A model generated the notes under the pieces. The model was not told the DNA's origin and did no database searches. It saw only the letters and a program-made list of their open reading frames with translations. Position numbers and translations under genes: made by a program. This document shows, piece by piece, positions 1 through 64,000 of a stretch of 64,000 nt of DNA. Source of the DNA: Allacma fusca (Eukaryota; Arthropoda; Collembola; Symphypleona; Sminthuridae); NCBI GenBank assembly GCA_947179485.1, contig OX359247.1, positions 5,981,060 through 6,045,059 of the forward strand. The letters run 5' to 3'. How positions within the stretch are numbered: position 1 is the first letter of the stretch; each line of letters opens with the position of its first letter.

Positions 1-270
1 CCCTTGTCATTACGTATTCAAAGCACTCCCATAGAAAGACATGTCTACCCAAGAATATATTTGGAACAGGGATGGGTGTTGTATGTGGGTGGAGAGCATG
101 GTGGTGTTGGTTCTTCCCATCTGAATCTGCGTAACGAAAAAATTAAGCTAAAGGGAGATTTGATTGACAGCGGATCCCCTTATTTTGGCATTGTAGTTCC
201 GATTGATATGGTCTACTCACTATCAGAGGGGTTAAATCAGTTGGCAAATTACAACAGTTGTAACCACTGA
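1..270 (+). CDS. 3' end of an unrecognised gene of the virus-like block
   Basis: The frame is open from the first base of the window to a TGA at 268-270, so the gene (or its last exon) starts to the left. The visible 89 residues are Gly/Ser/Tyr-rich with hydrophobic stretches (for example DSGSPYFGIVVPIDMVYSL) and no catalytic motif I can name. It is followed after 87 bp by the next plus-strand gene and sits in the same compact block as the ATPase and PolB. A structural protein would be plausible by position, but nothing in the sequence proves it. Confidence 0.45.
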   Translation, partial: PLSLRIQSTPIERHVYPRIYLEQGWVLYVGGEHGGVGSSHLNLRNEKIKLKGDLIDSGSPYFGIVVPIDMVYSLSEGLNQLANYNSCNH

Positions 271-357
271 CACTGCTACGACTACTACTTTTATTATTAT
301 TTCTTCATAATAATATTTCTTTCTTTTCTTTCTTTTGAATTATTCAAATTATAAACA

Positions 358-1201
358 ATGATTCGAAATACTTCATTTCGTGCTCCTGTAATGGAAATCG
401 AACACACAAGATTTGATCTGAAGCGAAAAAATCAAGTTACTGGTAAGTAGATTCAACTCTTTTTAGTGGTTTCTATTTGGTTATACGTGTTGATATGTTC
501 AATATAAGTGTCGGAATAAGCGTATTGCTAAAAAGTTATTACAAAAAAAGTTGTTTCTACTTATAGGTTTGAAATCTGCAGACGCTGCTTCAAACATCCC
601 TTTTCGAAGGATAGCTCGTAGCGTGGATTTGATGATGGACAAACCAGGGAACAATTTGGAGAATTCGGAAAGTGATGAGGGGCTCAGACTTGCCGGTGCA
701 TCTACATCCGTCATCAGCAACTACGGTGGTCTCATTCCCAGTACGAATTTAGAGTCTTACGAGTCTACCGGAGAAGAGGCAAACGTTTTGGATTCGATAT
801 CGAATGCAATTGGAACCACGGTGGAACGAAAACATCCTTACAACGATGCTGCTGCTGCTGATGCTGCTGGTGGCGCTGCTGGTACCAGCGATGATTCGTC
901 TCCTAAATCTTTGACGCTCGCTGTTGACAATCCTGCTAGTGTTCCTAATCAGAAGATTTTGACCTGTTATTATCGTACTGTCCCTTATGAGGGAAATGAA
1001 TTGACATTTGTCTATGTCAAGAGGATGGGGAAAACAGTGAATATGAACATTAGCCGAATTCCGTGGCTCATTCAAAGATTGGTCTATTATTACAGTCTCA
1101 AAGGTGACAATATGCAGGCCTTGGGCCAGGCACTTGAAAATTGTGTTAGCACGTATGCAAACGTCGCTAGTGAAATTGACGAGGCTGAACTTGATATTTG
1201 A
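358..1201 (+). CDS. two-exon hypothetical protein, about 240 aa
   Basis: Exon 1 is 358-442 and exon 2 is 567-1201; the intron is 443-566 (124 nt), with donor GTAAGT and acceptor TTATAG. The single leftover base at 442 joins the two bases at 567-568, so the frame is kept exactly. This gives a real ATG start (358), which exon 2 alone lacks. The protein has a Ser/Glu-rich middle, an Ala/Gly run near genomic 845-885 and a more ordered C-terminus with several Tyr residues. AATAAA at 1218-1223, only 17 bp past the stop, is a likely polyadenylation signal and fits a compact viral genome. I do not recognise the family. Compare the PVMEI string near its N-terminus with the same string near the start of the gene at 10063; five residues are too few to claim homology. 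Confidence 0.72.
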
Positions 1202-1223
1202 TTTTTTTGTACTTCTGAATAAA

Positions 1224-1691
1224 GGTTGTGTTGTTTGTTCAATTTACATGAATTACATGGACCAATTAAAGAATTAATTATGAATGAATGTTTCTCGCAG
1301 ATTGCCTTATTCATCATTAAAAGACTCATTCTAATAACATCAATGCTTTCATCTGTTCCCATGCATAAAACAAATTTTAGTACAATATCGTATTTAATCC
1401 ATGTACTATTCTGAGGGTAAGATGCTTAACATGTTACGAGAGGATTAGGGGTAAGGTAGGGGAAGGAATAGAGCTTGGCTGGACCCTTTTATCCTACCCT
1501 CCCCTTCCTTCCCTTTATCCAGCCAAGCTCCTGGAGGGAGGAGGCAAAACGCAGACGCATGAAAACTAGACATAAATAATTAAACTAATTTTGAATGCAC
1601 TACTGCTAATATTATTTTTGTTTGCTCTTTTCAATCTGATTCTTCAAGCATCCTAGAACAGAAACTAGTAGTTTGAGTAGTCATTTTTATC
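1224..1691. other. intergenic, with an imperfect hairpin
   Basis: No convincing gene. The inverted repeat GAGCTTGGCTGGA (1471-1483) pairs with TCCAGCCAAGCTC (1518-1530), set in purine-rich then pyrimidine-rich sequence. It lies between two co-oriented genes. It may act in transcription ending or simply be a repeat relic. Confidence 0.5.
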
Positions 1692-3199
1692 ATGTCACGA
1701 ATTATATTTGGATATTACAAAGCCAGCGGCATCTACTACAAGGGGCAGTACATACGATACATTTCTGATTTTTTTGGAGTCAATCCAAAATTATGGAAAG
1801 ACAGTGACAATACAAGGCATTTATACCAATATCGAAAGCATTTCGACGAACCGACTCAGCAACGTGACCCGACAAAGTATTTTGAGGAAATAACAAGTTA
1901 TTTACACAGTATTCTGGAAACTCCTGGAATCGGAGGCATTCTAATCCTAAATCAAGATAATGACCCAGATCTCCGGCTATTTCTATCAGTTTGTCCCACT
2001 GGGAATCTCTTCCATGGAAGTTTGTTATCAAGAGTCAACTCTAGGAACGGAAGAAGAAAGGCTTTAAAGTTTAATTCTGACCGTGAAGTTTTTGTTTGGA
2101 TTGAAAGAGCTATCGACTTTATTTCTTCAAAATGGATATACTTTTCAGCATATCTTTGTACGGTTTGGTTAAAATAATTTGCCATTAATGATGAGTGCTG
2201 TCTTGTTTGAATGTATTATTATTGGCACGAAATACAACTTGTGAATTTTCGTGTTCTACAGATGGCATTGACAACCCCATCGACAAGTGCTATTTGGACA
2301 TTGTCTACCAAAGCTGCATTGACAGGGGACCACAGTCTTACTATTTTGACCGAAGGAGGGAGCACCTGACTCTAATGGAGATCGAACGATGGTATTCCAT
2401 AGATAGTCCTGACGGAAGGAAATCGGCTCTACCTACAGCATACAGGGTTCATCGCCAGTCACGTGGAGGTCCGTATGAATCCTTATTCATGGAAATTAAT
2501 ACTTATGGGGAACCCAGATGTAGCTCTCGTTGGGATTTTGGGATTCAAGAAGGTATTGAAAAATATGCGTTTGTATTTCTTGACGATCAGAGTTATCAAA
2601 TCGCGCGAAGTTTCAACCCGAACGCATTTAGATGCGCCGTATTGAGTCCATTAGTAGAAATGGTCAAGGGTAATGCGCCAAGACCCATCACAGAACATAC
2701 TGATTTACTTGACTCACACTTTGGACAAAGAAATTTTGATATTACTTCCAAATACTTTAAACGATTTTTCGAAGAGATTTGGAATTTGCTCGATGATCAT
2801 ATGTATGATTTGAATTTTATTCAGCAATTGGCAAAAGCACAAGGAGAAAACAGCTGTGTTTTTGCATATAAATGCCTGACAAAGCGTGAGATCAAATCCC
2901 GTTACTACCCTAAAATACCTGCTTATGATAGCTGCGACTTTAGCATGGACTCCGATGATCCTAACTATAATATTGCATGTCCATCCTATCCGTACGGAGG
3001 CTATGTTAAAGACGAAGGTTATCATGCTATGATTAAATACAATCCAGAGATGGATGATACAAATCTCGCAATGTATGACCGTAAAATATCTTTTCATAGT
3101 GACCAATCAACGTCAATGCGTATGAAATACAGTCCAAGCTGGTATTACCAAAGAACAGACACGTCTGATGAAGGTAGTGATCAGTGCGGGTTATGTTAA
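1692..3199 (+). CDS. two-exon hypothetical protein, about 468 aa
   Basis: The proposed exons are 1692-2157 and 2262-3199, with the intron at 2158-2261. The donor is the unusual GTACGG and the acceptor TTCTACAG is good. The one-base remainder at 2157 completes a codon with 2262-2263. Support: the downstream frame has no nearby ATG, the upstream frame stops just after the donor, and other genes in this block splice in the same phase. The protein is Tyr/Asp-rich with scattered Cys and charged segments; it has no signal peptide or membrane segment and no motif I can name. It converges on the ATPase gene with only about 20 bp between stops. The size would suit a structural protein, but that is inference only. 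Confidence 0.65.
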
Positions 3200-3219
3200 A
3201 AAATTATTTTATTATTAAA

Positions 3220-3873
3220 TCATTTCTTTACGTAGACAGTACATTGTTTGTCTGGGAAAACACATGATCGATATCTGTGCGAATCCTTCTGTGTTGCGCT
3301 TGTGTCAATAAAAACATAACCGTGTGGTTTTGAAGTTGAATCCGTGTAAGCGGTTTCTAAAGCTTCATCTCGTTTTCCAAAATTGATCTGTCTTCCCAAA
3401 ATGTTAATAAATGTCGAATCTTTGACAAATTTAAAGCATATTATGTATTTAGCATTTCTTGTTAGCACTGTGGCACCTTTCTGGTAGAAATTCTGGAGAA
3501 TTAGAATAACAAACATATTACGATGATGACTCTCACGGCAAAAGAGATTCTCGACCTTTTTGCCTGTTGTTGCCTCAGTCATTAAATCGTCAATTATCAC
3601 AAGCACTGGATATGTGTTACCCTCTTCCACATCATACTCTAGTCCGCGAACAAATTCGATGGAATTTTCTGCATAATTTTGCATTACTCCAAATAATACC
3701 GGTTGGTATTCAGAATAGCAATAAATTATCCTATCCACGTTTGGATGAAATATTTCATTTCGTCTTTTAATTATCTCAGATACGAGGACTGATTTCCCAG
3801 ATTGGGAAGGCCCGGCAATAATTAAATTTCCAGGCACATTTAATGTATAGTCAAAATCATCACCACTCGCCAT
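3220..3873 (-). CDS. FtsK/HerA-type DNA-packaging ATPase of a Maverick/adintovirus-like element
   Basis: The 217-aa ORF is intact from its ATG at 3873. Walker A is GPSQSGKS (residues 21-28) and Walker B is VLVIIDDL (about residues 90-97). A later conserved Gln-bearing strand (ILILQNFYQ) is typical of virus packaging ATPases of the PRD1-adenovirus/Polinton lineage. These enzymes pump genomic DNA into preformed capsids, so its presence marks the block as virus-derived, not a simple transposon. A TATATAG box lies about 20-25 bp upstream of the start on the minus strand. The gene is downstream of PolB on the same strand and tail-to-tail with the plus-strand gene ending at 3199. No disabling change is visible. 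Confidence 0.88.
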   Translation of the reverse strand: MASGDDFDYTLNVPGNLIIAGPSQSGKSVLVSEIIKRRNEIFHPNVDRIIYCYSEYQPVLFGVMQNYAENSIEFVRGLEYDVEEGNTYPVLVIIDDLMTEATTGKKVENLFCRESHHRNMFVILILQNFYQKGATVLTRNAKYIICFKFVKDSTFINILGRQINFGKRDEALETAYTDSTSKPHGYVFIDTSATQKDSHRYRSCVFPDKQCTVYVKK

Positions 3874-4099
3874 ATCTTTGATTTTTTTAACTATATAATG
3901 ATAACGGTTGATTTACAATAAATTGCTTTCAACTTAAAATATTTGAATTTTTTCTCTTTATTCATTCAACATTTCCAACAGCAACACCATTAATTACAAC
4001 AACGACGACAACATTTTTTATGAACGATCTTATAATATGACTTCCATTACATGACTGAATTATTATAATAGATTAAACCAGTTTAAATCTAGACTTAGG
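3874..4099. other. spacer between ATPase and PolB
   Basis: AT-rich spacer. It holds the ATPase 5' region and, on the minus strand, an AATAAA (TTTATT near 3956 on plus) that could end PolB transcripts. No gene seen. Confidence 0.4.
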
Positions 4100-7000
4100 T
4101 TATTCAAAGATATGTATGTCCTTATGACCGAATGCTACGCTATTGTACTTACTAAGCCAAAACTTCTTTGAGTCAAAGCTGTTCAACGCTTTCTTATTTA
4201 ATTTTATAGTGTACAATTCATGTTTAAAACTACGAATTGATGTCATGGGTACGTCCCAAACCACACCCTCTTCCAACGACTTGACAAACATTTCATATGT
4301 TATTCTATTCTTACGCGCTACCTTAACTATACCCTTTGCTCTTATATAAGAAACGTTTTCACGTTCCAAATCATCGGTTTTAAGTAAACAATATAATTTA
4401 GGAGCCAGAAACACACCTTTGCATAATACACTGTTTGGCATCTCATCCTTCATCAAGCCTAAAATGCCTTTTTGATCAACATTATACAACATGTCTTTTC
4501 GCTTATCCTTACAATTCATGTATACACTGAAATCAAACCTCTTCTCATTATTGTCATAATACAGCCTTTTCAAATCATCGTACAAATCATCAGTAATAAT
4601 TAAATATACAAATGAATCTGTATCCATCATGCATATTTGCGACTTATGCCCAGGATAGTACTTCTTTGTGAAGTCATAATGAAACTGATACATATGCGCT
4701 TTCGATATTTCAAGTACAGCACTTCCCGAAGCAATCATCGAATCTAACATTACAGACAATTTTTTCATATAAAAGATTACTAAGTCACCATTAAAGACAA
4801 TTTCTAAACTATCTAGTGTGGGTTTATTTGCCCACTTTCTGCATTCGGATGCACACCTGGCAAAGCGACTATTTTGATGTTTTCTTTTGTCCATGCACAT
4901 CCTTCCGTAACACACATTTGGGTATATCTTCATTAATTTATTCTTATATGCAGATGTTGCCAAAGCGCGTTCTCTTGCACAAAATTCTACATAGGGTTTC
5001 ATCCATTTCTTTTGTAAAAATGAAAGAATTCTGTGCACTTTTGATATTTCTATCCCTATTTAATGTATACTTGCAGAGTTCTAAAATGAACGACATATTT
5101 TTTCTTCGGTTTTAATGAACATATTAGTTTCTCGCCCTTTATTTGATTTAATGTAATTCCCTGTCTACGAACCTGCTCTTGGGAACATGGTGATAAATCA
5201 TTAAAATCAGTAAACTCCTTTTCGGGACCTGGGGGAAAATCACTTAAATAATCGTGTAGCTCTGGAGGAATGTTATAATCGACTTCAAAAAAATAACCTC
5301 TGGGATCGTCATCACTGATTGACATAATCCAATCAATTATCTCCGACTTTGTCTTGTCTAGCCAATCAGCTTGACGTACCCATTCATATCCCCCATATGG
5401 TAAACTTTGAGACATTGCATATCCATATAAATTGGTCATGTCCCAATACTGAAGGTAGCTATGTGGCTTATCTGGGCAATATTGATTACCCATATAAGGA
5501 TTGTTAACCTCAGCATGTTTTAGGCATGTCTGTGTTATTCCACCTCTAATTGACTTTTCCAAAAATAGATACATCTCAGCGTCTTGGATCAAATCAAATT
5601 CTGTCTTACTCATAATAATGCTGGCATCTTTACTCAATCCTGGCAGGCTTACATAATGTGCTGGATCTACTGAGAAAGATTCAATTGTTGTTTTTCTAAA
5701 CTGTTCGAAAACGTCACATAACAATGCAACGTCGGATAATACGTACAAATCATGAAACTCGCCTATTGTTCTTATATTGAATTTACTCCAGACTGTTTGC
5801 GCATGTTCATATTCCTCCTCACTAATTGTCTCTTCCGTTAATGAAGAATAAAAATACTGTCTGGGAGGGAGCTGCACTTCATCGAATTTACTAAAATCAC
5901 TCATGTATTCATAAGGATAATATTGTTTCTTGTACAATAATTCAATGTCTTCCGCAGTAAAATCATTAAAAAGATGTTGAACAGTGCTAAATATTTCTGT
6001 CCCATCTTTTCGGGCGGTATCCACAATGTTTTGGAGAGATTCGGGTAGAAATTTTAAAGAGTCTACAAATCTTATGATATTTCCCTTATCAGTTTTCATA
6101 GAAATGCTCATGTGCTTTTCATGTGTCAAGGGTATTGAATTAACAGATTTAATTTTTTCATTGTCTGGTTTAATTCCTTTTAAAATAAATTGAGAGTCGT
6201 ATGATAAATTGTGAAAGAATACTGGAATAAAAATACGTACTCTTGCATTTAAATTACATACTTTGTGAGCAAAGCCTATAACTTCATTCGTGATGTGATC
6301 GTGGTGAATAACTTTTGTTTCATAGTATTGAAATTCTTTTGCACAAAGACAACATTTTAAAGTAGTATCTCGAAGTACCTTTTGCTCTTCGGTCAAGTTT
6401 GGAACATTTTTATGCATTCGCTGGCATTCCCTTAATTCCTGGAAATACGGCTCTGTTTTTTCTATAATACTCTCAATAAATCTTTCGTGTGCATCCTCAC
6501 CACGATAACATTCCGAATGCATGGTTTGCCCAGAGTGGTGCTTAATTATGTAAGCATAACCACACGGAAGATGTTCAGATACTTTAACTGTATTCTGCTG
6601 ATGTTCGAGTATACAGTCAACGTCTGAACAGGATTGCAGTAATGGACACTCATCCCTTTGTACTGGTTTTAAAATAGACTCAAAGTCTGCATAAATTACA
6701 AACCATTGGATCAATGTCCGATTAAAATCCATGAAATTATACTTCCTTTTAGTCGGAAATCGCGTAATTTGCGGTTTGTAAGTTATGCAGATTTCTCTAT
6801 GTCTGCCTAAAGTTTCCATGCTTAAAAATCTTTGAAGGCATGAATAACAATAATACTTTTGTCCTCGCCCATTTTCATTAATTAATGTTGAAAGGCCGCT
6901 TGTGGGGTTCTCGTCTGATTGTTTTAGTAGTACATAATGACTGCGCTCTTCATGAGTCACTAAAAGCAAATCAATATGCTTTTCAGCATCTACATTTGAA

Positions 7001-8090
7001 CTAACATATAATGGATACACATTGCCTCTTTTTCTATGATGCCCATATTTGGTTGTATAGTTTTCACCATTTTCCTCGTACCCTATAACATTCACTGACA
7101 ACCTTACATTCTTTTGCTCAAATTTGCGAATATCTTTTATTTGTACGGGATATTTTAAAAAGCTATGATTAATTGTTTTGGCAATGTCTAGATAAGATTT
7201 TGCTTTAGTTGCCTTTTTCCTAGAACGCTCACTTCCTCTGTATAGGGGCTTTAATTCGGCTAAAATTGAATAAAGAAAGCATTTCTGATCATTTATATTC
7301 TCTACATTAACCACACAGTTCTTCGATTTTAATCCCGGTGGAATTTCAAAGAATGTACTTTCACCGCCACTTAATGGGTTAAAAGGGACCGTGTTGAACG
7401 AAAATTCCTTAATTTTAACCACACTCCAATTACTACCTCTAGTGATTAGCATTGTCAAATCATCGGACATTTTTTTTGCCATTAATTTGATTGTAGGGGT
7501 AATCATACTTTTATCCAAAATCTTATGACACATTGAATTCAGAAAAAATATTTCTTGGATATTTTCTTCAAATGTTCTTTTTTCCATTAAAATCTTTGCA
7601 TGAGAAAAAAATGAGCTTGCATGTTTTTCTCGTAATATTCCTTCCATTGTCTCTCTTAAAATGTTATTGATAGTATGGAAAAGTCCATCAATTGACATAA
7701 ATTCTCGATCTCCTAAGAACAGGACATATTCCTTACACGTATTAAAAGCATTGGCTTTTAATGAGAACCGTAATCCTAAATTGTTATCATTATTTCTTAC
7801 GTTACCTCCTATTTGTAAACTATCTGATTCATTACCATAATATAGTGATCGATGGATTTGATATTTGTGGACATCTAAGTCAGCTCTAGTCCTAAATCTA
7901 ATGGCGCATACTGTACAGAAGCGGTCCCGGTATTCTTTAATTTGATGCTGGAGTTCCTCTTCAGATGCAGCTTGTGATTTTCGTTCTTGTTCGTTGTGTA
8001 ATAGATGTGGCTGTTGGTTGTATTGCTCAAGGAGAGAGATGCTGTTGGGTGTTTCTATGTGACCCAAGACATCTGTACCCTTTTCTTTTT
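4100..8090 (-). CDS. polB: family-B DNA polymerase, protein-primed Maverick/adintovirus type, one frameshift
   Basis: Replicative polymerase with 3'-5' exonuclease. In the frame counted from 8067, the parts run in this order. A C2H2-like finger starts with CTVC (residues 51-54). A second Cys/His finger follows (YYCYSCLQRF). Exo I is YADFES (about 460), a Cys/His module CCLC..HHDH comes next, Exo II is HNLSYDSQF (about 620) and Exo III lies around LSDVALLCD (about 775). Pol motif A is DMTNLYG (about 875). After a single-base frameshift near 5056-5070 the second frame (5038-4100) carries a divergent Pol B motif (PNVCYGR) and Pol motif C MDTDS. Together the frames give about 1315 aa, full length for the family. 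The first frame has no ATG at its 5' end: it opens at a splice acceptor (CAG at 8093-8091), so an upstream exon is needed (see findings). The frameshift could be decay, a sequencing error in an A/T run, or recoding. Confidence 0.9.
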
Positions 8091-8213
8091 CTGAAGAAGA
8101 AAAACCGAAAATTAATCGCTAAACCGGCATAGTCTTGATCATATTGTTTATGCATGTCATGTAATGATGCATTCGTTTATGCATTACAAGGTAAAACAAT
8201 ATATTACCCGTGT

Positions 8214-9750
8214 TTACGGTTCCTCCTCCTCCTCTTCCAAGTCCTCCGCCTCCTCCTCTGATGATGAAATTAACATCGGATTCTTCACCATCCTTCTCAT
8301 TTTCGCTATAGCCATACGAAATTCTTCTACACTGGTGTCGTCGGCGGATTCTAATGCATCCGTCGTGGACTCCGGGCTCCCTTCCTTCATGTCGGAACCG
8401 GCTGATTCCGTGTCCGAGTCCATATGATGATTTGAATCGTTTGGTTCTCTCGGGAGTTCCGCTGTCATCACCATCGCTTGAGTCAAGGTCTCGTCGTCGG
8501 AAATGGTTATTAGAATCGGCTGTTGCTGACCTAGAAGAGCTCTTTCGCGTTGTTGATGATGACTGTTCAATACCAGCTGACTTGGTCCGCTCACGGCTAT
8601 TTCCCCAGAAACTACATCCTGGCTGTTCATCATCTTCAGTATTTCTTGATTGTTGCATGATTTGGCCAGTGGACGATTTTCTAAAAAAGTCGCATACTTT
8701 GGCTTAGCTGAAAAAAAAAACGGAATTCATAACTCAATGGGATACAAATTATTAGCATTGTAATTATAGCAGGTTGCATTCAATGTGTAAATTCCTACCA
8801 CTTGGCTGAGTCATCCAATTTCCCACCGTATTTGGAGGTGCATTGAAATCATAGACATGTCCTGAATCATCCGTCATCTGATCATCGATGCTAAATGTAT
8901 TAGCCCTGACGGTATCCCCTTTCACATTTCCTACATTGGTAAATAATAATTACGTATTGCATAATCAGGTAGCATTAAAATCTGATTTATGCACGCATTT
9001 GTCATAAGAAATTATAATGTACGAGGCGAATTAAATACCTTGCTCTGAGTCCCCTAGATTATCATGTGTAACATGATCGGGATTTTGATTACCGTCTGGA
9101 ATGCTGTGGGACACTGGTATTGCGTCACCTTCTGAAAACAGTGACATTATTTATAAAATCAATCTATCAATGCAATTACAGTGCGTCGTTGTTACAAACA
9201 TATCTAGGCTAATATCTCTCGAGCTTTATATCTTCATATGTATCTATAACTACGTGCCTCACTACCTTCATACAATACATCATGCTTCATATTAATAAAA
9301 GTTAGCATTGACCATACTTCCGCTAAAATTATTCAATTATTCATTTTGTGAAAATTCATACCTTCCACATTTTGCAAGATTGAAGATTCATGTAATCCAG
9401 GTTTGTCCCCAGCCTTCGAGTCTGAACCCGGTAACTCGTCTTCCATTTCGTTGCCTTGCACATCCGGCACACTCGCAATTTCTCCATTGTTACTTCTACC
9501 ATTTAGCTCGGATTCTGCAAAAAAAGAGAGTACAAAACATATATTATGTATGTAGGCTCCTAAACTTAAACATAACTCGTGAACTAGAAAGAGTAAATTA
9601 ATCAGCACCGTAAAGAACACTTCAAATATATTCATTAAAAATACCTATGAATGGCTCTCGCTCAAATAATTCTGCCCAATCAATATGGAATTGGTCGTTA
9701 TGATTCTCCAAGTTATCATATTCCCTACCGCAAGTAATACACAAATTCAT
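8214..9750 (-). CDS. five-exon acidic zinc-finger-like protein, about 325 aa
   Basis: Minus-strand exons are 9750-9645, 9514-9362, 9131-9039, 8930-8799 and 8707-8214. All four introns have GT..AG ends and every junction is phase 1, so the frame is kept throughout (978 nt including the stop). Exon 1 starts at an ATG and holds a small Cys/His cluster (CITC, then two His). The last exon is rich in Ser/Asp/Glu and ends in a run of Glu (SSSEEEAEDLEEEEEEP). An acidic tail of this kind suits a DNA-mimic or transcription-associated protein, but function is unknown. The gene lies directly upstream of PolB on the same strand, and its exons are phase-compatible with the PolB acceptor at 8091-8093, so the two may be alternative products of one transcription unit. 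Confidence 0.75.
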
Positions 9751-10062
9751 CTTATCACAGCTACACTCTCTCACTTTTTTCTACTTAGGAATTTTAAACG
9801 GACAAATTTTGATTAAACAAAAGCAAAAAAACAAAGAGGGCAATTTGGTTAATCTCACTTGGGCTTATATCGGAAGACTGAGAGAATTCAGCTATGTCTG
9901 TCGTCCGATAGTTTTACGATGTAATAACGGGCGTCAAATTTCCAAAGCCATCGTGAGTTGATTCTCGCGAATAAAATCCTCTCTACACTCTAACTCTCCT
10001 CTAACTCTCCACACCATCCCGGATTATTTCCTCCAGTGAAATTTATCTACTTATCTAGAACC
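9751..10062. promoter_or_regulatory. divergent intergenic region, probable bidirectional promoter
   Basis: 312 bp between two genes that start away from each other (ATG at 9750 minus, ATG at 10063 plus). It must hold both 5' ends unless upstream non-coding exons exist. I see an AT-rich stretch near 9780-9830 and a CTCTAACTCT repeat near 9990-10010, but no motif I can name with confidence. Confidence 0.45.
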
Positions 10063-11474
10063 ATGGTTAGCCACCCTGTGATGGAAATTGTGAAGAAAAA
10101 TCTGAAAACCAGGAATGTGCAATTCATACCGTGTTTCTACATTGGTAGGGACGATGCCGTTGACCCTGCCCGATATCGAATCCAAGTTGACGAAGTTGTA
10201 CGAATGGGGAAACATTTTATTTACCAGGAATCAAAATCCCGAACCGGAGCTTTTATCATTGCTCCTTTTGCGGAGACAGGGATCAAGGAAATGAATCACA
10301 AGCGATTCACGACCAAGGTTCCGCCTTTCCCCCTTTTCTTCCGAAATGGTAACGATTGGTGCTTTATGATGCACGTTTTTGAGAGTTGGGCTCGAAAGGC
10401 TTTGAACACGGACGAGAATAATATAACTCGTAATGACATCAATTACGAAAATCCACTACTGACACTCATCTCAATGTCTACAACTCTCCAGGACTTGTAA
10501 GTGTTAATTCATTTGCTATTTCTTGTGATGAATCATTTAATGAAAATTTTGCTGTTATTTCTGTCGTGTTTCGTGCATCCTAATTACATTAGCATTTGTG
10601 TTGTTTTTGTTATTTACAGTCAACGACTATATCCTGACCAACGACACATGGAAGGCCTCTTTGCATGGGCCAATATTTGTATTTGTCCATACTGTGCTAT
10701 GACGAATGTAAATCCTCTCCAAAACCAAATCAGAGACTTGATGTGCCATTCTGGAAGGATGTATGAACGGACACATCATCGTCGGTCAGGCTACCGAAAT
10801 TGTTTCGACCTTTATCGAATGCACCTTATCTGTTCAGAGCACTATATTCAGCCGGTGGAGTCAACACCAGAAATGGGGCTGAACTCAAATATAACTGAAA
10901 TGTTAAAAGTCGCAGCAATAATTGTCGAGAACATCCGGGCAAACTACCTAGGATTCGGAAAAATCCAATTTACATTCCATGTGGATCACTACAAGGACGG
11001 TCAACAACTTGATGACATTGAGATTGGAGATATGATATCTCTCCCCGTGAGTCTTTCAATCCCACTTGTCTGTCTGCAGGCCTACCTATTCAAGTTTGCT
11101 TACTACTTGATGAATGATGAACCACGTCTCAGAGAGGTTGGCCAAATTTACAAGGAGCCTTTGTTTTTGGTTTCAAGGATGCAATCTTCACCAGCGTAAG
11201 TTAAATTTTGTATTTGTAAATTCTATATTTTTTTTTGAATTTAAACTATATTCCCGATAAAATTGCATATATTTGGAATTACCTTTACAGAACCATCACG
11301 GCTGCAGCAAAACTCCGAATTATGGAATTTCGAAGCCGATTCCGTGGTCTCCATAGTGATCCAACACTTTGCTCATCTCATTTTTCATCCCGGGAGAGGA
11401 ACTTTGTGACCGAGCAGCTTGGACAACTTGGGTATGATCTTACTCCATTGAGGATGAATCATGTTGTTATTTAA
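10063..11474 (+). CDS. three-exon hypothetical protein, 397 aa
   Basis: Exons are 10063-10496, 10620-11195 and 11291-11474. Both introns start GTAAGT and end in TTTACAG, and both keep the frame. The chosen ATG (10063) has a strong ACCATGG context; the open frame begins 27 bp earlier without an ATG. The middle exon has a CICPYC motif and later CHSGRMYERTHHRR with further Cys/His, suggesting a metal-binding core. A segment near genomic 10960-11110 (GKIQFTFHVDH then a hydrophobic stretch rich in Leu, Ala and Tyr) resembles in layout a segment of the next gene. AATAAA is at 11519-11524. I do not recognise the family. Position inside the virus-like block suggests an element gene. Confidence 0.75.
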
Positions 11475-12356
11475 TCCTACATTAAATATCAAAATTCATG
11501 ACTACTTAAGGATTATTCAATAAAATGATATAATCCCTGAATTAACACATTGTTGTAAAATACTAGCATATATCGTTTCATACCAACATAGTTCAATTTT
11601 GCAAGTCATAATAATTTTCTTTAAAATGCTCAATTATTTACTTTATCATTATAATCACTTCATCACGTATGCCACTACAAATTAGAATTTAAAAAATAAT
11701 ACTTACGTTTTCTGTCATCCATCCGATTTATCATCATGGTAAACTCATGATTTTGAAAGTTTTTGCATATTCATAAGGTGGTTACAGCACGTATAGTTTG
11801 TCATTGCAGTTCCATACATATTTGAACAATGTTTACCTTAACTTGTGAAACGGTACCGTGAGGGTATTATTTAAAGTATATATGCTAAGCATGATTGAAT
11901 AGAACTGTAAGGGGAAAGGGACCGTGCGGGATTTATTTAAAGTATGTATACTTAGCATGACTGAATAGGAGTGGAAGGGAAAGAGGGCCGAGAGGGAATT
12001 AAAAGAACTAACTTTTGCTATTTTCTTGTAAAATTCCTCAGTTTCTTCAATTTACACACACTATTACACTTAATTCTGCTGGAAATGACTTTTTAGAGCT
12101 TTATTCTGTGGGAGACAAGTATAATTGAGCTTAATTACTTTAATTACGATTAACTCCAATTAAATGATTGCAATTAGCAACTTTTACACGTGAAATACGT
12201 TCAATACGGACGTACTTATGATTAGAAACAATAAAAAGTTGTAACTATGATTTGATGTTTCGGGTGGAGCTGGCACATACTGGCATTCTACTACAATGGC
12301 TGACACACGTGACTAATAGTAGAGAGGGAAATCTGTAAGGAGAGGGAAATTTTTTC
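11475..12356. other. intergenic with an imperfect tandem duplication
   Basis: No gene seen. Two diverged copies of a roughly 63-bp block lie at about 11860-11990, sharing TATTTAAAGTATRTAT and CTTAGCATGA-like strings. The block may be promoter material for the next gene, since it repeats TTTAAA-type boxes. Confidence 0.45.
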
Positions 12357-13129
12357 ATGTGTAGTATCAACCTGTTGAATTCTTTGATAAAAGGTGTCCG
12401 TACAATCATGAATTCAATTGTTGAAGCTTGGAAAGCTGAAGGTACGTCGTACTACATGTTGGAGTTGTGGTTGCAAGCAATTTGGAAGGAAACAACCGTA
12501 GGAAGAATAGACACCTTGTACTATCCTGGAGGAATTCGATTGCCCCTTGTTGCTGGCCGTGAACTGTTGACACAAGATTTGGAAAGAAGAATTAAAAGAC
12601 GTCATGACAAAATCCTGATTCATCTTAACATGCTTGTGGGTGAGCACAATTTTGGAGGATTATTGCTTATTGAGATGAAGGATCTATATGTCAAGTACTA
12701 TGGGGCTTACGTCAACGAAGAAGTGAAATGGAAAGTTTCAACTTTTGCAAATGAGGTGCTGAAGGCAATTGAAACTCGTGGACTGGACTGTTACACTGGA
12801 AAAGTGCAATTTCGATTTAATCAGCGTTGGAGATATCCTAAGTAAGTGTCAGATTATTGACAGGTTTAAATATTTTTTATCTTGCGCTTTAGTCATGTCA
12901 AACATTAATTATCGTGAACTTTTGTTGATTTAGTGTTCAATGCTTGGGAGGGCTTGTGACTGCATTTTACTTCCGCGAACACATGAGATGGGAGACTATC
13001 AACGATGATATCTCTGATGGTGAGATGATGAAGGTTCTGAAGGATTTTGCACGAAAGGAGCAGGATCGGGCAGAATTTAAGGCCGTCGTAGATTTCCTCA
13101 GCAACAAGAGGAGATTCAATATTTTCTGA
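12357..13129 (+). CDS. two-exon hypothetical protein, about 226 aa
   Basis: Exons are 12357-12841 and 12934-13129. The intron is 12842-12933 (92 nt), GTAAGT to TTTAG, and the frame is kept. Two starts are possible, ATG 12357 or ATG 12409; the second (ATCATGA) begins a more protein-like sequence. The protein is helical in look, rich in Leu, Glu, Arg and Lys, with a central segment GKVQFRFNQRW followed across the junction by a hydrophobic run. This layout recalls the middle of the gene at 10063, so the two could be distant paralogues. AATAAA at 13162-13167. No known domain recognised. Confidence 0.72.
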
Positions 13130-13432
13130 GATTTTCCCTTATTTTTGGTATTTTTTTACATAATAAATACAAATATTTAATGAATTATGTGATGTGTCTA
13201 TTTATTTACTGCGTAGGTCAGTTTTATACTGAGCGTCAGCATGTGATTAGATAATCCTGGCCGTTATGTCGTACGTCACTGTGGATGAGGTGGTGCTGGT
13301 GCTGGGGGGTGTGCATGTGTGTGTGTGAAGTGTACATGGAGTAACGGACTGATTTGCGAATCTCTCCTCCAGCCCCTCGTCCATGTACATAATTGATTCA
13401 TGTGCTGGGCACAGCAGCTCAGCTCATTATGC

Positions 13433-13540
13433 CTGAGCAACTCAGGTCCTATTCTTGTACCTGAGCAACTCAGGACCTATCCTTGTACCTGGGCAGCTCA
13501 GGTCCTATCCTTGTACCTGAGCAGCTCAGGTCCTATCCTT
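13433..13540. repeat. 28-bp palindromic tandem repeat
   Basis: About four copies of a 28-bp unit built on CTGAGCAGCTCAGG, itself a near-perfect palindrome, with the spacer TCCTATCCTTGTAC. It lies just past the last gene of the virus-like block. The surrounding 13168-13647 has no gene; an inverted pair TGTACATGGA/TCCATGTACA flanks 13331-13388. Confidence 0.7.
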
Positions 13541-14420
13541 TAACACGGGATTTTAGGTATAGGCGGTGTACCTGGGCAGCACCGTACCTGGGCATATGAG
13601 CCTACTCCCCTACTGTGGTCTAATGAGCATGCCCCTTCAGTTCAAAATACAGCTTAAAGCACCTGTATATAGTGGTCAACCAGTCAGAACGAAGGGATAC
13701 AACTCGCGCAAACCCGAACCAATGACACAGCTGTTTGAGTTTAGTGCAATTAAAGGCATTTTGGGGCGTTTTTATCTCCAGCCGTTTAATATTGCATGTA
13801 TTTGTACTAAATCAAACGATGGTTTGTTGGCTATATTATTAGTCCTTTGAAGTATTTCAATTAATTAGTGGTTACTTTTAATCATTTTAAAAAATTATTA
13901 TTAGCTTTAACCCTATGGTTCCTGTGCTGTGGCCAGATCGGCCACGAAATGATTTTTTTTAACGAAATAATTTTTTTAAGGGTGTAAATTTAGTGCATTT
14001 AGTTTAGAAAAATTAGTAATCGTTACTTATTATATTGACCATTTGGGGGAAAAAATTCAGGTCAGTGACATTACAGTGAAGGCTGAAAAAAAATCGAAAG
14101 TGGACAAGAATCAGAGATATCCGCCATTTTCAATGTAATTTAATGCTGCAATAGCCGTAAATAGGGGCCATACACACATTTTTTGCTTACTTTAAATTTG
14201 TGGAATAAAATTCTTTCAATGCAAGTTGTACTTGAAATTGAATTTGGAACTCGATTTCGGCCCTAAAGTTATTTGACCAATTGTTCCAACCGATTTCAAC
14301 CAAATACGAATTCAGACTACCTGCTGACATAAGCAATGTTGAAAAAAAAATTCGACGGAATTGGTCCACTAAGTTTTGAGTTATGGTGGGTCGGGTAGGT
14401 TGATTTGAAAATGCCCGGCA

Positions 14421-14790
14421 TTTTGGGCATTTGCATTTCAGGGCGATTTCATTTAGGGCATTTTGGGCATTTGCATTTCAGGGCGATTTCATTTAGGGCA
14501 TTTTGGGCATTTGCATTTCAGGGCGATTTCATTTAGGGCATTTTGGGCATTTGCATTTCAGGGCGATTTCATTTAGGGCATTTTGGGCATTTGCATTTCA
14601 GGGCGATTTCATTTAGGGCATTTTGGGCATTTGCATTTCAGGGCGATTTCATTTAGGGCATTTTGGGCATTTGCATTTCAGGGCGATTTCATTTAGGGCA
14701 TTTTGGGCATTTTCATTTCAGGGCGATTTCATTTAGGGCATTTTGGCCATTTTCATTTCAGGGCGATTTCATTTAGGGCAGTTTGGGCAA
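14421..14790. repeat. 40-bp tandem repeat, about nine copies
   Basis: Exact period of 40 (TTTTGGGCATTTGCATTTCA, then GGGCGATTTCATTTAGGGCA). The first copies are identical and the last two or three vary, as expected for a recently expanded array. Related GGCATTTT strings recur in both orientations near 16210-16350. Confidence 0.9.
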
Positions 14791-16379
14791 GGGCACATTT
14801 GGGCATTTTCATTCGAGGACAATTAGGCATTTTGGGCAGAATAGTGAAATAAAATAGTACAATTGGTACAATGTGGAATTCGATTTGAAAATGTCGTTGC
14901 AAGTTGGACGGAAAAGCGTCCGAAAATGCCTGCCAGGTATTTTTATTGTTGTGAATTTGGCGCATGTAACGACGTAAAATGAAATCCCTCCATCACGTAT
15001 ATATGCATGTATACCCCTATACATGTATTTGTATTGATGATGGGCGAAACATGTTTTCTGTTCAAATTAGAACCCGTACAGTAATTTTTTGTTTACACAG
15101 ATAAACTAAACAAACAATATTTGAGGACCTGTAAGGAGGATGTACCTTGGTAGTTACTTGAGCCAGTTTTCCAATAATTTGGCCTGAATATATTTTTATT
15201 CTGCACGTCAATCATGCTATGATTTAAATTGATTTTCAAAGGAGAGACATTGTATGTATGTATGTATTTGATGGGACCCAAGTCTATCCATTGTGGATTT
15301 CCTTAGGAGGCGCTCAAGCCTTAAGGCTTATTGCACTCGCCCAGTTACTTGCATTGCTTAATATACGGACTTGCATTTCGCATGGTCACACATATATTGT
15401 GTGGCATGCATTGATTTGCATAATGTCCGAGTTACCTTATCTTACCGCTCCTCTTGCAGGTCGGAGCTGCCCTTGCATAATCTATGCAAAGATTTTAGGT
15501 TTGCTGTCGATCTGATGGTGTCGTATATATACGTCCCATTGTCAGTCACCAGCATTCCTAATTCTTGAGATTACCAAACTATATGAGCTCCAACGTAAGG
15601 TCTTTACCCCCGGTCCAATGTTCCAAGAACGGCAGAGGCAGAGTCATGCAGATCTGCACGAGCTTACATACCAGCCCTATCCAGAGTCAGGAAAGGAAGG
15701 CAACTACTTTGCATAGGTATGCCGCAACCTGCATGTACGTTTTACGTTTGCGGTACACGCTCAACGCACATACAGCCACAGCACACTACACAAATGGTAT
15801 GTAGTTAGTGCAAACCTTACCTGTGCAGTTCCCGACTCCGGATTTAGCCCTTGGATTCCGGGTCAGTGAGGATCCTCCGGCACAGGTACGGGCACTCAAC
15901 TCGGCAGTCCGCAGTCACTGTCCATAGAGGACCAGAGGGCTTTGGGACTAACGAATGTTATGCGTCCCTCGAACTGTAGGTTGGAGAGATAAGAGAGCCA
16001 CTGACAGCCACTACCTCTCTCTCCGGCTCCTACGAGCGAATTGAGAGACATATTACATTACCCCATGTCATTTAAATTGAATTGATTTGTCAATGTTTCT
16101 GGAATTAAAATTAACGAACAAGCGAATAACAGACATTCACTTGTGCCTTTTCCTTCGCTGTGCTCCTACACATTCGGGTATTTTTAATCTAAACTAGTTA
16201 TCCAATTCTGGTGCCGTGAAAATGCCCAACTTGCCCTGCTCAAAATGCCCACAATCAGGGCATTTTCAAAAACCGCCCGCATGCCCAATTTTGGGCATGT
16301 TGGCAGGCATTTTGGGGAATTTTCAGCTGGGCGGGCAAATACTGTCGGCATTTTCAATCGACATACCCTAATGGTGGGA

Positions 16380-16492
16380 ACATACCTACGGACATACAGA
16401 CATACAGACGTAAGGACATACAGACATACAGACGTACGGACATACAGACATACAGACGTGCGGACATACAGACATACGGACGGACATCGATC
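16380..16492. repeat. 24-bp GACATACAGACATACAGACG minisatellite
   Basis: Four to five copies of a 24-bp unit GGACATACAGACATACAGACG(T)RC. The translated ORF here (TYRHTDVR repeats) is a by-product, not a gene. Confidence 0.85.
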
Positions 16493-17068
16493 ATCTTACT
16501 AGGGGCGTCTACGTAGCCCCTAAAAACTGCCCTTTGAAGGCTTGAAGGAACGCCATTTCCTTTCGGGATCTCTAATTCAAAATATGTATCTGGCCCCGGG
16601 GTTTAACATGGGGCCAGACTGGCCACACCACAGGATTATAAGACATATGAAAGTAACAGGAGCCTTAGGGTTAAAAGATCTCAGATGATTTAATCATCCT
16701 GAGGTAATTCGAAACGAAACTTCGTCGAATAAATAGGTCGACAAATATTTTTACCCAATTTCTCTATGGAAAATGCCTAAAAGGCAAGGTGCTTTGAAGA
16801 TCATTGCAGTATTCTTCAAGATTCCCTTGGCAAGGTGAAAATTCGAAGTCTCAATTAGAAGTAAATTAGTGATTATTTTTAAAAAAGTGTAAAATTGCTG
16901 GTTGTCAATAACATATGCAATTCAAACTGCTGGATTCCTGCTCGTATGCCTGTATATGTATGTTTATATAGTGACTTTTGACCACTATATACTTATACAG
17001 TGGTCCCTGTCTATAGTGGTCAAATTTCGGCGTCCCTAGGAAAACCATTATATACAGGTTTTACTGTA

Positions 17069-19902
17069 AACGGGTGATACAGTATAATAAAAACTTGAGT
17101 TGGATGTGGTCAGTGGTCACCCTGAGCATAATTTATGTACATTAATGAAAACGCGGCACATTTTTATATGAAGTTGTATTGACTGGAGACGTGTAATCGG
17201 CTTACGAATTACGTTTTGGTCCGAAAGAAGTTTTTAGTGGATAAGAAATATTCTTGGAGAATACTGCAGCTAGATAAAATAATAACCGTTGTCGTAGATG
17301 ATGTCGTAGAAAAATAGTCCTGGTTCGAAAATGCATGCAGAAATAACTCTGTAAAGAGGTAGGTTTTAAAACTCATACCATTAATGGAAATAAAAATTTT
17401 GCGTATTTTTGTGGGTTAGATATGTCATTACACAACCATATCTGCCGTAATTTAAATGTAAATCCTATTCATACCTAAAATATAACAATTATAATAAGTA
17501 GAAGACATGCGTTTTTATACTTTCTAAACATTTACATTTCTTGCCACAACAACACTTCCTTAATTTAGAAATGTGTGCAATAGGTGTCAATTTATCAGCA
17601 TATTATTTTTCCATTTGATATTTGCTTAACTGAATTTCTGAAAAATGAATGAATTTTGTTACCTCAGACAAACTGCATGTTGCACACTAAATGGTCATTT
17701 CGCGACAATTCCGGCTGGCGACACTGTTTATTTGACATTTTAGTTGCGATTTAATAACGATAACGTAAAGTAACGGTTATATTATATTTGTTAATGGTCA
17801 TGGAAACTAATGCTCGCGTATTAGCATTGTTTTGAAGTAACGGAACGGTAACGCTGAATTTTTAATGCAATATTTAGTAATGTAATGATAATTAACGTCA
17901 ATTATAATAATAATTAAATAACTTAACGTAACGAAAATGTGGATGCACATTACTGAGTCCCGATTGAAAGAAGAATGAATGGGACAAACTGAGGGAAACT
18001 AGTGAACCGCAGCTCAGTATGCATTGAGAAGCTACTCGCTGATATGCAACTTATTGTTGCTATGGAAAGATATATTGTGTTGCCTTTATTATTTACTATA
18101 TTTACTTGGTATATATAAAGATTCCTATATACGGATTGGTAAATTGTACTGCTGAATGTAGGAAGTAAGAATTGAAGAGATGGGAGTTGTTATATTAATC
18201 GTTTTCTATTAATTTGATTTACTAAGACACTTGAACTTTCATTCTCAAGGGCAGCAAAGACCACCCGTGCAAGAGTCGTTGAAATTGAGAGAAAAGGGCG
18301 ACATATTTGTCAACGTGCGCTGAAGCAAGCACTGATCCTTCTTAAAATATCTTCTAAAGATTAGTTGGACTCGGTCCATTATCATTGAAATCAATCTGCG
18401 GATGTAACATTAATAGTTACTCGTTGTCTGAGACAATCGCTCATTGGTTTACAATGTCAATAATTTAGCAATAGTTTTAGTTGCATATAATGGTTGAGAA
18501 CTGGAACTCTTGTCTTCACACGGTGTGATTGACGTGTCAATATCTAATTAAGCAGAAGTTTTAGTTGCTTATAAATGTGGAAGCTGTTGTTTTCTGATCA
18601 GGGATTTTTTTTAGTGAAAATTCTTTTCGCTTTAAATATTAAGTTGTGTAAATTATTTAATTCCCGCTGATTGACTTGCATCCTAACATTATTGGAATTA
18701 AAAACCATCGTGTGGTCTTATTAGAACATCGGGTACTGTAAGTAAAAACACGCAGTTTAAAATCCCTCACGTGTATATACTGTCTTGATTTTAGCACTAT
18801 ACGAATGAACAAATATATATTACTGTTTTCTATCATTGTCGAAAGGAAAATAATCAAGTAATTTAAATATAATAAGTAAAAAACATAGACATGTAGTTTT
18901 AGCCTAGTGAGATTTTGAGTTAGCTGGTTGAAACAGTTTTTAATGTGGAAAAAGATTTGCTAAATCACGGGGAATCGGATATTTATTTTCCTTTTACGAT
19001 CTATGTAGTATATAGGCCGGGGACGGCAAATCCTTTCTTGACACCCTGAAAATATAATGGGTATTTTTACAGCGGATAAAATTTGTCGGAGAATCCGTTA
19101 CAGTGAGATTCACATTGGTGGACACGACATATGGTATGGCAACTTTTGTCATTTATGTCCGATTACTTCAGTAATAATTATTAAGCTTGAAAGCTATAAT
19201 AATTGAGCTTGATATGCTCATGTAAATTTAAATGGAAAGACCCATTAAGGATAAAACATTCCATACTACGAAACATTATTAATTACGAATTTTTCATATA
19301 GTAAGGAACTAATGGCAATGTAATTGACTCTAGCTAGAACGGTAAACCATTAGTTTTTTTGTCGGTTATTGCAAAGCGGCGAAGATGGTTTGTGACCGTT
19401 GATGTATTGATTTAGCTTTGCAGTATCACCCGAATTTTTTCCGTTTGTATGATTCCAGTTGGAAAGTTTGAAATGTTTCCCAAAAAAAGGCGAGAAATAC
19501 ATTTCAGAATTTTTAAACGATTTTTCAGATTGTTTGGAACATGTTTGATAACCTTATATGATTTAACGTAGTACATACTGTTTGGCATCGTTCTTTGTTA
19601 TAACAGTTATCCTTAACTATGCAATAATTCGTTTTATGGTCTCGCAGGATGGAATGAATATTAGTGTTTCGTTTGTCTCTGAAATGTCTTTCTTCTCTTT
19701 CCAAATCATCTTTGCAAATAAGCAATTTCATGTATCTAAAACTAATGCACCGATGTCAGCCAAAATTGAACACGTCCTAGTTTTTTAGTTGAAGAATAAC
19801 TTTGCAAAGTTTGAGCATAATAGCTGCAGTAGTTTTTCCATAAGGCTCCCCTTCGACGTTCATTATTGGTAATCCAAACGTTTATGCATACCATGTACGT
19901 AT
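17069..19902. other. AT-rich intergenic, no gene seen
   Basis: Only short chance ORFs. Blocks at about 18420-18600 (TTTTAGTTGCATATAA and CTTGTCTTC strings) resemble blocks at about 36790-36990 upstream of the second receptor gene, so this may be relic duplicated flank. Confidence 0.5.
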
Positions 19903-20229
19903 TGTCATGATCCAGCTACGCTTTATCATTGCCGCTCGTCATCACAGAGTGAAGACGGTTTGGTGTCACGGCTACGCGCCGCGGTTATTGACGATTGTTG
20001 CTTATTGAAGATAATTATTATTATTGAAAATATAAATTGACTGAAAAAGTCAATATTACTAATATTTATTTTATAAAATGCCAGAATGGCAATTGTAATG
20101 CTATAAGCATTGAGTTAATGTAAAATGTACTGCGGAGCCTGTGGACTCTGACTGATCCTGTCATTCTAGGTTAAGTTTTCTTCGAATAAAGACGTACCTC
20201 TCTTATTATAATTTCCTCTTATCACGACA
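19903..20229 (+). repeat. LTR 1 (5')
   Basis: 327 bp, TGTCATGATCC to ATCACGACA, TG..CA ends, with AATAAA near its 3' end (TCGAATAAAGACG). It differs from LTR 3 by about one base in the parts compared. Confidence 0.92.
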
Positions 20230-20428
20230 GGTGCGGGGTACTACTAATAATTTTCTTCAAACTTGTAACTCCCCCTCTTCCCCATAATTTCCTTTGAACT
20301 TCGAACTGTCCCTCCCTTCCATAATTCCTTTAAAACATTTAACTTTCCCTCCCATAATTCCTATTTAATCTAACTTCCCCCTTCTTATAAATTCTTTTTA
20401 ACTTAATATTGATAAATCAGTATAAACT

Positions 20429-22822
20429 ATGTCCCAATTATTTTATTCCGAATTAATTTCCAAACTCCCAAAGTTCGACGGCAAATCCTCAGCTAAATCA
20501 TGGCTATTCTGTTTAAATGAAGATTGTATGCTTTTAAAAATTGATACCCACTGGATTCTCAGAAATATGCACCGTTTACTCGAAAGCCAAGCTGCCAATT
20601 GGTGGAAATTTACTAATCAAAGTATAGTTAGTGATTTGGAAGCCGACAATGCCAATGATAAATTTGTCATTTTTAAGCATTTGCTATTCCTACAATTCCC
20701 AGAACCCGATTCCAGAAAGATTGCAATTGAATTAAATCAAAATCGAAAATTCCTAATCGGCAAAGAGTCCCCAATGGATTATGTATTAGATAAGTTAGGA
20801 TTATTTTATGATATTGACCCCCAAATGAATGATAAAGTAAAGATTGAACATTTAGTTGAAGGCCTGCCTGTTCAACTAGGATTTACCCTACGATCACAAT
20901 TAAACCCAGACAGTACTGTTGCCCAGTTTGGAAAATACTTCCTTTATCATTGTGAAAATCCCCATTTCCAATTATTTCTTTCCCAACCCTTCAATCCTGT
21001 CCCAACTGAATTTATACCTCATTCAGAATTATACAAGCCCGTTCCTTCCCAGCCCAATGCAAATTTAGATCCTTTCCCCCTGGTTATACCTCAGATTTCT
21101 CAAAACCCATCATCCCATTCATCCAACCGTCCCAGTTGCCAAATATGTGGAAAATTCGGACACATTGCGGCTACGTGCTATGAATTTCTTAATTTGCAAC
21201 GTTCTGCACAACGTCATAATAATTTCCAAGATTATTCCACTAATCATCGTCAAAATGGAAACTGGACCCACAATGGACATTCTAAACCCACATTCAAGAC
21301 TTCGATTAATCAAATCCCAGCTTTGATTTCCAATAATATGGAAACCATTAATGATCAACCCCATTTTAATCAAAATTCCCAATACCAATACCCAACAATT
21401 GATAATTCAGTAAAACTGAATAGTCTGACCACACTAACAAATCAGAGTGTAACTTCAACCACATCGTGTAACAATTCATCCCCATCTACTGATATTCCAA
21501 AAGTTAGCAAAATTCCACAATCTCACCCAATTCATTTTATTCCCCCTGCTCCCCAAATACCACGTATGCAAACCTTTCCATTTCTCCCAGTCCTTCCAAA
21601 AGAGAATTCATCTGACTCTAAACTGCTGTATTTATCGACTAATATTGCTTTCTTTGATTGTGAAGCTCTCATTGATAGCGGAGCAGCTGTATCGGTAATA
21701 AGTGAACATTTCTTTACTAAGTTACCGAAAACCACTCAAGGAATTGTTACCCCCTTAGTTAAACCGGTGTCCCTGTCCCTCGCTGTCCAAGATTCCTGTA
21801 ATTTACTAATTACTCATGAAGTTAAACTCCCTGTGAAAATAAATGGTTTATTCACCGAATGGAAATTCTGGATAGTTCCTAAAGCATCATTTGATGTAAT
21901 AATTGGATTAAATTTTCTGAGAACTTACAAAGCTGTATTATATTTTGGCTCTGATTTACTTTCTTTCCCCGAGTTGACCACCATTCTGTCCCCATGTCCA
22001 AATCCTAAACCAACTCTTACTTCAATTGCTGTTCAAACGGAGTTTGAAAATAGTATTACTTCTGAATCTACCCCTATTGCAACAATCTACGAGAAAGCAA
22101 TTTATCCCATTGAAGCTCCCACAAATTGTACCAACCATGCCCCGTTTATTCCCTTGAATAGCTCTATTCCTCCTGGATTTGAAAATTTTAAACCTGATTT
22201 TTCAAATATTTCCTTTTATACTGATACCCCTTTCAAACACCCTGTTGATTTTGGTACCCCGGAAGGTCAAGATGTTTCCCCAGATATTAATATTTTCTCC
22301 CTCAACCCAGAAATGTCTTGTGATGAATTATTCCCCAGCATCGATTTTACTCCAGACGACAATGTAGCCCATAACTCCCAACGAGAACTGGAAAATCTTA
22401 ACTTTGACCCCCTACCTTCGCCTCGATTGTATCTTCCTGATGAAAAAGTTCTTGTTGCAGACCATTCCAGAAAAACTGGATGTGTTAATAAATTTTTACC
22501 TTGCCCCTTTAAAATTGTCTCCGAAATTAATGATATCACTTTTTTGTGTAAAGATCTACGCGATAACCCAAAGTTTCCTGATTCCCCAAAGTTGAATCCC
22601 GACCCTCTTTGTTTACTACATTGTGAAGTTCCAGATTGCGGTCAGATGCTGAGGAGGAGTCCCCCACCCACCCCAGGTGGGTCATGTCATGATCCAGCTA
22701 CGCTTTATCATTGCCGCTCGTCATCACAGAGTGAAGACGGTTTGGTGTCACGGCTACGCGCCGCGCTTATTGACGATTGTTGCTTATTGAAGATAATTAT
22801 TATTATTGAAAATATAAATTGA
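20429..22822 (+). CDS. Gag-protease ORF fused in frame to integrase tail
   Basis: 797 codons from ATG 20429. The N-terminal part is Gag (matrix/capsid-like), with a CCHC zinc knuckle CQICGKFGHIAATC at residues 237-250. The aspartic protease has DSGA at about 416 and a later IIGLNFL strand. The C-terminal part (from about residue 660) has the look of an integrase C-terminal domain (LPDEKVLVADHSRKTG..FLPCPFKI). Nothing between encodes reverse transcriptase, RNase H or the DDE integrase core, so several kilobases were lost without breaking the frame. The ORF then runs about 46 codons into LTR 2. The encoded Gag could still package RNA if enzymes come from a full-length relative. Confidence 0.85.
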   Translation: MSQLFYSELISKLPKFDGKSSAKSWLFCLNEDCMLLKIDTHWILRNMHRLLESQAANWWKFTNQSIVSDLEADNANDKFVIFKHLLFLQFPEPDSRKIAIELNQNRKFLIGKESPMDYVLDKLGLFYDIDPQMNDKVKIEHLVEGLPVQLGFTLRSQLNPDSTVAQFGKYFLYHCENPHFQLFLSQPFNPVPTEFIPHSELYKPVPSQPNANLDPFPLVIPQISQNPSSHSSNRPSCQICGKFGHIAATCYEFLNLQRSAQRHNNFQDYSTNHRQNGNWTHNGHSKPTFKTSINQIPALISNNMETINDQPHFNQNSQYQYPTIDNSVKLNSLTTLTNQSVTSTTSCNNSSPSTDIPKVSKIPQSHPIHFIPPAPQIPRMQTFPFLPVLPKENSSDSKLLYLSTNIAFFDCEALIDSGAAVSVISEHFFTKLPKTTQGIVTPLVKPVSLSLAVQDSCNLLITHEVKLPVKINGLFTEWKFWIVPKASFDVIIGLNFLRTYKAVLYFGSDLLSFPELTTILSPCPNPKPTLTSIAVQTEFENSITSESTPIATIYEKAIYPIEAPTNCTNHAPFIPLNSSIPPGFENFKPDFSNISFYTDTPFKHPVDFGTPEGQDVSPDINIFSLNPEMSCDELFPSIDFTPDDNVAHNSQRELENLNFDPLPSPRLYLPDEKVLVADHSRKTGCVNKFLPCPFKIVSEINDITFLCKDLRDNPKFPDSPKLNPDPLCLLHCEVPDCGQMLRRSPPPTPGGSCHDPATLYHCRSSSQSEDGLVSRLRAALIDDCCLLKIIIIIENIN

Positions 22823-23011
22823 CTGAAAAAGTCAATATTACTAATATTTATTTTATAAAATGCCAGAATGGCAATTGTAATGCTATAAGCATTGAGTTAA
22901 TGTAAAATGTACTGCGGAGCCTGTGGACTCTGACTGATCCTGTCATTCTAGGTTAAGTTTTCTTCGAATAAAGACGTACCTCTCTTATTATAATTTCCTC
23001 TTATCTCGACA
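22685..23011 (+). repeat. LTR 2 (middle)
   Basis: 327 bp. Differs from LTR 1 at a C for G (GCGCTTATTG) and at TCTCGACA for TCACGACA. It is followed by the same primer-site sequence as LTR 1, so it serves as 3' LTR for the first unit and 5' LTR for the second. Confidence 0.92.
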
Positions 23012-23444
23012 GGTGCGGGGTAAGATTATCTCGTTTAAAACTACCCTCCCGTTTCCCTGAATTTGGTATTATTTACCGTTAATTTCCCTACTTCTTCGTG
23101 AGCTACATTCCCAAAAATTCCCATTTCTCCCGAATAAATTACCCCCCCCACATTTTCCGATTTGCATCGACCTTCGCGGACTGTTCGAGGCCACTCCATG
23201 TCCCTGGGCTACGAAAGAAGCTACCGATTCCCTCTGGCGCTAATAGGATAAGGACCAAGTCTGTTACCCCATCCCCGGCTGCTCCCGTCGTCATTTCATC
23301 CCCACAGGCTCCCCGCTAGGCTAAGGAAGCGACCAGATGTGTTGAATGCCGCCCTTCGATCGAGCCGAAAACCTGCGAACCCGTCGGAAGATCCGTTGGA
23401 GGAAGATGCTGAGGAGGAGTCCCCCACCCACCCCAGGTGGGTCA
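23012..23444 (+). mobile_element. 433-bp second internal region (TRIM-like)
   Basis: Starts GGTGCGGGGTAAG and ends with the shared polypurine-like tract. It carries short Pro/Ser-rich frames (for example 23098-23319) of no known domain. The last frame (23346 on) continues into LTR 3 and encodes the same tail peptide as the first unit. This is a deleted derivative sharing an LTR. Confidence 0.75.
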
Positions 23445-23771
23445 TGTCATGATCCAGCTACGCTTTATCATTGCCGCTCGTCATCACAGAGTGAAGACGG
23501 TTTGGTGTCACGGCTACGCGCCGCGGTTATTGACGATTGTTGCTTATTGAAGATAATTATTATTATTGAAAATATAAATTGACTGAAAAAGTCAATATTA
23601 CTAATATTTATTTTATAAAATGCCAGAATGGCAATTGTAATGCTATAAGCATTGAGTTAATGTAAAATGTACTGCGGAGCCTGTGGACTCTGACTGATCC
23701 TGTCATTCTAGGTTAAGTTTTCTTCGAATAAAGACGTACCTCTCTTATTATAATTTCCTCATATCACGACA
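23445..23771 (+). repeat. LTR 3 (3')
   Basis: 327 bp, ends ATATCACGACA, followed at once by the GTAT duplication. Confidence 0.92.
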
Positions 23772-23777
23772 GTATGT

Positions 23778-23816
23778 ATCAAAACGTTTGTGGATAAACG
23801 CCACAAACGTTTTGAT
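23778..23816. repeat. perfect 16-bp inverted repeat
   Basis: ATCAAAACGTTTGTGG (23778-23793) and its exact complement (23801-23816) around a 7-base loop, just past the LTR element. It could be a MITE end or a relic hairpin. Confidence 0.8.
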
Positions 23817-23856
23817 CTAAAAATCATCGCTACGCGATAATTTGAGGCTTCGCGTA

Positions 23857-24409
23857 GGGTGGCGTCAGCCGCGGCCGTCAAAATAGGAAAAAATTTCGTT
23901 TTTTTCGAAATTTCAGAGTTGTTTTCGAAAAAACTATCGGGCCGATTTCAACCAAATAGACACTAACCCTTACGTTTTACATAAGCAATATTCGCAAAAG
24001 GTTTCATTGAAATCGATTCAGTAGTTTTAGAGATAACAGTCATTTGACATAAAGACCAAAATTTCAAGAATTGTTTTGGAAAAAACTATCGGGCCGATTT
24101 CAACGTCATATACAGTAGCCATTACTATTTACATAAGCAATATTCACAAAAAGCTTCATTGAAATCGATTCAGTAGTTTTGGAGGTAACAGTCATTTGAC
24201 ATAAAGTCCAAAATTTCACGAATTTTTTTCGAAAAAACTATCCGGCCGATTTCAATCAAATACAAACTCAGCCTTACTTTTGATACAAGTAATGCCCATA
24301 CAAAATTTCATTGAAATCGGTTCAGTAGTTTTTGAGTAATCGTGCGGATGGACACACGGACGTACGGACGTACGGACAAGGCTATTTTACTAGGGGGCTG
24401 ACGCCACCC
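23857..24409. mobile_element. Tc1/mariner-like MITE with TA sites
   Basis: Perfect 14-bp terminal inverted repeats GGGTGGCGTCAGCC / GGCTGACGCCACCC, flanked by TA on both sides (23855-23856, 24410-24411). The interior holds three diverged tandem copies (about 125 bp) of a GGGCCGATTTCAA..GAAATCGATTCAGTAG block and a GGACGTACGGACGTACGG run near the right end. No ORF. Confidence 0.8.
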
Positions 24410-24959
24410 TAAAAATGGATACAGTTCCTCAATTCCTGTGTATAATCGTAATCAGTGTACATATACACAGATTTGGAAAAACGCTTGCACTGGAATTACG
24501 CATGTGCAAGCTCATGCGACATCTATATATTAATATCAAAGAAAATTTATTGTATCTCTGTTTTTTTGTGTTTTTAAGTGACCTCATATAATTTTCTGAG
24601 GTCAAAGCAATGCTCCGATCCCCTTCAAAAACAATAGATTTCTTACTTACATAGTTTGCCCGTATTAAAAATTATAATTTCCTGGTGCCATTGGTTTGAC
24701 AGTTATGGTGGACAGAGACAAGTCACACTACGACATCCAAAATAGTGTTCTTCAGTTTCGCTTTACCCCTACATATAGTGCTGTAATATTGTTCACGTTT
24801 TGTTTGTTCTTTTGTCCAGTTCTTGTTTTTTGAACAAAACAAAACACACTAAATCAGTTTTCGAAAAACAAAACCGCGATAAGATAAAACAAAACTATAA
24901 CAAACAAACCACCACGACAGCTGGTTATAACCTTTTCAAACTTTGAGATTGAAAATGTG

Positions 24960-25300
24960 CCCAAAAGTAATATGACCTCAAATTGACCTAAGTGAGTCAC
25001 AAATAGCAACATGACCTCAAATTGACCTGAGTGAGTCACAAATAGCAACATGACCTCAAATTGACCTGAGTGAGTCACAAATAGCAACATGACCTCAAAT
25101 TGACCTGAGTGAGTCACAAATAGCAACATGACCTCAAATTGACCTGAGTGAGTCACAAATAGCAACATGACCTCAAATTGACCTTAGTCCGTTACAACAA
25201 GTTCTATGACCTCAAATTGACCTAAGCGAGTTACAACAAGTTCCATGACCTCAAATTGACCTCAGTGGGTCACAAGAAATTCCATCACCTTAATTTGACC
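24960..25300. repeat. 39-bp tandem repeat
   Basis: Unit based on TGACCTCAAATTGACCTGAG then TGAGTCACAAATAGCAACA. About five near-identical copies, then diverging ones. As 39 is a multiple of three, the minus strand shows an open repeat frame (13 residues per unit) that is almost surely not a gene. Confidence 0.88.
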
Positions 25301-25710
25301 TCAGTGGGCTACAAGGAGTTTTTTTCGATGGGTCACAAGAATTCCCATGACTTTAATTTGACCTTTGTGGGTTATTAGTAGACCCATTACCTTACACTTT
25401 ATAATGAATCTCAAATAACATCATAATGACCGATGAAATTCGATTTTGTTTTGTTGTTTTTAATAAAATTTCAGAAGGATGACTTGGATGTTAAAATTAT
25501 AAACTTGATTTGATCCTAAAATGTTGAAACTAGTCTGATTGTGAGTTGACAGGAAGACACAGAAATAAAACAGGCCTACGCAATCCAAAAAAACAATACA
25601 GGTAATTAATTCAATCAAGGCATCGGGCGAGCCCAAAACGATGCGTATCGGTAGCACTAGGTAAACCCCACCACAATCGTTTGTTGATATATTATGTCTA
25701 TACACGCGGC

Positions 25711-25996
25711 CAGGGGTCGGATTTTTGCAGGAAGACGGGAAGAATCTTCCCAGGGAAAAAATATTTCTGGCAGGGAAAATCTCAAAGGGAAGGGATTTAT
25801 TTTTACGAACAGGGATTTTTAAAATCGTTGACCTTTTTTTGGCAGGGATTTTTAAATTTGTTGACGCGTTTCAGGGAAATTTGTTAAGCAAACAGGGATT
25901 TTTGAAATTGTTGAGGACCTACTAGCAGGGAGATAATAGTCAGCAGGGAAATACAGAAATAAACTTCCAGGGAGATTTACAAAAATCCGGCCCCTG
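25711..25996. mobile_element. hAT-like MITE nested in the 24776 element
   Basis: 8-bp duplication CACGCGGC at 25703-25710 and 25997-26004. Termini are CAGGGGTCGGATTTTTG and CAAAAATCCGGCCCCTG. The interior repeats CAGGGATTTTTAAA-like strings. 286 bp, no ORF of note. Confidence 0.88.
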
Positions 25997-26410
25997 CACG
26001 CGGCCATTTCAGGTCTTGTGGATGCATGAAATTACATTTCGCCTTACACTCCTAGAAACTATCAACAAAAGGTTTAACGATTGTATTAAATAAGAGTTGT
26101 AAAGCATATCCGCCTAAAATTAGTTAAAGTCCGTTTTTTGGTTTTAACGTTCTTTGTGCGCGGACCAAAGTTACACCAATTAACTTCTATATGCTCTAGT
26201 ACTAATATACAACAATCAATTTCACAAATTTCTAACATCTTCTACATCGGTAGAACAAAACAGTATGGATTGTTTTTTGAACAATACGGATTGTTCAAAA
26301 AACAAAACAAAACAAAACTCGGTGAACAAAACATAACTCAAATTGTTCTACTTTTGTTCATTTCCGAAGAGAACAAAACAAAACGAACAAATTACAGCAC
26401 TACCTACATA

Positions 26411-28200
26411 GCTAAATGAAAGGATAATGTATATATTACCATAATGTCTCATAATACTAAACATATTTGTATTCGAAAGCTTTTTCCAATGACCGATGTT
26501 ATAATAAAGCAGTCAAAATCCAAATGGATGGAATCACAAATAATTGGTTTGTGATTGTTCGTGATAATGTCTCACTACTTTGGTTTAGTGAAAACTTTAC
26601 TGGCTTATTCGAATTGGGTAAATTCCAAGAAAGGGATTTATACCCGATAATTTATGCATAATTGACACGTGCATAGATAAATGGTCTCCTGTACATTATA
26701 CATGTACTACTACTCTCAATAAAAAGCTATGACAGTCCTTGAACCGAAACAAAACTTGTTCCACCTTGGTTAACAACGGCAGTTACTGGTACAAGTTATT
26801 GACACTCTTAACAACACGTGTGCAATTATTTCAGCCCTTAAATACACTGTGGTCTCAAACATATGCTCCAGTTATTATAGATTTTGAAGTATTATAGATT
26901 GCAAATGTTTTATTTCTAGGTACTTCATCACCCCGGTACTTTAATATCTTATCTGTGACTTTGTGCAGAGCGCAATTTAGAAATGTTCACTATTTCTAGT
27001 CTTTCATGCGGACTTCCGCAGTCATCCAAATTCTTATTTTGTTAATTCTGCTAGAAAATCCAGCGATCTCACAAGTGTTTACACATTCTTTTAACAAATC
27101 ATGGTTCATTTCTTCTTCTTTGGGGAAAAAATTATTATAGTGTATCTTGTAGGTATGTATTTATATTTACTTTGTTTCCCATTACTTCACACTTCTGTAT
27201 TAGATATTCCTGTCTAATGTAAATTCGTACACTTACTACCATCACTCCTACATTACCCATAAAAATGTGGTCTCAAGTGAGTGATGAAAGTGTAAGCAGT
27301 TTAAATTACATTTAAATATTCCCATATTTCTTCAACCATTGTTGTTTGAAAGTCTTCAAACACATACAAGAAGAATACGGGTTTGTTTTTTGGTGAAGTA
27401 CTTTGAAGCCCTTATGAAATTTGTGACAATATTACCTTTTAATGAATATTATTTAAAACCTTTTCTCTCCACGTGTAATTCCACGCTACAACCTTCTAGA
27501 CTCATGAAATGGTAGCAATATGTACATATTGCGTGAGTTAGTGACTTTACAATTTTATGATCAAATATCCATGAAACAGGCCAAATATAATCCGATTGTC
27601 AGCTTGCTTACTTTAAAAATTACTATTTTGGATTTGCGAGATGACTGCCTGAGTTTTGTTTTATCAAGAGTGAAATCAGTTGTTATATAACCTATATGTT
27701 TACACTGCGCAACTATCCCCGTATTTAAATTGTCAGCTTGATTATTTGACTGGAAATGACTTAACAGTAATTGAGCAGTAATTTTACTGTATATGCATAG
27801 ACATTGTGATATGTGTCCTTTTCAGTTCAGAAACGTAATTTATTAAAATTAGTAAAAAGAGTAAATTTTTGCGAATATTTGTTTTGCTTAAGCTAATTTT
27901 TGTTCTCATCTTTTCGTTGGATCTGAAATTGTTACGTTGGACCTTTTCCGTTTGTTCGGAAATTAATTAATCGTTAAGTAATAATATCAGTATATATGGC
28001 ACCAGCATAAGCATCATGGGCTAGAGCTATTGATTGGCCTGTGAGTTTGTGATTAGTATAGTATTATGAACACTATTGGAAATACCACAATTTTATTTGA
28101 CCTCCAAATAAATTGCAGTAGAAGTAATTAAATTATTTATGTCATGTTAGTTAATTCTGTTGTTTACAAATCCACGTTTTAGCTCCTACTTCCAATCAAA
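26411..28200. other. intergenic, 5' flank of the first receptor gene
   Basis: No gene seen. From about 27535 (TTTTATGATCAAATATCCATGAAA) to the ATG, scattered blocks match the flank of the second receptor gene (37110-37680), so this is duplicated upstream sequence and may hold shared promoter elements. Confidence 0.55.
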
Positions 28201-30120
28201 ATGCTTATAAGGTCGTGCAAGGTTTTAGTGCTTTGTTATGTTATGTTTATTAAAAAAGTTTCAAGCAATCAACATTTCATCAATTCCCTCTCAGCTTTGG
28301 ATAAAAATTTAGTTTCTCCTAAAATTCTCCGTGTATTAAACCAGACAAGGAACCAACTTTCTATTGTTGTCCTAGCTAACACACCCTTAGCCTCATCGGA
28401 ATTATTGGACTTGTCGTCCTTCCACTCCTCTTCGATCTTAACCTCGATTTATAAAACGAATTTCACTGTGTTGACAGATGCTAATGTAGATTCAGTACTT
28501 GAAAAGGAACAAACACGCAACATTGTCCAGTCAACTGTATCAGCCCGACGGTTTACCAGTTCACTAGAAACAATAATAATTCCAGTACAGAATGCTGAAT
28601 TCCCACACAATTTTGGAAACAAAGGTTACTTTCCGAATGGGAACAAAAATGTGTTCATTTTTGTAGGACTCGAAGAAACTGTTAACGGAATACTAACTTG
28701 GAGGTCTGTGAAGAAACTGCGGTGGAAGTTTGGAATCGTATACAGAGATCGCGGCAAGAATTTAGTGACATCTGGAAGGGAATTGATTTTCTTAAATTCG
28801 GATCTGTTGCCTTCGTTCGGTGCTGACAAGCTGAGTTTAAGTGGACTACATTTCTACACAACTGCGCTTCGCGTGGACGCATACGTGGCATGGGATTCCA
28901 ACAAGACTCCTTTTATGGGAGCATTCTTCAATGCAGTCAAAGCTTTCTCAGAGCTAAGTAATTTTACGTTCTCGGTAAACCTGCCCCCTGGTGGAATGAA
29001 TAAGTTGTCTAATGGGTCCTGGACGGGGGCAGTCGGTGATGTCCTCTACAACAACAAAGACATGCTCTTAGGTTTTGGACAATCCTATCATCGGGATCAT
29101 CTTTTAGATTACTCCACCTTATTTGGGTTTATTGAAGTCACGTTTTACAAAGCGCATGCGAAAGTCGGAACGACAGATGGAGCTTTACTAAAACCATACC
29201 AGCCATTCGTTTGGTTTTTGATAGGAGTGACATTTGGATTGCTGGTTGTGGTTTTTTATTTTGAAACTAGACGAATGTCGGTTGAGGCGTCATTTTCATT
29301 TTGGGTTCTCTACCGATCCCATTTGGAACAATCAGTATCATTGGGAGATAATAGCAGCAATAACCTCAGCGTGTTACTTACATTAACCCTATTCTATTGT
29401 ATGATTATTGGCACGGGCTTTAAAAGTAACTTAGTTTCCTACTTAACAATCCCTGATCAGGAAGAAACTCCAAGTACTTTCGAAGATCTGGCTCTGAGAG
29501 AAGACTATCAACCGTATTTCATGACAATGAAAGGAGCTGGAATACATTACTTGAAAGCGTCGAATGCATCTTCGGTAGTGGCTATAAGAAAAAGGATGAT
29601 TGTTACAACGGACAAGGAGAAGTGTCTTGTTAAAGTCATAAGTGAACCGAAAACAGTGTGTATTTCTTGGTGGCATGTTTCAATGAGTGTAATTGCTCGA
29701 AATTTGACTCTTCACAGAAGTCGTTCAGTGTTTGAAAAATCTCGGGAACCTGTTTTTTTTATTCCAACTACAATGGCGGTTTCAAAGGGGTTCAAATTTT
29801 ACAAGGAGTTCAATAGTGTTGTCAGAAGTTTAAGGGATGCTGGATTCTTCGCTAAATGGTTACAGATGTTGTATGACTTTGAAACTGTAAGAGGTCTCGA
29901 GTATCTTGACAAGAAGTCAGGAGAAATGTTTCGGTTGCTTTCTTCGGCTTCCAAGATTGAGGGACTAGTTAAACCGCTCAAGTTTAGAAATGTAGCTATT
30001 GCATTTTGTCTTATTGTGGCTGGGTTATTTACATCTCTTCTTCTATTTGCTTATGAAAAGATGAATTCCCGAAGGCTGCAAACTTGTTGGTCAAAGAAAC
30101 TACATACAAATGAATACTAG
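28201..30120 (+). CDS. divergent ionotropic receptor (iGluR family), copy 1
   Basis: Single-exon ORF of 639 aa from ATG 28201. It starts with a hydrophobic signal-like segment (residues 5-18). The split ligand-binding domain follows: S1 around NLPPGGMNKLSNGSWTGAVG with Arg in HRDHLLDYS. TM1 is at about 335-355. Then come the pore loop and the M3 helix with GTGFKSNLVSYLT (about 395-415, matching the iGluR SYTANL position), then S2, and TM at about 598-620. Several Asn-glycosylation sites lie in the extracellular part. Arthropod IRs of this kind are chemosensory ion channels in dendrite membranes, paired with co-receptors. It is intact and about nine-tenths identical by eye to the copy at 37681; the last 20 or so residues differ. 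Confidence 0.85.
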   Translation: MLIRSCKVLVLCYVMFIKKVSSNQHFINSLSALDKNLVSPKILRVLNQTRNQLSIVVLANTPLASSELLDLSSFHSSSILTSIYKTNFTVLTDANVDSVLEKEQTRNIVQSTVSARRFTSSLETIIIPVQNAEFPHNFGNKGYFPNGNKNVFIFVGLEETVNGILTWRSVKKLRWKFGIVYRDRGKNLVTSGRELIFLNSDLLPSFGADKLSLSGLHFYTTALRVDAYVAWDSNKTPFMGAFFNAVKAFSELSNFTFSVNLPPGGMNKLSNGSWTGAVGDVLYNNKDMLLGFGQSYHRDHLLDYSTLFGFIEVTFYKAHAKVGTTDGALLKPYQPFVWFLIGVTFGLLVVVFYFETRRMSVEASFSFWVLYRSHLEQSVSLGDNSSNNLSVLLTLTLFYCMIIGTGFKSNLVSYLTIPDQEETPSTFEDLALREDYQPYFMTMKGAGIHYLKASNASSVVAIRKRMIVTTDKEKCLVKVISEPKTVCISWWHVSMSVIARNLTLHRSRSVFEKSREPVFFIPTTMAVSKGFKFYKEFNSVVRSLRDAGFFAKWLQMLYDFETVRGLEYLDKKSGEMFRLLSSASKIEGLVKPLKFRNVAIAFCLIVAGLFTSLLLFAYEKMNSRRLQTCWSKKLHTNEY

Positions 30121-31336
30121 CTCATTATTTCGTTGGCCTTTCAAAATACGTTTTGTTATTTAGACAATTTGTTGGTATGAGTATTAGAAGTATGTTGTTA
30201 TATACAGTAGGTAGCCCGAAGATGAACACAGTTGTTGTTCGAAAGCTTGCTATTTATAATAAAGTGGATTCCACTGAAACCAATTTAACTGTGAAATAAT
30301 GTTGTTATAGGTTTGATTTGTTCCTTTGCTGAACACAGAATCGTAATGGGTAGGGTTGTACTAGCTAAGTGGCCCATAGCTTTGTCCATTGTGAGTTGGG
30401 CCACTTATCGTTGTTGCCGCACGGGTAGTCTTGAGAAACACGTAATTTGTAATCAACTCTACCTTTGATTTGAAGTATTGATGTGCTAATTGTAAGTACG
30501 CACGGTATATATGTATGTGTGGCGCCAGGCTGACTATAATAAACGGAAAGGAATTATTACTTGGGAAGAATGGTGTAATATTTGATGAATAATGAATTGC
30601 TGCTATGTCCCTACTATAGGTATAATTTGTACCAGAAATGAAAATTTCGATATTACTCCTGAAAATCAAGCATACAGTGAACAAATGTAATTCTACAATG
30701 TATTTTCCATGTAGTAACGGGATTCAAATAAAACGTAATTGATGATACATGTTCTAGTAGTGTTTTGTTAGTCCTGTTGTAAGTTTCAGAACTAAAGTAA
30801 CTCGACTGCATTTTGCCTTGTTCCCTCAGGACGGTCCTCGAAAGTTTCAAAACTCAAAAAAGTACTACAGGTATGACAGGGGACCTGGGGACGGGGACCT
30901 ATCGTCTTTGAAGTATTGCATGTTAAATCCCAAAAGGATTTTGGATTTTTCAAAGAAGGCCATTTTTATCTTTCGGGATTTAGCGTAGCATTCCGAATAT
31001 TACCTTCAAAACTGAACTTCCCATATTCTAATTTAAACAAATCCTTGGGAAAAAAGATCTTGAACGGTCAACACATGGTAATATTAGGATCCAAGCCTAT
31101 ATAACCTACCTCCCCCTTTAACACATTTAAGGGATACTCAAAACATTCATGTAAGAAAATGTTTTTCCAATTTAATTAATTAATTTCTAAACAAGTTTTT
31201 ACAAAAATTTCTTCATTTTTCTGGGCAAGTAATTATTGCTGGCACAGTCGCCAAAGTTTAGCTTGTTTTTAGGGAGCTATTTAATATTTTTCTAGATGGT
31301 GAATTGTGCTAATAACTTTAAGAAATAAGTCTGAAG
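30121..31336. other. 3' flank of receptor copy 1
   Basis: No gene. AATAAA occurs in the first 150 bp. About 30450-30620 matches 39565-39730 behind copy 2, but copy 1 has about 330 bp between its stop and that block that copy 2 lacks, so an indel changed the C-terminus of one of them. Confidence 0.55.
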
Positions 31337-32153
31337 TAGTGCTGTCCATGGGAACAGGAGACACCCAGGTTTTTGGGAACAGGAATGGGTGCGCGTACGG
31401 GAACACAAATTTTGTTCCCAAAACACTTTGGGAACGTTTGGGAACACAGAAATTGTTCCCAAAATATGGGAACAAAAGCGGGATTGGGAACAGGAACAAA
31501 GCGTGTACCTACCTGGCACCTGGTATTCACATGAAGTTTATAATATAAAAATACCTCACAAACAAAATATTATTTTAAAAGTACGTCGCAACATATCAAA
31601 TAAGTCACTCTTTCCCACGTCATTATTTAACAAAATAAGAAATAATAATTGTTCAACACGAGGCAAAAATGGAATTCTCTGGATCTGAAACCCAAAATTG
31701 TAGCTCAGAAAACTCCAGCATGCTCTTTTCCTTATTAGTTCAGCAGAAGTACAATTGAAAGTGCTACTTGTCCTACAATTAGCTAATTTCAGTTACTACT
31801 GTACTTCGCGCTGTGATAATTCATTTAATGACTGTTACTGAATTATCCTTTAAATTCGAGTAGCTAAAGGTATTGGAGATGGTGTGCTGTTATTTATTTT
31901 TAATAAAGTCGATTTGATATTTGGTTTTTTTAAATCGATGCATAAATAGAGTTACCTGGTGCATAAATGTGTAGGTTGTACTTTTCTGCTGGTCTTTAAG
32001 TACTTTTGGGAACAGGAACAGGTCCAGGAACTTTGAATTGGTACCCATTTTTATGGAAACAGGAACAGAACTATTGCTTTAGTTCCTGAAAAATTGGGTA
32101 CAGGAACAGGAACAGGTATGGGTACCAAACTTCCGTTCCCATGGACAGCACTA
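31337..32153. mobile_element. hAT-like non-autonomous element
   Basis: 8-bp duplication GTCTGAAG at 31329-31336 and 32154-32161. Termini TAGTGCTGTCCATGGGAAC and its exact complement. Both subterminal regions are dense in GGGAACAGGAAC strings. 817 bp, no transposase; ORFs on both strands near 31300-31600 are repeat artefacts. Confidence 0.92.
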
Positions 32154-32828
32154 GTCTGAAGGTTGTGTCAGCCTCACGAGTGAAGGTAAGGTATAGATGA
32201 GGGAAGGCAGGAATTATTTTTTGTGGGTGGTATTTAAGATCAATATAATGGGGATACAGATAGTCGCAAATCTGATGTCATATAATACTAAATTTAAAAC
32301 AGAAACACGTGAGACAAGTTGAGCAAACTCTGGATTTGTTGTGCCCACGCGAAACTTAATTTTAAAAATTTAGATAGATACAAATAAGAGCACCTATACA
32401 TATTAAGTGCGATCGAAATCATTTGACCCACTAGAAACGATAACGAAAACATTTTCGCTGGAAAATTATGATAACAAATAAAGAAAGAAATTCAACTAGT
32501 AATTCTATGGGAAACCCACTTTGTTTCACATTTGAACCCTGCGTTCTCAAATATTGATACCTGCTAGTGTAGCAAATTCTGAAGAGCTGCAAATCAATTA
32601 GCTACAAAATCGGGGATTCAAAAATGTTGTGAGTCACACCTTTAGTGGCCTAGAGTACCTATAACTAATATCTACATAAGTATACCACATTCTGTATACC
32701 GTGTCCTCCATATCTATTTCTCTCCCAGCCCAAATAAGCGACAATGAAACAAAATATGTGATTCCTTTGTTTTGAAACCCCAAATGTATCAAAATTTGTT
32801 TCATTGACATATCTGTAGGTTAAAAATT

Positions 32829-34092
32829 AAAGTCACAATCGTCAAGAACATGAAGCAAAGTCTAGATTTTTTCAGGATTGTCAGCGTTACAAATATTTGT
32901 TCACAGGAAAATTTTGTTCTAAATTTTTTTTGCCGCTCATTTGTAGAAAATGTTTTGAGCTTTCCGAGCGATTCAACAGGGCTCAATGTTGAAGAATGTG
33001 GACAGGAGCCTTAAGAACAGTGAGCAAGTTTGGAAAACTTTGTCTTTAGGAGCAAGGAGATTCGCTCATTTTTCATGGAAAAATATTTCTAAATACTTTG
33101 CTTGTAGCAAACTACATGGGGAAATCACCACAGGTCAAAAATTGAAGTTCCAAAACCTAACAATGCTAGCCAAAGTTTACGAATTACTGTACTGTATAAC
33201 GTTGCAATATTGAAAGAGTAGGTTATGGCTATACCATGAAATCCTAACTCCTGGATTATTTACTTATGTAATTGTCAAGAAATTGTAAATAATTGGAAAT
33301 CGTGCTGATGGAAGGAATGATTATGAATAAACGATCGATTGTGATTTTATATTAATCCGAAGACTAATTACTTTTATTTAATAATTGAAATCAAAAGGGA
33401 AAAGGAAATGAGACTAACAACTAAAAATAGGTGTTACTGGAATGACTCTCAGTTATTCACTGAAGAGTCTGGAAGAATCTTAAACTTAACAAGTGGCTAC
33501 TTGAGCCTATTTTTACAATCTTAAGTCTAGACGTTACATCATAATGGATGTAACCGGACGTTGACATTTGTCGGCTTGAGCCGGTGGGAAGTGCTTACAT
33601 TGCACCTTTACATTAAAGTGTTTGAGTCACTTTGAACAGACTTAACCTATGGTTGTGTCATCACAACTTAATTATTTATTCATGTGTGAAATTAACTAAT
33701 TTGTGTAATTTCTATATACATACCTTACAATATATTAAATATGAATATAAATATTTTCTTTGATTTAATCTTGCCTCACATTCTAGCGTCCTAAGACCAC
33801 CACAAAATGAGTATTTTGAAATATTTTCCTGATCCACGGACCGCCCAGACAGAAATCGGTAAGGTCAGAAATTATGAAGAAAACTTTCCGCAACCTTGCT
33901 CTCTGTTCTAACGTCTCATGAAAGCATTTCTCAACTTTGAGCGATGAACTGCTCCTCTGAAAGTCCATATCATTTTCTACAAATGAGCGTTAAAAGGTAT
34001 TTCAGAAAGAAATTTGCTCCGAACAAAAATTTGTAATGCCGACAATACTCAAAAAATCTCGACGTTGCTTCATGTTCTTTAGAACTGTGACC
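32829..34092. mobile_element. foldback-type element with long diverged arms
   Basis: About 165 bp at 32829-32998 recurs inverted at about 33910-34092 (for example CTCATTTGTAGAAAATG versus CATTTTCTACAAATGAG, and AAGAACATGAAGCAA versus TTGCTTCATGTTCTT). Arms look 65-75% alike by eye. No clear target duplication and no gene. Partial relatives occur near 46560-46900. Confidence 0.6.
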
Positions 34093-35023
34093 TCAGTTTG
34101 GTGCTAGGTGAATAGAACAAATTTTGGAGAAAATGGGAATAAAAGTTACTTCAAGCTGGGTAAAGCGCATATTTTGTTTCTTTGTCCGTCATATGGGCTG
34201 GGGAGAGGAAATACGTAAGGAAAACATCATGTACTTAATAGTGCGTAATAGTGTCACAAAAAAAGCGAAAAGTATGACAAATACGTGACTTATTTTCGGG
34301 AAAATGTTTGTTACAGTATTATACTAGCCAAAGTTGATAATCCGACGTAAATTTGAAATTTATTAAGGATTTTCATTGTCTCACCAGTTTGTTGTAGTCC
34401 CCACCACTGCATGTCGGAGTTACGCTCTGTTAATTTTTTGTACACTTGAGGGGATAGTGAAACATAAATTTGGAATTTTTTAAATCGTGGACAAACTTCC
34501 GTAGAAATCAGGGTTTTGTCATTTCTATTCGGATTTTTTTCCGGAATGCTAATTAGTAATGCGAGAAAATGGTCTATCTTTAATTTATCAGTAAGATACA
34601 GGGAAAGTTTAGTAAAATTTTGACAGCGAAATTTAAAAATCATCGGGTTGTCATTATTGTTACCAGGGAAAATGTATTATTTTCTTTCGGGACCGGGCGC
34701 CAAATATTTTATGCACGATTTTTGGAGCTGCTGTTAAGGAGATTAAATAAATAAAACTAATGGAAATCGTGGTGGCCGAAGAACAATTAAAACCGATTCG
34801 TCTTTTCCATACGTACATGCAATGTAAAAATAAGTAACGTTGCCGAAGTGTGTGAAGTACTGCAGCATGATAAATAGAGCGGAAGTAACGTCGGGAGAGG
34901 AAGGCAAACAAATAGCGACCGCAGCACACAGTACCTACACTACGCCAAATAGTTTCTTTTGTTCACATGCCATGTCTAATTACTTAATACTTCAAACTTT
35001 TTACCAACGCACTGTAATATACA

Positions 35024-35140
35024 TTCAAGTCAAATTTCAAGTTATACTTGAGTTCAAGTCAAATTTCAAGTTACACTTGAGTTCAAGTCAAATTTCAAGT
35101 TACACTTGAGTTCAAGTCAAATTTCAAGTTACACTTGAGG
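35024..35140. repeat. 29-bp tandem repeat
   Basis: Four copies of TTCAAGTCAAATTTCAAGTT + ACACTTGAG. The AAGT/ACTTGA vocabulary is that of the hAT-like element at 35688 and of the relic at 47195-48406. The rest of 34093-35430 shows no gene. Confidence 0.8.
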
Positions 35141-35430
35141 TCAAGCTCATTTCAAGTCCAACTTAAGTTAAAATTTAGGAAAACGTCGAATTCCAAGTTC
35201 CACTTTAGTTGCTTGCTACACTGAAATCCTAACTTGAATTTCTTGTGGAACTCGAAAAATTAATATTTGGAAAACAGATATTGTTTGGTGCATAGGTGGG
35301 CGATGGAAATGTGGTAGAGGGTTATGGGGTAGAAAATGGTGGTCAATCAAATCCGGCACAAATTTTAAACTCACAATTAGCCTTATCTAGTAATTCATTC
35401 CAGGAACAAAAGTTGGAACAAGAACAAGAG

Positions 35431-35601
35431 TAATTAGAACCAAACAAAATGTTAATCCACTTATGGCATCTGCTTCTTTACTGCTAACACAAATATCCGG
35501 CGAGTACTGGATTTTATGATATCCGCTGCATACAGTATTTGTGTTAGCAGTAAAGCAACAGACTATAAGCCATAAGTGGATTAACATTTTAATTCTAATT
35601 A
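35431..35601. repeat. 171-bp near-palindromic hairpin
   Basis: Arms of about 70 bp: AATGTTAATCCACTTATGGC with TTACTGCTAACACAAATA on the left, and their complements on the right, around a short imperfect centre. It could be a MITE or a small-RNA hairpin. No flanking duplication is obvious. Confidence 0.75.
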
Positions 35602-35687
35602 GTCAACACAAACAGCAGTAATCGTGATTTAACCATACTAACCTAGGCCGGGTATCCTGTTACCCGTTAATAATATTTAAGTTAAAT

Positions 35688-36687
35688 TAGTGCTGCGCTC
35701 GGGTCAAGTATTTATAAAGATCCGACCACGAACTTGACTTGACCCCGACTTCTCAAGTACGTATTTCAAGATTACCCGAACTTGACATTTTCAGTTCAAG
35801 TAATACTTGAATGAAACAAGTTCGGGTTTTCAAGTAATTCTCATATTACTTGACCATGATTTTATACGCGCGTTTCGGGTCCAACTTCAACTTGACTTGA
35901 CCATGACCCGAACTTGACCATGAACTTGAACTTTCAAGTACTTTCAAGTAATCCATTGGACATCAAAATACTTAAGTTTTATTGAATTTATATTTCTAAT
36001 GAAAGCGAACCTGGGTTTCTAACACACTAGGTTTCACCCAGCATTTTGCTAGCAACCGCCTCTAAAAATAATAGTTGTATTTTTGGTTCCTTTCAATGAA
36101 TGTAGAACGATTGTACACTGCAGATCTACTCTGATTTCGTGTACCGGGTGGGTCTGGTGACTCAGTTGACATTTTCGGGGACACAGAACTCCTTTTAGGT
36201 TTTGTTGTCACATACTATTATAAACATGGGTGCTAACATTTTTAAATCAATTTCCACGGAGCCATATGAATGTTGAGCTTTCTTTTGTATTTGTGTACAC
36301 GAACAAATTAACAAATGCCGCTTAAAGTGATGTATTAAATGCCGTTTTAAGTTTCATTTAGTACAGTGAATCGTAAGTGAATTGAAAACTCCCTCAGCCA
36401 TGAAGAATTGCACAAGCAAAATTACTTGAACTTGTACACGAAAAACTCAAGTTCGTGGTCAAGTACTTTTTAATATTTACTTGAACATGACCAGGTACTA
36501 TGGTTCAAGTAAAATAATTATACTTGACCACGAACTTGACTTGAGGTAAGAAATCATGGTCAAGTCGATGAAATACCTGAACACGACCCGAACCGTTCAT
36601 GGTTTTAAATTTATTTACTTGACCACGACCCGAACGCGAACTTGACTTGAAATACTCGTGTACTACTTGTACTTGTGCGCAGCTCTG
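35688..36687. mobile_element. hAT-like non-autonomous element
   Basis: 8-bp duplication AGTTAAAT at 35680-35687 and 36688-36695. Termini are TAGTGCTGCGC (left) and GCGCAGCTCTG (right), an imperfect pair. The flanks inside are dense in AACTTGACC and ACCCGAACTTGA. 1.0 kb, no transposase. Confidence 0.85.
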
Positions 36688-36695
36688 AGTTAAAT

Positions 36696-37680
36696 ATAGT
36701 TAATTGTATTATTAACTATATACTTTTTATTCATTGACCGTCGTTAATGTTTTTGTAATGATAATTATAAAGCAATATTTATTTTGGTTCCACGGAAGAT
36801 CGAAGCTCTCGTCTTCAAATGAGGGGTTTGACATGGCAATAATTTGGGTAGTTATAGTTGCATATAACGGTTTCAATTCTCGTCATCAGATGAGGGATAG
36901 GCATGGCATTAATTGTGCATTTTAGTTGAGTATTAAGGTTGAAGGTCTTGTCTTCGGATGATGGGCGATTGACAGGGCTGTGATTAAGCAATTGTTTCAG
37001 TACCGCCTAAAAATAACTGCATGAAACCATTTCTCTTCTGTTCTTTTTCCAGTGTTTGTAGTACTACTCTACGTGCTAGACTCCATTATGTTTATTTTTG
37101 AGTTCGTTAGTTCGCAATTTTATGGTCAAATATCCATGAAATAATAATCGTCTGGCCAAATTTCAGTTGATAGTTTTTTGAATTTGCCAGCAGTCTGTTT
37201 GAGCTTACGTTAATAATTTAGTAAACAAAAAGTATCATCTGCTTTAACAATATTTTATGAGTCAATTTTATCTAATATAAATCTTAGCAAGTATTTTTTT
37301 TACAATAAAAAAACAAGCTAAAGCCTAACTCGTTGTAAGATTTGAAGTTGAAGCGTAATCATTTTAGTTTCCCTATTTTTAAATTTCGGAGATCGCAGGT
37401 ATTAAAGTAAGGAGACTAATCTATGTAAACATTTTCTACAAAAATTCACGATTAATTAATCGATAAGTAAGAAAATCACCACGTAATTGGCGTGGGGTAA
37501 TGCCAATACCGCATTGGCTTTAACTTGTAATAATATTACACTTGTGAGTAATTGTATTATGAACATTATTGAAATCAAACAAATTTATTTGGCCTTTAGA
37601 TGCGTTAACATTCAAGTAATCATCTTCCTTTTTGCTGTATTCATCGATTCTCTTGTTGTTGGCTCTTCCTCCAAATCAAA
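36696..37680. other. 5' flank of receptor copy 2
   Basis: No gene. About 37110-37680 is the counterpart of the copy-1 flank. About 36790-36990 has GTCTTC..GATGAGGG blocks repeated two or three times that also occur near 18420-18600. Confidence 0.5.
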
Positions 37681-39585
37681 ATGGTCATATTGTGGTATAA
37701 CCTGCTAATACTTTGTTGTACTCTGTTTGAGAAAAACGTTTCAAGCAGTCAACATTTCATCAATTCCCTCTCAGCTTTGGATAAAAATTTGGTTTCTCCT
37801 AAAATTCTTCATGTATTAAACCAGACAAGGAACCAACTTTCTGTTGTTGTCCTAGTAAACACACCCTTAGCCTCATCAGAATTACTGGACTTGTCGTCCT
37901 TCCACTCCTCCTCGATCTTAACCTCAATTTATAAAACGAATTTCACTGTGTTGACAGATGCTAATGTAGATTCAGTACTTGAAAAGGAGCAAACACGCAA
38001 CATTGTCCAGTCAACTGTATCTGCCCGTCGCTTTACCAGTTCACTAGAAACTATAATCATTCCAGTACAGAATGCTCAATTCCCACCAAATTTTGAACAC
38101 AAAGGTTACTTTCCGAACGGGAACAAAAATGTGTTCATTTTTGTAGGTCCAGAAGAAACTGTTAACGGAATACTGACTTGGAGGTCTGTGAAGAAGCTAC
38201 GATGGAAGTTTGGAATCGTGCACAGAGATCGCGGCAAGAATTTAGTGACATCTGGAAGGGAATTGATTTTCTTAAATTCGGATCTGTTGCCTTCGTTCGG
38301 TGCTGACAAGCTGAGTTTAAGTCGACTACATTTCTACACAACTGCGCTTCGCGTGGACGCATACGTGGCTTGGGATACCAATAAGGCCCCATTTATGGGA
38401 GCATTCTTCAATGCAGTCCAAGCTTTCTCAAAACTAAGTAATTTCACGTTTTCCGTAAACCTGCCCCCTGGTGGAATGAACAAGTTGTCTAATGGGTCAT
38501 GGACGGGGGCGGTCGGTGATGTCCTGTACAACAACAAAGACATGCTCTTAGGTTTCGGGCAATCCTATCATCGGGATTATCTTCTAGATTACTCAACATT
38601 ATTTGGGTTTATTGAAGTCACGTTTTATAAAGCACATCCAAAAGTCGGAACGACAGATGGATCTTTACTAAAAATCTATCAGCCTTTCGTATGGGTTTTA
38701 ATAGGAGTAACATTTGCGTTGTTGGTTGTGGTTGTTTATTTTGAAACCAGACAGACGTCTATTGAACTTTTGTTTTCATTTTGGATGCTCTACCGATCCC
38801 ATTTGGAGCAACCAGTATCATTGCGTAATAGTAGAAGCAGTAAGCTTAGATGGTTACTTACTTTAACTCTATTCTATTGTATGATTATTGGCACGGGCTT
38901 TAAAAGTAATTTAATATCTTACTTAACAATCCCTGATCACGAAGATACTCCAAGTACTTTCGAAGATCTGGCTCTCAGAAAAGACTATCAACCGTATTTC
39001 ATGACAGTTAAAGGAGCTGGAGTACATTACTTGAAAACATCGAATGCATCGTCAGTTGTGGCAATAAGAAAAAGGATGATTGTTACAGCCGACAAGGTGA
39101 AGTGTCTTGCTAAAGTATTAAGTGAACCGAAAACAGTTTGTATTTGTTGGTGGCATATTTCAATGAGTGTGATTGCTCGAAATTTGACTCTTCACAGAAG
39201 TCGTTCAGTTTTTGAAAAATCCCGGGAACCTGTTTTTTTTATTCCAACTACAATAGCGTTTCCAACAGGGTTCAAATTTTACAAGGAGTTTAGTAGTGTT
39301 GTCAGAAGTTTAAGGGATGCTGGATTCTTTGCTAAATGGTTGCAGATGCTGTATGACTTTGAAACTGTAGGAGGTCTCGATTATCTTCACAGGAAGTCAG
39401 GGGAAATGTTTCAGCTGCTCTTATCGGTTTCCAAAATGGAAGAACTGGTTAAACCGTTTCAATTTGGAAATGTAGCTATTGCATTTTCTCTTCTTGTGAC
39501 AGGGTTATTTACATCTGTTCTTCTATTTGTCTATGAAAAGATGAACTTCCTAAAACTCTTTATAATCAACTCTACCTGGGGTTAG
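37681..39585 (+). CDS. divergent ionotropic receptor (iGluR family), copy 2
   Basis: Single-exon ORF of 634 aa, intact, from ATG 37681 (CAATCAAAATG-like context shared with copy 1). Same plan as copy 1: signal-like N-terminus, S1 with RDYLLDYS, TM1 (FVWVLIGVTFALLVVVVYFE), M3 with GTGFKSNLISYLT, S2, last TM (VAIAFSLLVTGLFTSVLLFV). Differences cluster after TM1 and at the C-terminus, which here reads into sequence that is 3' untranslated in copy 1. Synonymous changes are common between copies, so both seem kept by selection. Probable chemosensory tuning receptor; ligand unknown. Confidence 0.85.
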   Translation: MVILWYNLLILCCTLFEKNVSSSQHFINSLSALDKNLVSPKILHVLNQTRNQLSVVVLVNTPLASSELLDLSSFHSSSILTSIYKTNFTVLTDANVDSVLEKEQTRNIVQSTVSARRFTSSLETIIIPVQNAQFPPNFEHKGYFPNGNKNVFIFVGPEETVNGILTWRSVKKLRWKFGIVHRDRGKNLVTSGRELIFLNSDLLPSFGADKLSLSRLHFYTTALRVDAYVAWDTNKAPFMGAFFNAVQAFSKLSNFTFSVNLPPGGMNKLSNGSWTGAVGDVLYNNKDMLLGFGQSYHRDYLLDYSTLFGFIEVTFYKAHPKVGTTDGSLLKIYQPFVWVLIGVTFALLVVVVYFETRQTSIELLFSFWMLYRSHLEQPVSLRNSRSSKLRWLLTLTLFYCMIIGTGFKSNLISYLTIPDHEDTPSTFEDLALRKDYQPYFMTVKGAGVHYLKTSNASSVVAIRKRMIVTADKVKCLAKVLSEPKTVCICWWHISMSVIARNLTLHRSRSVFEKSREPVFFIPTTIAFPTGFKFYKEFSSVVRSLRDAGFFAKWLQMLYDFETVGGLDYLHRKSGEMFQLLLSVSKMEELVKPFQFGNVAIAFSLLVTGLFTSVLLFVYEKMNFLKLFIINSTWG

Positions 39586-40184
39586 ATATATTAATGTGCT
39601 AAGTAAACAAACTATGTAATTATGTGTGACGTCAGGTTGACTATTATAAACGAAGGAAAGTCATTACTTGAAAAGTATGATGTAATATCACATGAATAAT
39701 GATTTGCTCGTTCCCTACTACTATAGGTTGGGTTTGTTACAGCATTATATTGTGTGATGATTGCGTTGTTTAAGTTGCTATAGATATATATTGTTTAATA
39801 TTCAGAATATTTTAACTGAGAATTGTAATGTTGAATGGCAAGCGTGAAAGATGAGAAAGTAGGGATTCACTGTTTAGCGACACTGAACAAAGACTGTGTG
39901 GGAAACGGGAAATAAATTAAAGTTAAATTTATCAGTTGCAATTAAAGTGCTGGTCCTTTGTAAAAATATAATTTCTTTGGCTAAAGCATAGTTTCAAAGC
40001 CATGACAGGTGTCATTGGTACGGAACACAGAATCATCGTCGGTAGTCTTGAGAAACTCTCTTATTGTTTTAATTCTTGTTTTGTAACAACCATCAGTAGG
40101 GTATGCTTGATAATAAAATTTTGTGTAAACGCAGGAAATATTGCTTATTAGTTTACTGCGATACAATCGGGGCTGCCTTAAAGT
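39586..40184. other. 3' flank of receptor copy 2
   Basis: No gene. Shares blocks with 30450-30620 and, near 40020-40060 (GGTAGTCTTGAGAAAC), with 30425-30440, in rearranged order. Confidence 0.5.
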
Positions 40185-40192
40185 CTAGTTAC

Positions 40193-41426
40193 CAGGGATG
40201 TCAACGATTAATAATCACGATTAATGATTAACGATTAATGATTACTAATTATTAATCATCAATCGTTAATTTAGTAAGCTTGGATTGTTTGAAATAATCA
40301 TCAATTGTAATCATCAATTAACCTTTTTGCAAAAATCAATCATCAATTGTAATCATCAATTAACCTTTTTGCAAAAATCAATCATCAATTGTAATCATCA
40401 ATTAACCTTTTTGCAAAAATCAATCATCAATTGTAATCATCAATTAACCTTTTTCAAAAATCAATCATCAAATGTAATCATCAATTAACCTTTTTCAAAA
40501 ATCAATCGTCAATTGTAATCATCAATTTACCGTTTTCAAAAATCAATTATCAATTGTAATCATCAATTAGCCGTTTTCAAAAATCAATTATCAATTGTAA
40601 TCATCAATTAGCCGTTTTCAAAAATCAATTATCAATTGTAATCATCAATTATCGGGTTGGCGACGTCTCCAAAATTCTAAGCAGTCTAGGGTTCGAAGAA
40701 GTTTTTACTAAGCAGTGTCCGGTGTATCTGGCTGATAATATAAAGGATATAATACACTCTGTTTACGATCAGAGCAGTTTACACGACATGAACAGAATCC
40801 TGAACTCCTCGTCTCACCCTTTGTACAAGTTAGCTTATTAAAATGATAAATGCAAGCAGTATCTAAATACCCACATTACATTGTTAATTGCAATCCTCAA
40901 TTAATTAATTTTCAAAATAATCGTTAATCGTTAATTGCAATCATCAATGAAAATTATTTTTAAAGTAATCGTTAATTGTAATCATCAATGAAAATTATTT
41001 TCGAAGTAATCGTTAATTGTAATCATCAGTGAAAATTATTTCTAAAGTAATCGTTAATTGTAATCAACACGGAAAATTATTTTTAAAGTAATCGTTAATT
41101 GTAATCATCAGTGAATAATATTTTCAAAGTAATCGTTAATTGTAATCATCAGTGAAAATTATTTCTAAAGTAATCGTTAATTGTAATCATCAGTGAAAAT
41201 TATTTCTAAAGTAATCGTTAATTGTAATCATCAGTGAAAATTATTTCTAAAGTAATCGTTAATTGTAATCATAAGTGAATAATATTTTTAAAGTAATCGT
41301 TAATCGTAATTATTAATTATTAGTTATAAGCCCATTAATCATTAATTGTAATTATAAATTCATTTTGTTTTCGAAGTAATCGTTAATCGTTAATTGTAAT
41401 CACAAAATTGGAAATTGACATCCCTG
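40193..41426. mobile_element. hAT-like element with two satellite arrays and a captured segment
   Basis: 8-bp duplication CTAGTTAC at 40185-40192 and 41427-41434. Terminal repeats CAGGGATGTCAA / TTGACATCCCTG are perfect. The left half is about nine copies of a 40-42-bp ATCAATTGTAATCATCAATT unit; the right half is about eleven copies of a 41-bp AAAGTAATCGTTAATTGTAA unit. A non-repetitive piece (40651-40860) sits between. 1234 bp, no transposase. Confidence 0.93.
40653..40841 (+). pseudogene. captured coding segment inside the hAT-like element
   Basis: 63 codons, open to a TAA, with no repeats and normal protein-like composition (KILSSLGFEEVFTKQCPVYL). It contrasts sharply with the AT-rich arrays on both sides. 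No ATG at its start. It could be a captured host exon, a transposase remnant or a 3' gene end. I do not recognise it. Confidence 0.5.
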
Positions 41427-41829
41427 CTAGTTACATTAGATAATTATTGGACTGGAACTTTTGGTACTGGAATTTGAAAAGAAAACGGAAAACTTAATAT
41501 ATTTTTTGACTTGGAATTTATTTGGCCTAGAAGGAATCATCTGAGACTTGGCCGTCGTCAGGAGTAACCGTCTTATGATGCAATATTTACATTCATATTA
41601 ACTGGTGTTCAAAATTTCTGAAAAACAGATTTCAAGAACCATCGTGAAAAAAAACTGCATTAACTTTTAAATAGGATGTCTTATATCGGACTTTAACAAC
41701 TCATTCTAAACAATTTATAGAACAATTTCAACTTATTGAATTTATTTGCTGTACAACAAAAGTGGATTTGACTAGGACGTAAAAACAGCATCTGGGTGCT
41801 CGAGTGGTCGCTCAAACTTGGAATATTTC

Positions 41830-43225
41830 TGCTCCCCTCTGCAATTTACCAAGCAAGCAAGTTTATCATTACAATGGTGGTTACTGTACTCTATTGCAAC
41901 CCATCCTCATCAACCCATCATCTCTCAGAGTCGTGCATGTGTACTTGACTATTTCCAGCCTTAAATACTAATTAAAGGACTGAGCTAACCATCAGAGTTA
42001 CCTTTAGTATGATCTAAATATTCCATGAAATGTAGTATAGACCCAAGGAATGGCAATCATCTCAGCCGACATATTTAATCAAAGTCCATCCATAGATTTG
42101 TGGTTTGGTTATTTTTGTAATGCTTTCTGCTTACTTGTAATTTACGTTTACTTAATAATTTATAGCTTCTATTTTGGAATATTTAGATTGTACTATAAGG
42201 CAACTCTGAAGGTTAGCTCAGTCCTTGAATTAGTACTTAAGGCCAGTGGTGGGCCTATATATAGGCCCTATAAATAGGCGATAGTATAGGCGGGCTGGAA
42301 AATGCTGAAAAAATGTAGGCGAGGTTGACAAAAAAGGGTAGGCGTTTAATAAGTACTAGGCTAGGGGATAAGAAGGCAAATATAACACCAATTATATAGG
42401 CAAGGAAAAGGAAGCTGCGAGAGATGATAGGTTGCCATAGAGTACAGTAAGCAGCAGGATAGACCAGTCTTAGACTGATACTAAAGGACTGACTGCAACA
42501 TTGAGTGACTGACTGATGACTGACTGAGACTGCGACTGATAAATCTAAGTACAGCTGAAGACTTTGACTGACTGAGACTTATTTTTGGTTCAGCGGGACT
42601 GACTGAGACTGAGATGAACGCTGAAACCAATGTAGGACACCAGAAATATACGCACCGCATCTAGCAGAGCAAAAATCTACATTTATTTTTTTATTTCTTG
42701 CAAGTCATAGTTTTGCAATTTTAAAAGTGCCGACGTTGCACATTGGTTGCGAAGGAATAGCAACTGCCAAAGTGCAAACTTCGATTAGCATATGTACTCC
42801 GAACAAATCATTATTACTGTTTTTGATTAACTTATACGCACTAAGAATTTTAAATCATGTCGCGAGATAGTATTTCGAAACATCAGAGTGAAAATATTGG
42901 AGATTTTCATAGTTTTTTACAAAAGCAGATTCCAGGTCATCAATCATATTCAAATGCAGCCCAAGAAAATTACAAAAAATAGGCATTTTTGAAACTTTAA
43001 CGCCGCCCCCTGCGACTCTGACTTATTCCAGTGACTCTGATAATGACTGTGACTGACTGGGACTCATGGGAAACGGCAAACAGACTTATGGACTGACTGA
43101 CTGATCAGAAACTTAAGACTGATTATGACTTGGACTGAAAAAGGTAGAGACTGGTGGATCCTGGTAAGCAGCATTGTAATGATAAACTTGCTTGCTTGGT
43201 AAAGTGCAGAGAGGAGCATGGTTTA
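41830..43225. repeat. interrupted palindrome
   Basis: The left arm 41830-41905 (CCAAGCAAGCAAGTTTATCA, then TACTGTACTCTATTGCAACC) recurs inverted in two pieces, 42421-42446 and 43173-43225. The gap is exactly the hAT-like element at 42455-43163. An ATAGGC-rich block (42243-42420, starting CAGTGGTGGGCC) forms the centre. Confidence 0.78.
42455..43163. mobile_element. hAT-like non-autonomous element
   Basis: 8-bp duplication GTAAGCAG at 42447-42454 and 43164-43171. Termini are CAGGATAGACCAGTC and GACTGGTGGATCCTG. The subterminal regions are dense in GACTGACTGAGACTG. 709 bp, no transposase. Confidence 0.88.
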
Positions 43226-46200
43226 TGGCCCTGCGCAAAAATCCCAGTTTGAATTTTTAGAAGTAAAAGATCCTCTTGTTTAGGTGATACTTTATCATAT
43301 TAAACACCAGAAAAAAATTTCATTTTAGGATGTCGGGGAGACATGGTCATTTGTAAACAAGGGCACCTGTGATTTTGTATTTGATTAATGCTGTTATCAG
43401 ACCCTACTATTGAATATTACTGGTCTGAGGTTATGGAACCTATTTGTGACTAATCTTTATTAACCGGAGACGTAGAAAACAGCTTTGATCAATAATAGTC
43501 ATTTTCTGAGCTACTGAATCGATTATAATGAAGAATTATTGTCAAAGACCAACAAAAATGTCTTTTATAACAAAATATTGTAGTTTGACTACTGAATGTT
43601 TTCAATTTTGCCGACAATTAAAATATAAGGGAGATAGGCACTTTTTACCGATGAATTAGAATTTTAAACTTGTTTTTCACGTTATGTTCAGGACAAAATC
43701 GAAAAAACATTGTAAATTTTTTAAGTTTTTTATGCGTTTTACAATCAACCACGAAACCTAATATGTACCTGTACCCAAATACCTGTGTAAAACCTGCACC
43801 AATACATATTTTGAATACAGTATTTTATTTCAACAACAATTTTTTTAAAATTTGTTTTGAACGCTAGGTTGTAGGAAATTTTATAAACTTTATAAGCTAT
43901 CCAAAAGTTCCGTACGTTCAGAACTGGGGGGAATGTTGACACATATTGAAGTTGTCATATTTTAACCAAGTGTCCGTGAAAAAGTTTGAAGGCACAGGTA
44001 TTGTAGGAAATTGTAGGGGGGTTATTTGCGCGTAATATAAAATAACGAGGGCCCTCATGAGTGCGAGGGAGAGGGGTGTATTTTAAAAGTAGCCCCTCAC
44101 GAGGGCGAGGACGAGGACAACCCATAACGTGAAGCTCGATCGATGACGAGGGAGAGTGCGAGCAGGCTATATTACATTCCTCGCACAAAGAGGCTGAGGG
44201 GGAGAAAAACGCCCATCTATGTCCTAGTGTGGATTTGTCAGACTGTAGTTTACAATTTGGCGGGATATTCAAGCAAAAATGTCATGCGTGTTGCACTAGC
44301 CTAGTCAGACTTGACTAGACTAGATCAGGATTTTCATAAATTGGACTCTTTTGACTTGACTGGCAAGAACTTAATAATGTGAAGAACTGACTTTACTTAG
44401 CAATTATAGTTAACTTGACTTGAATCGGTGAACAATTTACACGAACTATATAGTCGAGACAATTTGCAAATGTCGCCTCTTCAAATGATACTTTAATCAG
44501 GCAATAAAGCAATTTTGGAGGGAATGGGGGAACAAAGGCTCCAAGCCACAAGTCATTTACATAGCTGATGTTTGATAAACAAGGTGTTTTGTTTCGTTCA
44601 TTATTGCTCTAATCCTTCCATATTAAATGCTAGTTTTTCACTTTTAAGGGCTGTAATAGCATCTTCGATTTGGCTATCTTAAAACCCCATTTTTTATTCA
44701 ATTGTTTTCAGAATTTTCTTAGTTTTATGAGTCCATATATAATAGTAACACAATATTAAATTTTTTATGAAGTTTAAATAATTTACTGGAAAGAGTTCAA
44801 GTTACATTTCAAATATTGAAGATTATAATGATGACAACCCTAATTATCATAAGATTCTTCGCAGATCATAAGATTTGACACACTACTGTAGCTTGCAATA
44901 ATTAGGCAGACATGTGTGCAAATTTTTATCAAAGGGACTGTGTACTAGTGACGTCACTCCAAATTGCCCACTTTTGAACACCCCTCTCCCAAAATCACAT
45001 CAAATCATATTCTGTCAACCCCACCCCCACCATCTGACGTCATGTGTAATACTCATGTATTCATTAATACAATAAAGGCTGCATCCTTGATTAAAGCGGG
45101 ATTTAGTAAAATATTAATAATTTGTGCATATTGTGTGGCTGGATTCCGATGTCTGTGAAAGCCATCAAAAAGATTTGTTGTAACTGAATTCTAAAATATC
45201 TAAGCTTACTGCTTTTACGTAGTACAATAAACCCTCGTTATTTTTGTATGATGTCAGACAACACTTGCCCCTCCCCTCCTCCTGTCATCCGCAGTCACTC
45301 ATTCTGCTACTCCCCCTCCCCCCTAAATGTATGACGTCGTTAGTACACAGTCCCAAAGTTGTTGTGGGGCAAGACCTTTAAAAAACTGTAATGTATTAGG
45401 ATAGGCAATTGTAGACTCACGGAAAAACTTAGGTATAAACAGATCTCGTTAACTATACACGCTGAAGATGTACGTTAAGCATTGGACGTTGTACAAAATC
45501 TGTCATTGCCTTTAAGACCTTAATATTTGGATTTAGCCAAAGGGTGTAGAAGTTATCCTCAAATCTTTTCTTCAGGGGAGAGTAAGTGCATATCTACGCT
45601 TTGCGCTTTTTACTAATATTTCTATTTTGTGAATCAGTAAAACAGCATCTTTGTAAAAAAACACTATTTTTTTAGTACTAAAAAAGGATTCAGAAAAACC
45701 GTGCAAAGTAAAGCACCAACAGAAAACCCGCCCTTAAAAAAATGTGAAGAAAACGAAAACCTGAATGAAATCATATCTCGAGATCCCGAGGTTGATACTA
45801 AGTTCCGAATATTTTCTGTGCTTTCGACCATTGGGCGTGTTTCAGTGCTCGAACTGGGTACAGAAATCGTACTCATGCCCGTACCCGATTATAGGGTATA
45901 CGTCGAAATACTATACTTATTCCCGTACCCGAGTAATTATTTTCAGTGCCCAAACCCATGCATGAAACTAGAAGTACCACAACTATCAGTACCCACAATT
46001 TACCCGTACCCGTAATGTAACCAAAACCTGTACCCGCACCCGAGCATATATTGCTTGGACCTGGGTGTTACTCGGATACTACTCGGGTTGGGCGATTGAA
46101 AATTCCCTACGAAATTTGCTTGGCCAGTTGAAATTGCAAAATTTTTTTAGTTTTTGCCTACCATTGAAAATGGGATTTCAGACATTTTCCCTAGGCATTA

Positions 46201-47194
46201 AGGGTATCCTATTTCAAATTATTTAAAAAATCACCTTTAATAAACTTAAAAAATTCAAACGCTACTTCCCCAAAATAATTATGATTGGTTGTAGTAATGA
46301 AAATTCTGGTTTCTGAGACCGCAATTTTGATTAGGAAGATACATGAAATTGTCTACAGCCAGCGTTTCTGAAGTATTTTAATGAACGTCAGGTTGTTCAT
46401 GAAAAAGTTTCAGGATCAGAAGTTAATCTCGAGTTAGGTTGTTGTAAAATTAGTGGAGATTAATATTAGTTAAAATACGCTCTAATTTAAAGCTGATTTC
46501 ATCAAAAACGTGATGCATGGTTGATGTTTATTAAGACTTTTGGATGTTTTACAATTGTTTATTTCAACATAAAATCTTATGACACCAGTTTGTAAGAAAA
46601 TTTTTGAGCTTTCCAGGAAGCTATCTACCAGGTCCTGAAGTCCCTAGGTTGAGCATATTGAGTAAGATCTTTAATAACAGAGAGCATGGACGGGGAATTT
46701 GTGCTTCAAGAGCCAATAAAGGAATTCGGGTCATAATATTTTTCATAGCTGTCTGACGTTCATGAAAATCGAAATTCGCAGTCTCAGGAACCAGAAATGA
46801 ACTGGATAGTTGACAAACGATATTTGACCCAATGTCATATTGCCGTAAACAATTTATAAATCCAATATCAGTATTGCGAATTTGTTCACGTTCGGGAGCT
46901 CTTTGAACTCAAAAACCTAACCGAGGCTAATACAATTTAATTAATTAACTTGCAATACTCAACTTATTAGACTGTTTTTGACTTATATATACCATAAGCA
47001 GCAACAAAAGCACGATCGATTCCCTTACTACGGTTACACCCCGTTTCCGTAATAATAGTCAAAACACGAGAGATTTGCGATATTATATTATTCAGAGGGG
47101 TTATCTCCATTTTGCGAGAGATAATCTCCGGAGGGATTATTTCGCAGGGAATTTCTCCGGAGTGATTATATCCCGAGGGAGTGAACCAGACCTG
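43226..47194. other. intergenic, no gene seen
   Basis: AT-rich sequence with short chance ORFs. It includes a GAGGG/CCCTC-rich inverted patch (44045-44215), a TACCCGTACCCG-rich patch (45860-46090) that looks like the inside of another MITE but lacks matched ends, and a diverged relative of the 32829 foldback element near 46560-46900. Confidence 0.5.
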
Positions 47195-48406
47195 CGTTCG
47201 GGTCAAATATTTTGAGGATCCGAACTTGAACTTGACCTGCACTTGAACTTTCAAGAAGATATTTGTCAGTACCCGAACTTGGCGTTTCGGGCCCCAGGAA
47301 TTACTTGCCATACCAAGTCATATCTTGCAAGTAATCTTTCCTAAACCCGAACTTGATATGATACTTGAATGTAGGGTCCATAAATCTTGAGAACCGAACT
47401 TGGAATTGACTTGAACCCGAACTTGGATTTCAAGTAATTACTTGAATCTTGCAACTTTGTAGTATGAAGTTGCAAAACCATTCCAACGGGTGGAGCTAAG
47501 ATTTTCAGTTTCCATCGTCTCTATTAAATTCAGATTCGGGTTCACTCATGGTTTTTTCCTAGTGTTACAGTCTCACCGGACAATTTACTTCGACAGTTTT
47601 TCAAAAATGATGAAAAATTAGAAGAATAGTTTTAAGCAAGACGATTTACAGTATACACAACAGTCACTCCAAATGAAAGTGAGATCCAGCTTCTGTGCAT
47701 ATGTATCTCTGCAGGCATGGTTTCTGTAGGGATGCCAATGGTCTGGTCCGGACCATTTATACTGGTGCGTTATTGGAATTGGTCTGGTCCGGTCTGATTC
47801 AACACTTGGACCACACAAGATACAATTGGTCCAGCTTCAGGACCAGACCAGACCTGATCACAGGACCATGGTCTCAAACGTACACAAAATAAAAATGTAT
47901 GAGCCCCATGGAACAAATTAAAACTGACATTTCTGGGGAGAAAAGAATTTGACAGGATAAAATGTAATTATTTAATTGCTCTCAATGGAGTTCTTGACCA
48001 TGGTCCGGAGCATGGTCTTTGGTCTGGTCTGGTCCGAACGACTGGATCAGACCAGACCATTGGTATCACTAGTTTCTAGAATGTGTGTTGCAGAAGTGCG
48101 AACAACCGAGGGCGAAGAACGCATAAAGGAATCAAACGTTGGAACTAAGATACTTGAATCGGTACTTGAAAGTCCAAGTCCGGGTTCAAGTAAAATCCAT
48201 GCCCAGACCCGAACTTGAACTTGGTCCTTAGTGCAAGTCAATTCTGTGGGCTTGCACTTGGACCAGAACCGACTTGAAGTTCCAAGTTCGGATCCAGCAA
48301 ATACTTGAACTTGACCCGATTCAACCAAGTAGAAACGCTCACGGTCCCGAACTTGACCTGACTTGATACTTGTCAAGAACTACTTGAACTTGAGCGCAGA
48401 TCTGAT
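47195..48406. mobile_element. older hAT-like relic, split by a younger one
   Basis: The end CAGACCTGCGTTCGGGTCAA at 47195 faces TTGAACTTGAGCGCAGATCTG at 48386-48406. The interior vocabulary (ACCCGAACTTGAACTTG) matches the 35688 element. The flanking 8 bp do not match, so the duplication is lost or the ends are misassigned. Confidence 0.5.
47727..48071. mobile_element. hAT-like MITE
   Basis: Termini TAGGGATGCCAATGGTCTGG and its near-complement ending at 48071. The right flank GTTTCTAG (48072-48079) and left flank GTTTCTG (47720-47726) fit an 8-bp duplication with one lost base. The interior is rich in GGTCTGGTCC. Inserted inside the older relic. Confidence 0.78.
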
Positions 48407-49367
48407 CCGAAAACGATTGGGGGTGGTTTGATTTGTTCTTTGATTTTCTGTCTGGTCTCGCAAAGCGCAGGACCATTCTATTTAATCTCTTTTATAATCA
48501 AGTAGCATACTCGGGTGATTTACTGGATCAGTTTCCAGTGATCAAACTTTCTGCCTAGCAACTTAATATTTTTGGTAATTAATACAACTTAAATAAACTT
48601 CTTTGGTTGAAACTTGTGTACTCTTTGGAGCCTTTTCAATGGTATCAGCTTCAAAAACCCCTTTGACTTTATGTTTTTGTCCGATTAATTTTGTCATGAC
48701 TGCTTCTTGCACAGGAATGGTACTAATTGTCGGGTCTGAAATCCTGGAACATGCCATTGCGAATGGCTCAAAATTTCAACCGGACTAAAATATTCTTCCG
48801 GACCGGAACAGCCCCAGCATTATTCTGAGCTGTCTAAAAAGATTAGAACAAAATGTCCAACAAGTGTATCATTAAAATTTCCAAATTTAAAAATTGCGAA
48901 AATGACAGAAAAAGCGGTGTTTGTGTACTTTATGGGCCGTGGTTTGCTGAATTCCTAAGTTAAATTTTACTTGTCTCCATAATATAAAGTTTCAACTCTA
49001 AGATGTTATATTAATACTGACTAAAATAAAATTACGTAAGGAGATTCAGTCATTATAACTGCTGAAATTCAATCCCATTTAAAGGTTCTCAGTAGTAGGA
49101 AACTATGGGCCGTTTTACCCAGGTATTACGGGCTATGTGCGGGTTCCGGGGTGGCGGGGTTTAAGTTCGGGGGGTTCTGGGATAAAGTTTTAATGTAAAT
49201 ACTGCTGATGTGCGGGGGCAGTGTGAGCTGATGTTTTTGCTTTCCCCGCTCAAAATTGTTTCAATGCGTATACGCAGGATAATCGCGTATGTTGTAAAAT
49301 ATTAATACGGAATAGTTAAACAAAAACAATATTCATTGTTGGTTGGTTTATGTCTAGTTTAGGCTCA
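48407..49367. other. intergenic, no gene seen
   Basis: No convincing coding sequence. A G-rich patch (GGGTTCCGGGGTGGCGGGG) lies near 49142. Confidence 0.5.
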
Positions 49368-49375
49368 GTGCAGAG

Positions 49376-50127
49376 TAGAGTTGGGATTCGGGCTTGACTT
49401 CAGGCCCGAACCCGGAAGAAACCGAAAAAAATACTCTATTAACCCGACCCGGCCCATCAACGGGCTAAATATTTGATATTCAACCCGGCCCGTTTTATGC
49501 ACCTTAAATTTTGTGAAGCCCGAACCCGTTAAAAACCCGGTCTATAAATTTTTTACAACCCAAACCCGCTAAAAACCCGATGAAAACCCCGATTTTTAGT
49601 AAAAATTGAATCCGATGTGAAACATTTGTTTACATATTATTACATTTACATCTTACATACACTATCCATTCCTACTCAACACATTCAATAAGCGAGCACG
49701 AGCACTAAAGGAGCAAAACTGTTTTTTGGCTCTGAAAATTTTTCAACATAAACTGTCAAGCTGAAGGGATCGTTTCAAAATGCTTAAGCATTTGTGCGTA
49801 TAAAATACAATGAACTATTATTTATCATGAATATACATACGTGAAAGCAATGATTGAACTCTGCGCAACGTCAAATATGTATGCCACCTATCTGTACTAA
49901 ATTCTATTCTAGTAGGATTGTCGGGTCATTTGTAATTTTTGGCCCGCCCGAAACCCGAACTGACAAATAAATACAGGCCCAAGCCCGATCTTAACCCGGT
50001 TTCATTGTTTTAGTGCAGCCCGAACCCGGTCGGAGCCCGACGTAAGTTCGTATTTACATTCCGAACCCGGCCGGGCAGGGTTCGGGCCGGCCCGAACCCA
50101 AAAACCCGCTTCCGGGCCCCAGCTCTA
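49376..50127. mobile_element. hAT-like non-autonomous element
   Basis: 8-bp duplication GTGCAGAG at 49368-49375 and 50128-50135. Termini TAGAGTTGGGATTCGGGC and, inverted, ..GGGCCCCAGCTCTA. The flanks inside are dense in AACCCGRCCCGG. 752 bp, no transposase. Confidence 0.9.
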
Positions 50128-50366
50128 GTGCAGAGTAATTGCGAGGTTAAGTTTAGGTACAAGTCTTAGGTACAAGTATATATTATTGCAGGTCAGGTTT
50201 CGGATAACATTTAGATTGGTCAAGCTCAGGTCAAGGTGAAATTTGGGGGTGGATAGCGAAAAGAGCAATGTAAGTCCTTTTAAAAATTATTGCATTTTCT
50301 ACGTATATTGTATGTACATTATATTACAATATGTGTACATAAAAACTTTACTACATCTGTCTTCAG

Positions 50367-50930
50367 AGATTGTGGAAGAATTTCCGATTGTTGGCAATAC
50401 CTACCTGGTTGTGTGGGCGGCTTTTGAGAAGGGTACCTGCGAGTGTTTGGAATTGATCGGGAAGGCCACATCTGACATCCTGGTCTTCTGGTCGGGCATG
50501 TCAGGTTGTCAGGAGTTCGTAGGGTTGTTTTGCCAGGGTCCTCGTCCTCCTAATAACCCTCAAGCGCGTTCTTATAACATAGGTAAGATTTTTGATCTCT
50601 CCATCTCTCTCTTTATATATATATATCGTTTAAATAAATATACAGACAGTTCATTATTTAAAGAAAATATTAGGGGTTAAGACGATAATTTTCGGGGTTG
50701 TGATTGTGATCGGAATTTTTTATTGCTGGGTATTTTATGACCGCCTGGCAGCGCTTCGCGAAAGGATTCGGCAAGTCATGAAACGGAGGACCCTTAACGT
50801 TTGGATAGTGGCGGGGGATTATGGACCCGAATTCGCCATCGGTTTGCCACACGAAGACATGGCGACCCACGGCGTTTTGAATTCGAATTTAAAACATGTC
50901 TGTAGTTCACTTTGTTTTGAAGTGGCTTGA
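50367..50930 (+). CDS. possible spliced gene for a small membrane protein
   Basis: A protein-like exon starts after CTTCAG (50366) and reads IVEEFPIVGNTYLVVWAAFE and on to a good donor AG|GTAAG at 50583. Two acceptors, 50645 and 50649, lie 4 nt apart. The first gives a short tail ending at 50680. The second opens a frame to 50930 with a membrane segment (TIIFGVVIVIGIFYCWVF) and a basic stretch. The 5' start is not resolved: a donor GTAAGT at 50270 suggests a further exon, but its frame does not join cleanly. Family unknown. Confidence 0.45.
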
Positions 50931-51218
50931 CGATTCCCACACATTCTAAATTTAATGTGTGCAAGCGTATATATTTCGAGTGCAAGGGAGAGCAATGTAT
51001 CTTATATGCTAGGACAATTTCTTGGTAGAACGTCCCTTATACTATTATCCTGTATAGAATTATTGTAGGTAGACAACTTGTCGCACCAGCCTTGAGAGAT
51101 ATGGGCGTAAATCTTAAATTGAAATTTTGTGCCCATAAAGGAGTCTCAAATGTTTTTAATATTTTAGGCAAGATATAGCCAAGGGTAACGAAAAAGCCCA
51201 CCTTTAGCATAAAGATTT

Positions 51219-51506
51219 ATGACAACTCCCGTCACAGTTTTCCGGAGTAAGAAATATAACCGTCACAGTTTCGCAAACTCAGCAAATCTTGTGAGTTGTT
51301 TTTTGCATCCTGCGGAAATCGAAGATCCGAAGAAGGATATTGGAACTTACTTAAATTATTTTGAGCCCAAATTTTTTACAATCTTCAATTTAGTTGGTTG
51401 TACACAAAATCCTCGACGTTTTAAATGTCTAATATATCCTGGCTTTGGATTTTCGAATTACTCGGTGTACAAGAGAAAGATTACACAAATATCCAGACAA
51501 CATTGA
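51219..51506 (+). CDS. hypothetical ORF, 95 aa
   Basis: ATG-initiated, Phe/Asn/Lys-rich, with protein-like composition (LVSCFLHPAEIEDPKKDIG). No domain recognised. It may be an exon or a decayed element gene. Confidence 0.25.
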   Translation: MTTPVTVFRSKKYNRHSFANSANLVSCFLHPAEIEDPKKDIGTYLNYFEPKFFTIFNLVGCTQNPRRFKCLIYPGFGFSNYSVYKRKITQISRQH

Positions 51507-51690
51507 CTAGGCTCTACGAATAGGCTACGTGCCACCCATTGCAAAACACTATTCTCCCGCCAATAATGTATACTTGATAGGTGTCATTGTTTGTGTATGG
51601 AAGGGCCGATAGCATTTGTTTCAGTTTGTTTATGTCAAACCGTCAACAATCGCTTTTGTCGTATAAAAATTCTTCAATTTGTTTGATTTC

Positions 51691-51933
51691 ATGCGGGATT
51701 TAGGAGCTTCATTTTTGACTGCAGTAAATGATCCTAGTTTTCAGGATCCTTTACTTTCCATTGACATAAATGTAAAAATAGAGCCTACTGATGTTGATCA
51801 TTCAAAGACAATTAAAAGTATTGAATTTGACGTAGAGTCAATCTATGGGATTGCAAGAGCACGCACAGATCTGACTCTCAGATACCGAGTTTATTTTTCG
51901 GGGTCCCTAGGCAAGTTCTACATCAATTATTAA
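51691..51933 (+). CDS. hypothetical ORF, 80 aa
   Basis: ATG at 51691 to TAA at 51933, with acidic and beta-strand-like composition (SIDINVKIEPTDVDHSKTIK). No domain recognised; followed by spacer without a clear gene. Confidence 0.3.
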   Translation: MRDLGASFLTAVNDPSFQDPLLSIDINVKIEPTDVDHSKTIKSIEFDVESIYGIARARTDLTLRYRVYFSGSLGKFYINY

Positions 51934-52386
51934 AACTAGTAAATAATACTAGTAATTGTTGAGATAAATTGGATAATTTGTACCATAGTCTAAATCTGAA
52001 TGAACATACGTTTAAATTAAATGATAAAACTGGACGTCGATAAAATATTCATGCTTATAAAACAGATCAACTTTTTAAAAATTACCCTTAGAGTGCATGT
52101 CAAACTTTACACTGGACTTTCAAAAATAATTTCGTCCATCATGATGGTCCCCAGAAAACTACATATTATCATTCATTTCACTGTCCCTTCTCAAAGAAAT
52201 GGTGTCGAAATTCTGAACTCTGAATGGAGTTTGTAGCAGTGTATTGGTGCAAATCCAAATAACAGCCAAAATCAATAAAGTAGCGATTGTGGTAATGCCT
52301 TTTAAAATAAATTTATAATATCATTGCATTCAGTTAAAAGACTGTAATTTGATATTGGTTTTAAATTTTTAAATTTTATTTAATAA

Positions 52387-52575
52387 TCATTTACCTAGAT
52401 ACGCTCCGAGATATTGTATTTCCATTTCGGCTTGACAGTGTTCTTCTGACGTTATTATAGAAACAAAAATAATTTCCAAATGTTTTAGATTTCCCGTACA
52501 GCAGTGTGTTTTGTTAAGTGGCGTTATCCACTGCATTCCTAACGTCGTACATTGAGAACAAGTGTGTTCAGACAT
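52387..52575 (-). CDS. Cys-rich small ORF ending at a splice-donor-like site
   Basis: The 62 codons start at an ATG (52575), with HTCSQCTTLG and THCCTG clusters that could bind metal. At its end the sequence reads CTAG|GTAAAT, so it may be a first exon. No partner exon identified. Confidence 0.3.
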   Translation of the reverse strand: MSEHTCSQCTTLGMQWITPLNKTHCCTGNLKHLEIIFVSIITSEEHCQAEMEIQYLGAYLGK

Positions 52576-53269
52576 ACAGCCTGAGAGTTAAGCATTACAG
52601 TTAAATTAGTTTGAGGAAATTTATAAAATATTTATAAAGATTTCTTTCACTATTATTCTAGCTTTTGTAACGTTTGTAACATTATACTTACTGCTGTAAT
52701 CACATAATGTCATTATGCTGGATAATAATAAAACCTGATAATAACATTCCAGAAAACGTCAGAAATTCCTGAGCTCTTCTGAGCTACTACGCATTAGATT
52801 AATCTTTAGATATTTACTAGTCAGCCAAATTTTGTTTCAAAAAGTCACGTATTAATACATACACTTATTTGAACATATTTGACAGTTGCCGAACATCTGT
52901 AGAATACCAGTTGTTGCTGTTCGTGCTGTTGCATCTCCAATAAAATCAGAACATCATATAACAAATTTATCAGAACATAATTGGGCATACTCTCACTTCA
53001 CATTTCAAAACTTGTCATAATGTATTGTAACCTAATTTATACTTTAAACTTTTATAAAACATTATATAACATCTATTATTATTATTAGAAAATTGTGTGA
53101 ACAATGTATTAGTTACAAATACCTCATATGCGACGTTTTTAACAACTTAATCGTTAGTGGAAAACATATGATCATATTTTAACATCTTGCATTTAACATA
53201 ATGTATTGTAAAACACTTAATATCGTCAAACGTATTTAAAACTTCACAATTTTTTACTTAATTTGAATA

Positions 53270-53530
53270 TCAAGTTTTGAAAACTAACCAGAACATTTTG
53301 AAACAAAATGTAGCATTTGCAGACTTGTCAAAACATATTGTTGCACATTGTAACATTTTGTAACATATGGTAACATATGGTAACATATTGTAACATTTTG
53401 CAACATATTGTAACATATTGTAACATATTGTAACATTTTGCAACATATTGTATTTTTTCTTGTAGCATATTGTGGCATATTTTAACATTGAACCACATTG
53501 TAACATATTTTAACATTTCGAAACAAATTC
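53270..53530. repeat. TAACATATTG/TAACATTTTG array
   Basis: Short-period (8-10 bp) degenerate array. Looser AACAT-rich sequence extends over about 52860-53960. ORFs here (CYNMLQYVT repeats on minus) are artefacts. Confidence 0.8.
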
Positions 53531-54651
53531 GAACATTGTGAACTTACCTGTACATATTGAAACATTTTTGTACTTAGAACTTTATAGTTTACAAAAACAA
53601 AATTAGACAAGCAAACCGGGTGAGCGTATCTAAACATACTTAAACATTTGAGTGCTTCCTAGCACCTTTGAAACCGCTGTGAACGAAATTGAATAAATGC
53701 ATCCGTATTTGAACTTTTGCAAGCTTAGTGACCTTTCTGCACATATTCGAACATATTTAAGCATCTTTTAAATTTGACATAATCATATTCCAACTTTTCA
53801 AATATTGCGAGCCAAGAGAAACATTTCGAAACAAATTTGCACGTTTTTGAACGTTGTGAGCTTATCAGCACATATTTGCCCATTTTCACACTTCTTAAAA
53901 CCTCAGAGTTTACAAAGAACAAATTGAACAAAAAACGAACTTATTTAAACAGAAAGGTGCAAGTCTCACCATAACAGCATGTATTTTTACATTTAAATAA
54001 AGCTCAATAAATTTGCACAGTCACGTTTTATGGGCAGTTGACGCTTCCGACCTTTGTCTAGAATGACATATTTTTCGGTAACATCATAGCGTTTAGTATT
54101 CTGCTTTTCATAGTCACTGTTCAGGCCCTGGAATCAATGCTCCCCTATGTATTCAAGAACGTCTTTCATTTGCGGCTCATATAATTTCCTTACCGAATAC
54201 GGTTTTTGTAGTATTCGGAGTACATATCATGTCCGATCTAACACAGATTCTCACATCTTTGTGATTTAAGGGAATGTTGGATCTGAAATGACTTCAGTAG
54301 TTAGACCCCAGCCCAAGTGAATTATCTCAAACGATTGTACAATTCCGACTATTTTTTAAATGAAATTGGTCAAGTAAATGGCACTGCAACCACGTTCCTC
54401 AAAACAAAATTCCTTAGTGAATAAAGATGGCTGGATACACAGCTAATCTCGAAAATCTGATTTGAAACATCAAGTGTTGATTTTACAGTTTATACAAATG
54501 AGTGAAGAGTTGAATTGAATTTCAAGAAGGTGACAGGGTTTCTCTGAATAATGGAGTAGAATTACAATTTTGGACCATGCGGGGGAAATTCGTTCCTTTT
54601 ACAACTGTACCGTGGGAATTTCCTGATTAGCCGTTCATCACAATAAATATT

Positions 54652-54945
54652 GTGGCCATCAAGCCAAGTTGTACCAGTAGTGACAACGTACGTAAAACAG
54701 CGTTCACAACGGACTGTGCGACTAGCAAGTGTTCAGTGGACAAAATGAAAGCAGACGATAAGGTTAAAATAAAAGGTCGTCCACCATCCAAAAAGACGAA
54801 ACTTAATTCTGCTCGTATGGAAAACGACAATACGGTTGAGGTACGACTAAAGGTTATGCAAATTTTGAAAGCGTGTCAGTCAGAAAAAATCACGAGTAGC
54901 GGCAATAAGTTTTGCAACCGCCAGGAGAACTTGTCAAGTTTGTAA
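54652..54945 (+). CDS. basic ORF with AT-hook-like motif, 97 aa
   Basis: Lys-rich, with KIKGRPPSKKTK, an AT-hook-like DNA-contact motif. A shifted frame over its last third (RVAAISFATARRT near 54880) recalls a transposase helix-turn-helix, so this may be a frameshifted transposon remnant. Low certainty. The inner ATG at 54745 is an alternative start. Confidence 0.3.
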   Translation: MAIKPSCTSSDNVRKTAFTTDCATSKCSVDKMKADDKVKIKGRPPSKKTKLNSARMENDNTVEVRLKVMQILKACQSEKITSSGNKFCNRQENLSSL

Positions 54946-55400
54946 ACCCGAAAGGTAAAATGAACGAAATCATTTACTTAATACGATATAATCATTTTTT
55001 CATTTATTGCATGACCAATAAATTTCAATGGCAGATTCAATCTACGAATGTAAAATATGGAACATGAGCTATAAAACTAAAACACGTCGGTCTACATTAT
55101 TTTATTTAAGGCAATCCACTGTCGTTAACTAAAATTACATGGATTCCGGTTGCCAGTGGAGCAGTCTCGCAGCTTGACCAACAAGAGCAGCAACGGGAAC
55201 TAGGTCACAATCAAGAGATCCACGTTCAGCACATTAAAGGTGATATTTGTCATAATGGCATTGAATAATTTTATTCGCTATAGTTTTTGTAATTCGAGTA
55301 AGTGAGTTTCCTGGCTTTCAGATGTAGAATGCAATAAGGTAATTCCGGCTCAAACTCCGAACACTTCATTCACACTCCCATTTCTACACACAACGTCGAC

Positions 55401-55535
55401 ATGACGACGAATATGCTGACATACTTGATTCAGTTCGACATACCGTTGAATCATTTGACTGATAAGGCGCTGCCGGTACAAGATGTCGAGTTCAATTTTG
55501 AGGGCTTTGACTTAACAACCATGGGACCCATGTAA
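55401..55535 (+). CDS. 44-aa ORF
   Basis: ATG 55401 to TAA 55535. Composition is protein-like (LIQFDIPLNHLTDKALPVQD). It lies downstream of exon-like pieces (about 55110-55240, bounded by AAG and AAAG|GTGAT). It may be a last exon of a small spliced gene. Unrecognised. Confidence 0.25.
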   Translation: MTTNMLTYLIQFDIPLNHLTDKALPVQDVEFNFEGFDLTTMGPM

Positions 55536-57275
55536 TTGATAATTTTGTAAACTATTTCTATATTGAGTCACTATGGTATTTGTTTGGAAATTTTGTATGT
55601 AATAACACATTTATGGAAAATATATCACTGAGTATGTCTGTATGCACAAAACAACTGAGTGCTATTACTACAGCTTTATTTTCAAATCAAACGCATTTAT
55701 TACCAAATAGAAAATAACTATTTTGCATAAACGTCATGTAGTCTACAGAAATGTTTTTTCTTGACCGACCCGGTTAAATATTATATTATGCATTTCGTAA
55801 TAACTTACAAATTACTAGATGAATTATTGAAAACAACTTGAGACAATATACCATACGTGAAATTTAACCGTACAGCTACAATATTGTAATAGAGGTTTGC
55901 GAGTCGATCTAGTAGAGAGGTAATTACTCCTTGAACGTGTTTGAAGTTGTGCCACACTCCGTTCCCTCCCACACGAGTCCGTTCTTCTGCATCAATTTCG
56001 GCCTGGAGCGAACGCACCAACGCCGTCCTTCCGAATGGAGAAAGTCAAGACTGGTCCAGGCCATCTTAGGTAAAAGTTCAAGATAAATTTCAGATTATAT
56101 TTCAGATTAAAGTTTACTTCTTTATGAAACACCTTCAAGTATTCGCAGTCTTACTATATTAAATATTACTCACTATAATTAATTGCCCTTTTAATTTTTC
56201 GGTTGTGTCAGCTGTGACGGGATTATTGATCAACACCTGGGTAAGCCAATGGTCGTGTTCCGAAAAACACTTTCTGTAATGTTACTCAAATCTAAATCGG
56301 GTTGAGCCCCAAACTCCAAGGTTTTCATTATTGGACAAATAAGTCCGATCTTCTTTCCCTCGGAAGAACGAAATGACTGTTATCCCCTCCAAACTCTCAG
56401 AGATTTTATTTTCAGTCATCTCTGCATAATGGGCTTATATCATGCTGAGAAAGCTTGCAGTTTTTAACCCCTGGTAAACTTCAAAACAGTCAGTTTGCCG
56501 GAATTTTTTGATTTTCCATAGTAGACAAATTCACAGCAATGTACTGGATACTGGGCCAGACTACCGGAGATGTCGTCATCAATCTAGATGGGAACACATA
56601 ATTGTTTTGCTTTGAAATGTTGGAATGACTCAGATGAACAAGAAACCTAATTGAACCAAACCAGATGCAAGCACATAATTAAAACGTACTGACCATTATG
56701 CTTTCGTGTCTCAAAGAAGCTCCAGTTGTATCAGAAGTCCAATGAAGCCAGTTTCTTGAAATTCCATGCATAGGGGTCGTACTTTTGCAACGTTACCCGA
56801 GAACGAATTCCAGGAGCTATTTTATTAATATTTCAGTAAATATTAATTCAATCGCCAGGTATGTTTTTTCCCACGACTTGTAAAATCAAACAATCAACTA
56901 ACTCAACATTTGGAAAACTAAAATAAACAAGACTTAGCTTACCTGCCACTGTAATGTAATGTAGTTACTTGAAAAACTTGCAAATACTACTTCTTGCTTG
57001 CAGTACTCGCAAGCAAGAAGTAGCTCTGAAAGGTAGTTAGGGATACTGTGTCTCAATTTGTATGAATCAGGTTGACTGTACGGAAGAAGGAAGACGCTTG
57101 AAGGAGAAATTTGCTACTTTGCTTTTATATCACTGTGTGCGAATGCGGTAATCGATCCACAAATACGCTCGAAAGTACGCTGCTAAATATTTCCCCTCCA
57201 AAAATATTTTCTAGCTCATAAGATTTGAGTATCTTCGATGTTTGAAGAAACGTCTCGTAGTCGCATTTCAGAGCC
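55536..57275. other. intergenic, possible coding relic on minus
   Basis: A minus-strand frame (about 56020-55805) reads SLQAEIDAEERTRVGGNGVW and looks protein-like but has no start or partner. Nothing else supported. Confidence 0.3.
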
Positions 57276-58854
57276 ATGGAGTATTCTGCAACTGACGTGA
57301 ACAACAAAGTGTTTGAAAAGTGGATAAGACGATGGATAGTCCAACCAAGTATTTCCAAAATTCCTTTGGAGGATTTAAGTGAGAAACAAAAATATATCGT
57401 ACAGATTAAATCGCATATCGAAATGCCAATCGAAGAGCAAAGTGATTCCCAAATCAGATGTATAAAGCAAGGAATAGCAGGCGCAGGAAAAGCATTATTG
57501 ATAGCTCATCTAAAATACCTCTTTGACATCAATAAGTAAAAGTGCCCCGACTTTGATTATATTCTTGCCAGTTTGACTGGCAGTGCAAGCGTTTTAATTG
57601 GAGGAAAACGACTTACCAAGACGGACAAGTAAAATTATTGAACAGGAAAAGACAAATCTAATAGTTTTGGAAAATATAACTAAATCTACTGCATCAGCGA
57701 AACGGATACTTTGCAATGTAAAAATTTTTGTAATTGATGAGTTTTCTCTTATTGGTCAAAACATGAACAAAAAATTGACGACATTCTTCGCAAAGTTGAT
57801 CCGGCTCATGCAGATAAACCATTCAGTGGAAAGTCCGTGATTTTATTTGGGGATGTCTATCAAAATTTTGCAGTCCCTGATTCCCCCCTTTTTTTACTTA
57901 TCATCATCCAAGCACAACCCACATCTCCGAGATGTTTACAAATTATACAAATCGTTTAAGACTGTAGTAATTTTGGATACTGAGTACCGTCAGTGTGTTA
58001 ACAGTGACGAGGAAATACATTTCCTGGGATTTGCTACATTTTTTTGGGAAGATTAAAGAGATGCAATTAGATTTGGAATTTGTTCGCTCTCGTCAGTTAA
58101 AAAAACTGGGTGAGGAAGAAAAGGAGATATTTAGGGATGCTCTGCATATACTCCCTTTGAGGCGACTTGTATGGGATTACAACCAGTAAGTTACATATTC
58201 ATTAGATCGATTCTAAATGTGTTTTCAACTGTCATTATTTCTGCACTTATCGGGAAAAATTGCTCACATTTTATTCCTTCGACGAGATTTTTCACATTGA
58301 AAATGGAATACGACCCTTGAATATAGCTTTTGGAGTGAAAATAATATTACAGCGGAATAGATGTTGCCGCGTTCGTTTGTGTAATGGTTCGGATGGGTAT
58401 ATTGAGGATATTGTATATTATAGTAAGAGTGATTATATAGGTCGGGATAAAATTGTACATTTCCTTGTGGTCCATTTCCCACAATACAATGGAGATGTGT
58501 TTGTAAAAACAAATCGAGGAAAGGGCGTTAACATTTTTGAACAGCCTGATTCTGAAAGGGATGATGCAACTGGGTCTCTAATATGTAGTATTCTGTTTTT
58601 CTTGGAGTTTTAATACGCGGTCACAAGGACCAAATTTGGACAAAGTAGTAATTTATCTGGACCAGTCACAACTGTGTGTTGGATCGGATTATGCAATGTG
58701 GACTCGCTGTAAAAGTCCAAAGGACATATGTGTGATGAATGTCTATGTTGCTGCCTCTCGTATTCTCACCCCCGCTTCCCTCTCCTCAGCCACTACACTA
58801 CAAAAATACGAGGAAAATCGCTTAATGAATCTACAAAGCCAGGTTTTAAAATGA
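57276..58854 (+). pseudogene. broken Pif1-like SF1 helicase
   Basis: Successive fragments in order: motif I GIAGAGKA at about 57470-57495 (with Ala where Ser/Thr is usual), motif II VIDEFSL near 57730-57750, an EYRQ stretch near 57985, then KIILQRN near 58340, and motif VI-like YVAASR near 58745. They are separated by stops and frameshifts. Pif1-type helicases occur in several large DNA transposons and in Maverick-like viruses. It lies tail-to-tail with a PolB pseudogene, so it probably belongs to the same decayed element; a Helitron origin is the alternative. Confidence 0.72.
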
Positions 58855-58949
58855 TTGACTTAGGATGAAATATGTAATAAATTTGTGAGAAGCAATGCTA
58901 GTACTTTGCAAATTATTTGCAGCTACTTTATTTCATAATTACATTGGTT

Positions 58950-61900
58950 TTGACAGTAACTTATAATGACCAAACGGTATTGAGTAATTACAATCTTCAT
59001 TATCAGGATAGCAGCGATAAATATCAGACGCATGCATTCCCACCTTATTCATGCACAAAAAACTTAATGTATGATTGGTAGAACGAATTAAATTTACACC
59101 AAGTTTTATTTACAATATTATTTTCCACCACATCTTTGTTTCATGTGTACAAAAAGGCTTAAGTGCATACGTTGGCACGCCTTTATTCTTCATGTCGACT
59201 ATTAACTTCAGACACGTCCAACGTCTCGATTTTAAACTTTCTGGATACATTTTTGTTAATGTCACTTAGGTTAGGTATATGCTGGTGCAATTTAAAAATT
59301 TCATGTTTGTTTGAAATTTTATTAAAATCAAAAAAAGTGGTTTCAACCAGCTCGCTCCAAATTAGTGTTTCCGCGCCCATAATTTCACATATAACACTAT
59401 CCGTGTCTGCATAAATTAATGATATACGATCCTTAAAAATACTGATTAGGTAGTCATAATAGCTTGCATAGAAAATTAATTAAGCTAAATCTAGAACAGA
59501 CATTCCACACTGAATAAGAGTTGAAAGTGTTACTGATTTTGGTTTAAGCTTTACAATGCTAACGTTTTCGTTTAAAATGGAAAAGGGGATCGCCAAGGTA
59601 AGCCCTAGGTAAACAGCTATGGCTGCGGATCTACAAAATTTAACCGTTAAGGTGTTCTCATTATTTCTGAGAGACGTGCCATACGTCCCATTATTTATCA
59701 GCTTGAGATCAGACCTTTATGATTAAGTTCTAAGTCTTTTAGCAGTCTTGCAATATTATCCTGTATAAACTTACGCACGTAAGACTTCTCAGTAAAAGAA
59801 AACCCTGAATGGAATTTTACTAATTTCATTCCTTTTGACAAATAGAAAGCAAATCGTCTGTAATGTATTATATATTCGAGTCATGGATAGCAATGAAGCA
59901 GTAACTTTGGAATATTAGGGGAATAATTTGTACTCACCCTTCCCAGACTGGAGAGGGTGCAACGCTGTTGCTCTGAAAACCACTCAAATTTCACACATCG
60001 ATTTTCAAGTCAAAGGGGGAGATAAGCTGTGGCATTCTGAAAATTCTCAGTATATTGTACGTCAACGTTTACAATGTAGCGCTTTTAGTTGTCCTGGCTG
60101 AGTAGATGTTCGTCTAACCAACTTATAGCATTGAGTGTGTACGGCGTTTCCCACTTCTAATCAGAATGAGGATATTTAAATGAATGCATTGCATGTGAAT
60201 ACAAACTTACAATGTCAAAGTAAATTACCACGCTTAGGGACTTTTTGGGATTGTATAAAAATGCACTTCTGGGTGTGTTTGATTGGATAATCTTGCGAGT
60301 CGCAAACGACTGCCCTCCTTGTATACCCAGCTTTATCATATTGTACACATTTGTTTCTCTAATATATTCTATATTCTCCCCGGAAAAGCACAACCAGTAT
60401 TTCTAGCTATAGCTGGAGCATGTACAACAATACCTTTGGTCTAAACCATACAATTTCGTACCATTTAAAACCTAATTTATCCAACAAATACCTAAATGAA
60501 CAGAATCCAAAACACAGTACAAGTGTGCATAAGTATTAAAATCTCGAATCTAAAATACATATTTTATTTATCATGGACCATTGCGCGTCAGTGCATGGTT
60601 CATGCGTGAGCTCATTAAACAACTCTTTGCAGCTCGGTATAGGAACTCCTTATTTTAATTTTTCAGGTGAGGAGAGACAGCTATATGGGAACGGAATCTT
60701 GGTGCGGAGTAAGTCTTGCCAAGCTAAATCATTTCGATCGTCCAGTTTCGGTCTGGCAAGAGTTGCTGTGGGAAACAAATAAGTTTCTGCAGCTTTTCGG
60801 AGCAGTGAAAAATGAGGAAAATTTTCCAATTGAAGCTTATGCACAAGATGTGCAAGCGAGCTTGGTTGAAACTAACATGAATCTAGAAATCTTAGTCTAA
60901 CTTTTCGATTACCACATGATAACTTACTCATATTATATTTAGACCGCCATAATTATTATGCAGCCTTGGTATGTAGATATCCCTGGCTTCAATGCTCACC
61001 TGAACAAATTTCTCTCCTGTTTCATTAATTATATTAATATCTTCATAATTAAAAAATATACTGTCACAATGTTTCAAGAGAAGGTGTAAATCGAAATTGC
61101 TCCCTCCATGCGCTATTAATGGAAATTCATATTTGCACCTTATTTTAAAATTACCAGTCTGACAAATAGAAGATACATATAAACCTGTATAGTGATTGTG
61201 ATTATAACATTTTATGACATAAAGCTATATGAGACTCTCATGTAGCTGTCCTCCTTTTTATGTTCTTCCTTGCGTGGGCCAACTTCTTTCACTTCACTAT
61301 CTTCACTGGGTGAATCGTATAACAATTTACCTTTTTCCGAGAATAAGTCAAAAGTAAATTGATGCTCGGAGAATCCTTGCTGAGTTGAAGTAGTGAATTC
61401 GCGCTTACAATGGTGGCAATGAGTTGCAGTCTGATAAAATGATTTTTCTTCATCTGTCGGATCGATCATATTACTTGTATTTTGTATGTGTTCTAGCAGG
61501 GTTTTCCCCCCGTAGAATGCGCGGGAAATGAAATGTTGCACAGGATTCTCTCCATAATAATAATTTGACGCCACCATTTTCCCACGGTTGTTTGTGTTAC
61601 GTACTACTACAAGAGAGTAACTTGCAGGAATAAAATCGTACCTGTTGACAGTAGCAGACTGTTTTCCTCTTCTCACCAATTTTACGCTGCTCAATGTCCG
61701 ATTAATTTTTACCGCTAACGGTTTGCTGTAGCATTCAAAATAGAAAGTAGCAAAGTACGGAACTGGATGTAGTATTTCAAGTCTACTGAATTCCAATGTC
61801 TCATTCTCAAGCGGAAACACGTATTCGATTTTGTTGGCAGTTTTTTCTTCATCTGGATCAATACTATATGTACACCTTGACATGTGCTGCAACTGCTTCG

Positions 61901-62209
61901 TTTTAGTTTTGAATTTACGGGAGCATTTATTAGAATACAAAAGACATAGCTCACCAGGTTCTCTGAGAAATCTTTCCATATTAACATAAGTACGTAATGA
62001 AACAAGTCGGATGAATGTTCCTGTGTTGATTGCTCGTGTGTTTCGTGAATAAGAAATAAATTGATTTTAATCTCGGGTTGTCTCTTGCTGGATCGAAGTA
62101 TTACGTTATCTACCTTATGCGTAAATACATTAACCGCAACATTATTGTTATCTTCAAATTTTAGAAAGTAGGGGTTGTTAAAACTTTGGGGGGATGTTTG
62201 AAAAATCAA
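58950..62209 (-). pseudogene. polB: second family-B DNA polymerase, decayed
   Basis: N-terminal region at 62209-61980 (VNVFTHKVDN, then KINLFLIHETHE), shifting frame into 61979-61212 with a Cys/His finger, a degraded Exo I (FATFYFECYSKPL) and a CHHCKREF cluster near 61410. Exo II-like SNFD lies near 61095. Pol motif A FDIVSLYSHAM is near 60205, Pol motif B-like NNGTYG near 59680 and Pol motif C YADTDS near 59405. Several stops and shifts separate them. It is clearly a different subfamily from the polymerase at 4100-8090 and cannot make a working enzyme as read. Confidence 0.8.
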
Positions 62210-62333
62210 TGTTTCTCATATATTTTCTCCACGTGTCATGATTTCTAAGAATTTGGTCACCTCTACGCTCTAAATTATTTTCTTTAGCTTTTCCTTTCCA
62301 AAATATGCCAGTAACTGTGTCGTAAACGTTTAA

Positions 62334-62609
62334 CTAGTCATCTTGGAGATTAAAAGTTTTCAAAATATCATCCGCCGGATCACCCATTAAATACAACATC
62401 AAATTTATTTTCTGCTCAGCTCCTTTCACGTCAATAACACTGGCATACCGTTCAAACCGGCGCTTCCAGTTATTCCATTCTGAAGGAGAAGAAAATTTAA
62501 AGGGTTCCGGAGCTCTGACGGAATCACGCATTTTCTCAACGTTCTTGATATTTCGGCTTTCAAAAAACTCAACTTTTACCGTCTGCCACCACGTGTGGTT
62601 ATGATTCAA
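62334..62609 (-). pseudogene. retrotransposon gag fragment
   Basis: 91 codons with PEPFKFSSPSEWNNWKRRFE and a following LMLYLMGDPADDILKTF, the pattern of capsid regions from Ty3/Bel-type Gag proteins of animals. No protease or reverse transcriptase nearby. It lies between the PolB and capsid pieces, so a retroelement probably inserted in the decayed element. It is unlike the Gag at 20429. Confidence 0.68.
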
Positions 62610-62934
62610 AGAAGAAATAGAGAAATAGAGAAATTCAAAAGCGATGTGTATAATAATAATAATCTTTATTAGAAGATAGAAGTGTAAGGTTTAAGAACTA
62701 GTGAGTGACTGCCAGTCACCAATGCAATATTCATCATTGCATGATATGATCATCATTGTAATGCCAAATATTCATAATTACTTCACATATTCTGACATTC
62801 CAACACAGCTAGCAGTTTTTCAACAATTAAGTGAGCATGGTAAATTGTTGCGAGTTTTTATCTTTTCATAGCATTCCTGGAATCCCGCGTCTGTTACATT
62901 AAAATCTCCCTTCTTGGTGTTTGGATACGAGAAT
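62610..62934. other. spacer, probable retroelement remnant
   Basis: ATAATAATAATAATC run and short direct/inverted ATTGCAT..ATGATG patches. No gene. Confidence 0.35.
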
Positions 62935-63348
62935 TCATTCATCAATCATCGTATTTTCAATGTTGCTGGAAGAGAGAAATCGTTGATTGTAAGCCATTGT
63001 CGGGTAATAATTATTTCTGTCCGGAATTAAAGTTCCATTTAAATAAACTTCCAAATTGCTGGGCATTGTATGGAAAAAATTCAAACTGGGACAACAGATG
63101 TCGGTCTCGTCACAATTCGTTCCATCGGCACGAACTATCCGATGTATCCATGTATCCACTTGAATCAGACATGACGGAAAATTCAATTCCTTGGTGGAAA
63201 CCAACGGAAAACACGGAATGTACTCCGAGCTTTTCTGAATGCTGACATCTGTTGGGGAAAGATGAAATACGTTTAACTTGGACCGAAAGGATTGGGTGGA
63301 ACCCTCGAAGACCGTAGGACGTTCCTGGAATACTGAATTGACGTCCAT
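62935..63348 (-). pseudogene. N-terminal part of Maverick-type major capsid protein
   Basis: 137 codons. The second half (PSLNFFHTMPSNLEVYLNGT, then a Tyr-Pro..AYNQRFL stretch) matches the conserved early region of double-jelly-roll capsid proteins of Polintons, often annotated in animal genomes as F54H12.2-like. Known members are several hundred residues, so this stops early; the continuation is lost, probably by the retroelement event at 62334-62934. It forms the icosahedral shell in intact relatives. Confidence 0.68.
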
Positions 63349-63419
63349 CTGGAATTAATTTCTTCTGACACACTTTCATTTAACCACTAAAATTCCCTGC
63401 GACGACCAGACCCCACTTG

Positions 63420-63743
63420 TTATTTTTCTGAATGGACCTTGTGACCTTCGCTTCCACCATTTTCCTCCAGCACGAATGTTTCGTTTTTGTACTGAATTGT
63501 TTGTGCTTCTTCGTTGACGACGGCGACGACTGCCTCCACCAGACTGGGATTGTTGACGTTTCCTCTATCATAACCCTCGCTCTGCCCCACCTTCAGTGGA
63601 ATCAAATATGACGATCCTTCTGATCCAAGACCTGCGCAACCACCTGCCATTAATGCTCCCTCCTCAGACACACTTCCGAATTGCAACTGATTTAATTTAG
63701 GTTCCACGAAGCAGGCGTTACACTCTACTTGGTGCATGTCCAA
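63420..63743 (-). CDS. hypothetical ORF of the decayed Maverick-like element, 107 aa
   Basis: ATG at 63743. It starts with a Cys-containing segment (MDMHQVECNACFVEPKLNQL), has a Gly-rich middle and an acidic, Glu-rich end. It sits immediately before the capsid gene on the same strand, where small virion-associated genes lie in related elements. Function not known. Confidence 0.45.
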   Translation of the reverse strand: MDMHQVECNACFVEPKLNQLQFGSVSEEGALMAGGCAGLGSEGSSYLIPLKVGQSEGYDRGNVNNPSLVEAVVAVVNEEAQTIQYKNETFVLEENGGSEGHKVHSEK

Positions 63744-63756
63744 AATGTTATTGATT

Positions 63757-63976
63757 TTATAGACTTGGTTTAAAGTGCAAAAGCACGCTGGTTTCAGATT
63801 TGCTTAAATCCCAAGGTTGAAAATACTCGTCAACGAAATCGACAGGTAAAATCGAAACTTGTTCACAGTTGAGCGAGACGTATGTGACGGAGTAAAATTC
63901 CTTTTCCACTTCGACATTTAGTTCCTTACTAATTTGAAGCTCGGCAATCACTGGCACATACTGGTTGTTAAATTAT
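63757..63976 (-). CDS. C-terminal part of an unrecognised element gene
   Basis: Open frame without an ATG (KEFYSVTYVSLNCEQVSILP, then FVDEYFQPWDLS). A possible acceptor CCAG lies just upstream near 63966, so it may be a last exon, as in the first element. It lies 14 bp from the next ORF. A minor capsid role is possible by position only. Confidence 0.4.
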
Positions 63977-64000
63977 TAATTTTCTACACAATTTAGTAAC

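What the first reader, a model, noticed from the sequence alone, without database searches (positions are those of the whole stretch)
8067..9750. PolB appears to borrow its first exons from the acidic zinc-finger gene by alternative splicing
The PolB frame has no ATG for hundreds of codons and opens at a pyrimidine-rich acceptor (TTCTTCTTCAG, ending 8091). The upstream gene has donors at 9645, 9362, 9039 and 8799, all phase 1, and the PolB acceptor needs phase 1. One transcription unit could thus yield an acidic protein or a polymerase with a shared N-terminus. Adenoviruses also make polymerase and terminal protein from shared leader exons, so this would be a parallel or inherited arrangement.
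Basis: partly seen in the sequence, partly recalled or inferred. Interest (0 to 1): 0.86.

Follow-up and report, generated by a model that had tools for sequence, protein, structure and literature searches.

The report
Frameshift-and-splice polymerase of springtail Polinton
In virus-like Polinton elements of a springtail genome, one exon carries two proteins in overlapping reading frames, and the DNA polymerase appears to be made by slipping one base back at a retrovirus-type slip site and then splicing into the polymerase exon.

Summary
Partly right. The four donors (9645, 9362, 9039, 8799) and the PolB acceptor (exon from 8090) exist, all phase 1, and the PolB exon has no ATG for about 130 codons, so PolB needs upstream exons. 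A gene model from the host, Allacma fusca, uses that junction. In representatives of six divergent families of this genome P has no stops, where A-preserving codon shuffles expect 4-8. In five families P opens at TTTTTTA, read xxT TTT TTA in A: the HIV-type -1 slip heptamer. My reading: one spliced mRNA yields acidic protein A or, after a -1 frameshift, an A-P-PolB fusion. No RNA or protein data were available.

The parts
9645..9750 (-). Exon 1: start ATG and C2H2-like finger CITC..H..H of protein A; donor ATAG|GTATTT, phase 1
   Evidence: exon 1 found in F1-F5 and, weaker, in F6
9362..9514 (-). Exon 2 (153 nt, phase 1 to 1)
9039..9131 (-). Exon 3 (93 nt, phase 1 to 1)
8799..8930 (-). Exon 4 (132 nt, phase 1 to 1; motif NTxGNW)
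8208..8707 (-). Exon 5, dual-coding: frame A (acidic, stop 8216-8214) and frame P (-1 of A, continues in phase into PolB)
   Evidence: both frames open in representatives of six families; codon-permutation tests
8682..8688 (-). TTTTTTA, read ACT TTT TTA GAA in frame A: candidate -1 ribosomal frameshift heptamer
   Evidence: only canonical heptamer in register in exon 5 of F1, F2 and F5, first of two in F3 and F4; none in F6
8605..8628 (-). EQPGCSFW motif of frame P, conserved in F1-F5 (ERPGCSFW in F2)
8656..8658 (-). ATG in frame P at which gene model P0091 starts; no ATG in exon-5 frame P in the F2, F5 and F6 representatives
8214..8216 (-). Stop of frame A; in F3, F4 and F5 this stop is the last codon of the exon (TAG|GT)
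8091..8207 (-). Intron 5 (117 nt), donor ACACGG|GTAATA, acceptor TTCTTCTTCAG; phase 1 on both sides for frame P
   Evidence: junction used by NCBI gene model P0091
5056..8090 (-). PolB exon: acidic/Gln linker, second C2H2 finger (7923-7852), TP-like domain, vOTU-like region, exonuclease and palm motifs; frame breaks at 5056-5059
4100..5059 (-). C-terminal part of PolB in another frame in this copy (frame broken here, open in near-identical copies)
3220..3912 (-). FtsK/A32-like packaging ATPase of the same element
   Evidence: Pfam matches below cut-off

Best explanation
The element is a Polinton/Maverick in Allacma fusca. One transcript, spliced through exons 1-5 and on to the PolB exon (intron 8207-8091 removed), is translated from the exon-1 ATG. 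Most ribosomes read frame A to the stop at the end of exon 5 and make an acidic zinc-finger protein of about 325 aa. A fraction slip one base back at T TTT TTA (8688-8682) into frame P, read the glycine-rich P segment, pass the exon 5-PolB junction and make a zinc finger-acidic linker-P-zinc finger-TP-vOTU-polymerase fusion. Shown: both frames of exon 5 are open and P is conserved, the junction phases fit in six families, and the heptamer is in register in five. Inferred: that the mRNA is spliced this way in vivo, that frame P is entered by ribosomal slippage, and the product ratio.
For: (1) Frame P has 0 stops in six of six family representatives; permuting synonymous A codons gives means of 8.1, 6.9, 4.7, 5.4, 5.7 and 3.9 stops (F1-F6), with zero stops in at most 0.32% of shuffles. 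Of 37 loci with the heptamer, 32 have both frames open to the end of exon 5. (2) P similarity between families exceeds every A-preserving shuffle in 10 of 10 pairs of F1-F5 (z 5.7-11.5); P has 20 invariant columns, A 11. (3) In exon 5 neither frame has a free third position; in the PolB exon the third position changes most in 8 of 8 pairs. (4) P-PolB junctions are phase 1/phase 1 in all six families although intron length modulo 3 differs; Allacma gene model P0091 uses this junction. (5) TTTTTTA is present in 37 of the 41 F1-F5 loci and in register with P in 36. Contexts in F1-F5: ACT, GTT, AAT, GAT, AAT TTT TTA. F3, F4 and F5 have a P-frame stop directly before it. U_UUU_UUA is the HIV shift site (PMC5009743, passages). 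(6) Between the exon-5 start and EQPGCSFW, no YAG enters P from a phase-1 donor in F1, F2, F3 or F5; only AAG or GAG do, while the 20 junction acceptors that I listed (of 30) are all YAG. (7) No ATG in exon-5 frame P in the F2, F5 and F6 representatives.
Against: No stable RNA structure after the heptamer in F1, F2, F4 or F5 (z -0.4 to +1.7; one spacer, three lengths); only F3 has one (z -3.4, -2.5, -1.6 for 50, 75, 110 nt). Divergent family F6 keeps the dual frames and the phase-1 junction but has no canonical heptamer in register, and has CAG|CAG acceptors that would enter P. F4 also has a CAG that would enter P 19 nt past the heptamer start. The T6A run is partly forced if Phe-Leu in A and Phe-Phe in P are needed: given x-F-L and PolB codon usage its chance is 0.17 per family and 8e-4 for four further families, treated as independent. 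Frame A in exon 5 is supported less than P: permuting P codons leaves only 0.3-1.5 stops in A, and A similarity beat all P-preserving shuffles in 5 of 10 pairs. The similarity z-scores do not correct for shared ancestry. F1, F3 and F4 have an ATG in exon-5 frame P. No transcript or protein evidence was available; P0091 is a prediction whose RNA support I could not check. All families come from one genome.
Confidence: 0.58

Rival explanations
1. Frame P is entered by an alternative 3' splice site inside exon 5. A-type mRNAs use the first acceptor (exon start 8707); PolB-type mRNAs use a downstream AG shifted by 2 mod 3, so exons 1-4 read straight into P and PolB with no frameshift.
For: A phase-compatible open AG exists in every family representative. 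F6 has CAG|CAG at +17/+20 and no heptamer; F4 has a CAG 19 nt past the heptamer start. F3 and F5 have CTAAT before T6, which could be a branch point with T6 as pyrimidine tract (inference from the sequence).
Against: In F1, F2, F3 and F5 the only such sites before EQPGCSFW are AAG or GAG, at different positions, whereas the 20 junction acceptors listed are all YAG. In F1, F3, F4 and F5 the AG of the conserved TTTTTTAG would itself give frame A. Five families share the T6A position and register but no common P-entering AG.
Confidence: 0.22
2. One reading: PolB mRNAs skip exon 5, joining exon 4 (8799) or an earlier donor directly to 8090; exon 5 belongs only to the acidic protein.
For: All four donors are phase 1 and the PolB acceptor accepts phase 1; the PolB exon lacks an early ATG in F1, F3, F4 and F5.
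Against: It leaves unexplained why exon-5 frame P is stop-free and ends in phase at a donor leading to PolB in six families, is conserved among F1-F5, and is included in gene model P0091.
Confidence: 0.1
3. P-PolB or PolB starts at its own ATG (8658 in F1, or near the PolB exon start) from an internal promoter; A is a separate overlapping gene.
For: Model P0091 starts at the F1 ATG; F2 and F6 have an ATG just after the PolB acceptor; P0001 starts with a Met 14 residues before the first Cys of its finger.
Against: No ATG in exon-5 frame P in the F2, F5 and F6 representatives; no ATG before the finger in the PolB exon of F1, F3, F4 and F5; in F3-F5 the open P frame begins at the heptamer, right after a stop.
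Confidence: 0.07
4. The overlap is a compositional accident: a purine-rich acidic exon leaves the -1 frame open and glycine-rich.
For: GAG/GAA-rich stretches read as Gly/Arg in another frame; the tails of F1 and F2 (EEEEEP over GGGGG) and much of F6 are of this kind.
Against: Codon permutation that keeps frame A gives 4-8 stops; motifs outside GAG runs (EQPGCSFW, KRIR/KRFK, GxGHG) are conserved in F1-F5; in-phase junctions in 6 of 6 families.
Confidence: 0.03

Closest known systems
Retroviral/LTR-element gag-pol -1 ribosomal frameshifting (HIV site U_UUU_UUA)
   Same: Same heptamer in the same register; upstream product made alone or as a polymerase fusion in the -1 frame; F3 has the heptamer followed by a hairpin. 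[quoted passage not shown]
   Different: The shifted frame runs about 150 codons over the same exon and reaches a DNA polymerase only after splicing of a further intron; four of five families lack an obvious stimulatory structure; one further family lacks the heptamer; the element is a dsDNA Polinton.
Polinton/Maverick protein-primed PolB (pPolB with terminal-protein and vOTU domains)
   Same: PolB order fits: TP-like beta domain, vOTU-like region (Cys280 and His394 invariant in 36 sequences; their catalytic role is my inference), exonuclease, palm (PMC11071308, passages).
   Different: The polymerase frame continues upstream of a second zinc finger across an intron into a dual-coded exon. 'Frameshift' and 'splic' do not occur in the held text of PMC11071308.
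Adenovirus E2B (pre-terminal protein and polymerase from shared leader exons)
   Different: There the sharing is by splicing (recalled); here the two products share a whole exon in two frames. Common origin not tested.
Dual-coding exons such as INK4a/ARF (recalled)
   Same: One exon read in two frames.
   Different: INK4a/ARF uses alternative first exons (recalled); here the frames appear to diverge inside the exon at a slip site.

Membership tests
Polinton/Maverick | Family B polymerase of the DNA_pol_B_2 (protein-primed) type | tested here: met
   90 homologues, best 40% over 95%. The window ORF itself has no Pfam match up to E 0.1, but its closest relative P0001 matches DNA_pol_B_2, E 1.4e-7. 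Protein priming itself was not tested.
Polinton/Maverick | Retroviral-like (RVE) integrase | tested here: met
   PF00665 E 2.4e-11 in L049:8251-9222, just left of the window.
Polinton/Maverick | Packaging ATPase, adenain-type protease, double jelly-roll capsid protein | tested here: inconclusive
   All three matched only below Pfam cut-offs.
Polinton/Maverick | Terminal inverted repeats | tested here: inconclusive
   None of 40 nt or more in window 1-26000, but the left end of the element lies outside the window.
-1 programmed ribosomal frameshifting cassette | X XXY YYZ heptamer in register at the frame switch | tested here: met
   F1-F5 yes (37 of 41 loci have T6A, 36 in register with P); F6 (L050) no.
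-1 programmed ribosomal frameshifting cassette | Downstream stimulatory RNA structure | tested here: not met
   Significant only in F3 (1 of 5 families); pseudoknots not modelled.
-1 programmed ribosomal frameshifting cassette | Conserved overlapping -1 frame without its own start | tested here: met
   met strictly in F2, F5 and F6, whereas F1, F3 and F4 do contain an ATG in P.
-1 programmed ribosomal frameshifting cassette | Measured frameshift product | not testable with these tools
   Needs a reporter or peptide data.
Alternative-splicing shared-leader system (adenovirus E2B type) | Two mRNAs that share 5' exons | not testable with these tools
   No RNA reads available; junction phases are compatible.

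The most novel reading that the evidence does not exclude
A eukaryotic dsDNA element makes its protein-primed replicative polymerase the way retroviruses make Gag-Pol: a -1 frameshift inside a fully dual-coded exon, followed by splicing, gives a low-abundance finger-linker-P-TP-polymerase fusion alongside an abundant acidic partner that shares its N-terminus. One divergent family (F6) would have replaced the slip site by tandem splice acceptors and kept the same two products.
Probability: 0.48. Interest if true: 0.87.

Novelty: new variant of a known kind. Interest (0 to 1): 0.77.

Why it matters
If true, a Polinton polymerase is expressed by recoding plus splicing, with about 150 codons of two-frame coding kept over families only 52-85% identical to the window family in PolB. 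It would show how a protein-primed element sets the ratio of polymerase/terminal protein to an accessory protein from one promoter, and it means that ORF-by-ORF annotation of Polintons misses the polymerase N-terminus. None of the titles and abstract openings listed for Polinton+frameshift+polymerase (15 of 28 papers), Maverick/Polinton/programmed frameshifting (10 of 140) or Polinton+alternative splicing+polymerase (8 of 12) announces such a case. I did not read those papers in full; in PMC12721341, on a PolB-helicase fusion, the one 'frameshift' passage concerns gene decay.

Tried and rejected
Relatives as DNA outside this genome: two viral-contig scans (PolB ORF, P0001) gave no locus. Protein search with the frame-P alignment gave one hit, P0091; with the frame-A alignment none. 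Alternative acceptors as the general route into P were considered and ranked second. An own ATG for P was rejected for F2, F5 and F6. A conserved stimulatory hairpin was sought and found only in F3. L051 showed no exon 1, exon 5 or PolB 5' exon. A PDB sequence search with the capsid-like ORF of L049 gave nothing at E <= 1. Fold search of the PolB model gave no match at E <= 0.001; the first 14 rows are Y-family polymerases over 118-203 columns, in line with the LF/PAD origin of TPs stated in PMC11071308. Papers: PMC5009743, PMC11071308, PMC12721341, PMC10427803 and PMC7851563 were seen as found passages; in PMC9630974 none of four search terms occurred; all others only as listings.

Rows dropped or chosen: the permutation tests used one chosen copy per family (L010, L017, L018, L020, L030, L050), picked because both frames are intact; the other loci were left out of them. 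One search covers the window and 39 loci (L033 missing, because its motif escaped the pattern); one search covers the 37 loci with T6A, L033 included. The four F3 loci without T6A (L032, L034, L037, L043) each belong to a PolB copy with stops inside, but other broken copies keep T6A. L031 has T6A out of register with P. L016 carries a one-base difference that puts its upstream frame A out of register. Only 45 of 841 first-look PolB candidates were scored; the near-identical F1 pair has only 9 exon-5 differences, none at the third position of P.

Full report
WHAT AND WHERE. The own-genome search placed the window at C10:5981060-6045059 of a 392.7-Mb assembly of 91 contigs and found 49 PolB matches (45 of 841 candidates scored). 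Contig C10 has 66,084,411 bases, exactly the scaffold N50 published for Allacma fusca qeAllFusc8.1 (392.8 Mb, 95 scaffolds; PMC10427803, passages), and a frame-P homologue is an Allacma fusca protein. I conclude that the host is that springtail. The element has a family B polymerase, a packaging ATPase-like gene and, just left of the window, an RVE integrase, an adenovirus-protease-like gene and a weak double-jelly-roll match. I call it a Polinton/Maverick; the capsid, protease and ATPase assignments lie below Pfam cut-offs, and terminal repeats were not seen.

THE OBSERVATION. Donors at 9645, 9362, 9039 and 8799 and the acceptor before 8090 are real sequence features, all phase 1. The PolB exon has no ATG for about 130 codons, not hundreds. 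Upstream of PolB in the same genomic frame lies a second ORF (8703-8119), separated by one stop. Removing a GT-AG intron, 8207-8091, connects the two in phase. That ORF overlaps exon 5 of the acidic gene one base back.

FAMILIES. I read the upstream regions of 43 copies: the window copy, L009-L048, L050 and L051. They fall into six families; PolB of F2-F6 is 52-85% identical to the window family F1: F2 (L017), F3 (L018), F4 (L020), F5 (L030), F6 (L050, one copy). L051 holds no recognisable 5' part. Exon 1 with its finger is found in all six, weakly in F6. In F1 and F3 I read the whole chain of phase-1 exons by eye, in the other families its later junctions.

DUAL CODING. In exon 5 the acidic frame A and frame P (-1) are both open in all six representatives. 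Permuting synonymous codons of A within each sequence gives on average 8.1, 6.9, 4.7, 5.4, 5.7 and 3.9 stops in P for F1-F6; zero stops occur in at most 0.32% of shuffles. The reverse test is weaker: permuting P codons gives 0.3-1.5 stops in A (F1-F5). P proteins resemble each other beyond every A-preserving shuffle in 10 of 10 pairs of F1-F5 (z 5.7-11.5); A proteins exceed all P-preserving shuffles in 5 of 10 pairs. These scores ignore shared ancestry. In the PolB exon the third codon position changes most in 8 of 8 pairs; in exon 5 the three positions differ by at most about 1.8-fold in 7 of 8 pairs, the exception being the near-identical F1 pair with 9 differences. Of 37 loci with the heptamer, 32 keep both frames open to the end of the exon.

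CONNECTION TO POLB. Frame P leaves exon 5 in phase 1 at donors GG|GTAATA, AG|GTGATA, AG|GTAATG, AG|GTAAGA, AG|GTAATA and TG|GTAAAT (F1-F6), and the PolB acceptors need phase 1, although the intron length modulo 3, and so the genomic frame, differs between families. In F3-F5 the stop of A is the last codon before the donor. An NCBI gene model of Allacma fusca, P0091, reads frame P and crosses exactly this junction (VNT-EKEK). It is a prediction starting at an F1-type ATG; I could not check its RNA support.

HOW FRAME P IS ENTERED. Frame P has no ATG in exon 5 in the F2, F5 and F6 representatives. In F1-F5 it opens at or shortly before TTTTTTA, which reads xxT TTT TTA in frame A; in F3, F4 and F5 the codon directly before it is a stop in frame P. 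TTTTTTA is present in 37 of the 41 F1-F5 loci (window, L009-L048) and in register with P in 36; it is missing in four F3 loci, each tied to a PolB copy with internal stops, and out of register in L031. It is the only canonical -1 heptamer in register in exon 5 of F1, F2 and F5, and the first of two in F3 and F4. U_UUU_UUA is the HIV shift site (PMC5009743). The splicing rival needs a P-entering AG: before EQPGCSFW, F1, F2, F3 and F5 offer only AAG or GAG, while the 20 junction acceptors that I listed (of 30) are all TAG or CAG; F4 offers a CAG. F6 is the exception and a warning: no heptamer, but CAG|CAG sites that would enter P. So slippage fits F1-F5 best, splicing fits F6, and one cannot yet say which is ancestral.

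AGAINST. Only F3 has a significant hairpin after the heptamer. The run may be partly forced by the amino acids of two frames; given x-F-L its chance is 0.17 per family. All data come from one genome, and no RNA was seen.

THE POLYMERASE. An AlphaFold2 model of the first 1020 codons (mean pLDDT 77.6) has a beta-rich domain at residues 118-245, then the region with the invariant Cys280 and His394, then exonuclease and palm regions (motifs read by eye). Foldseek's top rows, none with E <= 0.001, are Y-family polymerases. PMC11071308 (passages) describes polinton pPolB as TP, vOTU and the polymerase, and derives PRD1-like TPs from a Y-family little-finger domain. The exon-1 finger, acidic linker and P segment would thus lie N-terminal to the TP.

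VERDICT. Shared N-terminus: supported. Exon skipping as the mechanism: possible but not the best account. Best reading: -1 frameshift in a dual-coded exon plus splicing of intron 5.

Noticed in passing
5056-5059: PolB frame of the window copy is broken; five near-identical copies have 1339-aa open frames. Described only, not mended.
   Followed up: partly
8214-8300 and the frame-A ends of L018, L020, L030: The C-terminus of A ends in hydrophobic-then-acidic tracts (IIVSSDDD, IIVYSSDEDE, VIISSDEE; F1 ISSSEEE), resembling SUMO-interacting motifs (recalled).
   Followed up: no
L050 (C10:17608800-17614800): Divergent Polinton family F6 with a dual-coded exon but no slip heptamer, and a CAGCAG tandem acceptor instead.
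   Followed up: partly
L013: One F1 copy has seven T at the slip site, so frame A runs directly into frame P in the DNA.
   Followed up: no
19862-23703: Three copies of a 300-nt repeat around an ORF with an aspartyl-protease domain (20426-22822): LTR-retrotransposon-like insertion.
   Followed up: no
28183-30120 and 37609-39585: Two long single ORFs with ligand-gated ion channel matches below cut-off, perhaps ionotropic-receptor genes.
   Followed up: no
14337-14896: Tandem array of period 40 nt beside the Polinton.
   Followed up: no
genome-wide: At least five near-identical F1 copies, and many F4 copies alike around the slip site, point to recent Polinton amplification in this springtail.
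   Followed up: partly
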